From: Chondrosia reniformis
Lineage: Eukaryota > Porifera > Demospongiae > Chondrillida > Chondrillidae
Reading direction: 5' to 3'
NCBI GenBank assembly: GCA_947172415.1
Contig: OX359195.1
Coordinates: 744,001 to 808,000 of the forward strand
Length of the DNA stretch: 64,000 nt
In this document: piece by piece, positions 1-64,000 of the stretch
Numbering within the stretch: position 1 is the first letter of the stretch
How the letters are laid out: each line of letters opens with the position of its first letter
Program-made: the position numbers and the translations under genes
Notes under the pieces: model-generated
The model's input: only the letters and a program-made list of their open reading frames with translations
Told to the model about the DNA's origin: nothing
Database searches by the model: none

Positions 1-2455
1 AGTTGTGTAATAGGACCATTAAGAACTGTTATACACACTCCAATGCAGAGGAAAACGATAAAGAAATTATATTTGCAGATTAAGAAAGTATTCTCTTGCA
101 GGAAACTAAAGCAAGTTGATCTATCAAATGAACCATTGATTAATAATATTGAAAATAGGACAATTATAAATGAATTAAAAGCTGGCTCTGCTGAACAATT
201 AATTGAAACAGGAAATATTGGAATGGAATTTCAAGACCATTCTGACCATAACAAATTAAAGACTCCATTAATACTATCATCACAGCATGGTAACACTAAC
301 TTGGTAAAGACACTATTACAAGCAGGAGCTGAAGTAGATCAAGTAGTGGAAGGAGATTTGATAACAGCTCTAGAATATGCTTGTTTCTATGGACATGATA
401 GCATGGTGAAAGTTCTATTGAAGAATGGAAGTAAACCAAATGGAATTGATAAATATGGAAAGGCCACAGGAATACCACTAGCTGAGGCAGTGAAACGACA
501 TCATGGAAACATTGTTAAAATGTTGTTATTACACGGAGCAGATCCTAACATGGATGATTGTCATTTAAGAGCTACACCTATGAAGTGGGTTACCCAAGAA
601 TTGCAATACTCACAGAGATGGTGGTCTTTCAGAAACGATAGTATGTACATTTGTGAACTCTTAGTAAAAGCTGGTGCTAGATTATTATCTGCAATCAATG
701 TCGCACATTTAAGGGTTTTGTCATTCTACACTCGTAAATCTGTTGTGGTAATAGGCAACAGTCATCATGGTAAAACTACTCTTGTAGCTTCATTGAGAAA
801 TGAGGACAGATGCCTAAAGAAATTGGTCAATCGTATACAAAAGATGAATATTATCACAGAACGTACAGCTGGTATTGACACTGTTCCATTTGACAGCAAG
901 AAATATGGCCGAGTGCTGTTCTTTGATTTTGCTGGTCATGAGGCATATCACGGACCTCACCAAGCATTCCTAAGAGCTCTCTTTCCCAGACCAGGAGTAT
1001 CACTGAGCTTTTTAATGTTGGTCAAGTCAACAGATTCAGAAAGTACAATCCTCAGTCAGTTGAAGAGATGGCTTCAACCATTAATAAGCATTCCCAATGT
1101 TCCTGAGAATGTTAAAGTAAAGGTGATTCTGGTTGGTAGTTTTGCTGATCAACTTACAGTTGCTAAAAGTGAAATAATTACCATGCTTCAAAGATGTCTA
1201 GATCAAATTGAAGGAAGAGATCAAAAGTGGTTGGAATTCAGTAAGCCTTGTGTATTAGACTGTAGGTACTCAGAATCTGCTGGAATTGATTACCTTCGAG
1301 ATCAGATCAACAGTGTTACCAGTTATGAGCAGTCATCAATTGAAACAGGTTATAACCTTCACTGGGTAGTCACATTAATCAAGGAATCATTTAAACAACT
1401 TGGTCCTGCTTTTCAAATAAAGAAATTTAAATTGCGGATCCAGACTTTGGAAAAACGTAATGACTTACCCATCAATCTCCCATCAGCTGATCAGATATAT
1501 AGAGATTTAGCTGCTGCTGGTCATGCCTTGCATTTCCCTAACGAGGAAGATCCAGATGAGAGTTGGCTGGTGTTTGATATACCTACTGTACTGAATGAGA
1601 TATATGGCAAACTCTTTTCTCACTTTATCAATAATGAAAACTCTCAAACTAAATATGGTTTAATAAATCGGCATGATCTTCATTCTTTGATCCCTAAATA
1701 TGATAATCTGATCTGTAACTTGTTAATTGATCTTGAAATTTGCCTAAAAGTTGACAAAAATCTGTTGAAAGAAGTAGAACTACTTGTTAACACAGCCAAT
1801 GAAGCCCAAAATGAATGGCTTTTCTTTCCATCATTTACACGAAGTCAGAAACCAGATCAAGTTTTCAAAGAAGACCAGAGATTCAAAGTGTACATTTGCT
1901 GGCAAGTACACACAATAAATGATCAGACACTATCTCCTATTGTCCACCAGACAATCCTCCTTTGTCTTGCTGCACACTACGTTTTCAAGCATGAAACATC
2001 TGTTGGGTATTACTGCAGTCTCTGGTGCAATGGAATCACGTGGTCTAATAATATTAAAGGTATCGAGGTTGCTGTTCAGATTGCAGATCAATCGCTGATC
2101 CAGGTAGCTTGTAGGGGCTTATGTGAAGCAGAAAAGGTCCTTGCCTATCTCTCTCAAATTGCACAAGATATCTTGAAAACTTGTAGCTCTTTCAAAACCG
2201 AAGTTGGAGCTTATATTATTCACCATCCTGATATGCCTGCTGTCAGCAATGATCCTAAGCTAGCTTCAAAGAAGAACATGTATCCAGCTTCAAGTATCTG
2301 TACTTCTAGGGAATGTATTCTAAGTCTACCACATGAAGAAGACCATGTTCCCCCTCCTGTTGCTATGAGTGACGTGTTTGGCTGTATACCTCAACTTGAA
2401 GTACTGCAGCAGCTAATGGCAGTCACAATTCCTGGACCATCATCACAGCCAAAAG
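1..2455 (+). CDS. R1 exon 1: end of TM7, ankyrin repeats, Roc GTPase, COR-like region
   Basis: Reading frame 1 is open from the window edge; residues before the Met at 43 match TM7 of the full-length paralogues. Four ankyrin-type repeats follow (about 255-690), with helices such as NLVKTLLQAGAEVDQ. The Roc domain has the P-loop GNSHHGKT (about 754-777), a G3 motif DFAGHE, a G4-position VGSFADQ and a G5-position CRYSESAG. The COR-like part begins near LPSADQIYRDLAAAGHAL. ROCO proteins use Roc as a GTP switch and COR for dimerisation. The G3 glutamine found in R2-R6 (DFAGQE) is His here (codon 937-939), which may slow GTP hydrolysis. The exon ends at a GTAACT donor at 2456 in phase 1; the open frame to 2478 only reads into the intron. 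Confidence 0.85.
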
Positions 2456-5400
2456 GTAACTCTATTTGTAACAAATAATTTTAATAATCAGAAATTTATA
2501 TAATAGGTAGCACAAGTGTATTGTATGGTATTAGAAGAGACTATCTTTATATAGGAATCTGAAGCTTAACATACTGCATCTATATGGTTAGAGAGTTTGT
2601 ATGGAATTTACTTAATTGAAAAATCCACATTTATTGACACATATATTTTAGTTGCATTACTACGTATGTATATATTTTATTCAGTTTAGTCAGATTGTGA
2701 ATGTAATCTTTGTTTTATTGATATAGCTAATGAATCAAAGGTAAAAACCTTTTTGGAAGAGAATCATGATTTTATAAAGTATGAGTGCAATTTCAAGAGA
2801 ATAGCATCTGATCTACTCAATGCCAGAGCAGTCAACCGGGGAGAGTGCGAGAGACTTGATCAGTATCCTTTGGAGGACGCCAACCAGTACATGTTCCTCA
2901 TCCTTCAGAAGGACCCCTCAGTTACAAAGCTGTTAAAAGTAGCCAGTGCACTAGAAAGGGATCTAACACATGATTGTAACCAAAAACTTGCCTCCAGAAT
3001 AAGACAGTTTGCAGGTATGTATGTACTGTATGTTTACATAGGATACAATTTACTGAATATAACTGTAATATAAATATATATTAGGCTAAGGAACATACTA
3101 AGTATAATCTATGAACATACTATTTTACTATACCCTCTAAACAGCAACAAACTTTACCATATTTTGCTAATGCAGGATCAGATATACGTACGTATATACC
3201 CAATTGTATTAAGTCTGTGTAGATATGAGATATAAAGTGTGTATAAAGTGAGCTTTGTGGATGAAGTAAAATTAACTAATTTTTATTTTTGTGTCATTTA
3301 GCAAGTGAATTAAAAGGTAAAACGTTCCTGAATGAAAACCTTGATTTTATAAAGAATGAATGTGACTTCAAAAGAATAGCAACTGATCTTCACAATGCAA
3401 CAGTAGTAGATGACGGAGAATTGGAAACACTGATTCAGTCTCCTAACTATTTGGCTGCCAACCGGTTTATGTATCTCTGCCTTGTGAGGGATCCTTCCAT
3501 TGAGAAGTTATCAAAACTAGCTGAAGTTCTGGAAAGAGACTCAACACATGGATGCCACAAAAGCCTTGCCTGTACAATTAGAAAATTTATCAGTTAGTAT
3601 ACATATGTACATACTTACATACTAAACCTATATAATAATATCAAATCAATCTATAGATATAGTGATTTTTATATCATGATTCCCCCATTAGCTGTGATTA
3701 AACTTATGATCAAAAAACACTTTACAAATGTACTCACTAAGCAGCAATGAACCTCTTCCCTAGGCCTATCTCCCTATATACACACTTACTGGATCCGCTA
3801 TATGTATAGGTAATGAGATATAAAGTGTGTAATTAGATTATTAATGAGATTCCTCTTGATTTGTTGCAGTGTTAACTCTTCTTATACATGTACACTTAGG
3901 TGAACCAGGAGATTTGAATATTCAAACAAGCAGTGAGAGACAGGAACAGGAAAATCAACCATTAACAGTACAAGCTGAGATTCACCAAACAGGACCCAGG
4001 CCACTTAGATACTTAGTTCCTGAACCATCATCACAGCCAAAAGGTTTGTTTCTATTTGTAACAAATAATTTTAATAGTCAGAAATTTATATAATGTACAA
4101 AAATAGGAAACTGAAATATGATTCTGCATCTCTTAGAGATTTATAGCTACAATAAAGGAGTTTGTATATTTTTTGGAATTTACTTAATCGAAAATCCACA
4201 TTTATTGACTTATATTAGTTACAGTACGTGTACACGTGTTATGTCAATTATAGTATCATTAATTTTTTCAGTTTAGTCAGATTGTTAATGTAATCTTTGT
4301 TTTATAGCTAATGTTAAAAGCTCTAAAAGTATATTGTCACCCGAAGAATACGAAGACAGTAAGTTTAACTATGTATGTAATTGTGAAAGTTCACTATTAA
4401 AGTAATAAGAGTAATTAATTTTTATGATTGTAGCCATTTTTGGTACCAAGCAATTGAAATCTCCCAAATCAATTGAGTCACTAGAATTAACAACTTTCTC
4501 TGAGAAACAAAAGATACTTCAGAAGGTATGCATAAGAAAGTTTTAAAAATATGTTGTCATTTTAATTAGTATACGTAGTTACTAGATATTATGTATCAAT
4601 TGCTTTGCTTTGTTAGAGTTCTCTAGTGTCTGGTTCTGAGTCACTGGATCCAAAAGAACCTGGTGACCCCTCCCCTCATGATATAGGTGTGTATATTGTT
4701 GTATGTATGTGTGCAATATATACATATCTCTATGTATATGGAGGACCAAAGTATCCTCATATGTATATAATACTGCTTCCGTTACATTCTCTAATTCACA
4801 GAGCATGAAGAGCGACTAGACCAGCTGTGTTGGATCCCATTTGGGATACAGTCTCTTCAAGTAGACCAAACTGGAGGAAGGTTCAGTTTGGAACCGGAAG
4901 GGGACAGACCAGTGGATAGTGACGTCACTCATCTGGAGATACCAGAGGGAGCTGTTGCTGGGAAGAGGAAGGTGCAGATCAGATATGCAATCATAATGGA
5001 TGGTCCTCTGGTGGCACCAGCTGGTTATAAACTGGCCAGCCCTGTGGTGTATATCCACTACAACAGTAAAGACATCAAGAGTCCCATCACCCTCCACCTT
5101 CCTCACTGGAGTGCAGATGGTGACAAAGTGAAGATGATGATGGCACCTCACTCTCCTGTGAATAAAGAGTTCACATTTGAGGACTATGAAGGGGCAGGTA
5201 ATGGCAGGGTTTTCCTCATCACAGGACACTGCACCCTCTTTACTAAAGCTTCACGTTTAAATGATCCTTTTGAGTATCTTGCTTCTGCTTGGAAGTGGGA
5301 GTCAAAGGATGGCAGTATAACAACACGAATAGCTGCTACTTACAAACATAATGTTTGGATCCAGGTTTGTGTTTTCTTTTTCTATATAGAAATGCTTTCT

Positions 5401-8400
5401 GGTTTTATTTAACTTTATGACACATCCCTCTAGATATTAGAAAAGCATTGGATAGGTTTTCGCAGAGTTGGACAGCCTTATGAATTTAAATTTTTGGAAG
5501 GGGGAGAAATATTGAAGTATAAGCTAGAACCAGGTTGCCATGGTGTAATTACTGGAGGCCAACAGGTTTGTAGTACACAGCATCAGGTTTGTTGTGGGAC
5601 TTTGTATAGAACTACATGTATTAATTGGAGATGACATAAAGTGGCCTGTAAGATGGTTTTTGTGGCTGAATAATTACTAATATTGGTGTATAGTGTTTTT
5701 AAGTGCTATTTTTGGCTGTTAATAAGCAAATATAAATAATATAAATAAAATCTTTTTCAAATATTTAATTATTGAATATATTGGAGTAATCAAGAGGTGT
5801 TTGCTGTTGATAGTTTGTATTTATATGTTGGTCTATGTCAGAGAGTACAGTAATACTCTCTAAGTAGGGTCGGCCAAAAACAGGGCCGCCCTATTCAATG
5901 TATTATCAACCAACACCTAGCTAATAAATCAAAAAACGATTCGATTTTCAACTATTTACAAACCAGCTTAAAGACATAATATAAACAAAAATCCTCTTGC
6001 TATTGATTTCTTGAGAAATGTCTAACCTTTGAGGTGAATTGTGTACACAATCTTCTTAATATGTAATTCTGGGAGGTTCTGAACTGGCTACTGGACAGTC
6101 TGTCCTTCTCTGCCAAGATAGAAGGAACACAATATATTTCTTTACTTTCTAAGTGTACATATATATCCTCTTAAGAATTTCTGTTTATGGTGATTTCACT
6201 GTATTAGAAAAATAAGCATCATCCATCCGGCCTATTATAGCTACGTATTATGTGTTTTCATTCACTTGATTAGTATCTTGGATTATTCTTGTATTTGTGT
6301 ATACAGATTAAGAAGGAACATATTGTGTATCAAATTGGAAATAAAAGGAAATTAAAAGATGACTTTAAAGTGGATATGTATCCTCCATTTCTTACTCTTG
6401 TACCAAATTGTGGGTCCACTTCTAAAGATCCACCTTATGAAAATGTGTCTCTACAAGGAGTTAAATCTATTGACAGTTTCAGTTTTCATTGTAATCTTTC
6501 TACAAAAGGTAAGTTTTTAATTTGGTTTATCTGTCAATTAGTTCCTCTTAAAATATACACTTGTTGAATGTAGGTTCAACCTTCAAGGATGATTCAGGAG
6601 CTACAGCAACTCTAAAAAGACATCAGCAAGGTATCCTATATATGTATACTTTGATTCTAATTATATAAGTGCACATGATATATATACCATGCTTAACATA
6701 TTAACTATGATTCTGCATCAAGATTTATAGCTAAAATAAATGAGTTTGTATATTTTTCTGGAATTTACTTATAATCAAAAATCCACCTTTATATATTTTA
6801 GTTACAGTACATATTACGTATTTGTTAATTTTAGTATTATATGAATAAATATTAGCAAACTTTACCATATCTCATTAACACAGGATCAGATTATACCCAA
6901 TTGTATAAGTCTGTGTAGATAATGAGATATAAAGTGTGCATGTCATTAGATTAATAATGAGATTCCTCTTGATAGGTTGCAGTGTTAACTCTTCTTATAC
7001 ATGTACACTTAGGTGAACCAGGAGATTTGAATATTCAAACAAGCAGTGAGAGACAGGAACTGGAAAATCAACCAATAACAGTACAAGCTGAGATTCACCC
7101 AACAGTTCCTGGACCATCATCACAGCCAAAAAGTAACTCTATTAATTTTAATAATCAGAAATTTATATAATAAAACTAATGTATAATAATATTAGAAACC
7201 ATCTTTGTATAAGAGTTCGAAGCTTAACATATTAAATATGATTCTACATCGATATATAGCTAAAATGGAATTTAATTACTTAATCGAAAATCCATATTTA
7301 TATATGAAGAAGACCATGTTCCTTCTCCTGTTGCTATGAGTGAGGTGTTTGGTTGTATACCTCAACTTGAAGTACTCCACCAGCTAAGTACTTTGGGAGC
7401 AGCTTCAGATCCCATTTCAAGAGGTCAGCACATGCATACCATATAATTATGTAGGTAGCTATATATATATACCAATGACCTCATGCTTGCCTCTCACCTT
7501 AACTGCACATACGTATACGTATATATCCTTTGTAGGCATAATGATAAGTCTCAATTGAATTCAAATTGCATACTGACATAATTATTTCAGAGAGTATATG
7601 ACATTAATCTCCAAGTAGGGATGGCATGAAAATATACATGAATTATTGCAGGGATCGACTACGGTGTATGTGTTTATGTTGAAATTTGATCACTCGTAAA
7701 TGCTAGCCGACATGAAATGGTTCTCTCAGACGTTTCGACAACCTAGCTGTCTTCATCTCGGCTAGCATTTATTAGTGATTGAATTTCAACATGAACTTTC
7801 CTAGTCACTCAGGACTTTATAGTAATATATATGTTTAACTGGGAACTTTTAAATTTTCTTCAGCTATATATCTTTGTGTATAAGATCTTAAATATCATGC
7901 ATATTATTTCTTAATTTAGCATCTCAATTTGAGCAGAATGTAGAGAATGGTGTTAACAATTTATCAGAATCTGTTTCAGGTTTATATATATATATGTACA
8001 TGCTATAGCTGTTTTGTTAGTGTAATTGTTCATGTGATTGAACCAATCCATGTACGCATGTTTCTAATATTCAACTCTATAAAGTGAGCTTTTTGTGGGT
8101 TAAGTAAAATTAACTAATTTTTATTTTTTGTGTCATTTAGCAAGTGAATCAAAAGTTAAAACGTTCCTGAATAAAAACCATGATTTTATAAAGAATGGTT
8201 GTAATTTCAAAAGAATAGCAACTGATCTTCACCATGCAGCAGTAGTAGATGAAGGAGAACTGGAAAAACTGCTTCAATCTCCTAACTATTTGGATGCCAA
8301 CCGGTCTATGTATCTCTTCCTTGTGAGGGATCCTTCCATTGAGAAGTTATCAAAACTAGCTGAAGTTCTGGAAAGAGACTCAACACATGGATGTCACAAA

Positions 8401-8854
8401 AGCCTTGCCTGCACAATAAGAAAATTTATCAGTTAGTATACATATGTACGTACTTACATACTTACATACTAAACCTATATAATAATATCAAATCAATCTA
8501 TAGATATAGTGATTTTTATATTCTGATTCCCCCATTAGCTGTGATTAAACTTATGATCAAAAACACTTTACAAATGTACTCACTAAGCAGCAATGAACCT
8601 CTTCCCTAGGCCTATCACCCTATATACACACTTACTGGACCTGCTATATGTATAGTATAGGTAATGAGATATAAAGTGTGTTATTAGATTATTAATGAGA
8701 TTCCTCTTGATAGGTTACAGTGTTAACTCTTCTTATACATGTACACTTAGGTGAACCAGGAGATTTGAATATTCAAACAAGCAGTGAGAGACAGGAACAG
8801 GAAAATCAACCATTAACAGTACAAGCTGAGATTCACCCAACTGGACCCACTTAG
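1..8854 (+). CDS. R1: receptor-ROCO gene, 5'-truncated by window, with CARD-like and ZU5 modules
   Basis: The gene is open from base 1, inside the last membrane segment, so its first part lies outside the window. Splice-consistent exons are 1-2455, 2727-3014, 3302-3592, 3900-4043, 4308-4358, 4434-4525, 4617-4686, 4802-5364, 5434-5565, 6307-6508, 6574-6630, 7013-7132, 7920-7979, 8141-8431 and 8751-8854 (TAG). All have AG/GT borders and join without a frame break. Order of parts: ankyrin repeats, Roc GTPase, COR-like region, CARD-like A, CARD-like B, linkers, ZU5, unknown region, linker, second CARD-like B, terminal linker. It is the only array member here with ZU5. The long tail may be a fusion of two former gene tails, since the segment from 7300 on resembles the R2 tail. 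Exon joins are inferred from splice sites and phase, not from transcripts. Confidence 0.7.
2727..3014 (+). CDS. R1 module A exon: CARD-like death-fold domain
   Basis: A 96-codon exon bordered by an ATATAG acceptor and a GTATGT donor, phase 1 on both sides. The peptide (starting ANESKVKTFLEENHDFIKY) is all-helical in character. Its hydrophobic spacing resembles a six-helix CARD: FIKYECNFKRIASDLL, then NQYMFLILQKDPSVTKLL, then LASRIRQF. Copies occur at 31992, 41695, 57049 and, decayed, at 59269. CARD domains pair with other CARDs in signalling; the assignment rests on pattern only and could equally be another death-fold class. Confidence 0.6.
3302..3592 (+). CDS. R1 module B exon: second CARD-like domain
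   Basis: A 97-codon phase 1-1 exon after a GTCATTTAG acceptor. It is clearly paralogous to module A (FIKNECDFKRIATDLHNA versus FIKYECNFKRIASDLLNA) but belongs to a separate subtype. The donor is GTTAGT at 3593; without splicing the frame meets TAG after two more codons, so reading it as a short single-exon gene would be wrong. Other copies are at 8141-8431 and 14342-14632. Confidence 0.6.
3900..4043 (+). CDS. R1 module C exon: polar linker ending in PSSQPKG
   Basis: A 48-codon phase 1-1 exon following the conserved intron end TACACTTAG. It encodes a low-complexity acidic and polar linker (GEPGDLNIQTSSERQEQENQ) and ends in PSSQPKG at a GTTTGT donor. Copies of the module are at 7013, 8751, 14946, 33648, 39009, 39605, 50465, 57617 and 60301. 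It probably acts as a spacer between death-fold modules. Confidence 0.6.
4308..4686 (+). CDS. R1 three short linker exons (4308-4358, 4434-4525, 4617-4686)
   Basis: Three small exons with matching phases (1-1, 1-0, 0-1) carry Ser/Lys/Glu-rich sequence (SILSPEEYED, KSPKSIESLELTTFSEKQ, SESLDPKEPGDPSPHD). They join module C to the ZU5 exon without a stop. No domain is recognised; they look like disordered linker. Confidence 0.5.
4802..5364 (+). CDS. R1 ZU5 domain exon
   Basis: A 563-nt exon in an open frame from the AATTCACAG acceptor to the GTTTGT donor at 5365. The region VTHLEIPEGAVAGKRKVQIR, then LASPVVYIHYN and SPITLHLPHWSADGDKVK, has the hallmarks of a ZU5 domain (GG-RFSL entry, IPEGAV, P-I-L-LPH). 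ZU5 occurs in ankyrins, UNC5 and PIDD, often next to death domains, where it mediates contacts or autoproteolysis. No HFS autocleavage site was recognised. It is the only ZU5 found in this window and is not duplicated in R2-R5. Confidence 0.8.
5434..6630 (+). CDS. R1 exons after ZU5 (5434-5565, 6307-6508, 6574-6630)
   Basis: Three frame-consistent exons. The first continues a beta-rich region (HWIGFRRVGQPYEFKFLEGG), the second reads IKKEHIVYQIGNKRKLKDDF and onwards, and the third is a short polar linker. They may be the rest of a ZU5-associated region such as UPA, but no motif settles this. Confidence 0.5.
5566..6306 (+). other. R1 intron, about 740 bp, with a MITE-like motif
   Basis: Non-coding and AT-rich. 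At about 5840-5890 it carries a CTCTCTAAGTAGGG motif near an AGAGAGTA copy. The same short inverted signature recurs near 7590, 13250 and 31795, which suggests a small dispersed MITE. Nothing else was recognised. Confidence 0.3.
7013..7132 (+). CDS. R1 second module C linker exon
   Basis: A 40-codon phase 1-1 copy of the linker. The last exon base before the GTAACT donor is A instead of the usual G, giving PKS rather than PKG across the junction. This could weaken the splice site. Confidence 0.5.
7300..7423 (+). pseudogene. Detached copy of the 3' tail of the large exon
   Basis: The stretch encodes EEDHVPSPVAMSEVFGCIPQ through SDPISRG, which is the end of exon 1 as in R2. It abuts intron-like DNA with no good acceptor. 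It ends at the same GTCAGC-type donor as R2. It marks a duplication breakpoint: from here to about 8850 the sequence parallels 12930-14950. A cryptic AG in GAAGAAG would keep phase 1, so use as an exon is not excluded. Confidence 0.55.
7655..7805 (+). mobile_element. Short foldback relic with hammerhead-like arms
   Basis: Inverted arms (GAAATTTGATCACTCGTAAA against its partner ending in GTGATTGAATTTC) enclose, on the minus strand, a hammerhead-like core: ATGAAGACA, a small loop, TGTCGAAACGTC. It matches the ends of the longer element at 13320-13990 and is probably the same insertion with its centre deleted, present in the duplicated segment. Confidence 0.5.
7920..7979 (+). CDS. R1 20-codon linker exon
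   Basis: A phase 1-1 exon between TTTAG and CAGGTTTAT, encoding ASQFEQNVENGVNNLSESVS. An almost identical exon is in R2 at 14129-14188, which supports it as a real exon. Confidence 0.5.
8141..8854 (+). CDS. R1 last two exons: module B (8141-8431) and terminal module C (8751-8854)
   Basis: Module B is a full 97-codon CARD-like exon with the GTTAGT donor. The last exon is a module C copy that does not reach PSSQPKG: it diverges after HPTGPT and ends at TAG 8852-8854. The same terminal form ends R3, R4 and R5, so a stop-containing module C marks the end of a gene in this family. Confidence 0.6.
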
Positions 8855-8989
8855 ACAAAATTATGAAAAGAATATACTAGAGTCTATAACATTACAAAAC
8901 AGGCATCTCATATTTTGCTCTTTGTAGATGTCTTAATAATAGCTTATATACAGGAACATTTTTTGGAACCAAATTAAATTTCAATTGAA

Positions 8990-9589
8990 CTGCGTTGATA
9001 AATTCCTTTACATAATATATACAATTAAATTTGGCCCTAGTCTGAACCTCATTTGTACATATACACAATATCCCAGGTTCCCCATTGATACTAGCCTTAA
9101 TTGCACTGAAGGGGTTACCTTAATATAACCAATAACAATAAACACATCATAGGCATCATGAGTTTTAATTACTTGTATGAGTACCCCCACTGTTGATCGA
9201 CTGAGAAGGGATGTCCCTACTTAAGAATTTCCTGTCGTCAAGGTTACATGTCCAATCTCTTATGTATTATCATGATCATGAATCATTTGAGTCAGTCAAT
9301 ATCGACAGTGGGGGCACTATAATTGAATCCCTTATGTATATCATGAATATCATTTGAATAATATTCAGGATACGTATACGTACACTTGCAGGAGTAGCTA
9401 GTTAGACCTTCTGCCAGTTGTGTATTGCTAGAATACCAAGTGCGAGCAACAGTAACTTTTCGGGATTTTATTGGAAAAGGATTGGAAGTGAGTCAGATCT
9501 TTTAAGGTGACGGATTTCTTCTTTATACCTAAGTAAAAGGCCTTCAAAATAGAGTTAGGGAAGTTCAAGTAGCTATACACGATAACATT
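8990..9589 (+). promoter_or_regulatory. Conserved upstream block of R2
   Basis: The block is shared with DNA upstream of R3 (22690-23044 plus 27992-28172) and R6 (60520-61132). It includes GGGGTTACCTTAATATAACC-like sequence, an inverted repeat (CCCCCACTGTTGATCGACTG near 9184 against CAGTCAATATCGACAGTGGG near 9293), and a leader from ACTTGCAGGAGTAGCTAGTT to the start codon. Conservation across paralogues fits promoter plus 5' leader; a MITE or plain duplication history is the alternative. No TATA box is assigned. Confidence 0.45.
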
Positions 9590-12412
9590 ATGTCGACATT
9601 TCGTGATTTCTCCGATCCGAGGTCTTTCTACCCTAGCAATCTCTCTGAATATTGCATTTTGGGAGGAGGGAATGGTACATTTTTCCGAGGAGACGAGTTA
9701 TCACCAGAAATATGGACCTTAACTAATTCACTAGTCGCAACATCATTCGCTTCTCTGGCAATATTCATTATGTTCATCGGCTGCGTTATCAGTAGTCTAG
9801 TATGTGGAGTCGCAACTCGTAACAAAACTCTAAAATCATGGCTGGGTGGCATTTATGTAATTGATATCGTCATCATATTAGTATTGATAGCACTACACAC
9901 ATTCGTGGACCTCTACACCATTGCACAAGGAAATTGGACAATTGGAGGAGATACGAATTGTGAACGTCAGAATGCATGTACTGAAGTGTCAATAGTGATA
10001 GCTTTTTTGATTGGCATTAAGGAATACGTTTTGTTGTGTTTACCTTTGAACTTAATTTTTTTTATTTCTGGAGAAAGTTTTCCCAAGAGCCCTCTTTTTT
10101 CGTTTCTTATGATGATAACCATGACTGCTTTATTTTCCCCCTCTATACTCACATCTCTAGTTTTCTCTTCACTCACTGCATATTTCAATCAAGATCTAGC
10201 TTTTTGTGTGTGGTCTTTGCCAGGCATGATTGCCGTACTTGCATCAGTGTACACCAGCAAATTGCTATTAAAGCCTTTTATCTGGTTATCATTTCGATAT
10301 TTTCTTTCTAATGATCATGATCCTTTCCCAATTATGGTAACTTTACCTCCAATACGAACACTCAAGGAGTTTCCTACTGATATTTTTAAGCATGAAGTGA
10401 CCACAAGTCGTAGGTTATTCTTTTCCACAGAACTGGTATTCTTACTTGTTGAACTAGTACTTTATTTGATTTTACTAACATCAGCCTTTTTTGTAGAACT
10501 GAATGTACAATCAGTACTGACAATGGTACTCGTCCTACTGTGGCTTGTCTGGAGTTGTGTAATAGGACCATTAAAAACTGTTATACACACTCCAATGCAA
10601 AGGAAAACAATAAAGAAATTATATTTGCAGATTAAGAAAGTATTCTCTTGCAGGAAACTAAAGCAAGTTGATCTATCAAATGAACCATTGATTAATAATA
10701 TTGAAAATAGGACAATTATAAATGAATTAAAAGCTGGCTCTGCTGAACAATTAATTGAAACAGGAAATATTGGAATGGAATTTCAAGACCATTCTGACCA
10801 TAACAAATTAAAGACTCCATTAATACTATCATCACAGCATGGTAACACTAACTTGGTAAAGACACTATTACAAGCAGGAGCTGAAGTAGATCAAGTAGTG
10901 GAAGGAGATTTGACAACAGCCCTAGAATATGCTTGTTTCTGTGGACATGGTAGTGTGGTGAAAGTTCTATTGAAGAATGGAAGTAAACCAAATGGAATTG
11001 ATAAATATGGAAAAGCCACAGGGATACCAATAGCTGAGGCAGTGAAACAACATCATGGAAACATTGTTAAAATGTTGTTATTACATGGAGCAGATCCTAA
11101 CATGGTTGATTGTCATTTAGGTGTATCACCTATGAAGTGGGTTACCCAAGAATTTCAGTGGTGCTCACAGAGGTGGTGGTCTTTCAGAAAAGATAGTTTG
11201 TACATATGTGAGCTGTTAGTGAAAGCTGGTGCTAGATTATCAACAATCAATATCGCACATTTAAGGGTTTCGTCATTCTACACTCGTAAATCTGTTGTGG
11301 TAATAGGCAACAGTCATCATGGTAAAACTACTCTTGTAGCTTCATTGAGAAATGAGGCCAGATGCTTAAAGAAATTGGTCAATCGTATAAAAAAGATGAA
11401 TATTATCACAGAACGTACAGCCGGTATTGACACTGTTCCATTTGACAGTAAGAAATATGGCAGAGTGCTGTTCTTTGATTTTGCTGGTCAAGAAGCATAT
11501 CACGGACCTCACCAAGCATTCCTAAGAGCTCTCCTTCCTAGACCAGGAGTGTCACTGAGCTTTTTAATGTTGGTCAAGTCAACAGGTCATGATCCAGAAA
11601 AAAAGTCAACAAATTTAGAAAGTGCAATCCTCAGTCAGTTGAAAAAATGGCTTCAACCATTAATAAGTATTCCCAATGTTCCTCAGAATGTTAAGGTAAA
11701 GGTGATTCTGGTTGGTAGTTTTGCTGATCAACTTTCAGTTGCTAAAAGTGAAGTAGTAACTATGCTTCAAAGATGTTTAGATCAATTTGAGGGAATAGAT
11801 CAAAGCTGGTTGGAATTCAGTAAGCCTTGTGTATTAGACTGTAGGTACTCAGAATCTGCTGGAATTGATTACCTTCGAGATCAGATCAACAGTGTTACCA
11901 GTTATGAGCAGTCTTCGAGTGAAACACGTTATAACCTTCACTGGGTAGTCGCATCAATCAAGGAATCCCATAAGCATCTTGGTGCTGCTTTTCAAGTGAA
12001 GAAATTTCAACAGTGGACTTTGGAAAAACATAATGACTTACCCATCAATCTCCCATCAGCTGATCAGATATGTAGAGATTTAGCTGCTGCTGGTCATGCC
12101 TTGTATTTCCCTAACGAGGAGGATCCAGATGAGAGTTGGCTGGTGTTTGATATACCTACTGTACTGAATGAGATCTATGGCAAACTCTTTTCTCACTTTA
12201 ACAACAACTCTCAAACTAAATATGGTTTAATAAATCAGCATGATCTTCATTCTTTGGTCCCTAAATATGATATTAATCTGATCTGTAATTTGTTTATTTA
12301 TCTTGAATTTTGTCTAAATGTTGACAAAAATCTGTTGAAAGAAGTAGAACTACTTGTTAACACAGCCAATGAAGCCCAAAATGAATGGCTTTTCTTTCCA
12401 TCACTTACCTAA
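9590..12412 (+). CDS. R2 exon 1 up to the premature stop: 7TM, ankyrin, Roc, partial COR
   Basis: A 940-residue open frame with an upstream leader shared with R3 and R6, which supports this Met. Seven hydrophobic segments lie in about the first 330 residues, with sequons NLS and NGT near the N-terminus and NWT between segments 2 and 3. Ankyrin repeats follow, then the P-loop GNSHHGKT, DFAGQE and a COR-like region. An in-frame insertion HDPEKKSTNLE lies after VKSTG, absent from the other copies. From TM7 to the P-loop the nucleotide sequence is nearly identical to R1, which points to recent duplication or gene conversion. Confidence 0.8.
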   Translation: MSTFRDFSDPRSFYPSNLSEYCILGGGNGTFFRGDELSPEIWTLTNSLVATSFASLAIFIMFIGCVISSLVCGVATRNKTLKSWLGGIYVIDIVIILVLIALHTFVDLYTIAQGNWTIGGDTNCERQNACTEVSIVIAFLIGIKEYVLLCLPLNLIFFISGESFPKSPLFSFLMMITMTALFSPSILTSLVFSSLTAYFNQDLAFCVWSLPGMIAVLASVYTSKLLLKPFIWLSFRYFLSNDHDPFPIMVTLPPIRTLKEFPTDIFKHEVTTSRRLFFSTELVFLLVELVLYLILLTSAFFVELNVQSVLTMVLVLLWLVWSCVIGPLKTVIHTPMQRKTIKKLYLQIKKVFSCRKLKQVDLSNEPLINNIENRTIINELKAGSAEQLIETGNIGMEFQDHSDHNKLKTPLILSSQHGNTNLVKTLLQAGAEVDQVVEGDLTTALEYACFCGHGSVVKVLLKNGSKPNGIDKYGKATGIPIAEAVKQHHGNIVKMLLLHGADPNMVDCHLGVSPMKWVTQEFQWCSQRWWSFRKDSLYICELLVKAGARLSTINIAHLRVSSFYTRKSVVVIGNSHHGKTTLVASLRNEARCLKKLVNRIKKMNIITERTAGIDTVPFDSKKYGRVLFFDFAGQEAYHGPHQAFLRALLPRPGVSLSFLMLVKSTGHDPEKKSTNLESAILSQLKKWLQPLISIPNVPQNVKVKVILVGSFADQLSVAKSEVVTMLQRCLDQFEGIDQSWLEFSKPCVLDCRYSESAGIDYLRDQINSVTSYEQSSSETRYNLHWVVASIKESHKHLGAAFQVKKFQQWTLEKHNDLPINLPSADQICRDLAAAGHALYFPNEEDPDESWLVFDIPTVLNEIYGKLFSHFNNNSQTKYGLINQHDLHSLVPKYDINLICNLFIYLEFCLNVDKNLLKEVELLVNTANEAQNEWLFFPSLT

Positions 12413-13037
12413 AGTCAGAAACCAGATCAGCTTTTCAAAGAAGACCAGAGATTCAAAGTGTACATTTGCTGGCAAGTACACACAATGAATGATCAGACAC
12501 TATCTCCTATTGTCCACCAGACAATCCTCCTTCGTCTTGCAGCACACTACGTTTTCAAGCACGACATATCGTCCTCAATTGTTGGGCATTGCTGCAGTCT
12601 CTGGTGCAACGGAATCACGTGGTCTACTATTGAAGGTATCGAGGTTGCTGTTCAGATTGCAGATCAATCACTTGTCCAAGTAGCATGCAGGGGCTTATGT
12701 GAAGCAGAAAAGGTCCTTGACTATCTCTCTCAAATTGCAAAAGATATCTTGAGAACTTGTAGCTCTTTCAATACTGAAGTTGCAGCATATATTATTCACC
12801 ATCCTGATATGCCTGCTGTCAGCAATGATCCTAAGCTAGCTTCAAAGAAGAACATGTATCCAGCTTCAAGTATCTGCACTTCTAGAAAGGAAAAAGGTGA
12901 ATATGTTCTAAGTCTACCACATGAAGAAGTCCAGGTTCCCCCTCCTGTTGCTATGAGTGATGTGTTTGGCTGTATTCCTCAACTTGAAGTACTCCACCAG
13001 CTAACTTTGGGAGCAGCCTCAGATCCCATTTCAAGAG
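12413..13037 (+). pseudogene. R2 exon 1 remainder, downstream of the nonsense codon
   Basis: The same frame continues without further stops to a GTCAGT donor at 13038, in phase 1. It encodes the conserved C-terminal part (VYICWQVHTMNDQTLSPIVH and onwards). Intact coding sense after the TAA suggests a recent lesion or a sequence error rather than long decay. Confidence 0.7.
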
Positions 13038-13319
13038 GTCAGTACATGCATACCATAATGTTATGTAGGTAGTATATATACCAATGACCTCCTCATGTTT
13101 GCCTCTCACCTTAACTGGACATATATATCCTTTGTATATATAGAGGCATAATGATAAGTCTCAATTGAATTCAAATTACATACAGACATAATTATTTCAG
13201 AACAAAATTATTTCAGAGATCTAGAGTATTATATTCGTATATGGCATTAATCTCTAAGTAGGGATGGCATGAAAAATATACATGAATTATTGGGATCGAC
13301 TACATACGTATATGTGTTT

Positions 13320-13990
13320 ATGTTTAAATTTAATCACTCGTAAATGCTAACCAACATGAAATGGTTCTCTCAGACATTTCGACAACCTACGGCTGCCTTC
13401 ATACATAAGTAAAGTCCAAAGGACCCTGTTCCAGAGGGAAAAAGGAAAGGGGTGATCTACAGCATACCTTGCAGTGAGTGTCAACGATCCTACATTGGCC
13501 AGACTGGCAGGTCATTATATAAATCATCTCCAGCACTTGCTGAACATGTGTTCGTCTCAGGTCACCAGATGGACTTGTCCAAAGCCAGGGTGATAGATGC
13601 CCACCCCCACACCCAGACCTGTTGTTTGCTGTAGTCTGGCATATCCAACATGACAAGGCCCTTCTCAAAAGGGACCAATGCCTGGAATCTATGCCACCCT
13701 ATTGGACTGATATCACACTTAACTTACTATTACGTATTTGAATTTGCCAACTTGTCACTTTATGTATTAAGATTCAATGTATTGTTTACTTGTACCTTTT
13801 TCCATGGTTCACGCTCTATTGTATCTCACGTGACCTATCACTATCTGCCTGCTTTTTGTAATTATACAGTACTGTTTGTATACTTGTCATTACAGTGACG
13901 AAGGCAGCCGTAGGTTGTCAAAACATCTGAGAGAACCATTTCATGTCGGCTAGCATTTATGAGTGATTGAATTTCAACATGAGCTTTCCT
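13320..13990 (+). mobile_element. Penelope-like element relic with GIY-YIG fragment and inverted hammerhead-like arms
   Basis: Long inverted arms (about 80 bp, 13325-13405 against 13893-13975) enclose a plus-strand frame reading VIYSIPCSECQRSYIGQTGR, then AEHVFVSGHQMD. This is the GIY-YIG type endonuclease that ends Penelope-like retroelements. A further frame reads WHIQHDKALLKRDQCLE, like the C-terminal end of that domain, so the copy is frameshifted. Each arm holds a hammerhead-like segment: a stem GGCAGCC/GGTTGTC followed by GAAA on the left arm (minus strand), decayed to AAAA on the right. Penelope elements are known to carry hammerheads in their terminal repeats. The element lies in R2 intron 1. 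Confidence 0.7.
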
Positions 13991-14128
13991 AGTCCTCAGG
14001 ACTTTATAGTAATATATGTGTTTAACTGAGAACATTTAAATTTTTTTCAGCTATTTATTTTTGTGTATGAGATCTAGAGATGCGCATATTATTTTCTTAA
14101 ATATCATGCATATTATTTCTTAATTTAG

Positions 14129-15065
14129 CATCTCAATTTGAGCAGATTGTAGAGAATGGTGTTAACAATTTATCAGAATCTGTTTCAGGTGTGTATATGT
14201 ACATGCTATAGCTGTTTTGTTAGAGTAATTGTACATGTGATTGAACCAATCCATGTACGCATGTTTCTAATATTCAACTTTATAAAGTGAACTTTATGGG
14301 TGAAGTAAAATTAACTAATTTTTATTTTTTGTGTCATTTAGCAAGTGAATCAAAAGGTAAAACGTTCCTGAATGAAAACCATGATTTTATAAAGAATGGC
14401 TGTAACTTCAAAAGAATAGCAACTGATCTTCACAATGCAGGAGTAGTAGATGACGGAGATTTGGAAACACTGCTTCAGTCTCCTAACTATTTGGATGCCA
14501 ACCAGTTTATGTATCTCTGCCTTGTGAGGGATCCTTCCATTGAGAAGTTATCAAAACTAGCTGAAGTTCTGGAAAGAGACTCAACACATGGATGTCACAA
14601 AAGCCTTGCCTGTTCAATAAGAAAATTTATCAGTTAGTATACATACGTACATACTTACATAATACTAAACCTATATAATAATATCAAATCAATCTATAGA
14701 TGTAGTGATTTTTATATTATGATTCCCCATTAGCTGTGATTAAACTTACGATCAAAAACACTTTACAAATGTACTCTCTAAGCAGCAATGAACCTCTTCC
14801 CTAGGCCTATCACCCTATATACACACTTACTGGACCTGCTATATGTATAGTATAGGTAATGAGATATAAAGTGTGTCATTAGATTATATATGAGATTCCT
14901 CTTGATAGGTTACAGTGTTAACTCTTCTTATACATGTACACTTAGGTGAACCAGGAGATTTGAATATTCAAACAAGCAGTGAGAGACAGGAACAGGAAAA
15001 TCAACCATTAACAGTACAAGCTGAGATTCACCCAACAGTTCCTGGACCATCATCACAGCCAAAAG
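14129..15065 (+). CDS. R2 exons 2-4: linker (14129-14188), CARD-like B (14342-14632), module C (14946-15065)
   Basis: The three phase 1-1 exons have the same order and intron sequences as R1 7920-8854. Module B is complete. Module C runs to PSSQPKG and a GTAACT donor, so the gene continues instead of stopping here as R1 does. Confidence 0.6.
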
Positions 15066-15181
15066 GTAACTCTATTTGTATATTCTTGAAGGGATAATTT
15101 CGGGTGACTATTTTTAGAAAACATGATTTACAATTTTGATACTTCCATACAATACCTATGTTGAACTGTATTTTTATACAG

Positions 15182-15502
15182 CAATGGAAAGAAGTCCAGA
15201 TGAGATCATTCAGTTTTTGGATAAGCTTAAGGAGAGTCATTTAAAGCATTGCAATATATCATCTAAACTAGAAAGAGAGAAAGTTATAGATAAAGATCAA
15301 AAACAACAAAGAGACAAGTGCCAAAGTAATGCCAGTGCAAATGAGTTGTTTCATCAGTTTCTTTGTGAAGATCCAGCACCGGAAACACTCAAAGGTGCTG
15401 TTAAGGTACTTGAGAATGCTCCTGAGACTACTAACATGAACAAGAAGTGTGCCAAGGCCATTGAAGACTTTCAAGAAATTGATCCTGATCGGTCATTGGA
15501 AG
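15182..15502 (+). CDS. R2 exon D: helical, possible death-fold domain
   Basis: A 107-codon phase 1-1 exon starting AMERSPDEIIQFLDKLKESH and continuing with a charged segment, then ELFHQFLCEDPAPETLKGAV. The second half resembles the C-terminal half of modules A and B (FL-ILQKDPS-TKLLKVASALE). It is probably a divergent CARD-like unit, unique in this window. Confidence 0.55.
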
Positions 15503-15629
15503 GTATATGTATGAATAGTGTTATGAAGTGTGAAATAATTTACTGTCTCTGAACTTTTATTTGTATATGTTAATCCATGCATATACATGAGTGTTTAGGG
15601 ACATTCCCTTTACTTCTGTCATTCCTCAG

Positions 15630-15797
15630 CAGCTGGTCCATCAGTGACACACCCTCCCTCAGCAGCTGGTCCATCAGGGACACACCCTCCCTCAGCAGCT
15701 GGTCCATCAGGGACACACCCTCCCTCAGCAGGTGGTCTATCAGTGACACAGCCTCTCTCAGTAGCTGGTCTATCAGGGACACACCCTCCCTCAGCAC
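15630..15797 (+). repeat. In-frame 33-bp coding minisatellite, five units
   Basis: Unit GCAGCTGGTCCATCAGGGAC plus 13 further bases, repeated five times with substitutions. The period is a multiple of three, so copy-number change would alter linker length without a frameshift. All three frames of the plus strand stay open across much of it. Confidence 0.85.
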
Positions 15798-16111
15798 CTG
15801 GAAAGAATTGGAAAGAAATAATACAATCCAAACACTGGGTCTACCTGTTGGGCGACCTCACTGTCGACAAGATAGTGGATCAACTCTACCAGGGAGTGGA
15901 TGGAAAGCCACTAATCACTTTAGAGGTGTATCAGAAGATTGGGAAGGCAAAGAGCATAATGGAGGCAAACAAGATCTTCCTTCTCCACCTGTTGACCACT
16001 GGTACAGTGGAGAGCTTGTATCTGTTTGGTAAAGTACTCAAGCAGACATCCGATGACTATCCGATTCATGAAGAGATTCTTGAGAATCTGAAAAGGGATT
16101 TCCAACTTTAA
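15630..16111 (+). CDS. R2 last exon: repeat linker plus CARD-like domain
   Basis: The exon follows a CTCAG acceptor and ends at TAA 16109-16111. It begins with five tandem 11-residue repeats (AGPSGTHPPSA type) and continues with a helical domain HWVYLLGDLTVDKIVDQLYQ, EANKIFLLHLLTTGTVESLY and SDDYPIHEEILENLKRDF. The helix pattern fits a CARD. A related domain ends the neighbouring gene at 19268-19589, so this tail was shared between two different gene types. Confidence 0.6.
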
Positions 16112-16477
16112 GTGCACATTCCAAAATTGACCTCTGCATGTCTGTGACCTTTTCAGCTATATAGGCCATTATGTTAAGTATTTTTTGTAATATTTCCATT
16201 CCTTCAATACATTATTGAGTGTGCCTGCACAGCTGTTACAAAATTATCAAATTACTGCTTTTGTGAATTTTTCCTGACCTTCAGAATTGAGTATATAAGA
16301 CAGAAGATTACTATAAGCTATTACTTAAGTTGCTAACATTTAAGGAAACGTTTCTTCCACAAATACAGAAGTCAAGTTATATATATGCTGACATTGAAAT
16401 GATTTGAAAAATGGTCTTATATACCGAATTCCAGTAATTTTGTATGAGTCTCTACTTATATAACTAAGAGAATCTGC
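16112..16477 (+). other. Intergenic gap downstream of R2
   Basis: AT-rich; contains the presumed 3' UTR of R2. No gene or repeat recognised. Confidence 0.4.
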
Positions 16478-17674
16478 ATGCATCACTTCTCAGCAGCTGT
16501 TTATCAACACAACAGGTTGTTAATTGCGCAATCTTTGTATAAATGGCGCGCCTACTGCGTCTTGCATGCAGTGACCTTGCTCTTGCTGGTCACTTCTGTA
16601 GTTGACTGTACGTATCACGGAGATATCTGTCCCAGTCCTTGTAAGTGTGTCTGCTCTCATCATGTGATACTATACAGTAACACCTTCTCCTCGCCTCTCC
16701 ATCAGGTCTGCTCTTTGATGAACCGAAGTGTCGCACATTCAATGTAAGCTGAATAGAGTTGTAATAATCCAATTAGTGCTATTAAAAGCATATACAATTG
16801 TGTAGTAATAGAAGGTGTTAAACCTAGAACCAAAAACGTTATTATTAAAGTTAGTCCCTTCTTATAATTCTGATGTGTGAGTGTGCATTATAATTAACTA
16901 GCTGCTCTTCATATTTGGGTTGTATATATTAGTGATGTGTAGCGCAATTACTTGGTCTGTAGTAGTAGGGATCATTGCTGTGGTAATTGTAGCAGCTGTC
17001 CTGAGTTTGATTATTGCTGCTTTCATGTTTTCCATTATTTATGTAATATCTGTACTGACACTGAGTACAGCTCATCACGTTAAATATGTACCAGCTGTTC
17101 ATCTGTCATGTGATTGTGTAATACTAGACAGTATCATAGTCAAGCATTTGTTATACGTACATTGTTTAGCCTTCTCAGAATAAAGTTGTAATATGCTATT
17201 CCGGAATGGACCAGTGGTCTATGGACGCCATTTTGAAGGCGTGGTCTACCACACATGTGACCATAGAGCCTCCCAAGGAAGGAGTAGAGATTGTAACCGG
17301 TAGCAACTACTCGGAAGTGTCCAAACTGCTTGAAGGGTCATTGTGGGATATGTTTTATCCAATAATATTTCCTGAAACTTCGAGAAGAAGAATTCCAACA
17401 TTTGAGACTACCTGTGTTGGATTGAAGAGTACCTCTTTAAAACAGATAATTGAAAAAGTATGCATTGTTTAAATTGGTAAGCACCTTTGTTGTAGGAATT
17501 TTGTATCAGATAGATTATGGGATGGGAAGCTTCAGTGGGAGGTGGAGTGTGGTATGCATCATGTGACTTTTTACTTAATTGGTTTGTGTTTCCAGTTCAC
17601 TTTAGACACTTGTTCCTTCTACTAACTGGAATTGGACTCTTCTTTGTGGCACCAAGGCTCTGCAGGTATGTGGT

Positions 17675-17910
17675 GTCATGTGACATTGTGTGGAAGTCAT
17701 GTGATATTGAGTGGAAGTCAAGTGACATTGGGTTGAAGTCATGTGACATTGGGTGGGTGTCATGTGACATTGGTCATGTGGCATTGGGTGGGAGTTGTGT
17801 GACATTGAGTAGAAGTCATGTGGGTGTCACATGACATTCAGTAGAAATTGTGACATCTGGTGGAAGTCATGTGATATTGGGTTGAAGTTATGTGACAGTT
17901 GAGAGAGTGG
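17675..17910 (+). repeat. Degenerate tandem repeat, about 21-bp unit
   Basis: Repeated GTCATGTGACATTGGGTGGA-like units, roughly ten copies with substitutions, in a presumed intron. Confidence 0.8.
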
Positions 17911-19267
17911 AGTTGTGTGACATATATAGCTATTGACAGCAGTATATACCTAATATAACTGAAGATGTTTCACTTTACATACATTTATATGAAAAATCTA
18001 TTTCTGCTGAAGACAAATAAGTCCTATCACTTTATGAAAAATCTAATACACCATTTTCCTACATGCCATGACTATTCTGTAAAAAGCCTATAGGGAACTA
18101 AACCTGGAGAGAGCTTGGGATGAGGATACAGGAGTCTTTTCTTCTTATCTTTCTTCTGCTCCACTGGGCCAGACAGCTGTTTCTGGAAATTCCACCCTTC
18201 ATCAGTGACCCTGGAAATCTTTGTCTTTTTCTTGATCTTCTGTGAATCCTTAGCTATGTAGTTTTATAAATGCATAAAATTCACTTTACTGACAGATTTG
18301 ATTGGATTCAACCCAACCACAAGGTCTAATTGAATATTGTGACCATTAATATATACCTCTTTTCGACCTCTTCAACCTAATGACTAGACTAGTGTTGAAT
18401 CATCATATCTCTCAGGTAGCTATGATCTGCTTCCTCGAAGCTAAATTGGTGAACTCTTTTTAGTGTGATTATTAAACACTTGTGGTTGGGCTATCTTTAC
18501 TAATTTCAGTAATTAACAATCATTAATATTATTTTAATTATATATATACAATGGCTCTATATGTGTAATGAATTTGAATATCATAATTCATTGTGCTCCA
18601 CTTGCTCCATCAGGTCCCTCTCCATTATCCAGTGGACTCTCCAAACAGTCTCCCTCCTGCTCATATATCTGTCCTTCCAGCCGGAGGTGCTGTCAGTGTC
18701 TGTGGGAGTGATGATTGTGTCTGTGTATAATTGTCCATCCTTTGTTAAGCGCTGGTTTGCCATCAAAAGGTGAGATATTTCAGATCTTAATTGTGACCTG
18801 ATATAAGATAATTCATGGCTGTATATAGTATGTAGGTGTTACTGGTACAATGTAGACCTGATCACTTTCCACCCCTCTCTGTACATTTCATTTGTATGTA
18901 GTTATGTGTGAATGTAGTTATGTGAATGTAGTTGAATTTGATGGGCAGTGTTTCCTAGCCTACCAAAATGAACAGTCCTCTAGTTGTGAAAGTAGTTCAC
19001 TCCCAGAAGAGCGTGACAGCACAGTACAACGTGGCAGCTATGGCAGCTCAAACCCAATGATGACAGGGCATGGACATAGAGATCATGATAGTAAGTGTAT
19101 ATATAATGGCAGCAATGGCCATTTCTTTGTAATTGCATTATTGACAAAATATGTACTGCTAACAGTGTACATATGTACATTCGTATTCATTAATATCATA
19201 ACAAATTGTACTGTACTAAGTAAATCGTATAACATTTGAAATACGTTTCTTACACTTATGTACGTAG

Positions 19268-19589
19268 ATGTTGAATATTGGCAAGAGACCTTGCAGGCTA
19301 AATACTGGCTTTACCTCTTAAAAACTTTGGCTGTCAACGGGATAGTTGACGAGCTTTATCAAGGAGTATAGAAGGAGTGCCACTGATCACTTTCGAGGTG
19401 AATGATGCGATTGAGAGAGCTCATAACAGGAAGGATGCAAACAAGATCTTTATGAAGCACTTGCTGACTGCTGGTACAGTTGAGAAGTTCTGGGCATTCT
19501 GTAAAGTGCTTCATCAAGCATCCGATGACTACCCAATGCATAAAGAGATTTTTGAGAAGCTGAAAGAGGATTTCAACTTTAATTTTTAA
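19268..19589 (+). pseudogene. CARD-like exon, paralogue of the R2 tail, with frameshift
   Basis: It begins in phase 1 after TACGTAG: VEYWQETLQAKYWLYLLKTL, then GIVDELYQGV, and meets TAG at 19369-19371. The homologous sequence resumes two bases out of frame at about 19374 (GVPLITFEVNDAIERAHN) and runs to TAA 19587-19589. A two-base net insertion relative to R2 explains the break. Loss of function or a sequence error are both possible. Confidence 0.65.
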
Positions 19590-20282
19590 AAACATTATGT
19601 TTCTATATACATGTATATAGTTCATTTAAGTTTATTTTATTCAAGTGCACTTTAGTGTCTGTATGTGTTGTAACAGCTGCATATATGTAGATGTTTTATA
19701 TTATCCATAAAACAATGATTTTTGCTCAACTGGTTTTGAAGTGCATGAAGTTAAAAACTGAAAGGACAGTGATTATATAGAAGTCAGGCCCGGAGCAAGC
19801 AAAATTAGAGTGGTACGGCCAAAAACATTTTTCCGGTCACTGCCTGACAGATGGTGAGGCTAGCGCTGGAATGGCTTGTCAGGTAACCCTACATCACGAA
19901 GTTTATGGTAGATGGCACATATATGGATCAAAATTATTATGCAAAAATATACTAACCCTAGCCACACCCACACTCTAACCCCAGCGGATACATTATTGCG
20001 TAATAATGGAACGGAAGTCACTTGTACTGGAACGGTTTTCACGTGGAGTCCCGTGTTGGTACCGAACGTTTCCTGGAATGGCAACGGAAAATGTCTATTA
20101 TTCATTTTATGACGAATTCGTATTTAAATTTCGGTCAATAAATGCTTTTAAATTTTTCGACGTTAACGAAATCGTCTTATAGACTATAATTAAGAGTTGT
20201 ATACACGTTGTTATCATAAAGATACATATATGTTTGCAGACTACTATCCTACACGAGCAGAGAGAACAATCTTTGCCCAACC
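19590..20282 (+). other. Gap without a recognised gene
   Basis: AT-rich. A short GC-richer patch near 19785-19860 (CAGGCCCGGAGCAAGC) could be the edge of a dispersed repeat. Nothing else supported. Confidence 0.3.
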
Positions 20283-22380
20283 AGTTCAGGTTTATAGGTC
20301 ACATTTCAAAGGAAAGTCATGATAAATAGTACTTAGTTCTATTTGGAGTGGCAGGCATCCACACCTCAGAGATGCCAGAACTCTCCTTTTGTCAACCTCT
20401 CCCATCACCACATACTCCTCCACAGAGGGGCACCCTTTCAAGAGTCTGTAGAGAGCCAACCTACCACCAGACTGACTATTATCTATCCTATTTACATCCT
20501 TATTCCATTCCTTTAATGCTGTTATTGATTTTCTGTAGTGTATATTTGATAAAGGCCTGTTTGTTACTAGAGGGGATATCAATGTTAGAGTAGGAATAAT
20601 TATGATTCTACATGTACTGATAAATCTTGGAGTACACTATGGAGTTTGAGTACCAACTGTCCTTTAAGTTTAGTTTAGAAAGATGTAGTAGTATTTGTTT
20701 AGGTAATCGTGTATTTGGTAGATTATTAATATGATACCAATATTTAAAGATAATCGATTTAATGTGCCAGTGCAAAGGTCTCCAGTTCATCTCTCCACTA
20801 AGACCTGCAATAGGTGCAGTCTTACCCAAACCAAGGAATGCTCTCATTAGGTTGTTCTGGACATATTCTAAACACTTATACTCTTTTAGACCCCATACAT
20901 GTGAACTGTATTCGATGATGCTCATCACTAGTGCTTTATAAAGGTGTGTAAAGATGTGATATGAAAACTTTCCAGAAGCTCTTGATTTAGCAATTAAATA
21001 TTGGGCGGCCTTTGAGGCTCTCTTAGCTATCAGGTCAATTGATTTCTTCCATGTTAGATGTTGATTGAAAGTAAACCCAAGATATGTATATTCTGTTGCA
21101 TATTCTATCTTATAGTTACCTTTTAAAAAGTGTACTTGGATAATTTACGGTTTACTGGTCTAAAGTGGATGATCTTTGTCTTATTTGGGTTCATCTCCAG
21201 TATCCATTTATTGCACCAAGAATGGAGTACATCTAAGAGGGTCTGTAGATCTTTTTCTGATTCGCACATAAAGCTACATCATCAGCATAGAGTAGGCTAC
21301 ACACATTATCTGTTTCTAAGCTCAGGCCAACTCCTGCCTTCCTAAGATCTAGTACCAAATCATTTATAAAGATATTAAATAGGGTTGGTGAGAGGGGGCA
21401 TCCCTGCTTAACACCTTGATCTACTTTAAAGTAATCTGTAAATAGTTCGTTAACTTTAATTGTGTATCTTACATTTGTGTACATAGCTTGTATAGTCTTC
21501 AACAGTTTTCCACTAACACCTAAATTTCTCATCTTCTCCCATAAGTACTTTCTAGATATAGAATCAAATGCCTTCTTATAAAATCTACAAAACAAACAAA
21601 GGTATCCAAACCCCGTTTCACGCGGGCTTCAACTAGTATTCTAATTGTAAACAGGTGGTCAGCACAACTTCGAGATGGCCTAAACCCACATTGCTCTTCT
21701 ACTAACAGGCTATTGCTTTCTAACTTAGTATGTTCCTATTCTTCTATTAATTATGTGGCTAATTATAAAGGTCTTTATAAGGGTCGATTGTATAGGGCGA
21801 TCCCTCTAAAGTTATCAGGAGAGTAAGTGTCCTTATTATTTTTGGGAATTGGACAAATTATTACCCTATTCCAGCAATCTCCCCGTCATTATAAGGCATC
21901 TATTAAAAAGAGCAAGTAGATAATCTGTGATTTCTGGGATTTTCAATATGGAGATGTCTAGACCATCTAATCCAGGTGATTTATTTTCCTTTATCATGGT
22001 AATGGCCCTATCTAGTTCTTCATATGTAATTGGATTACTAATATCTTCTATTGGCGATGTACATATGTTGTTTGAATCATTATTGGGTGTATACTGCAAC
22101 TGGCTACTGTTCATATTATCAGTCTCTCTGACCAGGTTGTTATCATCACGCGTATGATTACTATAAATGTTCCTAAAATATTTAAACCAATTCTCTAATT
22201 GTAACTTGGGATCACTACTATAAGCTTGCCATCGCTAAGTCTAATTTGTTTGGGGATAACTTTTTCCTTTGCCCTATCAGAAGCAATGGAGATGTTATCA
22301 ATGGCTTTCCAGAAGCCTCTATGGTTGTGTCTAAGCATGCGTGACAGATTGCCCATGCGGAAAGTGGTCTGATAATTCGT
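20283..22380 (-). mobile_element. Decayed LINE (non-LTR retrotransposon) with reverse transcriptase
   Basis: Minus-strand frames, in order from high to low coordinates: a finger region (NPITYEELDRAITMIKENKS, about 22020), the RT core at 21595-21233 (VDQGVKQGCPLSPTLF and the catalytic LLYADDVAL), the thumb (SWCNKWILEMNPNKTKIIHF, about 21160), and a C-terminal region (YSSHVWGLKEYKCLEYVQNN, about 20890). Frame changes separate these pieces, so the copy is dead. No endonuclease domain was found, so it is 5'-truncated. Confidence 0.85.
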
Positions 22381-22429
22381 TCGATGGCGTGGTCGTCCGG
22401 CTTCATAAAAGGTCGACCGCGGTTTCGAA

Positions 22430-22672
22430 ATTGTTCGACTGTAGTAGCTAATTATTGCTGCAGTTTTGTATTGCTAGAACGCCAAATTCCCTTTCATGAT
22501 TTTATTGGAAAAGGATTTGAAGTTTCTATTAAATGTTCCTTAATTTCAATAAGGAAAGTTGAAGTACCATCATGTCGACATTTCGTGATTTCTCCGACCC
22601 GAGGTCTTTCTCCCCAAACAATCTCTCTGAAAATTGTATATACGGAGTACGGGGAGATAATGGCTGAAGGGG
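22430..22672 (+). pseudogene. Orphan head of a receptor-ROCO gene
   Basis: The leader (GTTTTGTATTGCTAGAACGC and following) and the first codons of the family are present. ATG at 22572 gives MSTFRDFSDPRSFSPNNLSE and stops about 30 codons in. After that the sequence switches to a TAA-rich microsatellite and a second copy of the upstream block. It is a truncated duplicate left between the LINE and R3. Confidence 0.7.
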
Positions 22673-22689
22673 CCTCTTTATTAATAATA

Positions 22690-23044
22690 ATAATACAACA
22701 TAATATAATTTGGTCCTATAGTCTGAACCTCATTTGTACATATACACAATATCCCAGGACCCCCATTGATACTAGCCTTGCACTGAAGGGGTTACCTTAA
22801 TATAACCAATAACAATAAGCACATCATAGACCTGTTTTAATTACTTGTATGAGTGCCCGAGCCCATGAATATCATTTGATTAATCAGTCGATCGACAGTG
22901 GGGCGCGCGCTCATAATTGAATCCTTTATGTATATCATGAATATAATTTGAACAATATTCTCATCATATTATTATAATACTTATATATACCTCTAAGAGA
23001 TACTGTATACATATACGTACACTTGCAGGAGTAGCTAGTTAGAC
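22690..23044 (+). promoter_or_regulatory. Conserved upstream block of R3, now separated from its gene
   Basis: It matches 9000-9410 and 60530-60960 (TCTGAACCTCATTTGTACAT, CAATAACAATAA, ATCGACAGTGGGG, GAGTAGCTAGTT). It is cut at GTTAGAC by the P-type transposon and continues at 27992. Inferred to hold the R3 promoter. Confidence 0.5.
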
Positions 23045-23084
23045 CATAGATACTCTATACTCCGTAACCGGGATTGGAAACTCG
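23045..23084 (+). repeat. Left terminal inverted repeat of the P-type element
   Basis: Forty bases identical to the reverse complement of 27952-27991. Confidence 0.95.
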
Positions 23085-23783
23085 AGTAATGTATAGTTTT
23101 TGTATTATAACAATGCACGCGTTTAGTATAAATACAATTGTTACGTCACTTCCGACGTGACCACCTATGTTAATAAACTTACACAACGGTGAAAGGTGAC
23201 CTGCCGTTTCACACTCACAGTGAAACAACAGAGCATCTTTTTTCCACATGACTCTTCTAGCGCAACACTAAATAGACTAATGCGTGTAACAAAAGCAAAT
23301 TTTAGGTTAAAAACAGAACGTTTAAATGACTTTTACAAACTTAATCTCACAGCAAAACACCCAAGCCGCTACTCTATGGCAGAGACAGCAACGAAGTTAC
23401 ATGCTGTATCACAACAAACCTTCTATCAACGTAATCGTCCTAGTTGTCTACGTGTACTCGACAGTGTTACCTGCCAGTCTCTCCCAAAATCGCTTGATTT
23501 CTCCAAAAAAATCACTTAAACTGCAGTCCATCCACTCTGCGCGATCTATCTCGGTCATGCTACAGTCAAAAATCGTCCGGTTTGCACTATTCCCCAGCGC
23601 GAAGAAGGCTCTATGTTATAGGCAGCCATTTGGAACTAGTATAATGTCGTTTTCGGTGATATACGAGCTTCAATCTGCCCCCGAGTTGGTGTTAATTGAG
23701 GCAGGAATGCAATTTGCGTGGGCGTTCTCAGACCACAACGAGTGCCTTTATTTTAAAACAATGAGCTTACACAGCATATGAAA
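23085..23783 (+). other. 5' region of the P-type element
   Basis: Overlapping frames occur on the plus strand (for example 23196-23519) but none shows a recognisable domain. It may be the transposase promoter and leader, or hold an unrecognised N-terminal exon; a THAP zinc finger was looked for and not found. Confidence 0.35.
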
Positions 23784-26726
23784 ATGAGTCAAACAAGAAG
23801 GAAGAGACCTAGTTCTAAGAGAATAGGAAGGTTACCTAAAAGGAGAAAGCCAGAGGTATAGGGATTGCCTTGCATTTAACTGCTTTGCATGAAACAACTA
23901 TATAATAGCTGCTGCTTACTTTAAATTTTAGGCTGATTTTCTGCAATCATGGATGATGGAGACAGTTGATGATTGCACCAAATACCACCTCATAGCAGCC
24001 TCTGACTCATTTCCAACCACCCATACTCACACACACACTGTAATGGAATATCCAAATGGCACAGTGCAGGTGGAAGTACTGGGAAAGATTCTCAGCAAAG
24101 AGACAACTCCTTCCCTATGTATCTTGGATGAATTGCCACACAATACATCATTTAGGAGGAAGGTGGAACTAATATCCCAACTAAAGATTTGTGCTGGGAA
24201 TTCAGACCAGTCATTTCTTAAGTTGGCAGATAAAGCAGGCAACTTCTATACCATCACAAAAAAGCTTGTTGCCAAAATAGATCACAATACTATTCGGCAT
24301 GCAAACTGTACCATGTTAATCAAAGAAGGCAAAAGATGTCCAGCCTGTGAAAAACACAGAAACTCCTTGAGGGTTAAACTTAGTCGCCTAAAAAAGAGGA
24401 ATAATTGTGAGACTCATGCAGTAAATTTATTTGCATACAGGCAGTCTTTTTAAATATATTTGTACCTATATGCAGCATCATTAAGTATAAGCACACCCTT
24501 CACCATGATGAATACCCCAGCTAAGAGGATGCGCCTCATGCAACAATGCCAGAAGGCAAGGGCACTAGCGGCACAAGTGAGGAGGAACAAAGTAAGGCTT
24601 GACAAGGTTCTGAAACAGTCAACTGTGTTTCTGGATGAAGAATTGTCCAATGATGTAGCAGCAATAGTGGGGGAAGGTGATATTGAAGTTCAAAAGCTGC
24701 CAGAAAAAAGCTTTAAGAGAATGTTCTGGGAGCAACAGGTTTGTGGTATAGCTTGTTACAAGTATATACATGGATATTGATCATTCCACGTTTACTCTGT
24801 CTGTATATGCAGAGCAAAGCCATGGCTTTGAAGGGGAAACAAGGCATGAGGTGGCATCCACTTATGATCAAGTGGTGTCTATACTTAAAATCCTTATCTA
24901 CAACAGCCTATGAGACGTTGCAGGATGTAGTTCAATTGCCTTCCACTAGGACATTGCGTGATTACACTCATTGGATGACAGCAAAACCAGGTATATATAT
25001 GCAACTCATTCAACTTCATACATCTGCATGTTATTTCATATCTCCTCGTGCATATATAGGAATTCACACTGATGCACTAGAGGACCTTGCAAGCAAAATA
25101 GATAAAGATGATAGTAGGTGTGTGGCCCTCCTACTTGATGAAATGAAAATCAAGGAGGATTTGGTTTTCAATAAGCACTCTGGTCACATTATGGGTTATG
25201 TTAATTTGGGAAATGTAGAGCAGCAACTTCTGCTGCTGGAGAAGGAAGACCAGAGTCTTACTGACCATGTGGCAACACACGTTCTACAGTTTATGGTCCG
25301 TGGACTAAGCCAGCGTTTGGAGTACCCTGTAGCACATTTTGCTACATCCACCCTTACTGCAAGCCAGCTTTATTCAATGGTCTGGGAGGTAATTTGCAAG
25401 TTGGAATCCCTAGACCTCAAGGTGATGGTTATCACAGCGGATGGGGCAGCAGTAAATAGAAAGTTTTTTCGGATGCACTTAATGCCATCGAGGTCAAATG
25501 TATCTAATGGTGTTGTCTATAAGACAACCAATCCCTTTGATCCTGAAAGGGAGGTGTTTTTCATTAGTGATGTCCCCCATCTAATAAAAACCACCCGAAA
25601 TTGCTGGGAAAAATCACGCTTCGGTGGTGGAAGATTAATGAAGGTAGAGTTGGATCTAACAATCATATGTTTATCATATATATGACATCTGATCTGCAAT
25701 CATGTAGAAGGGAGGCCAATACATCTTGTGGAGTCATTTGCAAGACCTATACAGCAAGTCACAGAGAGAATCAGGACTGTACATTGGAAAGCGGCTGACA
25801 AGAGAACATGTACATTTGACAAGCTATTCCAAGATGAGAGTTGATCTTGCTGCTCAGGTATATACACAGAAATTCATGCATGCATGTACATATATTATCT
25901 ATGATAATTATCCCATGCATGCAGGTTCTTAGTGAATCAGTAGGCAAGCAATTGCAGTTCTATAGACAGAAGGATGGTAGTAATGACACTGAAGCCACAG
26001 AGCAGTTTGTGATGATGATGGATCAATTTTTTGATGCTTTTAATGTCAGAAGCCTAAGTGAAGGAAAGAAGACTAGAAAGCCTATGCGAGATCCCTACCG
26101 GTCAGCCAAGGACTGGAGATTTGCAGTATGTGTTTGTGCATAAATATATCGATGTACTATATATGCAGTCACATTAATATGTACTCCCTTTACATCCAAA
26201 AATAGTGGCTACAGAATACTTTTCTGGGTTATTTGAAGGAATGGGAAGATGAGGTCACTGCAATGGAAAAGGAAGGGTACAAAGCAAGTGAAAGAGCCAA
26301 AATGAAACTGAGCGAAGAGACCATTACTGGAATACAGATGACAGGTATATACCTATATGCATGCCTGCTTATATAGGGTCTCATGCATGCATGTTCTTCT
26401 TAATGTATATAGTGGCATCATTTCTGGAGCTGGGTCCCATTTTACTTGCTGAGAAGGGTGTACAGTTTTTTTTAACGGAACGCCTTTCCCAAGACCCCTT
26501 GGAGTCCTACTTTGGAGAGCAAAGAAGCAGAGGCCACAGAAACACAAATCCTAATGTACAGCAATTCAGTATCAATGCAAACATTTTACGTGTGAGCAGT
26601 GGCTTATCTAGGAAGGTCAGAGGTAATGTCAGGGGCTGGGAAAGAGAACTAGCCACCTCTAGATCTAGCTCCAGTCTGAATCCAGATCCACTTAGAAAGA
26701 GAAGAACACGTGCTAGATCCTTATGA
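23784..26726 (+). CDS. P-element-type transposase, nine exons, intact
   Basis: Exons 23784-23855, 23932-24406, 24476-24738, 24813-24990, 25060-25643, 25708-25857, 25925-26125, 26206-26344 and 26413-26726 join in frame to about 791 residues. A basic N-terminus (RRKRPSSKRIGRLPKRRKPE) and a coiled-coil-like segment precede the conserved core: WHPLMIKWCLYLKSLS, LLDEMKIKEDLVFNKHSG, VITADGAAVNRKFFRMH, and FFISDVPHLIKTTRN. The C-terminal signature is ERLSQDPLESYFGEQRSRG. These are the hallmarks of P-element/THAP9-type transposases, which cut and paste DNA and use GTP. The N-terminal THAP finger of the fly enzyme was not seen. The start at 23784 is the first Met in the exon that joins in phase. Confidence 0.85.
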
Positions 26727-26829
26727 AACATGTACATGCAGGACAATTGTAAATGACATTGCATGTATAGAAATTAATTTGAGTTGTATAATTGTATGAC
26801 AGATTATTAATTATATTATATACATTAAT

Positions 26830-27819
26830 TTACTGTTGTCTGTTGCCTTGCAGGAATAACTGCTTTCGCAGAGGAGCTTTTCCTTTAGTGGCTCCCCTAG
26901 TTGCTTCTTTGTATTCTTCAAGAAGTCTTGAAGCTATTGAATAGCCTCTCAATGTTACCCATAGTTCAATCAAATCTCTCAACACGACATTGCCTTCTTC
27001 TTCATTGAGGTCAACACTTAGCATTGACCAAAGGAAGAGGACATCTTCATCATGCAACACAATAAACATGACTTCTTTCTTTGAAAGGGCAACACCACCT
27101 GGTGAGAGGCTCTTCTTCAACATTGGATATATGCTAACTTCTAATTCCAAGAAAAAGTCATACACCTCCTGTGACACTTCAAAGAGTCCACCACGATCAA
27201 CAACTCTCAGCCATGTAGTGGTGTACTCTAGAAAGTCTTCCTCTTGGTGTGCATCCTGATCAACATCTGTATTTGCTGCCATGGTGTCTAAAGTCTGGCA
27301 GATACTTACAGAATTTTTCTTATTATATTTCTTCTGCAGCCTCTTGATAACATAGCCAGCTATATATCGGATGGCATTCTCTTCAATTGTGTCGATATTT
27401 CCCTTCCTTTCCATCTTCTCCTGATACCTGCTGGTGGTAATGTCATTGTCCTTTCTGTACATCTCCTTTAATAGTGACACAGTGTAATCCAATGTAGCCT
27501 TTTGAACCAGGATAGCGTCAATATCCCCACAATGGGTCTTCCAAATAAGTGGCAGCTGTTGCAGTCTAAATTGATGATATTGTGGCCAAAGGGAGATCTG
27601 AAATGGACTATAGCTAGATTTAGTAGGTAGAGCCATAAGTAAAGCTGAGAGTTCCTTATGGAGGCTTGCATGTAGCAATTGCAGCACATTGGGTGACTGT
27701 AGCAGCTTCTCTGCCTGTCTTCTAATGCTGCAGTGACGAGGGAGCTTTTCGCTTGAAAAATCGTCGGTACACAACTTACGGAGTACAGTCACAAATGATT
27801 CAAACTGAAAACAAGCCAT
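26830..27819 (-). CDS. Accessory gene of the P-type element
   Basis: A minus-strand open frame converging on the transposase. The frame reaches up to 27939, but the Met at 27819 (MACFQFESFVTVLRKLCTDD) avoids running into the inverted repeat and is preferred, giving about 329 residues. Visible features: ENAIRYIAGYVIKRLQKKY and TTWLRVVDRGGLFEVSQEVY, which recall a conserved C-terminal module seen in many invertebrate transposon-linked proteins, and a basic end. Function unknown; it may be a detached transposase subunit or regulator. Placement inside the inverted ends shows it belongs to the element. Confidence 0.65.
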   Translation of the reverse strand: MACFQFESFVTVLRKLCTDDFSSEKLPRHCSIRRQAEKLLQSPNVLQLLHASLHKELSALLMALPTKSSYSPFQISLWPQYHQFRLQQLPLIWKTHCGDIDAILVQKATLDYTVSLLKEMYRKDNDITTSRYQEKMERKGNIDTIEENAIRYIAGYVIKRLQKKYNKKNSVSICQTLDTMAANTDVDQDAHQEEDFLEYTTTWLRVVDRGGLFEVSQEVYDFFLELEVSIYPMLKKSLSPGGVALSKKEVMFIVLHDEDVLFLWSMLSVDLNEEEGNVVLRDLIELWVTLRGYSIASRLLEEYKEATRGATKGKAPLRKQLFLQGNRQQ

Positions 27820-27951
27820 TTCGATAGCCGAAAACGACTGGCAACACCTCGAATCGCTACGCAACGATACCGGAAATAACGGCCATTTTAATCGGAACGG
27901 CGGACATTTTAAAACCGGAATATTAACAAACGTGGTCACGCGTTATCGTTC

Positions 27952-27991
27952 CGAGTTTCCAATCCCGGTTACGGAGTATAGAGTATCTATG
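27952..27991 (-). repeat. Right terminal inverted repeat of the P-type element
   Basis: Perfect partner of 23045-23084; followed directly by the second GTTAGAC. Confidence 0.95.
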
Positions 27992-28172
27992 GTTAGACCT
28001 TCTACCAGTTTTGTATTGCTAGAACACCAAGTGCGAGCTGCAGTAACTTTTTGGGACTTTATTGGAAAAGGATTGAAAGTGGGTCAGATCTTTTTAGGAT
28101 TTCTTCTTTATACCTAAGTAAAAGGCCTTCAAAATAGAATTAGGAAAGTTCAACTAGCTACACGATAACATC
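27992..28172 (+). promoter_or_regulatory. R3 5' leader downstream of the transposon
   Basis: Nearly identical to the leaders of R2 and R6 (CCAGTTTTGTATTGCTAGAA, TTATTGGAAAAGGATTG, CCTAAGTAAAAGGCCTTC). The transposon inserted about 180 bp before the start codon. Confidence 0.55.
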
Positions 28173-31100
28173 ATGTCGATAATTCATGATTTCTCCGATC
28201 CGAGGTCTTTCTTCCCAAATAATCTCTCTGAATATTGCATTATCGGAAGATATAATGGCACATTTTTCCAAGGAGACGAGTTATCACCAGAAATCTGGAC
28301 CTTAACTAATTCACTAGTTGCAATCTCATTCGCTTTTCTGACAATATTCATTATGTTGATCGGCTGCGTTATCAGTAGTCTTGTCTGTGTAGTCGCAACT
28401 CGTAACAAAGCTCTAATATCATGGCTGGGTGTCATTTATGTATTTGATATCGTCATCATATTAGTATTGATGTCAATGTACACACCAGTGCACCTCTACA
28501 CCATTGCACAAGGAAATTGGACGATTGGAGGAGATACGAACTGTGAACGTCAGAATGCATGTACTGCAGTGTCAACAGCAATAGCTTTTTTGATTATCAT
28601 TAAGGAAAACGCTTTGCTATGTTTGCCTTTGAACTTAATTTTTTTTATTTCTAAAGAAAGTTTTCCCGGGAGACCTGTTTTTTCATCCATTGTTTTATTA
28701 ATCTGTTCTGTTTCTTTTTCCCTCTCTATTACCTTATCTATACTTTACTCTTTACGCACTGCATATTTCAATCAAGATCTAGCTTTTTGTGTGTGGTCTT
28801 TGCCAGGCATGATTGTCATGTTTGCATCGATGTACATCGGAAAATTGCTATATAAGCCTAATATCTGGGTTTCATTTCGATTACTTTCTGATGATCGTAA
28901 TTCTTCCCCATTTATGATAACCTTACCTCCAATACGAACACTCAAAGAGTTTCCTACTGATATTATTAAGCATGAATTGACCAAAAGTCGTAGGTTATTC
29001 TTTTCCACAGAACTGGTATTCTTACTTGTTGAATTAGTACTTTATTTGATTTTACTAGTACCAGCCTTTTTTGTAGAACTGAATGTACAATCAGTACTGA
29101 CAATGGTACTCGTCCTACTGTGGCTTGTTTGGAGTTGTGTAATAGGACCTTTAAAAACTGTTATACACACTCCAATGCAAAGGAAAGTGATAAAGAATTT
29201 ATATTTGCAGATAAAGAAAATATTCTCTTGCAGGCAAGGCAGAGTTGATCTATTAAATGAACCATTGATTATTGAAAATAAGACAATTATAAATCATTTA
29301 AAAGATGGTAAATTAGCTGCAGTTGAACAACTAATAGAAACAGGAAATATTGGAATGGAATTTCAGGACCAATTAGACCATAACAAATTAAAGACTCCAT
29401 TAATACTATCATCACAGCATGGCAACACTAACTTGGTAAAGACACTATTACAAGCTGGAGCTGAAGTAGATCAAGTGGTGGAAGGAGATTTGACAACAGC
29501 TCTAGAATATGCTTGCTTCTATGGACATGATAGCGTGGTGAAAGTTCTATTGAAGAATGGAAGTAAACCAAATGGAAATGATAAATATGGAAAAGCAACA
29601 GGAATACCACTAGCGGAGGCAGTGAAACGACATCATGGTAACATTGTTAAAATGTTGTTATTACATGGAGCAGATCCTAACATGATTGATTGTCATTTAG
29701 GGGCTACACCTATGAAGTGGGTTACCCGACAGAGGTGGTGGTACAATAGGAGAGATAGTATGCACATTTCGGGGCTCTTGCTGAAAGCTGGGGCTGTTTT
29801 ATCTACAAAGGGTCTTATGACAAGACCAGAGATTAATAAACGTTTACATTTCAGGAAGTGTTTGTCATTCTACACTCGTAAATCGGTTGTGGTAATAGGC
29901 AACAGTTATCATGGTAAAACTACTCTTGTAGCTTCGTTGAGAAATGAGGGTAGATGCTTAAAGAAATTGGTCAATCATATAATAAAGATGAATATTATCA
30001 CAAGACGTACAGCCGGTATTGACACTGTTCGATTTGACAGTAAGAAATATGGCCGAGTGCTGTTCTTTGATTTTGCTGGTCAAGAAGCATATCACGGACC
30101 TCACCAAGCATTTCTAAGAGCTCTCCTTCCTAGACCAGGAGTGTCACTAAGCTTTTTAATGTTGGTCAAGTCAACAGATTCAGAAAGTACAATCCTCAGT
30201 CAGTTGAAGAGATGGCTTCAACCATTAATAAGCATTCCCAATGTTCCTGAGAATGTTAAAGTAAAGATGATTCTGGTTGGTAGCTTTGCTGATCAACTTT
30301 CAGTTGCTAAAAGTGAAGTATTAACTATGCTTCAAAGATGTCTAGATCAAATTAAAGGAATAGATCAAAACTGGTTGGAATTCAGTAAGCCTTGTGTATT
30401 AGACTGTAGGTATCCAGAATCTGCTGGAATTGATTACCTTCGAGATCAGATTAACAGTGTTACCAGTTATGAGCAGTCATCAAATGGAACAGGTTATAAC
30501 CTTCACTGGGTAGTCGCATCAATCAAGGAATCCCATCTTGGTCCTACTTTTCAAGTGATAAAATTTCATCAGTGGACTTTGGAAAAACGTAATGACTTAC
30601 CCATCAATCTCCCATCAGCTGATAAGATATGTAGAGATTTAGCTGCTGCTGGTCATGCCTTGTATTTCCCTAACGAGGAAGATCGAGATGAGAGTTGGCT
30701 GGTGTTTGATATCCCTACTGTACTGAATGAGATCTATGGCAAGCTCTTTTCTCACTTTATCAATAATGAAAACTCTCAAACTAAATATGGTTTAATAAAT
30801 CAGCATGATCTTCATTCTCTGATCCCTAACTATGAAATTAATCTGATCTGTAACTTGTTACTTAATCTTGAATTTTGTCTCAAGGTTGACAAAAATCTGT
30901 TAAAAGAAGTAGAACTACTTGTTAACACAACCAATGGAGCCCAAAATGAATGGCTTTTCTTTCCATCACTTACCAAAAGTCAGAAACCAGATCAAGTTTT
31001 CAAAGAAGACCAGAAATTCAAAGTGTACATTTGCTGGCAAGTACACACAATGAATGATCAGACACTATCTCCTATTGTCCACCAGACAATCCTCCTTCGT

Positions 31101-31605
31101 CTTGCAGCACACCACGTTTTCAAGCATGAAACATCTTTAATTGTTGGGCATTGCTGCAGTCTCTGGTACAACGGAATCACGTGGTCTACTATTGAAGGTA
31201 TTGAGGTTGCTGTTCAGATTGCAGATCAATCGCTGGTCCAGGTAGCTTGCAGAGGCTTATGTGAAGCAGAAAAAGTCCTTGACTATCTCTCGCAAATTGC
31301 ACAAGATATCTTGATAATTTGTAGCTCTTTCAAAACTGAAGTTGAAGCATATATTATTCACCATCCTGATATGCCTGCTGTCAGCAATGATCCTAAGATA
31401 GCTTCAAAGAAGAACATGTATCCAGCTTCAAGTATCTGCACTTCTAGAAAGAAAAATAAGGAATGTATTTTAAGTCTACCACATGAAGAAGACCATGTTC
31501 CCTCTCCTGTTGCTATGAAAGAGGTGTTTGGTTGTATACCTCAACTTGAAGTACTCCGGCAGCTAACGGCAGTCACAGTTCCTGGACCATCATCACAGCC
31601 AAAAG
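28173..31605 (+). CDS. R3 exon 1: 7TM, ankyrin repeats, Roc GTPase, COR-like region
   Basis: It encodes 1144 residues plus one base. Predicted membrane segments lie near residues 47-75, 83-105, 131-159, 169-193, 203-226, 274-301 and 307-331. Sequons N17, N28 and N115 and cysteines C124 and C130 all fall in parts predicted outside; basic loops (TRNK, SKES, HELTKSRR, MQRK) fall inside. This gives an N-out, C-in topology like a GPCR. Ankyrin repeats occupy about 407-545. Roc has GNSYHGKT (576-583), DFAGQE (633-638), VGSFADQ near 702 and CRYPESAG near 746; the G4 position is SFAD instead of NKxD. COR-like sequence follows to about 1000. The start is supported by the leader shared with R2 and R6. 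No GPCR family signature (DRY, NPxxY) was seen. Confidence 0.85.
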
Positions 31606-33757
31606 GTAACTCTTTTTGTAACAAATAATTTTAAATAATCAGAAATTTATATATTATGGAGCACAAGTGTATAATATTAGAAGAGACCATCTTTAGATAC
31701 TTTAGGAGTCTAAAGTGTAACATATATGATTCTGCATCTATATATATACATAGCTAGAGATTTATAGCTATATAGAATATATATATATTTTCGGCCATCC
31801 CTACTTAGAGAGTACTGCCGTATACACTCTCTGATATGCCTTTGTAAATTTTTCTGGTCCAGGAATTTATTTGTATATATAATACTAAAATTGACATACA
31901 TATAATTACATACGTATGTACATTTTTGATTAAGTAATTTTTTTCAGTTTAGTCAGATTGTGAAAGTATAATCTTTGTTGTATTGATATAGCTAATAAAT
32001 CAAAGGTTAAAACCTTTTTGGAAGAGAATCACGATTTTATAAAGTATGAGTGCAATTTCAAGAGAATAGCAACTGATCTACTCAGTGCCCGAGCAGTCAA
32101 CCGAGGAGAGTGTGAGAGACTTGATCAGCATCCCTTGGAGGACGCCAACCAGTACATGTTCCTCATCCTTCAGGAGGACCCCTCAGTTACAAAGCTGTTA
32201 AAAGTAGCCAATGCACTAGAAAAGGATCCAACACATGATTGTAACCAAGAACTTGCCTCCAGAATAAGACAGTTTGCAGGTATGTACGTATCTACTGTAT
32301 GGCTACATGTAGGATACAATGTACTGTTATATATATATATATCTATATATATATAAATAGATGAGGCTATGTTTGGGCACATCGATCTCTACTTCTAGTG
32401 ATGCGCCCAAACATAGAAGTGATGTGTATAGTTAAGTTTCAGTATGCCACTTCTGCAATGTTAGCCTTACCATATAATCACTGTCTTGTTTCGTTACTTT
32501 TTTAGACGTGCCAATCACTGTTATAGTGCCATCCCTACTTTTAACTTCATTTTTGGGGCTGCGGCGCCCCTATATTGTTTTCAGAAATTATGTTAACATA
32601 TGGCTTCCTGTTTGTAACCTTGTATTATACAGTACAAGTTACAAACTATAATATATGCGTCACCAAAATGGCGGACGTTCGGCTGGCTTTCGTTTTCTAG
32701 CTTAAAACTAGCTTTCTCTTCCTTAGCGTCGAGCATTAAACGAACGAAAACGATTTAGAAACCACCTTTACTAATACTATGTAACGTAAAGCCTGCGTAA
32801 AAACGTTTTCTATGAGATATAACCTTGACAAATTAAAGGCCATCAAGCGACGACCGGATGCGGTTCACCGGACATCTATGAACTATGTATAAGCCAAGTG
32901 GTTCGAGTTTTAAACTCGAACTTCTTGTTTTTGAATGTTTTTATTTATAACTTGTATATATACTTATATGAGGCTAAGGAACATACTAAGAATAATGTAG
33001 TGACCATACTATTTTACTAAACAGCAGCAAACTTTACCATATACATCTCACTAACACAAAATCATATAGAGATATATATATTCCACTTGAATACTTGAAC
33101 TATAATGCACCACCTCCAAACTTGGTGCTTGTGTATGACTGTCTGGGAAGTGCGGCCTGGTAGCCTTAAGTGGTGAGGGCTTAATGCACCCAGGCAGTTG
33201 GGCTATGTACCTGGGCGGACAGGCCTGGTAGCCTTAGTGGCAATGGTTATATTACATATCCAGGTATATGGCCCTGTGCCCTTTACCCACAACTGGTTTG
33301 CATTTAGTACACATTACCTGTAAACATGTGCTTGGGCACTTTAATAATGATAATACCCAATTGTATAAGTCTGTTAGAACACAATCTGGTAAAAGTTTAC
33401 ATGAAGTATTCAGAATTTGGGTCATTTTCAGCTGTTACTTGTATACAAAATGTACAAATTTGTACCCTTTCAATATAAAACTGTATACACTTGTACAAGA
33501 AACAGCTGCAAATTCTGAATAGCTGCTGATTTTAAGGGATTATACCAGATTGTCACATAGGTAATGAGATATAAAGTGTGTCATTAGATATATGAGATTC
33601 CTCTTGATAGGTTGTAGTGTTAACTCTTCTTATACATGTACACTTAGGTGAACCAGGAGATTTGGATATTCAAACAAGTAGTGAGAGACAGGAACAGGAA
33701 AATGAACCATTAACATTAACAGTACAAGCTGAGATTCACCAAGCTGGCCACAATTAG
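28173..33757 (+). CDS. R3: receptor-ROCO gene with one CARD-like module
   Basis: Three exons: 28173-31605, 31992-32279 (module A, 96 codons) and 33648-33757 (terminal module C, TAG). All junctions are phase 1. No internal stop or frameshift was found, so this is the simplest apparently intact member: 7TM, ankyrin, Roc, COR-like, CARD-like. Its upstream block is split from the gene by the P-type transposon, so expression may be altered. The second intron carries an inserted element at 32370-32967. Confidence 0.75.
31992..32279 (+). CDS. R3 module A exon: CARD-like domain
   Basis: Phase 1-1, 96 codons, between GATATAG and GTATGT. Near-identical to the R1, R4 and R5 copies; the conserved core FKRIATDLLSARAVNRGECE is present and no stop interrupts it. 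Confidence 0.65.
32370..32967 (+). mobile_element. 598-bp insertion flanked by a 9-bp direct repeat
   Basis: ATGAGGCTA occurs at 32361-32369 and 32968-32976; the other paralogous introns have it once (near 3081 and 42041). The insert starts with a hairpin (TATGTTTGGGC against GCCCAAACATA), has no coding potential, and ends in TATTTATAACTTG. It contains CGAGTTTTAAACTCGAACTT; similar sequence is near 51775-51830. Probably a non-autonomous element of unknown class. Confidence 0.6.
32977..33647 (+). other. Rest of R3 intron 2
   Basis: Non-coding. It holds two copies of a GGCCTGGTAGCCTTA motif (33147 and 33226) and a pair of TTTGCATTTAG/CTGTTACTTGTATAC-like inverted stretches. No gene supported. 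Confidence 0.35.
33648..33757 (+). CDS. R3 terminal module C exon
   Basis: Starts after CACTTAG and ends at TAG 33755-33757. A six-base direct duplication (ATTAAC) adds two residues compared with other copies. Confidence 0.6.
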
Positions 33758-34129
33758 ACAAATCTTATAATTACAGAATGATCAATTGAAAAAATAGAAT
33801 CTTTGATGTTACAAATCTTGCCGTACGTATATGTAATAATGAATTACATACTTAATTAACATTTTTTTGCACATACATACGTAATACTCAATCATTATAT
33901 CAGTTTTGGAAGTCTCTTCAATATTTATCTTAATTTTTTGTAATCAATTATTTTGGATATTAAGCACATGCATTTATTGCAGCTACACATTTACCCAAAT
34001 GGTGCCACTTGTGTCAGTATCATATATATATATATGTATATACAGACAAAGCTCATGGCAGTCGGAGAACAGCAATTAATAATTACCTGCAACTATATAT
34101 ATAGCAGCCACCCATCACCCTTAATGGGC

Positions 34130-34500
34130 AAGCCCTGAGAGAGATGAAGGAGTTGTTTTCCTATATATCTGGGCAGTGAGATGGTATATAAGGTGCCATC
34201 CTGGAGAAAATTGGGGAGCTATCGGTGGAGGAGCAGTTACGACATAGAGAAGGGCTGCAGTGGTTTGGTCATGTGTGGAGGATGCCAGCCCATCGCCTCC
34301 AGAGGGAACTTTGAATTCTGCGTTGCACAGAGATAAATCTTGCATTGCAGACCAAGTGGAAGGAACAGACCTCCAGGTGGGGCTACTGATGTGACCCAAT
34401 TAATGATGACCTTAGGAGTATGACTAACTGAACAGAGGCAATCCAGGACCCTGCCAACTCAGGATTGTCTCCTAGAGGTAATAACAAGCAAATCCTGCCC
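34130..34500 (+). mobile_element. LINE 3' fragment, internally deleted
   Basis: Encodes EKIGELSVEEQLRHREGLQW and FGHVWRMPAHRLQRE, the C-terminal end of a LINE ORF2. It is a shortened copy of the fragment at 51900-52500; the shared flanks show that the segments upstream of R4 and R5 are duplicates. Confidence 0.65.
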
Positions 34501-35124
34501 ACATCCCAGTGGACATGCATGGTGAATGGGGGAGGAGGAAGAGGTATATATATACAGTATATTTACACTCTTAAGACCACTGCAAATTCTCATTAACCAT
34601 ATATATGTATATGCATAGACACACTATGTTTATGGAGTTGAACAAGGGGAATTCCCGAAACTTGCCACTGGGTGACGTATCCATCATTTTGGGTAATGTT
34701 TTTGTGTCTCTTATCTTAAGAGTAGGAATGACAATTTGTATGTATATGTACATGTTTTGTAGTCATAGCTTGCTTGATAAATAAATTTTATTGCGTAGGT
34801 GTATTGACCTTATAACATTGCGATTGTCAAGTACAGTTTTCTTGTAAACTAGCATATTGTAATGGATATATACAACCTTAATTCTGTCGTCACTGATATC
34901 TACATATATATATATACAGTGTACGTATATGCAGTAAAACCATATATAAGTTATATGATATCATCGTGTAAACTGATGTAGAGAACTTGCAAGAGTGGAA
35001 TTAAGGCTTATCGGTAAGACTGATTTCTCTTATTCTTTTATACATCTTTTTGCAAACTGCATCTCCAATCAGTAAGGAACAAAATTTGAGCGAAAATTTA
35101 GTGAATATCCTAACCAATTGAAAT
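34501..35124 (+). promoter_or_regulatory. Upstream region of R4
   Basis: Shares long stretches with 52560-53340 upstream of R5 (GACACACTATGTTTATGGAG, TGATAAATAAATTTTATTGC, GCGATTGTCAAGTACAG). It is unrelated to the R2/R3/R6 upstream block, so the two receptor subtypes have different promoters. No core promoter element is assigned. Confidence 0.4.
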
Positions 35125-38100
35125 ATGTCGAATTATTCCGACCGGAGGAATTTCTCCGTAAACAATGTACTGGAAAATTGCGATATTATTGGAGTTGATT
35201 ACGGCACAGATGAGTTATCTCCAGAAATTTGGATCACTACTAATTCTCTAGTCGCAACCTCATTCGCTTCTCTGGCAATATTCATTATGTTGATCGGCTG
35301 CGTTATCAGTAGTCTAGTATGTGGAGTCGCAACTCTTAACAAAGCTCTAAAATCATGGCTGGGTGTCTCTTATGTGATTGACCTCACCTTCGCTGTGGTA
35401 TTGATGTCAATATACACACCAGTGCACCTCTACACCATTACACAGGGAAATTGGACGATTGGAGGAGATACGAATTGCGAACGTCATGGTGCATGTACTG
35501 CAATGTCAACAGTAATATTAAGTTTGATATTCAATAAGGAAATCGCTTTGTTCTTATCCACTCTTGATCCCAATTTTATTTTTCCTGCAAATAAGGGTCC
35601 GCATATATATGTTTTGGGTTTTATTATTGGCATTGTTTCTTTCATTCACTTTGTTCCCTTTTATTCCTTCGTCTCATACTTCAATCAAGATCTAGCTCTT
35701 TGTGTGTGGTTTTTTGGTGGTATGATTTTCTTATTTGCCGTAATGTACTTTTCTAAATTAGCGCTGATTTTTACGAACTGGTTTGCAATTGGATCATTTT
35801 ATCCTGAATTCAGCAACCTACGTAGCAAATATACGTCTACGTCTAAGTTAGCTCGGGATCCAATACGAGCGCTCCAGGCGTATCCGGCTGCTATTATTAA
35901 GAAAAAATGGAACAAAAGGCGTAGGTTCTTCATTATCGCAGAAATGATACTTTTACACGTGGAACTTGCACTTCGCTTGATTTTACTAGTACCAGCATAT
36001 CATGTAGAACTGAATGTACAATCAGTACTGACAATGGTACTCGTCCTACTGTGGCTCGTCTGGAGTTGTGTAATATCACCATTAAGAACTATTGTACATA
36101 CTCCAATGCAAAGGAAAACGATAAAAAAATTGTATTTTCAGCTCAAGGAGATATTATTACTTTGTGGCAAACGAAAAATAGAAAGATTTGACCTTGTACT
36201 TGAACCATTGAGTATTGAAACAATTTTAAAAGATGGCAATTTAGCAACTATTGAACAACTAATACAAACAGGAGATATTCAATTGGTGTTTCAGGACCGT
36301 TTACACCATAACAAATTTAAGACTGCATTAATACTATCATCACAGCATGGTAACACTAACTTGGTAAAAACACTATTACAAGCAGGAGCCGAAGTAGATC
36401 AAGTAGTGGAAGGAAATTTGACAACAGCTCTAGAATATGCTTGTTTCTATGGACATGATAGTGTGGTGAAAGTTCTATTGAAGAATGGAAGTAAACCAAA
36501 TGGAAATGATAAATATGGAAAAGCCACAGGAATACCACTAGCTGAGGCAGTTAGAAGATGTCATGGAAACATTGTTAAAATGTTGTTATTACATGGAGCA
36601 GATCCTAACATGGTTGATTGTCATTTAGGTTTGTCACCTATGGAGTGGGTTACCCGACAGAGGTGGTGGTACAATATGAGAGATAGTAAGCATATTTCGG
36701 CGCTCTTGCTGAAAGCTGGGGCTGTATTTTCTACAAAGGGTGCTAAGACAAGAGAAGAGATTGATATACTTTTACATTTTAGAGAGTTTTTGTCATTCTG
36801 CACTCATAAATCTGTTGTGGTAATAGGTAACAGTCATCATGGTAAAACTACTCTTGTAGCTTCATTGAGAAATGAGGGCAGATGCTTAAAGAAATTGGTC
36901 AATCGTATAAAAAAGATGAATATTATCACAGAACGTACAGCCGGTATTGACACTGTTCCATTTGACAGCAAGAAATATGGCAGAGTGCTGTTCTTTGATT
37001 TTGCTGGTCAAGAAGCATATCACGGACCTCACCAAGCATTCCTAAGAGCTCTCCTTCCCAGACCAGGCGTATCACTGAGCTTTTTAATGTTGGTCAAGTC
37101 AACAGACTCAGAAAGTACAATCCTCAGTCAGTTGAAAAGATGGCTTCAACCATTAATAAGCATTCCTAATGTTCCTGAGAATGTTAAGGTAAAGGTGATT
37201 CTGGTTGGTAGTTTTGCTGATCAACTTTCAGTTGCTAAAAGTGAAGTATTAACTACGCTTCAAAGATGTCTAGATCAAATTAAAGGAAGAGATCAAAACT
37301 GGTTGGAATTTGGTAAGCCTTGTGTATTAGACTGTAGGTACTCAGAATCTGCTGGAATTGATTACCTTCGAGATCAGATCAGCAGTGTTACCAGTTATGA
37401 GCAGTCTTCAATTGAAACAGGTTATAACCTTCACTGGGTAGTCGCATCAATTAAGGAATCATTTAAACAACTTGGTCCTGCTTTTCAAATAAAGAAATTT
37501 AAATGGAGGATCCAGACTTTGGAAAAACATAATGACTTACCCATCAATCTCCCATCAGCAGATCAGATTTGTAGAGATTTAGCTGCCACTGGTCATGCCT
37601 TGTATTTCCCTAATGAGGAAGATCCAGATGAGAGTTGGCTGGTGTTTGATATACCTATTGTATTGAATAAGATCTATGGCAAGTTCTTTTCTCACTTTAT
37701 CAATAACAACAACTCTCAAACTACATATGGTTTAATAAATCGGCATGATCTTCATTCTTTGGTCCCTAACTATGATATTAATCTGATCTGTAACTTGTTA
37801 ATTTATCTTGAATTTTGTCTTAAAGTTGACGTACGTCTGTTGAAAGAGGTAGAACTACTTGTTAACACAGCCAATGGAGCCCAAAATGAATGGCTTTTCT
37901 TTCCATCACTTACACAAAGTCCGAAACCAGATCAAGTTTTCAGAGCAGACAAGAGATTCAAAGTGTACATCTGCTGGCAAATACACACAATGAATGATCA
38001 GACACTATCTCCTATTGTCCACCAGACAATCCTCCTTCGTCTTGCTGCACACCATGTTTTCAAGCATGAAATATCATCTACAAAGGTTGAGCACTGCTGC

Positions 38101-38557
38101 ATTCTCTGGTACAATGGAATCACGTGGCTCACTGATGAAGATATTGATGTTGCTGTTCAGATTGCAGATCAATCACTGCTCCAGATAGCTTGTAGGGGCT
38201 TATGTGAAGCCGAAAAAGTCCTTGATTATCTCTCTCAAATTGCACAAGAAATCTTGAAGACTTGTAGCTCTTTCAAAATTGAAGTTACACCATATATTAT
38301 TCACCATCCTGATATGCCTGCTGTCAGCAATGATCCTAAGCTAGCTTCAAAGAAGAACATGTATCCAGCTTCAAGCATCTACACTTCTAGAAAGAAAAAT
38401 AGGAAATGTATTCTAAGTCTACCACATGAAGAAGACCATGTTCCCTCTCCTGTTGCTAGGAGCTATATGAGTGAGGTATTTGGCTGTGTTCCTCAACTTG
38501 AAGTACTCAAGCAGCTAACGGCAGTCACAGTCCCTGGACCATCACCACAGCCAAAAG
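35125..38557 (+). CDS. R4 exon 1: 7TM (second subtype), ankyrin, Roc, COR-like
   Basis: It encodes 1144 residues starting MSNYSDRRNFSVNNVLENC. Membrane segments 1 and 7 match the other subtype closely (SLVATSFASLAIFIMLIGCV; SVLTMVLVLLWLVWSCVI). Segments 3 to 5 and their loops are strongly different. The loop GNWTIGGDTNCE is kept, with its sequon and cysteine. Ankyrin repeats, P-loop GNSHHGKT and DFAGQE are intact. It is closest to R5. The leader ATTGAAATATGTCG differs from R2/R3/R6, in line with a separate subtype. Confidence 0.85.
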
Positions 38558-41500
38558 GTAACTCTATTTGTAACAAATAATTTTAATAATCAGAAATTTA
38601 TATAATACATGTACGTTTAATATTAGAGACCATCTTTGTATAAGAGTCCAAAGCTTAACATATTAACTATGATTCTGCATCTACCTACGTATAGCTAAAA
38701 TAAATGAGTTTATATATTTTTCTGGAATTTACTTCTATTTGAAAATCCACATTTAAATATATTTTAGTTACAGTACATAATATGACGTATTTATAGTATT
38801 ATATGACGTATTTATAGTATTATATGACGTATTTATAGTATTATATGAATCAATATTTATTTATATAGCAAAGTTTACCATATCTCGTTAACACAGGATC
38901 AGATAACTGTATAAGTCTGTAATGATATATAAAGTGTGTCATTAGATTATTAATGAGATTCCTCTTGATAGGTTACAGTGTTAACTCTTCTTATACATGT
39001 ACACTTAGGTGAACCGGGAGATTTGAATATTCAAACAAGCAGTGAGAGACAGGAACAGGAAAATCAACCAATAACAGTACAAGCTGAGATTCACCCAACA
39101 GCTCCTGGACCATCATCACAGCCAAAAGGTAACTCTGTTTGTATATTCTTGAAGGGATAATTTCGGGTGACTATTTATAGGAAACATATCAATTCCTTCG
39201 CTTCAACCCCAAATTTACTCAATTAAATCATTACTAACTGTTCAGCTGCATACTGCAGCCTTACTCAGAGTACATGTACAATTAAGACAAATGAAAAGAC
39301 TGCATGCATAACATAATTATACATCTGCACTAATCATTTAAGTTTTCAAAGTCATCCTCTTATAGAATGAGACTAATATAATTATTTATCCTTGAGCTAG
39401 TGCCCTGTTGTATATATGAAAACTTCTATATTTGCACATATTATACATACATAAGAAGATATTATTTAGTCGATAATTTTAATATTCAGAAATTTATATA
39501 ATAAATGTATAATATCAGACAGCTTGCGGTTATGTATATATGTCCTGAATATATAGAACATGATCCTGACTATACTAAACAGTAGCAAACTTTACCATAC
39601 TTAGGTGAACCCGGAGATTTGAGCATCCAAACAAGCAGTGAGAGACAGGAACAGAATAGTCAACCATTAACAGTACAATTGCAAGTTGTGATTCACCCAA
39701 CAAGACCCACATTTACTGGCACATCGATATCACAGCCAAGAGGTAACTCTTAATAATCAGAAATTTATATAAGGTACAATAATAGGATTCTGCATGAAGC
39801 TGAACATATATTTACGGTGCAACCAGGCATAAACTTCCTAAAATTGGTTTAGCTTATAATATTTTAGTGGTAAGCTTTAGGCCTAGGTTACAATACATTA
39901 AATTGAAGCTAAGGACAGCGCCTATCAAATGGTTAAAAAGATGCTTCAATTCACCAGCATTTGTGCTGTTGCTATGGACTACCCAATCACCTTGTAAAAT
40001 CGAATCACATGCACTACGTTTCTAGGCGTTTATTTGTATACATTAAGGTGTTAACGCATTGCTAGCAAACAAACATTAACTACGGCAAAAAGGTCGATTA
40101 CTTTTCACTAGCATTTAATATGTTCTGTTTAACGAATGACGAGAAATATCTTAAACATGAGTCTACTATGTGATGCAGGACAGGAAATTCGTAAATGGCT
40201 ATTTAAGTGGTCTTTGTAAAGCTGTAGATCTCGAGTCTCAAAACTTGCAGTTTAATAGGACCTATTGGAGAGGAAATCTCGTAGGAGAGTTAGTTCTACT
40301 TCATAAATGTCTTCTTAGGCCTAAGGTATGCGAATGCTAAAGTTATTTCAAGATTTTACTAACTGTTTTTATTGTGGTCCACGCCCAAAATTTTTATTAC
40401 TTTCATTTCCTTGTCTTTGAGAAACGATGCCGTTTTTGATGTTTTTGGCTCTGTAACTTTTTAGACACATGTCATAAGTCCACACTGGAGAAGTTTCATA
40501 ACATTCAAATTCGAAATGAAGGTGCTGAAACATTTCCTAGCATCGTACCCTGTTAGCGAATGGAAACGAATATCTTCACTGTAGAAGGTTTTAGCAATAA
40601 AAGCCTCTGTAAATTTATAGACAGATCTATGCCTAATATAAGTATAAAACAATATATTTAATATACTAAGGTACCGGGAAGTTGATATATAAAAATGAAA
40701 ATGGCAGTCAGTCAGATTCAGAGAGGGCGCTCTCGAAAACCACACAAGCTATCCTGACCAATCGTTTACGAGAAGTATCTACATTTAGCAGAGCTTCTTC
40801 GTTGTAAGTTTCAAAGTTATCAGTTGTTTATCTTAGGAGATACAGACAGAAATGTGCGGTCGGCCATTTTAGGAAGTTTATGCCTGGGTGCACCGTATAT
40901 ATTTATGATTCTGCATCTATATAGCTAGAGATTTATAGCTATAATAAATGGGTTTGTATATTTTTCTGGAATTTACTTAATCAAAAACCCACATTTATTG
41001 ACATATATTAGTTACAGTATGTGTAAGGTAACTCTATTATTTGTAACAATAATAATCAGAAATTTATATAATATGTAGCACAAGTGTATAATATTAGAAG
41101 AGATCATCTTTAGATACTTTAGGAGTCAGAAGTGTAACATATGATTCTGCATCTACATGTAACGATTGTATATGACGTAGCATTATTGGTTTTATATAAA
41201 AAAGGAGTAAAAAGGAGTCTTAGTTAGATTAGACAGTGTTTGGTCAGCTCTCTTATATAGCTGCTGTTATTATTAAAAGTTATACAAGTGTCTGCGCCCG
41301 TTTACGACCGTTCTTGCTCACGTTTGTCCTTCTTTGTAACGCTACATTCGGTTTTCACTCACCTTGGATTGCTGAACGACAGGGCTGGTGTTACATACAT
41401 ACGTAGCTAGAGATTTATAGCTAGAATATTTGAGTTTGTTAATTTTTCTGGTCCAGGAATTTACTTAATCGAAACTGTACATATGTACGTAACCATGTAT

Positions 41501-44500
41501 ATATGTCAATTTTAGTACATGTTACTTTGGGTCCTATTATTCTGCTTTTCATACTTTATTAAGACATTAAAAAGACCATGTACTACATTAATTAGTTATA
41601 ATTATACAAAAAATAGTATTACTGTATATGGAAAAATATTTTTTTCAGTTTAGTCAGATTGTAAATGCATATAATCTTTGTTTTATTGATATAGCTTATG
41701 AATCAAAGGTTAAAACCTTTTTAGAAGAGAATCATGATTTTATAAAGTATGAGTGCAATTTCAAGAGAATAGCATCTGATCTACTCAATGCCAGAGCAGT
41801 CAACCAGGGAGAGTGCGAGAGACTTGATCAGGAGGACGCCAACCAGTACATGTTCCTCATCCTTCAGAAGGACCCCTCAGTTACAAAACTGTTAAAAGTA
41901 GCCAGTGCACTAGAAAGCGATCCAACACATGATTGTAACCAAAAACTTGCCTCCAGAATAAGACAGTTTGCAGGTATGTATGTACTATATGTTTACATAA
42001 GATACAATGTAGTGAATATATATAACCCTTTTATATAGATATATGAGGCTAAGAAACATACTAAGTATAATGTAGTGATAAGGGGTACTTGTACATGTTG
42101 CAATCATTATGATAGAGAAATTATTTGAGCAATCAGCAAATAAAACACTTCTTTAAAACAAAGACTAAAACGTTTCGACCCGTGGGTCTTCATCAGTTAG
42201 GATTCTACACTGCAAAAAAAGAGCATTAAAACAACCAGACAAGGTTAAAATAACCCAATTTCTCCATTGTTAAAACAACAATTAGAAGTGTAGAAATAAC
42301 CACACATGGTTGTATTAGGAATTTATGGTTAATTTAATAAAAAGACTCTTAATGGCTAAGAGGTGGGTTGTTTCTACCACTATAATATTGGTTGTTTTAA
42401 CAACATTATATAGGAGGTTAATACAAACTTTACTCCCCATTTAAATTAAAGACTGTCTGTGTCATTTTAAATACTTTATATGTTAATTCTACTAGAATGA
42501 AATGTTAAAATGAATTAATCTATATATATACTATATAATATAAAATATATACATTGTAAAAAAGTGTGGTGAACGTCACTGTCAAAGATTGTGAGGATAC
42601 AGTTTTCTGGTGAGGATTACCACCTTCTGCTGTAATGATACATTTTTGTGGTGATGTTCACTACAAATGATATCATGATTATATAGTCTGTCCTGTATGC
42701 AGGAATGTGACCCGAGCGAGCACGTGCCACGTGAGGCCTGCAATGAGGGAACACACCATTTCTCCCATACTTTTGCATCCCATATAACTATATATATTTT
42801 TATTTCTGTATATATGAAATAAATGAACTTATGATTTTTTTTAGTATTTTGTATTGTAGAATTAAATATTATTTCATACCTGAAACAATGTTGATTCCTT
42901 CAACCGGGGTACAGCAGTAGAGTGACCGACAAACTTTCAAGACATTCTGATTTTACGAATTATATCAATACCACTTTAACAGTGTACAAAACGAAAGCAT
43001 GACCAATTGATAATGAAATTGCAGCATGCATGCAGTTGCCTCACACATACTTAATAATAAAGTGGTAAAGTGATGTACAATTGTTTATCTGTACAAATGA
43101 AGGTGCGTTTTGCATACAGTGGGCGGTAATGGGGAAGAACATTCATTGGCATGGCTACATGAGCAGAGGTACACTTGATAACGTAAGAGTGAAAGTGAGT
43201 ATCAAAAAATTCGGATGAAAATACTTGAAATGAGAAAATGACAGTATCATTAACAACAACAATGTCAAGCACTTTCCCAAACTCGGGTGACATTGGATCA
43301 TAATGCAGCAACAAGTACACCCCTTTACGGTAGAGTGAAGAGTGAATTTTTACCCAATTTGGGTGTTCAACCATAGAGCCATCATTCATTGTGGGAAAAA
43401 GTGTCAAAATTTCTCTTCTGACATGCTCTGCTTCAACTTGTAGTGCATAAATGGTTTTCTTGGGACTTGACTCAAAGGCAGTATGAAGGTAAGGACGTTC
43501 GGAATGTACCTTATAACATTGCCACAGTTGGTGCTTCTTAGCAACTGTTTTGGCCACATTTTTGAAATTGCTACGTCTAGAAGCCCTCTTAACAAAGCTT
43601 AGTTTTGACTCTTGACGCATTGTCCATGAGTGAATAAGTGGACCAAACATTTCAATCTGTGATGGATAATGGACCATGTAATGAAATTTTGGAATAATCC
43701 GGAACTCAGGATACAACTGCTTGAAATCAGTCAACTTCTCTTCAATCAGAAGTCTGAGATACGCAATGGTATCATATGTGCAGGTAGTAGACACTGCAAT
43801 GCTGCATATTCTAAGAAGCAGTAGGAACGACACCCAGTTCTTGTCACCTTCTGGAACTTTATCGCCAATGATGAGGGGGAAATTGAAACATAGGGCCAAC
43901 ATTTGCGATGCACTTTGGCGAATACGAATTGGCTGCTCCTGAAGGGAAGATGGCTTATCACAAATAAAATCAAAGGAGTCTATTCTTTCATTCAACAGTT
44001 TAACTGAGAAGTATTTCTGCTGCACACAATGGGAAATGAGACATTTCATCTCATAGGGCACAACTCCTTCAAACAGGTCATGCATAATGTCATGAGGAAG
44101 GCTGGTCGCTACTGAAAACCCAGGAACATCTTCTAATACTGAATATCGATTAATGCCAAAATTAGTTGAGTAGTGACTTTTCAAGGGTCCTTCCAACAAC
44201 CGACATTGTTGAAAGTGTGTTTCAGGGCAACGTAATTGGCAATTATCTTCCGTCACACACAACTGACTTTGATCAGTTGTGATCATGCAACTCCTACAGA
44301 TTCGCAAAGCAAATGACATGCTTTCTTTGAAACCTCCTACAGCATGTGCTGCCAGATTGTCTGCTAAAAATGCAAGTAGTCCTCCAAAAAAGGTACGTGT
44401 TTCACAGCCAATTGTGATAGGAATGCCATCACAAAATAGAGCTTTCAAGTCGTCAACAAAAGGTGACATAAAAGTATCCATTCCATATTTGCAAATATCT

Positions 44501-47500
44501 TCATGCTTGCCAACAGCTACAAGATTGATAGCCTTTAGAGTTGATCTGTAACGGGGCCTAATGTTACCAAGAATGAAAAAAAGGCACCCCAATTTGTGCT
44601 TGGATACATATGAGCCAATGGGGTTGACTACTTCGAGTTCATCATAATACCCAATAATCTGCAAAGCATTGGGATCTGTGCTAAACAAGGGATGCAATTT
44701 AAAAATAGAGCCATCACAAAAGTCTGAAAGTTTATTGCCATCAGCAGGGTGGGGATTCAATACTTCGGCTTGAATTTCAACAATGGACAGTAAAGCTTTC
44801 AAAGTATCCAACAAAGACACAAAGTAAAAGAAGTCATTTCGTTGAACCTTTCTTCGCTTAGGCCCACTGAACTGATTGGTGTAGAATGGCTCACCAAATG
44901 GTATCTCTTTGGGTTCCTACATGTACAATGAATGCATGTAAATACACATGAATGAAACTCAATAGATCAAACATGTACACTTGGTCATTGTTGATCTTTA
45001 TTCATTATGCAATGCAAAGGCAGATTCATTGTGAAAGGGATCACCTTAATCCAAACCAGGCATTCAACAAGATATATCTATCACTCCTGCCCATCTGTGA
45101 TTACAATAATATATTCTGAAATTCAGTGCACTGAATTCAGAATATATCATTGTAATATCATATGTGGGACAGCTCTACTAAGGTATTACATGCAGTTTCT
45201 TAGGAATAACCACACAGCCATTTTCGGCATGCATATACTAACCAAGTAATTAAAGTGCTCCCGGTAGAATTTTTCACGGAGATATGCACTGTCCATCCCT
45301 TCAAAAGGATCCAGTTTTGAGCAGAGAGCTTCATCCAGCCCTGGATGATTGGAATAATTTATTCCAGCATCTTCAAGTGCACTCAACACACTTTCTTGGA
45401 CTCGCAAAACAGTTTGCTGGCAAATACTACGACATCCTTCAATTACATCACCAAGAGCCACCTGTGACAACTGCCTTCCTTCAGAAAGCTTCATGATAAA
45501 CTCTGCATTTGTTTTCATATCAGTTACATGGGCCCTTGACGGTAATGGCTTTTTTGTGACACACGATTCAGGTTCGCAGCTGATTCCACAATGTTCTTCA
45601 TATGTTACTGCTCTGACAGGGTATTCATCCCCATAGCTGCTCATTGGCGAGTCATTGGAAGGCTCTGAGCTTGGCGGGATGACTGGTACTTCTGCCTTTT
45701 CCAGGCCAAGGGCAATTCGGTGTCTTCTATATACATGGCTATTGTAGGATGAAAAGGCTCGAAAGACATCACAACATCCATCAATATCACAAGAGACATG
45801 AAATGATGGATCCTGAGAATGTACAAGGCGTAGATGACTTATATAAAGCAACAATGACGGAGAGAGAGACTGGCACAAAGGGCACTGTTGCACGGTCGTG
45901 GCCATTTTGTTAATTGCATCACCTCAGAGACTTTACAAATGCGGGCGGGATAAAGCGGGATGGTTTTCGTTACCTAGGATACATGTACGTCATCAGTGGT
46001 TTACCGCGCTTTTAGTCGACCCTTCTTTGACGTTTAGTTAGTAGTAGTCGTTTACAAAGAACTCCAATGGAGGATTTGAAAGGATTTTCGGAGAAGGACT
46101 CTCTGGAAGTTGCCATTTGGCTGAAAAGTAACGGAATTTCCCAGGAGATTTGCGACTGTTTTGAAGGTAAGGTAGCTAGCAAAGTGGTTTCCTTACACAG
46201 CGCCGTCTTTCGCCTACACACGATAGAGCTGCTTCGAACTTTGTTTCCAGGGTAAACTGAGTTGTACGGACATGGCCGTTTTTCGCACTGGAAACGTCAG
46301 TTTTAACTTCCTTTCGTAACCATACGTATATCTGTCATTCTAGATGGCAGCCGCTCCAAAACACCTTGCATATGGTTTAGGAAACTTAAAATTGCTTTAT
46401 GTTTTAATACGCAGCGCATTTAATAGACAATAGGTATTTTGAAACCTTTCTTAACCCCTTTTCGTGCGCGTTACTATTTTTTGCCTCATTCTTATCTTGC
46501 ACGGGACAATATATTGTTGCTACTATACGTACGAGAAGAAATGGCTTACCGGTGAACCAAAAGATGTGTATGTTTGTTCATCCTGCAATCCTGAAGCGCC
46601 TGCACATCTTCCGTGTCCGTTCCGTTCCCCGGCTTCCGTGTCTGACACGAAACATAACGATTAACAAAGAGAAACACTAAAAACTTAACTATTACTCAAC
46701 TATCAGTATAAAATATACTTTGACTAACACATTTACGGTATATATTAGGTAGCCATTTTATTGTATAATTTCCGTATATATATTTGTATACGCTATAATT
46801 AAATAGAGGCCTAGATCTCTCTATGACGATTGCGTAACCTTTTAAATGGCTTCGTACACTTATTAAGAGTAGTCTACTAAGTTCTATTATGCAGTAACAT
46901 CGTGACATTATATTGTCCCGTGCAAGATAAGGGGTTAATAATAATATGTTAACTTGTTAATTAAGTGGCAGGTATCTCTTTGTTTGCATGTTGCAGACAA
47001 TGAAATTGATGGCACTAGCTTTCTTGAACTAAATGAAATGGACATCAAAAGCCTTGTGCCCAAGCTAGGAGTCGTCAAGAAGATCTGCCGTTTACAAACA
47101 TCAGTAGGTTAACTATCATTTGGATATGTATATGCATTAAACTTTATAAAAACCACGAGAACTATTGCAAATGCACTTTACTTTTATTCTGCAGGTTTCT
47201 GGGCAGGGTTGCAACTCTAGCAGCACTGTGACTCCAGTGATGACACAGAGCACATTTGCCGGCCCCCTTTCGCCACCTCTGGCTAGTCCTTTATCCACAA
47301 GTTCCATTGACAGCTCTCCAACGGTATCCACCCCCGTAGATTCAGATGAGTCAACTTCCATTGCGTCATCAGCGTCAGCATTGGCCCACAAGGAGTTTGT
47401 TCTTCCCGATATATGGAGGCCAACCATAATGGCATGCATTAAAGCTACTCCAGAGGAGCAGAAGAGAATGCTGACCCCCTCCATCCGTAACGAGATCGTT

Positions 47501-50500
47501 CGTGATCTAGTAACTCAGATGTATGCCATAAGGCAAAAACCGGATAGGGCTCTTTGCACACTTGTTGCAAAATCTCTTGCAAAGAAATATCCATTCATGA
47601 AAGATACAGGTGAAAATGTCAGTGGATATGTAAGTTAATCCTAATGCATAGAATGTCTGTTCATGTCTCACTTCTTATGCAAAATGCTGTTACCTCCATA
47701 AAATCTTGCTATACAGTATGCATCCATGGATATTTCTTACTGTGCAGTATATATATGTGTATGAGAATAATGTGGATTGAATTGTTATTTACTTACATGA
47801 ATTAATGACCATGCATTTTTGTCACAGGGCTCTTGGGAAAAGAAGCTTATAGAACGCGTTCACAATGTTCGTTCAGCCCAAGTACGCAAGCGACCTCCAC
47901 CTGATGGTGATGCGAGTACCCCAAAAAAAGGCAGACCGAAGTCATCAGCTATTCTGGGGCGTTATCCTACCCTTGAAGTAAACGATATTGGCAATGATGA
48001 TGTTGCCAATGCCCGAAACTTAAACCTCTTGCAAAAAGAGTTGGAGCGTGACAAGCCACGGAAGGAGACTATTCTTCCCCTGCTACGACACACCTTTGTG
48101 TCTCGAAGAGATTACATTTTATCAGAGGTTGAAGATATTAACGTTGCAAGAATCCTCACAATTCACCAAGCACTTCAGCTGCCGTATGTGGTAAGTACAT
48201 GCAGAGCATTTGTAAATGTGCACCAACATTTTCGTGCCTAATTTTTTTGTTATGCGTCATTTTGTATGAATCCATAAATTGATACAAAGTGGAAGAGGCA
48301 GCTGCTCTCAACAGCCACTACCATTGATGGTTTTGCAATCTCTAAACCATGTTTTTTTAGAATATGTTATAAACATGACTGAGAGTATGAAAATGTATAA
48401 CTAATATAATTTATGTGGCCTTATAATTGCAAGATATTAGTTAATGAGACTTGTACCCTATCATTCATTCAGCTGGAACAAGAAATTGACCTTATTCTGG
48501 CCAAGAAGGATGTTGCTAAAACAGCCGCCAAGGACTGGCAAACTAAGTGGACCCCAGCTATCCTCCAGCATTCAGCGACACTGACAGGAAAGCAAGGAGC
48601 CATGTATAAGCAGAACCAGAAGGCGTGCCAAGGTGGCTATTCTATAATTCATATGTATAAGAAGTTGTAATATACTAATCACTAAAGTGACAATTCCCTG
48701 CATGTACAGGACATGAAGAGGAAGACGAGAAGGTAGCTTTCTTGCAGCTGTGTACACTACTACAGAAAAAAGGATCGAGTGACTCTCTTGTGTATATCTA
48801 TGAAGATTCACAGGTACATTATGATTTTTGTTGTTTGTTATGATTCTATTAGCAGGCACCCACACATGCATAGTCACAGGCATGCACCTACAATGTAGTA
48901 CACAAATGTATAGTGCATTGTTTGTATTTACTCTGTCACAAGTTGGTAAAGGCAAATTGCATTGGATATCTCCTTATAGATGGCTGAAGACCCTGAAGAG
49001 GTGTGCACACGAGACCCACCAAGAACTGCTCCACGAATTGCATGCTTTACAGCTGAGGAAGGGAGTACCTACTTTATATTTGTGGAAAGCAAGGTTTTGT
49101 GTACTACTAACTTCTTTTCAAAAGCTTTAGTGTTATGGTTTATTGCACACTATGTGTTCAATTTAATGTACTGCAAGCAAGTCAGGGAAATAGCGCTTTT
49201 CTTCCAGGAGTCTGTGTTTGGCCTCCCTGAAAAGTCAAAGGCCCGGGGTGCTGCATACCTGACTGTTACTAGTGACATTCACAAGTATATTTAGTTTTAA
49301 CAAACTATACATTGCATTCCTGTTACACTTTACCCTTTTACATGCATGCACTGCTTACACTTTACTATTAATTGTACATGTACACGTAACTCATCACTTT
49401 CTTCAGTTTTGTACTGTTATATGCAGTAAGATTGCAATTTCTGTCATGTTAATATTTCATGTGTTTAGCACATGCATGCATGTCCTTAGTGGTCCCAAAA
49501 GCGGGGATGACTCTTGATTGTGGTTATGCTGTAGTCAAATTTGCCTCTGAATATTGGTAGATTAACTGTTATTACATTAAAACAATGACTATAATATGTT
49601 CAAATTAGCAATATGTGCAGTGGATACAATAAACTGCTACTCTGTTCCAAAAAAAGATTACAGCATAGTCAAAGCAACCGATAGGAATGGTTAAAGGCAT
49701 AATAACTCTGGCTGAATTAACCAGTAATAATAACTACAGTATAATGGAAATAACAGTATGCATAGATATAGTGACTTTACTACTAGGTTAATACAACGAC
49801 TATAGTATGGTCAAGACAACAATATGAATAATTAGATTAACTACATGCGAGGTTAATACAATAAAGACAACATAATCAAAACAACTAATGAACGTGGTTA
49901 TATTCATAAGATTGAGGTTAATTTAATGAGTGAAATATAGGGTTATTATAACTACTACCATGTTGAAACAACAAATAAAATGTGGTTGAAAGAACAGAAG
50001 TTTAATATTAAAATTACCACAATGAAATACATCAGAATAACCAGTTTTTAAATGGTTATTATGACCTAATAATATATTGTTAAACCAACACATAATAAAT
50101 TAGTTAAAATAACCAGATTATAACCTAGTTAAAATAACTTTCTTAGTGGTTACCTCAGTTTCATAGTTTTAACCATTAAAATAAAGTTATTATAACCAGT
50201 TATTTTTTGCAGTGTAATCTTTGTTTTGAAGAACAGTTGCTGATTGCTTAAATAATTTCTCTATCATAAGAATAATGATGACTATACTATTTTACTATAC
50301 CCTCTAAATAGCAACAAACTTTACCGTAATTCGCTAACACAGGATCAGATATATATACCCAACTGTATAAGTCTGTAATGAGATATAAAGTGTGTTATTA
50401 GATTATTAATGAGATTACTCCTGAAAGGTTGCAGTGTTAACTCTTCTTATACATGTATACTTAGGTGAACCAGGAGATTTGAATATTCAAACAAGCAGTG

Positions 50501-50586
50501 AGAGACAGGAACAGGAATATCAACCATTAACAGTACAAGCTGAGATTCACCCAACAGGACCCAGGCCACTTAGACAAATCTTATAA
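35125..50586 (+). CDS. R4: receptor-ROCO gene spread over 15 kb by transposon insertions
   Basis: Exons: 35125-38557, module C 39009-39128, variant module C 39605-39742, module A 41695-41973, terminal module C 50465-50586 (TAA 50584-50586). All joins are phase 1 and the coding sequence is open throughout. The introns contain three or four separate mobile insertions, the largest about 8 kb, and the gene is otherwise like R3 and R5. Whether the final exon is still spliced across the transposon is unknown; without it the adaptor end would be lost. Confidence 0.65.
38781..38843 (+). repeat. 21-bp tandem repeat, three copies
   Basis: TATGACGTATTTATAGTATT plus A, three perfect units, in R4 intron 1. 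Confidence 0.9.
39009..39742 (+). CDS. R4 module C exons (39009-39128 and variant 39605-39742)
   Basis: Both are phase 1-1. The second is diverged (GEPGDLSIQTSSERQEQNSQ, then VIHPTRPTFTGTSISQPRG) and ends at GTAACT. It is an older duplicate of the linker module. Confidence 0.55.
39814..40896 (+). mobile_element. 1083-bp non-autonomous DNA transposon
   Basis: Terminal inverted repeats of about 30 bp with one mismatch (ACGGTGCAACCAGGCATAAA at the left end; GCCTGGGTGCACCGT at the right). The flanking 8-bp duplication ATATATTT lies at 39806-39813 and 40897-40904. No long open frame. An 8-bp duplication fits hAT- or P-like superfamilies. Confidence 0.88.
41158..41395 (+). mobile_element. Solo-LTR-like element, 238 bp
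   Basis: It begins TGTAACGATTG and ends CTGGTGTTACA, so it has the TG...CA ends with short inverted borders of LTRs. TACA flanks both sides (41154-41157, 41396-41399). The surrounding intron sequence resumes as in paralogues. No coding sequence. A short MITE is the alternative. Confidence 0.6.
41695..41973 (+). CDS. R4 module A exon: CARD-like, 3-residue deletion
   Basis: Phase 1-1, 93 codons. It lacks three residues present in other copies between ERLDQ and EDANQYMF, an in-frame loss in a predicted inter-helix region. Otherwise intact. Confidence 0.6.
42080..42207 (-). mobile_element. Foldback element with hammerhead, left part (right part 50215-50275)
   Basis: The left arm ATGATAGAGAAATTATTTGA, with GCAATCAGCAA, pairs with the inverted right arm at 50220-50270. 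Joining across the CACTG transposon gives a roughly 190-bp element inserted in the intron sequence AATGTAGTGA/CTATACTATTTT. Its plan (inverted arms plus hammerhead) matches the Penelope-linked relics at 7655 and 13320, though sequence similarity is limited. Confidence 0.6.
42163..42196 (-). ncRNA. Hammerhead ribozyme-like motif
   Basis: Read on the minus strand: CTGATGA, then stem GACC-CACG-GGTC, then GAAAC, a short loop, and GTC. These are the invariant core elements of a hammerhead in order, with GUC as the expected cleavage triplet and a minimal two-pair stem III. A possible stem I (CAAAACAAA against TTTGTTTT) is now split by the CACTG transposon, so activity is doubtful in this copy. Confidence 0.65.
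42208..42450 (+). repeat. Left subterminal repeat array of the CACTG element
   Basis: Repeated AAAACAACC, GTTAAAATAACC and GTTGTTTTAACAAC-type motifs, likely transposase-binding sites by analogy with CACTA elements. Confidence 0.6.
42451..43050 (+). other. Left interior of the CACTG element, 3' of the transposase
   Basis: Non-coding; AT-rich, with a GC-richer stretch near 42700-42760 (GACCCGAGCGAGCACGTGCC). No gene recognised. Confidence 0.4.
43051..45905 (-). CDS. EnSpm/CACTA-type transposase with N-terminal C2H2 fingers
   Basis: Two exons on minus: 45905-45243 and 44916-43051, phase 0, about 842 residues. The N-terminus has two C2H2-type motifs (CPLCQ...HLRLVH and CDIDGCCDVF...HVYRRH). 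The large exon holds SLPHDIMHDLFEGVVPYEMK, ASQMLALCFNFPLIIGDKVP and IIPKFHYMVHYPSQIEMFGP. This pattern is common in animal EnSpm-like transposase proteins, whose acidic residues in DIMHDLFEG are candidates for catalysis. Both exons are open. The small open frame across the donor region is intron read-through. It is transcribed away from the SAM gene, from a gap of about 160 bp. Confidence 0.8.
45906..46066. promoter_or_regulatory. Divergent promoter gap in the CACTG element
   Basis: 161 bp between the two start codons; locally GC-richer than the flanks. Presumed to drive both genes; no motif assigned. Confidence 0.35.
46067..49294 (+). CDS. Transposon-borne SAM-domain protein, eight exons
   Basis: Exons 46067-46166, 46997-47103, 47195-47629, 47828-48190, 48473-48632, 48710-48813, 48980-49093 and 49178-49294 join in frame to about 499 residues. 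Exons 1-2 make a SAM domain (LEVAIWLKSNGISQEICDCF, then IDGTSFLELNEMDIKSLVPK). A Ser/Thr/Pro-rich linker follows, then KSLAKKYPFMKDTG and SWEKKLIERVHNVRSAQVRK, which resemble the body of SAMD3-like proteins of fish and other animals. Function unknown; SAM suggests self-association or binding to the transposase. Its place inside the inverted ends makes it a transposon gene, not a host gene. Confidence 0.75.
49560..50214 (+). repeat. Right subterminal repeat array of the CACTG element
   Basis: About 650 bp dominated by alternating GGTTAATACAACGAC, AAAACAAC and GTTATTATAACC-like motifs, longer than the left array. Confidence 0.65.
50465..50586 (+). CDS. R4 terminal module C exon
   Basis: Starts after ACTTAG, encodes GEPGDLNIQTSSERQEQEYQ and ends GPRPLRQIL with TAA. 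It lies 8.5 kb after the previous R4 exon because of the transposon. Confidence 0.6.
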
Positions 50587-51899
50587 TTACAGAATGATCG
50601 ATTGAAAAAGTAGAATCTTTGAATCTTGCATGGCATTGGTATACATGTAATAATGAATTGCATACTTAATTAACATTTTTGCACATATACATAATACTCA
50701 ATCATTATCAGTTTTGGAAGTCTCTTCAATATCTGAATTTTTTATATACGTATATAGTCAATCATTTTGGATATTAAGCACATGCATGCATCTAATGTAT
50801 ATAGCTATATATACATTTACCCAAATGGTGCCACTTGTGTCACTATCATTATTTTATCCTTATATTGTTTTCATTTGCCGATTACGTTGTACGGCTTCAT
50901 GTCATGGAAAGATATATATATATATATATATATATAGGTGATGTTTACGCAACGTCACAGATCTAGATTCACAACCATGTGCAGGTATGGAGCGACATGC
51001 GAGGGTGTCCGTGACGCAATACAAAAACATCATAATACATCCCAGATTGCACAATCATAACCTTGAATTCTTCATTATATCTCGATTATTTTGCAATTTT
51101 AATTAAACAACATTTCGCCAAATGTTTGTCATAGACATGTGCCATGATATATGTTGGTTTCAAAGTGATCTGACCAATTGAAAATTTTTATCAATATAAT
51201 ACCTGGTTTCAATATAAATTTCCTATAGGTTTTCTATAGTCCTATGGCATTTTATATGCAGACTTTGTCCTCTGTTTTCTAACAAACGGAGGCCTAAATG
51301 AAAAATCCCTTAATTTAAAATGAGTTTTATATCCTAAACTTTATGATGATATGCCCATTTTGTTTCTAGGTCTTTTCTTGGAGCATATGAATTATTTAAT
51401 TATATTATTTATATTATTTATTTATATTAGATTACCTTAGTATATTGTAACTTGCACTGTATTGTAACTTGCACTGTATCTAGATTACCTTAGTATATTG
51501 TAAGTTGCACTGTATATATATAATACGGGTTCATACGCAACTGTTATAACACTTATTTTATACGTCGATATATGTATAATACGAGTTCATACGCAACTAT
51601 TGTAACACTTAATTTATACGTCAATACATCGTTTTTGCAAATGGCGGCGTTCAGGAAGCTTTAGTTAACGAAGCTTTTCCATCGTTATTTATAAAGTTCA
51701 GGACACTTAAGCGTCCTCAATCGTTAGTATTACAAATATATATATTAAATCCCAACGATGCGGCCAAGTATAGTTCGAGTTAATTCGGGGGGCGGCAGCC
51801 CCACGAGTTTTTAAACTCGAAATACTTGTATATATATATATACGTATATAGACAGAGTTCATGGCAGTTGGAGAACAGCAATTAATATAACTTGCAGCT
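50587..51899 (+). other. Intergenic region downstream of R4
   Basis: It shares its first 250 bp with 33758-34010. It contains a TA microsatellite at 50916-50936 and direct repeats at 51430-51518 (ATTGTAACTTGCACTGTAT). A duplicated unit of about 57 bp lies at 51524-51635 (TACGGGTTCATACGCAACTG type). No gene is supported. Confidence 0.5.
51430..51635 (+). repeat. Short tandem duplications
   Basis: Two nested sets: three copies of TATTGTAACTTGCACTGTAT-like units, and two copies of an approximately 57-bp unit with TTCATACGCAACT. Confidence 0.7.
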
Positions 51900-52600
51900 A
51901 TATAGCAGCAATCCATCACCCTTAATGGGCAAGCCCTGGAAGAGGTGGAGGAGTTGTTTTCCTATTTGGGCAATGAAGTGAGACGAGATGGCAAGGTAGC
52001 TAGAGAGAAGGAAGTGACAGTAAGGCTGCAAAAAGTAGGAACCATCTATATACCAAATGTGGAGACGGAAAATGGTCAGAGGCCACTGCCTATAAGCAAG
52101 GACACCAAGTTACATGCCTTCCGAATCCTAATGAATAATCTGAATAGTAATGCCTGTCCTACTGTATGGTTCTGAAACATGGAATTAATTAATACTTCAA
52201 AGCATGACTTGAGAAAGTTGAAGACATTCCAGACGAGATGTCTCCTTGACATCCTCAGTGTCTCCTTGTGGGACAGAATGTGGAACACTACCATCATGGA
52301 GAAAATTGGGGAACTATCGGTGGAGGAGCAGTTACGACATAGAGAAGGGCTGCAGTGGTTTGGTCATGTGTGTAGGATGCCAGTCCATCTTCCCCAGAGG
52401 TAACTCTTGCATGACAGACCAAGTGGAAGGAACAGACCTCCAGGTGGAGCTGCTGATGTGACCCGTTTAATGATGACCTTAGGGGTATGACTAACTGGAC
52501 AGAGGCAATCCAGGACCCTGCCAACTCAGGATTGTCTCCTAGGGGTAATAACAAGCAAATCCTGCCCACCTCCCAGTGGACATGCATGGTGAATGGGGGA
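51900..52600 (+). mobile_element. LINE 3' fragment upstream of R5
   Basis: Frames encode FSYLGNEVRRDGKVAREKEV, then LRKLKTFQTRCLLDILSVSL and LQWFGHVCRMPVHLPQR, the C-terminal part of a LINE ORF2, broken by stops. Same family as 34130-34500 but more complete. Confidence 0.75.
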
Positions 52601-53341
52601 GGAGGAAGAGGTATATATAGGTATATTTACACTCTTAAGACCACTGCAAATTCTCATTATCCATATAGTATATATTTGACACACTATGTTTATGGAGATG
52701 ATCGAGGGGAATTCCCAAAACTTGCCACTGGGTGACGTATCCATCATTTTGGGTAATGTTTTTGTGTCTCCCATCCTAAGAGTAGGAATGACAATTTGTA
52801 TGTATATGTACATGTATTGTAGTCATAGCTTGTTTGATAAATAAATTTTATTGCGTAGGTGCATCGACCTCGTGCAACATTGCGATTGTCAAGTACAGCT
52901 TTCTTGTAAACTAGCATATTGTAAAGTATACAATTCTGTCACTGGGTGATTCCTCTAAGTGTCCATAATTTTGGGTAATGATTTTGTGTTTCCCCTGACT
53001 ACCCAACCTGAGAGTACGAACGTTAGGAATGACAATATGTATGTATATGTACATGTATTGTAGACATTGCGGACAAGAGACAATTCATATGATTATATAG
53101 CTTAGCTTGATAGTAAAATTAATGCGTAGGTATATATACACTGACCTCGAGTACAGTTTTCTTAAAAACAACCATATTGTAATCGATGCAACATTCTGTC
53201 GTCACTGATATAATAGAATACTGACGTAGTCTATTTTATTGCTTATTGACACCTTGAAGTAGCGGAAAGTTTATCGGGTAAGACTGAGTCTGAGTCTGTC
53301 TCCTTTTCTTTTACATCTTGCTTACTAATTCAAACTACAAA
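52601..53341 (+). promoter_or_regulatory. Upstream region of R5
   Basis: Homologous to the region upstream of R4. It contains an internal duplication: TTTTGGGTAATG near 52745 and 52973, GACAATTTGTATGTATATGT near 52790 and 53030, and TGTATTGTAG near 52815 and 53055. Presumed promoter and leader; no core element assigned. Confidence 0.4.
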
Positions 53342-56300
53342 ATGTCGAATTATTCCGATCCGAGGTATTTCGCTGCAAACAATGTACTGGAAAATTGCGT
53401 TGCTGGCGTCGATAACGTCACAGTTGAATTGTCTCCAGAAATTTGGATCGCTACAGATTCACTAGTCGCAACCTCATTCGCTTCTCTGGCAATATTCATC
53501 ATGTTGATCGGCTGCGTTATCAGTAGTCTTGTCTGTGGAGTCGCAATTCGTAACAAAGCTCTAAAATCATTTCTGGGTGTCTCTTATGTGATTGACCTCA
53601 TCTTCGCTGTGGTATTGATGTCAATATACACACCAGTGCACCTCTACACAATTGTACAAGGAAATTGGACGATTGGAGGAGATACGAATTGTGAACGTCA
53701 TGATGCATGTATTGCAGTGGCATCAGTAATACTGATTTTGATATTCAATAAGGAAATCGCTTTGTCCTTTTCGACTCTTGATCCCAATTTCTTTATTCCT
53801 GCAGAGGGATCGACAAGCTATTATTGCATAGGTATAATGGCAGCAGTTTTATCCGCTGGTTTTATACCCGTATATTTCATCTTCACATACTTCAATCAAG
53901 ATCTAGCTTTTTGTGTGTGGTCTTTGCCAGGCATGATAATCCTATTTGCTTTCATGTACTTCTTTAATTTTTTTATTATTATTGCGAATTGGTTTGCGAT
54001 TGCATCAGTTTATCCTGAATATACTCTCCTACGTGACGAACTTACCTTTAATTTAGCTCCAATACGAGCCCTCCAGGTGTTTCCGGCTGCTATTATTGAG
54101 TATAAATGGAATAGAAGGCGTAGGTTCTTCATTATAGCAGAAGTGATACTTTTTCATGTGGAACTTGCTCTTCGCTTGATTTTACTAGTTCCGGCATATC
54201 ATGTAGAACTAAATGTACAATCTGTACTAACAATGGTCTTTATTCTACTGTGGCTTGTCTGGAGTTGTGTAATAGGACCATTAAGAACTGTTATACACAC
54301 TCCAATGCAAAGGAAAACGATAAAGAAATTACTCAAGAAGATATTATTTTGTGGCAAACGAAAACTAGACAGAGTTGTCCTTGTACTTGAACCACTGAGT
54401 GTTGAAACAATTATAAAAGATGGCAATTTAGCGACTATTGAACAACTAATAGAATCAGGAGATATTCAATTGGTGTTTCAGGACCGTTTAGACCATAACA
54501 AATTAAAGACTCCATTAATACTATCATCACAGCATGGCAACACTAACTTGGTAGAAGCACTATTACAAGCAGGAGCTGAAGTAGATCAAGTAGTGGAAGG
54601 AGATTTGACAACAGCTCTAGAATATGCTTGTTTCTATGGACATGATAGCGTGGTGAAGGTTCTATTGAAGAATGGAAGTAAACCGAATGGAATTGATAAA
54701 AATGGAAAAGCTACAGGAATACCACTAGCTGAGGGAGTGAAACGATGTCATGGAAACATTATTAAAATGCTGTTATTGCATGGAGCAGATCCTAACATGG
54801 TTGATTGTCATTTATGTTTGTCACCTATGAAGTGGGTTACCCGACAGAGGTGGTGGTACAATAGGAGAGATAATATGCATATTTGGAGGCTCTTGCTGAA
54901 AGCTGGGGCTGTATTTTCTACAAAGGGTGCTAAGACAAGAGAAGAGATTAATATACTTTTACACTTTAGAAAGTTTTTGTCATTCTACACTCGTAAATCT
55001 GTTGTGGTAATAGGCAACAGTCATCATGGTAAAACTACTCTTGTAGCTTCGTTGAGAAATGAGGGCAGATGCTTAAAGAAATTGGTCAATCGTATAAAAA
55101 AGATAAATATTATTACAGAACGTACAGCTGGTATTGACACTGTTCCATTTGACAGCAAGAAATATGGCAGAGTGCTGTTCTTTGATTTTGCTGGTCAAGA
55201 AGCATATCACGGACCTCACCAAGCATTCCTAAGAGCTCTCCTTCCTAGACCAGGATTGTCACTGAGCTTTTTAATGTTGGTCAAGTCAACAGATCCAGAA
55301 AGTACAATCCTCAGTCAGTTGAAAAGATGGCTTCAACCATTAATAGGTATTCCCAATGTTCCTCAAAATGTTAAAGTAAAGGTGATTCTGGTTGGTAGTT
55401 TTGCTGATCAACTTACAGTTGCCAAAAGTGAAGTATTAACTATGCTTCAAAGATGTCTAGATCAAATTGAAGTAAGAGATCAAAACTGGTTGGAATTCAG
55501 TAAGCCTTGTGTATTAGACTGTAGGTACTCAGAATCTGCTGGAATTGATTACCTTCGAGATCAGATCAACAGTGTTACCAGTTATGAGCAGTCTTCAATT
55601 GAAACAGGTTATAACCTTCACTGGGTAGTCGCATCAATCAAGGAATCCCATAAGGATCTTGGTGCTGCTTTTCAAGTGATGAAATTTAAATGGTGGACTT
55701 TGGAAACACTTAATGACTTACCCATCAATCTCCCATCAGCTGATCAGATTTGTAGAGATTTAGCTGCGGCTGGATATGCCTTGTATTTCCCTAACGAGGA
55801 AGATCCAGATGAGAGTTGCCTGGTGTTTGATATACCTACTGTACTGAATGAGATCTATGGCAAACTCTTTTCTCACTTTATCAATAACAACAACTCTCAA
55901 ACTAAATATGGTTTAATAAATCTCAATGATCTTAAGTGTCTGATCCCTAACTATGAAATTAATCTGATCTGTAACTTGTTACTTAATCTTGAATTTTGTC
56001 TAAAAGTTGACAAAAATCTGTTGAAAGCAGTAGAACTACTTGTTAACACAGCCAATGAAGCCCAAAATAAATGGCTTTTCTTTCCATCACTTACCCAAAC
56101 TCAGAAACCAGATCAAGTTTTCAGAGCAGACAAGAGATTCAAAGTGTACATTTGCTGGCAAGTACACACAATGAATAATCAGACACTATCTCCTATTGTC
56201 CATCAGACAATCCTCCTTCGTCTTGCTGCACATTACGTTTTCAAGCATGAAACATCTTCAATTGTTGGGCATTGCTGCATTCTCTGGTACAACGGAATCA

Positions 56301-56735
56301 CGTGGTATACTGATGAAGATATTGAGGTTGCTGTTCAGATTGCAGATCAATCACTGCTCCAGGTAGCTTGCAGGGGCTTATGTGAAGCAGAAAAGGTCCT
56401 TGCCTATCTCTCTCAAATTGCTCAAGATATTTTGAGAAATTGTAGCTCTTTCAAAACCGAAGTTGCACCATATATTATTCACCATCCTGATATGCCTGCT
56501 GTCAGTAATAATCCTAAGCTAGCTTCAAAGAAGAACATGTATCCAGCTTCAAGTATCTGTACTTCTAGAAAGGAAAAAAGTGAATATATTCTAATTCTAC
56601 CACATGAAGAAGACCATGTTCCCTCTCCTGTTGCTAGGAGCTATATGAGTGAGGTATTTGGCTGTGTTCCTCAACTTGAAGTACTCCAGCAGCTAACGGC
56701 AGTCACAGTTCCTGGACCATCATCACAGCCAAAAG
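53342..56735 (+). CDS. R5 exon 1: 7TM (second subtype), ankyrin, Roc, COR-like
   Basis: It encodes 1131 residues plus one base. The N-terminus has sequon NVT and the second extracellular loop keeps GNWTIGGDTNCE. Segments 3-5 are diverged from R4 (ASVILILIFNKEIALSFSTL; IIILFAFMYFFNFFIIIAN type) while segment 7 and the GTPase are nearly identical to all paralogues. The exon ends in VPGPSSQPKG at GTAACT. Confidence 0.85.
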
Positions 56736-57711
56736 GTAACTCTATTTGTAACAAATAATTTTAATAATCAGAAATTTATAAGTAGCACAAGTGTATTATA
56801 TACGTAGTATTAGAAGAGACCATCTTTATATAGGAGTCTGAAGCTTAATGATTCTGCATCTAAATGGTTAGAGATTTATAGCTAAAAAATGAGTTTGTAT
56901 GGAATTTATTTAATTGAAAAATCCACGTTTATTGACATATATATTTTAGTTGCATTACTATGTATTTATGAATAATTATATACGTATATATATATATTTT
57001 TCAGTTTAGTCAGATTGTGAATGTATAATCTTTATTTTATTGATATAGCTAATGAATCTAAAGTTAAAACTTTTTTGGAAGAGAATCATGATTTTATAAA
57101 GTATGAGTGCAATTTCAAGAGAATAGCATCTGATCTACTCAATGTCAGAGCAGTCAATCGGGGAGAGTGCGAGAGACTTGATCAGGATCCTTTGGAGAAA
57201 GCCAACCAGTACATGTTCCTCATCCTTGAGAAGGACCCCTCAGTTACAAAGCTGTTAAAAGTAGCCAGTGCACTAGAAAGGGATCCAACACATGATTGTA
57301 ATCGAGAATTTGCCTCTAGAATAAGACAGTTTGTGGGTATGGATGTACTGTATATTTACATAGGATACAATGTACTGAATATAATTGTTATGTATGAGGC
57401 TTAGGAACATACTAGAAATAATGCATGACTATACTATACTCTCTAAACAGCAATAAACTTTACCGTATCTTGTTAAAACAGGTCCTGGATCAGATATACG
57501 TATATACCCAATTGTAAAAGTCTGTAATGATATATAAAGTAGTGTGTTATTAGATTATTAATGAGGTTCCTCTTGATAGGCTGCAGTGTTAACTCTTCTT
57601 ATACATGTACACTTAGGTGAACCAGGAGATTTGGATATTGAAACAAGCAGTGAAAGACAGGAACAGGAATATCAACCAATAACAGTACAAGCTGAGATTC
57701 ACCCAACATGA
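53342..57711 (+). CDS. R5: receptor-ROCO gene, three exons, apparently intact
   Basis: Exons 53342-56735, 57049-57336 (module A) and 57617-57711 (terminal module C, TGA). Start at 53342 (MSNYSDPRYFAANNVLENC) matches R4; an upstream in-frame Met at 53318 is not conserved. Seven membrane segments, ankyrin repeats, P-loop GNSHHGKT, DFAGQE and the COR-like region are all present. Module A ends at GTATGG, a weaker donor than GTATGT. The TGA replaces the GGA of other copies and shortens the tail by about three residues. Confidence 0.78.
57049..57336 (+). CDS. R5 module A exon: CARD-like domain
   Basis: 96 codons, phase 1-1, same core as R1 and R3 (FKRIASDLLNVRAVNRGECE). Complete. Confidence 0.6.
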
Positions 57712-59240
57712 CCCACTTAGACCAATCATTCAGAATGTTTGAAAAGTATAAACTTTACAAAACATGTATGTTGCTTCTATGTAATATTTTACTCTTTAGA
57801 GATTTATTAATTATATTATATAATTGTATCCTCATACCTATATATTATATTTTTCCATCACAATAATTGCAGCAAAGATAGACGGCAAAAAACAGTAAAG
57901 GTCAAATTGTACATCCAAATTTCAAAAATATAACTCTTGCATACTTTATAGATGTCTGTGAATGCTGACACAAAGCTTATAGTTAATTCAAATCTAATTT
58001 GATGGAGTTACACGCAACACTATATGTATATTAAATTCCAGTATACGAACTTATTGTATGATGAGATATAGGGCAAATGTTACCATTCATCAAAATTTCT
58101 AAAACTCATTGGAAATTCATACATGTCTGTGTTGCTCCAAGCTAATTATAATTGTCCTGGTAGTTTCGTAGTTTTCATTTGATAGAGTTGCATAACTATA
58201 TATGGCCCCCAGTGTAATTTGGAGGAGCATCTGTGGAGCTGTAGTTATGCACCAGACAGAACTAAAGGTATGCTTCTGTGGGTGTGTCCTTAGGTATGAG
58301 AATATCTGGAGCATCTGTGGGCGTGTCCTTAGGGTATGAGAATATCTGGAGCATCTGTGGGCGTGTCCTTAGGTGTGAGAATATCTGGAGCATCTGTGGG
58401 GTGTGGTGTGATAATATATATCCATGGAGTATGATTATTGTTCATGAGGTTTAGTTTAGAGTTCATTTGATTGTATAATGTATTATTGAATTGCATAATT
58501 ACATCATGTATTCTATCTGAGTGGTTATGCTAATGATTCAAATATAGTTTGTAATTAATTTGTTCATCCTACTTCCTAGCCACACTCTCTTCATTGGGTA
58601 CAGTGTATTATCCTGTAGCTGTTAATTGATAGATTTTCCATTATTAAGAGTAAAATCTATTAACGATTAATGGTGGTACAATGGAGGCCTTAATATGTGT
58701 TCTATAGCATTATTTGGTACTTGTATGCCAGTGTTTTTAGGTATATAAACGTAAGGTGATAGTTCTTTAAGAGTTATTTGAAGTTTTACTCTTTCTCGTC
58801 CTCTCATCTTAAACTTTGCAACTTTTAGTTAAAGTGTAGTTTAACCATGATTTTGTTTCAGAAATGACAAAACCTCTTCACTGAGGAGGTTGCCATTAAA
58901 TTGTGTAATATTACTTAATTTCTCCTCCTAGATGAATAGTAGATGAGTTTGACGGATAATTTACGATAAGTGTCATTCGATATGTCGGTGTAAACTATAT
59001 GTTTAAAATTTCCATTGAAAACATGCTCTGACTGTATATTGTATAATATGCTATTGTCCTGTATCCTCACCTAAAGCTCTATAGACTACTTGGTAAGTCT
59101 AGTGGATCAGTCTATTATGTTCATGTTTTAATTAACTAGTCTCATAATCGAAAATCCACATTTATTGACATATATACATGTATTTTACAGTACATACGTA
59201 TTTATGAATAATTAATTTCTTCAGTTTAGTCAGATTGTGA
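57712..59240 (+). other. Gap downstream of R5
   Basis: AT-rich, non-coding as far as visible, with a 40-bp minisatellite at 58275-58400. No gene supported. Confidence 0.4.
58275..58400 (+). repeat. Minisatellite, about 40-bp unit, three copies
   Basis: Unit starts GAGAATATCTGGAGCATCTG and ends GGGCGTGTCCTTAG; three units with small changes. Confidence 0.85.
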
Positions 59241-59268
59241 ATGTATAATCTTTGTTTTACTGATAGAG

Positions 59269-60383
59269 CTAATGAATTAGAAGTTAAAACCTTTTTGGAA
59301 GAGAATCATGAATCTATAAAGTATGAGTGCAATTTCAAGAGAAAAGCTCTACTCAATGCCAGAGCAGTCAACCGAGGAGAGTGCAAGAGACTTGATCAGT
59401 ATCCTGTGGAGGACGCCAACCAGTACATGTTCCTCATCAATAAAATGAAAATCTCAGAAATGTTCTTCAAAGTAGTGAATACAGAAGTGAATATAAAGAT
59501 CTAGAGGTGTACCAGTTGGTGTACATTATATATTATTATTATTATTATTAAAGTGCACCATGTGCATAGACACTAGGGCCTCTGCCCCATGTAGCACTGT
59601 ACAGAAAATAAAATAAAATTCCAAACATTCCACACATAAAAAGGGGTTAATCTCCACAAAGAACCATTCAGTCAGTGACAACTGTACTATGTTCGTAGAA
59701 TCTGTGATTCCACATCTTCTCCAGAGCTCTCCCCACTCTTCCTTCCTTGCAGGCTCCATCTAGTATTAGAGCACATTTCTTCTTCTCTCCCATCTCCTGG
59801 AAACCTTCCACTATGTCCCCCATGACTTACATTGGCTCCTTCCTCTTCTCCACCAGTGACCTACAGTGCAGTAAGAAGTGCTCTTCATCCTCCACCTCTT
59901 CTTCTATGCTTTGCTTACACCTTCTTTCTTCTCTCTTTAAGTTGTTCCACCTGCCTGTTTCCACTCTTAGCCCCGCAGTTCCTCCTTTTAACTTTACTAG
60001 GTTCTTCCTTCCTATTTCCACACACCTTGCTTTGCAATCATACTCCATTAATCTCCCCATCATTTGTAGCTTTGAACTTCGTTTCTTCCTCCCACTTCCT
60101 TCCACCACTCCCACTATATAACACTTCCTGAACTATACAAACATTTTAATTGTGATTACACTCAAAATCCCTTTATCCCAGTACCTTCTAATCAGCTATA
60201 AGCCTCCACAGGAACAGCTGTATGTCTGAATTAATGTTTAACATATATATACGTATTCCTCTTGACAGGTTACAATGATTCATAATACATGTACACGTAG
60301 GTGGAAGTTTGAATATTCTAAGAGAACTGGAAAATCAACCAATAACAGAACAAGCTGAGATTCACCCAACAGGACCCACTTAG
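59269..60383 (+). pseudogene. Orphan receptor-ROCO tail: decayed module A and terminal module C
   Basis: Module A copy at 59269-59504 starts normally (ANELEVKTFLEENHESIKYE) but has an internal deletion and loses its second half before TAG. The module C copy at 60301-60383 is shortened but still ends HPTGPT with TAG. The two are separated by a LINE fragment. No large exon lies upstream, so this is the remnant of a lost gene or a partial duplication of the R5 tail. Confidence 0.65.
59526..60130 (-). mobile_element. LINE 3' end with ATT-repeat tail
   Basis: A minus-strand frame encodes LRVETGRWNNLKREERRCKQ and EDEEHFLLHC, typical of the C-terminal end of a LINE ORF2. The element ends in an ATT-type microsatellite at 59531-59549, as LINE tails do. 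A different family from the LINE at 20283. Confidence 0.7.
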
Positions 60384-61132
60384 ACAAAATTATGAATATA
60401 CTAGAGTCTATAACATTACAAAACAGGCATCTCATATTTTGCTATTTGTAGATGTCTTAATTATAGCTTTTATCCAGAAACATTGTTTGGAACCAAATTT
60501 CTATTGAACTGCGTTGATAAATTCCTTTACATAATATATACAATATAATTTGCCCCTAGTCTGAACCTCATTTGTACATATACACAATATCCCAGGTCCC
60601 CCATTGATACTAGCCTTAATTGCACTGAAGGGGTTGTCTTAATATAACCAATAACAATAAACACATCATAGGCCTCAAGAGTATAATTATTTGTATGAGT
60701 GCCCCCACTGTTGATCGATTGAGAAGGGATGTCCCTACTGTCGTCAAGGTTACATGTCCAATCCCTTATGTATATCATGAATCATTTGATGAGTCAGTCA
60801 TAATCGACAGGGGGGTGTACTATAATTGAATTCCTTGTGTATATCATGAATATAATTTGAATAATATTCTGATCATATAGGATACTTATATACCCCTAAG
60901 TGATAGTGATTAAATATGGTATATATATACCTACACTTACAGGAGTAGCTAGTTAGACCTTCTACCAGTTTTGCATTGCTAGAACACCAAGTGCGAGCTG
61001 CAGTAACTTTTCGGGACTTTATTGGAAAAGGATTGGAAGTGAGTCAGATCTTTTTAGGATTTCTTCTTTATACCTAAGTAAAAGGCCTTCAAAATAGAGT
61101 TAGGAAACTTCAAGTAACTACACGATAACACC
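60384..61132 (+). promoter_or_regulatory. Conserved upstream block of R6
   Basis: Matches the R2 and R3 blocks over about 600 bp, including the inverted repeat (CCCCCACTGTTGATCGATTG against CAGTCATAATCGACAGGGGG) and the leader up to the start codon. Confidence 0.5.
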
Positions 61133-64000
61133 ATGTCGATAATTCATGATTTCTCCGATCCGAGGTCTTTCTACCCAAACAATCTCTCTGAATATTGTCT
61201 TGTTGGAGGAGAGAGTGGCACATTTTTCCAAGGAGACGAGTTATCACCAGAAGTATGGACCTTAACCAATTCTCTCAGTCTAGTCGCAACCTCATTCGCC
61301 TCTCTGGCAATATCCATTATTTTGATCGGCTTCGTTATCAGTAGTCTTGTCTGCGTTATCAGTAGTCTAGTATGTGGAGTCGCAACTCTTAACAAAGCTC
61401 TAAAATCATGGCTGGGTGCCATTTATGTATTTGATTTCGTCATTATATTAGTATTGATGCTAATAGACATACTAGTGCACCTCTACACCATTGTACATGG
61501 AAATAGGAGGATTGGGGGAGATACGAATTGTGAACGTTATCATGCATATACTATAATGTCAACAGTAATACCTTTTTGGATTCTCGTTAAGGAATACGCT
61601 TTTCTAAGTTTGCATTTGGACTTCATATTTTTTATTTCTGAAGAAAGTTCTTCCAAGAGACGTATTTTGGTTGTTGTGATGATAAACTCGATTGCTTTTT
61701 TTTCACTCTATCTGGTTTTGTCTTTACTCACTGCATATTTCAATCTAACTTTTTGTGTGTGGTCTTTGCCAGGCATGTTTACATCGATGTACATGGGCGT
61801 ATTGCTATCTTTTTTCTGGTTATTATTTCTATTACTATCTAATAATGATCGTCACAAAAGTATGAAAACCTTACCTCCAATACGAACACTCAAGGAGTTT
61901 CCTACTGATATTATTAAGCATGAATTGACAAGAAATTATAGGTTATTCTATTCCACAGAACTGGTATACTTATTTGTTGAACCAGTACTTTGTTTGATTT
62001 TACTAGTACCAGTCTTTTTTGTAGAACTGAATGAACAATCAGTACTGACAATGGTACTCGTCTTCCTACTGTGGCTTGTCTACAATTGTGTAAAAAGACC
62101 TTTAAAAACTGTTATACACACTCAAATGCAAAGGAAAGTGATAAAGAAATTATATTTGCAGATTAAGAAAATATTCTCTTGCATGCAAGGCAGAGTTGAT
62201 CTATTTAATGAACCATTGATTATTGAAAATAGGACAATTATAAATCATTTAAAAGATGGTAACTTAGCTGCGGTTGAACAACTAATAGAAACAGGAAATA
62301 TTGGAATGGAATTTCAAGACCATTCAGACCGTAACAAATTAAAGACTGCATTAATACTATCATCACAGCATGGTCACACTAACTTGGTAAAAACACTATT
62401 ACAAGCAGGAGCTGGAGTAGATCAGGTGGTGGAAGGAGATTTGACAACAGCTCTAGAATATGCTTGTTTCTATGGACATGATAGTGTGGTGAAGGTTCTA
62501 TTGAAGAATGGAAGTAAACCAAATGGAATTGATAAATATGGAAAGGCCACAGGAATACCACTAGCTGAGGCAGTTAAACAACATCATGGAAACATTGTTA
62601 AAATGTTGTTATTACACGGTGCAGATCCTAACATGGTTGATTGTCATTTAGGGGCTATACCTATGAAGTGGATTACCCGACAGATGTGGTGGTACAATAG
62701 GAGAGATAGTATGCGTATTTGGAGGCTCTTGCTGAAAGCTGGGGCTGTATTATCTACAAAGGGTCTTATGACAAGACCAGAGATTAATAAACGTTTACAT
62801 TTCAGGAAGCGTTTGTCATTCTACACTCGTAAATCTGTTGTGGTAATAGGAAACAGTCAACATGGTAAAACTACTCTTGTAGCTTCATTGAGAAATGAGG
62901 GCAGATGCTTAAAGAAATTGGTCAATCGTATAAAAAAGATGAATATTATCACAGAACGTACAGCTGGTATTGAAACTGTTCCATTTGACAGCAAGAAATA
63001 TGGCAGAGTGCTGTTCTTTGATTTTGCTGGTCAAGAAGCATATCATGGACCTCACCAAGCATTCCTAAGAGCTCTCCTTCCTAGACCAGGAGTATCACTG
63101 AGCTTTTTAATGTTGGTCAAGTCAACAGATCCAGAAAGTACAATCCTCAGTCAGTTGAAAAGATGGCTTCAACCATTAATAAGTATTCCTAATGTTCCTG
63201 AGAATGTTAAGGTAAAGGTGATTCTGGTTGGTCAAAGATGTTTAGATCAATTTGAGGAAATAGATCAAAGCTGGTTGGAATTTGGTAAACCATGTGTATT
63301 AGATTGTAGGTACTCAGAATCTCCTGGAATTGATTACCTTCGAGATCAGATCAACAGTGTTACCAGTTATGAGCAGTCTTCAATTGAAACAAGTTATAAC
63401 CTTCACTGGGTAGTCGCATCAATCAAAAAAAAAAGGGATCCCATCTTGGTCCTACTTTTCAAGTGATGAAATTTCATCAGTGGACTTTGGAAAAACGTAA
63501 AGACTTACCTGTTAATCTCCCATCAGCTGATCAGATATGTAGAGATTTAGCTGCTGCTGGTCATGCCTTGTATTTCCCTAACGAGGAAGATCCAGATGAG
63601 AGTTGGCTGGTGTTTGATATACCTACTGTACTGAATGAGATCTATGGCAAACTCTTTTCTCACTTTATCAATAATGAAAACTCTCAAACTAAATATGGTT
63701 TAATAAATCGTCAAGATCTTCATTCTTTGGTCCCTAAATATGATATTAATCTGATCTGTAACTTGTTAATTGATCTTGAATTTTGTCTAAAAGTTGAAAA
63801 ACATCTGTTGAAAGAAGTAGAACTACTTGTTAACACAACCAATGGAGCCCAAAATGAATGGCTTTCCTTTCCATCACTTACCGAAAGTCAGAAACCAGAT
63901 CAAGTTTACAGAGCAGACCAGAGATTCAAAGTATACATTTGCTGGCAAATACACACAATGAATGATCAGACACTATCTCCTATTGTCCATCAGACAATCC
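61133..64000 (+). pseudogene. R6: receptor-ROCO gene, decaying, runs off the window
   Basis: Starts MSIIHDFSDPRSFYPNNLSE like R3. Four signs of decay are visible. First, a 24-bp tandem duplication in TM1 repeats VISSLVC. Second, the conserved extracellular loop has lost a Trp and a Cys (GNRRIGGD, HAYTIMS). Third, a 51-bp in-frame deletion at about 63230 removes the G4 region (VGQRCLDQ instead of VGSFADQ and onwards). Fourth, an expanded A-run at about 63425-63436 adds eight bases and shifts the frame, ending the product at 63466. Homologous sequence continues in another frame to the window end. P-loop GNSQHGKT and DFAGQE remain. Probably non-functional as a GTPase receptor; the A-run alone could be a sequence error. 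Confidence 0.75.

Follow-up and report, generated by a model that had tools for sequence, protein, structure and literature searches.

Proteins that join a G-protein-coupled receptor (GPCR) and a catalytic domain inside the cell are a known kind, the GPCR-bigrams; those treated by van den Hoogen and Govers 2018 (PMC6033456) include GPCR-PIPK, GPCR-TKL, GPCR-AC and others. Choanoflagellate and sponge GPCR fusions are treated in the accessible text of PMC12716839, and sponges have been reported, in the accessible literature, to carry GPCR-PIPK and GPCR-TK. The gene described here starts at position 28173 of the window, that is, the whole 64,000-nt stretch of sponge DNA that was analysed, and all coordinates are positions in it. 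Like the bigrams, its protein is predicted from sequence alone to hold an N-terminal seven-span receptor and, in the same chain, a catalytic domain for signalling inside the cell. Unlike them, it carries as its accessory part ankyrin repeats, Roc and COR plus a predicted CARD, and thus a GTPase together with a domain for assembly in place of a kinase or of an enzyme acting on lipids or nucleotides. The whole word "Roc" had 0 occurrences in a word look-up of the accessible text of PMC12716839.

ROCO proteins (LRRK1/2, DAPK1, MASL1) share with the 28173 protein the Roc-COR tandem and the ankyrin repeats ahead of Roc, but differ from it in that the latter has an N-terminal seven-span receptor domain. 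Trichoplax ROCO proteins with CARD and death domains are described in the accessible portions of PMC4104024 and PMC11378527; the CARD predicted for the 28173 gene is of a kind that occurs around Roc-COR there. Ectocarpus ROCOs reportedly have, in their C-terminal domains, homology to either other ROCOs or transmembrane proteins (PMC4104024), a layout other than that of the 28173 protein, and a look-up of the word "GPCR" in the brown-alga ROCO paper returned 0 occurrences. Sponge rhodopsin-family GPCRs (PMC4302439, accessible part) are comparable in that the 28173 seven-span (7TM) part appears remotely related to two 7tm_1 proteins of its own genome, L064 and L066; unlike those receptors, the 28173 protein is devoid of coupling motifs and has a fused effector. 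Ank-8TM-Ank-Roc-COR proteins of other assemblies (P0019, P0045, P0046, P0048-P0054, P0056 and P0057), some of them 34-37% identical to the family relative P0014 in BLAST local alignments, also hold a multi-span module in an Ank-Roc-COR chain, but their spans lie between ankyrin stretches (scanned in all except P0054). Apaf-1, CED-4, NLR and RIG-I type CARD sensors unite a sensor, a nucleotide switch and a CARD in one chain, as is predicted for the 28173 gene, where the switch is Roc-COR instead of NB-ARC/NACHT or a helicase, and the sensor is a membrane 7TM. Against this background, the sponge genome seems to hold genes for a protein family that combines a GPCR-related seven-span part, ankyrin repeats, an LRRK2-type GTPase and a CARD in one chain. 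The initial annotation knew of no nameable architecture of this kind. This is fair for the exact combination 7TM-Ank-Roc-COR-CARD, for which no named architecture was found in the literature searched (subscription papers and preprints aside; word look-ups in PMC12716839, PMC4302439, PMC11378527, PMC4104024, PMC8242945 and PMC8195603), but GPCR-bigrams and CARD-bearing Trichoplax ROCOs were already known.

The open reading frame at 28173..31628 (+) comprises 1151 codons from its ATG. Exon 1 (28173..31605, +; 1144 codons and one base, phase 1) holds, in order and on the same strand, the N-terminus and class-A-GPCR-related seven-span domain (28173..29207, residues 1-345; by hydropathy, charges, profile matches and motif columns), the ankyrin repeats (29265..29807, about residues 365-545), the Roc GTPase (29865..30437, about residues 565-755; by Pfam Roc and Foldseek LRRK2) and the COR-type region (30438..31604, residues 756-1144; by Foldseek). 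The first observation, a 7TM part, ankyrin repeats and Roc with the motifs GNSYHGKT and DFAGQE in one uninterrupted exon, is confirmed: the frame is open from the ATG, contains both motifs and matches Pfam Ank_2 (residues 378-470, E 1.4e-16) and Pfam Roc (residues 572-685, 30.6 bits at a cut-off of 27, E 4.3e-7). For the gene as a whole, the earlier interpretation is partly supported. Its end at 31605 coincides with a splice donor (AAAAG/GTAACT, 31605/31606), which is also present in the copies with ORF ends at 2478, 38580 and 56758, and the gene probably runs on 3' into a CARD exon; the last seven ORF codons are probably intron read-through. Evidence at the sequence level speaks to the open-frame fusion, the family, domain identity, splice phase, GPCR kinship and the absence of coupling motifs. 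The recurrence of frame and layout in divergent loci led us to reject an open frame arisen by chance, and a bacterial or symbiont origin was set aside because the window belongs to a contig of 8.46 Mb in a genome of 117 Mb. An Rfam search of the window gave 0 matches.

The predicted Roc GTPase motifs are GNSYHGKT, RTAGI, DFAGQE and GSFADQ. The top Foldseek match of the full model was LRRK2, and the COR-type region matched LRRK2 (8fo7, E 9.9e-11) and a Roco COR (3dpt, E 6.8e-8). A COR directly after Roc is therefore supported by the fold of the model and not by Pfam, of which no COR model was listed at E<=1 for the 28173 protein. The claim of an in-cis Roc with a COR-like region was borne out by the Pfam Roc match above cut-off and these Foldseek matches. 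Structure comparison agreed with a Roc-COR fold, while the membrane part yielded no usable AlphaFold2 model; ankyrin chains crowded the VIA-align result for the full model, which therefore barely tested Roc and COR. Pooled dN/dS was 0.32 in Roc, 0.44 in the ankyrin part, 0.40-0.58 in COR and 0.34-1.38 across 7TM segments, with 0.34-0.40 in TM1, ECL1 and TM6-TM7, raised values in TM2-TM4 and ICL3, and 0.41 in the H8/linker.

Hydropathy analysis of the 28173 protein gave seven hydrophobic peaks (residues 56-74, 81-99, 133-151, 173-191, 204-222, 281-299 and 307-325), the number initially described, and an extra weak peak (1.38) at residue 647, inside the Roc part. Seven peaks were found in 5/5 window copies with an N-terminus (Kyte-Doolittle mean 1.4). 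With the seven strongest peaks set as spans, the loops carried 4 K+R on the outer and 20 on the inner side (2-4 and 17-22 among the window copies), which agrees with the proposed N-out topology with basic loops inside. In this N-out model the sequons N17, N28 and N115 and the pair Cys130/Cys206 fall on the outer side as claimed, but one more sequon, N243, lies inside. Both cysteines, at the TM3 start and in ECL2 respectively, are kept, the DRY arginine is absent, and the NPxxY place reads GPLKT.

Sequence comparisons support the 7TM part as class-A-GPCR kin, remotely related to L064 and L066. A profile of seven membrane-part rows matched L064 (1.3e-11) and L066 (4.9e-8) among 203 sequences and 203 reversed ones, where the best reversed control reached 0.029 and no adhesion receptor was listed. 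L064 is a 7tm_1 protein (121 bits), and within the genome's 16 7tm_1 places L064 ranks first and L066 third. By hhalign, the membrane part scored 95.9% against the pair L064/L066, mainly over residues 35-154, vs 0.4% against five adhesion GPCRs. The ECL1/TM3 motif G-W-T-[ND]-C-R-C and the ECL2 Cys are common to fused and 7tm_1 proteins. In an alignment without C3-type rows, Cys 3.25 and the ECL2 Cys are both kept in 8/9 array-type rows as well as in L016, L018 and the free receptors. In the 11 fused rows of this alignment, R3.50 is replaced by L, P, F or S and N7.49 by G, S, R or T, P7.50 is kept except in L018, and D2.50 and N1.50 are also absent. Tyr 7.53 is absent as well, likewise in L064 and L066, which retain DR and NP. 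The protein is GPCR-like by descent, but the G-protein-coupling motifs are missing, so heterotrimeric G-protein coupling of the fused receptor should not be assumed.

Pfam 7tm families gave no match in nine members at E<=10 within HMMER's filters, and a PDB search with membrane profile A3 gave 0 matches. Membrane profile A2, searched at E<=10 against a protein collection (candidates of ~190-615 residues, the 7,996 sharing most words being scored), matched four family members and no free receptor; free receptor relatives were found in the own genome only. An adhesion (7tm_2) parent was rejected, as none of the 95 genome places listed lies in the array and hhalign gave 0.4% (five domains); so was a cAMP-receptor-like parent, none of whose 3 genome places listed falls in the array. 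For the membrane part, AlphaFold2 on full-length P0002 (17 rows) reached 10-residue means of only 24-53, so we draw no conclusion on its fold. Foldseek also paired the full model with crystal entries of GPCRs (7b6w, 6z4q and others) at an rmsd of 22-28. These matches were discarded as GPCR evidence, because in VIA-align the NTSR1 entry 6zin is matched through its ankyrin part (chain residues 380-538 and model residues 367-778). The crystal entries in question are DARPin fusions.

Behind exon 1, predicted intron 1 (31606..31991, +; GT...AG, phase 1, read directly) aligns only at its ends with what follows the donor in the 53342 copy. It is followed by a predicted CARD exon 2 (31992..32279, +; 96 codons, phase 1-1, donor GCAG/GTATGT), a helical death fold with a broken helix 1 that is nearest to CARDs and has the Apaf-1 CARD as its best fold match. 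Phase and splice sites appear compatible with joining the Roc-COR exon to the CARD exon. COR and CARD stand in one open frame at 5/10 paralogous loci tested (L024, L025, L028, L029 and L030), and CARD places lie 0.4-0.6 kb past the family matches on contigs C13, C3 and C1. None of the 7 window CARD exons matched a Pfam death-fold family; the CARD copy of L016, alone among 6 further copies scanned, weakly matched Pfam CARD and Dark_CARD (E 0.08). The initial annotation had spoken of death-fold adaptors. A death fold is indeed near, but it is probably a CARD in the next exon of the 28173 gene and not a separate adaptor. The genome's 19 Peptidase_C14 places are possible CARD partners.

The window contains six copies of the Ank-Roc layout; five of them start inside it, and these five also have the membrane part. 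Exon 1 is unbroken in 3/6 (28173, 35125 and 53342), and the start codons align across the array. All features are on the + strand. Copy 1 (1..2478), whose 5' part precedes the window, has its N-terminal piece in another frame with one TAA and appears broken; it is followed by a CARD exon (2727..3014) 91% identical to exon 2 of the 28173 gene and by a second, terminal-type CARD exon (3302..3597) that is 55% identical and ends in TAG. Copy 2 (9590..13036) is open to an in-frame TAA at 12412, with similarity continuing to 13036, and a terminal-type CARD exon lies behind it (14342..14637). The 28173 gene is succeeded by copy 4 (35125..38557), intact in exon 1 up to the donor, with its nearest CARD exon 3.1 kb downstream (41695..41973), and by copy 5 (53342..56735), also intact in exon 1 up to the donor, with a CARD exon at 57049..57336. 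Copy 6 (61133..64000) has a frame break near 63430 in an A run, extends past the window, and carries Tyr in place of the TM3 cysteine (3.25). Transposase remnants lie between the array copies.

Divergent family loci are present on C3 as well as on C1 and C13, the latter two with 33-37% identity that sets in at residue 6-7; they have open frames of 907 aa (C13), 889 and 822 aa (C1) and 1175 aa (C3). Similarity of the C1 and C13 frames to the 28173 protein stops near residue 866, and the G3 motif is altered in these members. The membrane part shows seven peaks in the C13 frame and both C1 frames, and six in the C3 frame portions L017 (1045 aa) and P0015 (1097 aa), the frame start being outside both; of the C3-frame relatives, P0013 has seven and P0014 nine. 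In a Roc-COR tree of 49 rows, the 10 7TM-bearing rows fall on one side of a branch with support 99/98, and eight Ank-8TM-Ank-Roc-COR proteins part separately from them. The fusion of Ank-Roc and 7TM is more than chance, as the layout recurs in the array and in the C1, C13 and C3 loci.

We consider it rather probable, though far from certain, that the 28173 gene encodes a single-chain plasma-membrane receptor in which Roc-COR controls the clustering of a spliced CARD. An extracellular N-terminus and the class-A-related seven-span domain would lead through an ankyrin linker to Roc-COR and, via splicing, to a CARD at the C-terminus. The 7TM conformation would respond to a ligand or to the state of the membrane, the change would be relayed via helix 8 and the ankyrin stack to a Roc-COR pair, and nucleotide and dimer state would set CARD exposure and clustering. 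Clustered CARDs may then recruit CARD-bearing partners (caspases or adaptors) towards a cell-death or immune response. We infer for this gene a transcript, the topology, GTP hydrolysis, a ligand and CARD recruitment. Since DRY and NPxxY are gone, replacement of the heterotrimeric G protein by the in-cis Roc GTPase seems the likelier case. A bolder statement, held only tentatively, is that a sponge GPCR-derived sensor dropped heterotrimeric G proteins for an attached Roc-COR and drives CARD assembly, making a GPCR and an inflammasome-like platform one polypeptide, tandem-duplicated and with a fast-evolving membrane part. Should the cell produce the chain that the DNA predicts, GPCRs, ROCO GTPases (LRRK2, DAPK1) and CARD assemblies, usually studied apart, would be joined, and cell-surface sensing would be tied directly to a cell-death or immune signal. 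It would further be a natural construct reading receptor state as Roc-COR activity, making ROCO control directly testable, a case in which a relative of GPCRs may have shed its tie to G proteins, and a membrane-bound, duplicated receptor class by which an animal rich in symbionts might widen its recognition repertoire.

Several other readings were weighed. The receptor may be fused as proposed while its Roc-COR is a scaffold or pseudo-GTPase and signals pass through heterotrimeric G proteins or arrestins. The GPCR kinship of the membrane part and the altered G3 motifs in C1 and C13 members speak for this, and because R3.50 and N7.49 are missing from L063 too, a free relative, the absence of these motifs is independent of fusion. 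We still hold it unlikely, as the 11 fused rows (C3-type not included) lack R3.50, N7.49, D2.50 and N1.50 where L064 and L066 keep DR and NP, Roc dN/dS is low, and G1 and G3 are intact in the 28173 copy. That the seven-span region is another multi-span module, not GPCR-derived, as in the Ank-8TM-Ank-Roc-COR proteins, is very improbable: unrelated multi-span regions do exist in other ROCO relatives, and the membrane part is without a credible Pfam family or usable fold, but it has the profile matches to 7tm_1 proteins and the shared ECL1/TM3 motif and ECL2 Cys, whereas the 8TM regions are without a profile match (0.2-0.4%), none of nine such proteins aligned matching the 7TM profile.

Just as improbable is that the membrane part and Ank-Roc-COR belong to different transcripts within a shared open frame, through an internal promoter or an unrecognised intron. 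Protein P0011 (926 aa) does start inside the membrane part, but it corresponds to copy 1, which appears broken; the junction frame is kept in the array and in the divergent C1, C3 and C13 loci, the array start codons align, and the H8/linker dN/dS is 0.41. Stops or frame breaks in 3/6 window copies and the transposase remnants between copies might suggest an array of decaying duplicates without present function. This is the case to which we give hardly any credence, given three copies with an unbroken exon 1, pooled dN/dS of 0.32 in Roc and 0.34-0.40 in TM1, ECL1 and TM6-TM7, and related loci on three other contigs.

The initial annotation described a seven-span receptor fused to ankyrin repeats, a Roc GTPase and a COR-type region. 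Read directly, 28173..31628 (+) is one open reading frame of 1151 codons, starting with ATG and ending with TAA. A hydropathy scan recovered seven peaks from residue 56 to 325, and Pfam identified the ankyrin repeats (Ank_2, residues 378-470, E 1.4e-16) and Roc (residues 572-685, 30.6 bits against a cut-off of 27). No credible Pfam family was found for the membrane part, the best match being TraL_transposon in the 61133 copy (E 0.007, below cut-off). When the seven strongest peaks were taken as spans in an N-out model, K+R counts were 2-4 outside and 17-22 inside in the five window copies that include the start, in agreement with the proposed N-out topology.

Six copies lie in the window, at 1-2478 (partial), 9590, 28173, 35125, 53342 and 61133, with the first exon unbroken in three (28173, 35125 and 53342). 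In the 9590 copy residue 940 is followed by an in-frame TAA, the 61133 copy shifts to another frame near 63430, and copy 1 carries one TAA as well as an N-terminal piece that lies in a different frame. Seven peaks at mean hydropathy 1.4 were found in all five copies starting inside the window; the 53342 copy had an additional one at 1.39, and in the 61133 copy only six remained at 1.6. The genome comprises 117,379,552 bases in 15 contigs, the window being C7:744001-808000; the published Chondrosia reniformis assembly comprises 117.37 Mb in 14 chromosomes plus the mitochondrial genome (PMC12181767).

A genome search with the 1151-aa protein scored the best 40 of 290 candidates, so its counts are lower bounds. 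Outside the C7 array it gave open frames at C13:4319802 (907 aa), C1:2940000 (889 aa), C1:2927909 (822 aa) and C3:6857053 (1175 aa). At C13 and at the first of the C1 loci the match begins at residue 6 or 7, ahead of the first span, with 33-37% identity. The membrane part showed seven peaks in each of the C13 and C1 frames; the C3 frame gave six in the 1045 and 1097 aa scanned, start not included, and its relatives P0013 and P0014 gave seven and nine. In the protein collection, P0015 equals the C3 locus across 1045 residues, and P0007-P0009 and P0012-P0014 share 81-91% identity with their respective best loci. The collection includes at least one other assembly, which may represent another haplotype, specimen or species. 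Many more Ank-Roc-COR places, among the best 40 of 290 candidates, align only from about residue 371 onward. We regard the 7TM-Ank-Roc-COR fusion as real at the DNA level. In a Roc-COR tree of 49 segments, which leaves aside four array copies (L010, L013-L015), two partial loci (L020, L033), L001-L008 and the majority of the other proteins, all 10 7TM-bearing rows fall on one side of one branch (support 99/98), two of them, L016 and L018, being long branches whose mutual attraction is possible. This grouping points to a single fusion, after which the gene would have spread and been duplicated in tandem.

Residues 1-352 as genome query gave 13 matches at E<=1, namely the array plus one remnant, C1 (2), C13 and two free (unfused) receptors, C7:1635844 (L063, 385 aa, E 2.4e-6) and C9:7077893 (L064, 462 aa, E 2.3e-5). 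A third, C9:7111113 (L066), was added by a search with the C1 domain. The L064 protein matches Pfam 7tm_1 at 121.3 bits, and of the 16 7tm_1 places in the genome the C9 pair takes the first and third ranks; the L063 protein has no credible match in Pfam. The profile A3, built from seven family rows, was run against a small test set made up of 203 sequences (the loci's open frames and the collected proteins) and 203 reversed ones. It matched L063 at 6.3e-24, L064 at 1.3e-11 and L066 at 4.9e-8, the best reversed sequence at 0.029, and listed none of the set's adhesion receptors at E<=10. With hhalign, the fused membrane part gave 98.8% for L063 and 95.9% for L064/L066 (the latter over residues 35-154). 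Values were 0.4% for five adhesion GPCRs and 0.2-0.4% for Ank-8TM-Ank regions, and the C3-type membrane part reached no more than 1.4%, via its PIR-L-P motif. L063 against L064/L066 gave 94.7%. Fused and free receptors have in common the signature G-x-W..T-[ND]-C-x-R..C at ECL1/TM3, plus a Cys in ECL2. L063, a free seven-span frame at C7:1635844-1636812, is intermediate between fused and class A receptors and is a candidate parental receptor type. The membrane part was rightly called GPCR-like as far as A3 and hhalign relate it to GPCRs, but it does not have the full set of class A features.

Columns of the fused-row alignment are named by GPCR position; TM6 is placed with the least certainty, and C3-type rows are not included. 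R3.50, N7.49, D2.50, N1.50 and W6.48 are absent in all 11 fused rows aligned; P7.50 is retained, L018 excepted. L064 and L066 retain DR and NP but, like the fused rows, lack the NPxxY Tyr. L063, itself a free receptor, also lacks R3.50 and N7.49, with neither DRY nor NPxxY.

For the effector half, a Foldseek search of the full AlphaFold2 model had LRRK2 8fo7 as its top hit (E 9.9e-11), with Roco COR 3dpt in fourth place, supporting the Roc-COR fold. By 10-residue means, much of the Ank, Roc and COR parts of the full-length model is fair to good (mostly 60-92), and Roc residues 601-660 are weak (42-57); its membrane part is poor, so structure prediction supported only the Roc-COR half of the suggested check. 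G1 and G3 motifs are intact in the 28173 copy; G3 is altered in C1 and C13 members.

Out of the six copies, four entered the pooled pairwise dN/dS (28173, 35125, 53342, and 9590 up to residue 938). It was 0.32 for Roc, 0.44 for Ank, 0.40-0.58 for COR, 0.34-0.48 for the N-terminus, TM1, ECL1, ECL2/TM5, TM6-TM7 and linker, and 0.84-1.38 for ICL1/TM2, TM3, TM4 and ICL3. All of these values are counts, not a test of positive selection. Synonymous divergence of the 7TM part (0.34-0.51 in five of six pairs, 0.13 in one) lies above that of Roc (0.09-0.17), which suggests gene conversion in the effector half. The pattern, as we read it, is a variable membrane part joined to a more homogeneous signalling part.

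Roc-COR modules change nucleotide state and dimerise, and clustered CARDs recruit CARD partners. An extracellular cue or membrane state would alter the 7TM bundle, the signal would pass via helix 8 and the ankyrin stack to Roc-COR, whose nucleotide state and dimerisation would change, and CARD clustering would recruit CARD partners; the genome holds 19 Peptidase_C14 places. We lean, by a modest degree, to a single-chain 7TM receptor acting through Ank and an in-cis Roc-COR GTPase on CARD assembly. Because the coupling motifs are absent, a G-protein-free route appears more likely than a classical one; since free L063 also lacks R3.50 and N7.49, their absence cannot be attributed to fusion. This point counts somewhat against the single-chain receptor and its G-protein-free form, and in favour of signalling of a fused receptor through classical G-protein (or arrestin) coupling, with Roc-COR as scaffold or pseudo-GTPase. 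The latter nevertheless appears unlikely given the motifs missing from the 11 fused rows, and a GPCR-derived sensor driving CARD assembly directly by its own Roc-COR GTPase, free of heterotrimeric G proteins, is a tentative proposal.

By domain content the protein belongs with ROCO proteins, and it would work like GPCR-bigrams, in which a 7TM is joined to a catalytic domain (PMC6033456). The choanoflagellate catalogue lists GPCR-TKL/K along with GPCR-TK and GPCR-PIPK, both of which are also reported from sponges (PMC12716839). Trichoplax ROCOs include CARD and death domains (PMC4104024; PMC11378527), and in Ectocarpus the C-terminal domains of most ROCOs are reported to show homology either to other ROCOs or to transmembrane proteins (PMC4104024). 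Neither 'ankyrin' nor 'Roc' occurs in the Amphimedon GPCR survey (PMC4302439), and the titles and abstract openings surveyed in open-licence literature describe neither a 7TM-Ank-Roc-COR nor a 7TM-Roc-COR-CARD protein. The initial annotation could name no such architecture from the literature; this is fair for the exact layout, but GPCR-bigrams and CARD-bearing ROCOs are known.

Twelve proteins of other assemblies (P0019, P0045, P0046, P0048-P0054, P0056, P0057) are Ank-8TM-Ank-Roc-COR, with their own membrane part and a layout different from the 28173 protein. Ahead of the P-loop they have 6 to 11 hydrophobic segments, which in the proteins scanned for it are flanked by ankyrin stretches; the spans that were aligned give no match to the 7TM profile, and the Roc-COR tree contains two lineages of these proteins. 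We consider this a second membrane-bound ROCO layout. The C-terminus of the Ank-Roc-COR protein P0044 weakly matches Death (E 0.003, below cut-off), and the effector end may therefore be exchanged between death folds. The CARD family occupies at least 150 places in the genome (150 of 333 candidates scored), many on C7 and C10, which we read as a CARD expansion; Pfam named none of the CARD copies scanned.

Within the window, an open frame with a ZU5 domain (4795-5409, +; Pfam ZU5, E 1.2e-4, above cut-off) lies 3' of the CARD exons of copy 1 and may belong to that gene. Two frames at 15127-16108 (+) resemble further death-fold pieces by eye and are followed by a hydrophobic frame at 16902-17180, possibly a separate death-fold gene. 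Remnants are a further copy without exon 1 (7303-7413 and 8140-8433, +; COR C-terminal piece and terminal-type CARD exon), membrane-part residues 1-31 (22572-22664, +) and a truncated CARD exon (59268-59438, +). Transposase remnants between copies are TNP-like RNase H (24741-25685, +), P-element C-terminal domain (26830-27939, -) and tnp2-like, below cut-off (43051-44820, -). Elsewhere in the genome, two tandem clusters at C8:4710665-4758008 and C12:7225873-7244398 contain long open frames (707-766 aa, a TAA being present in one) that match 7tm_2 over almost its whole length.
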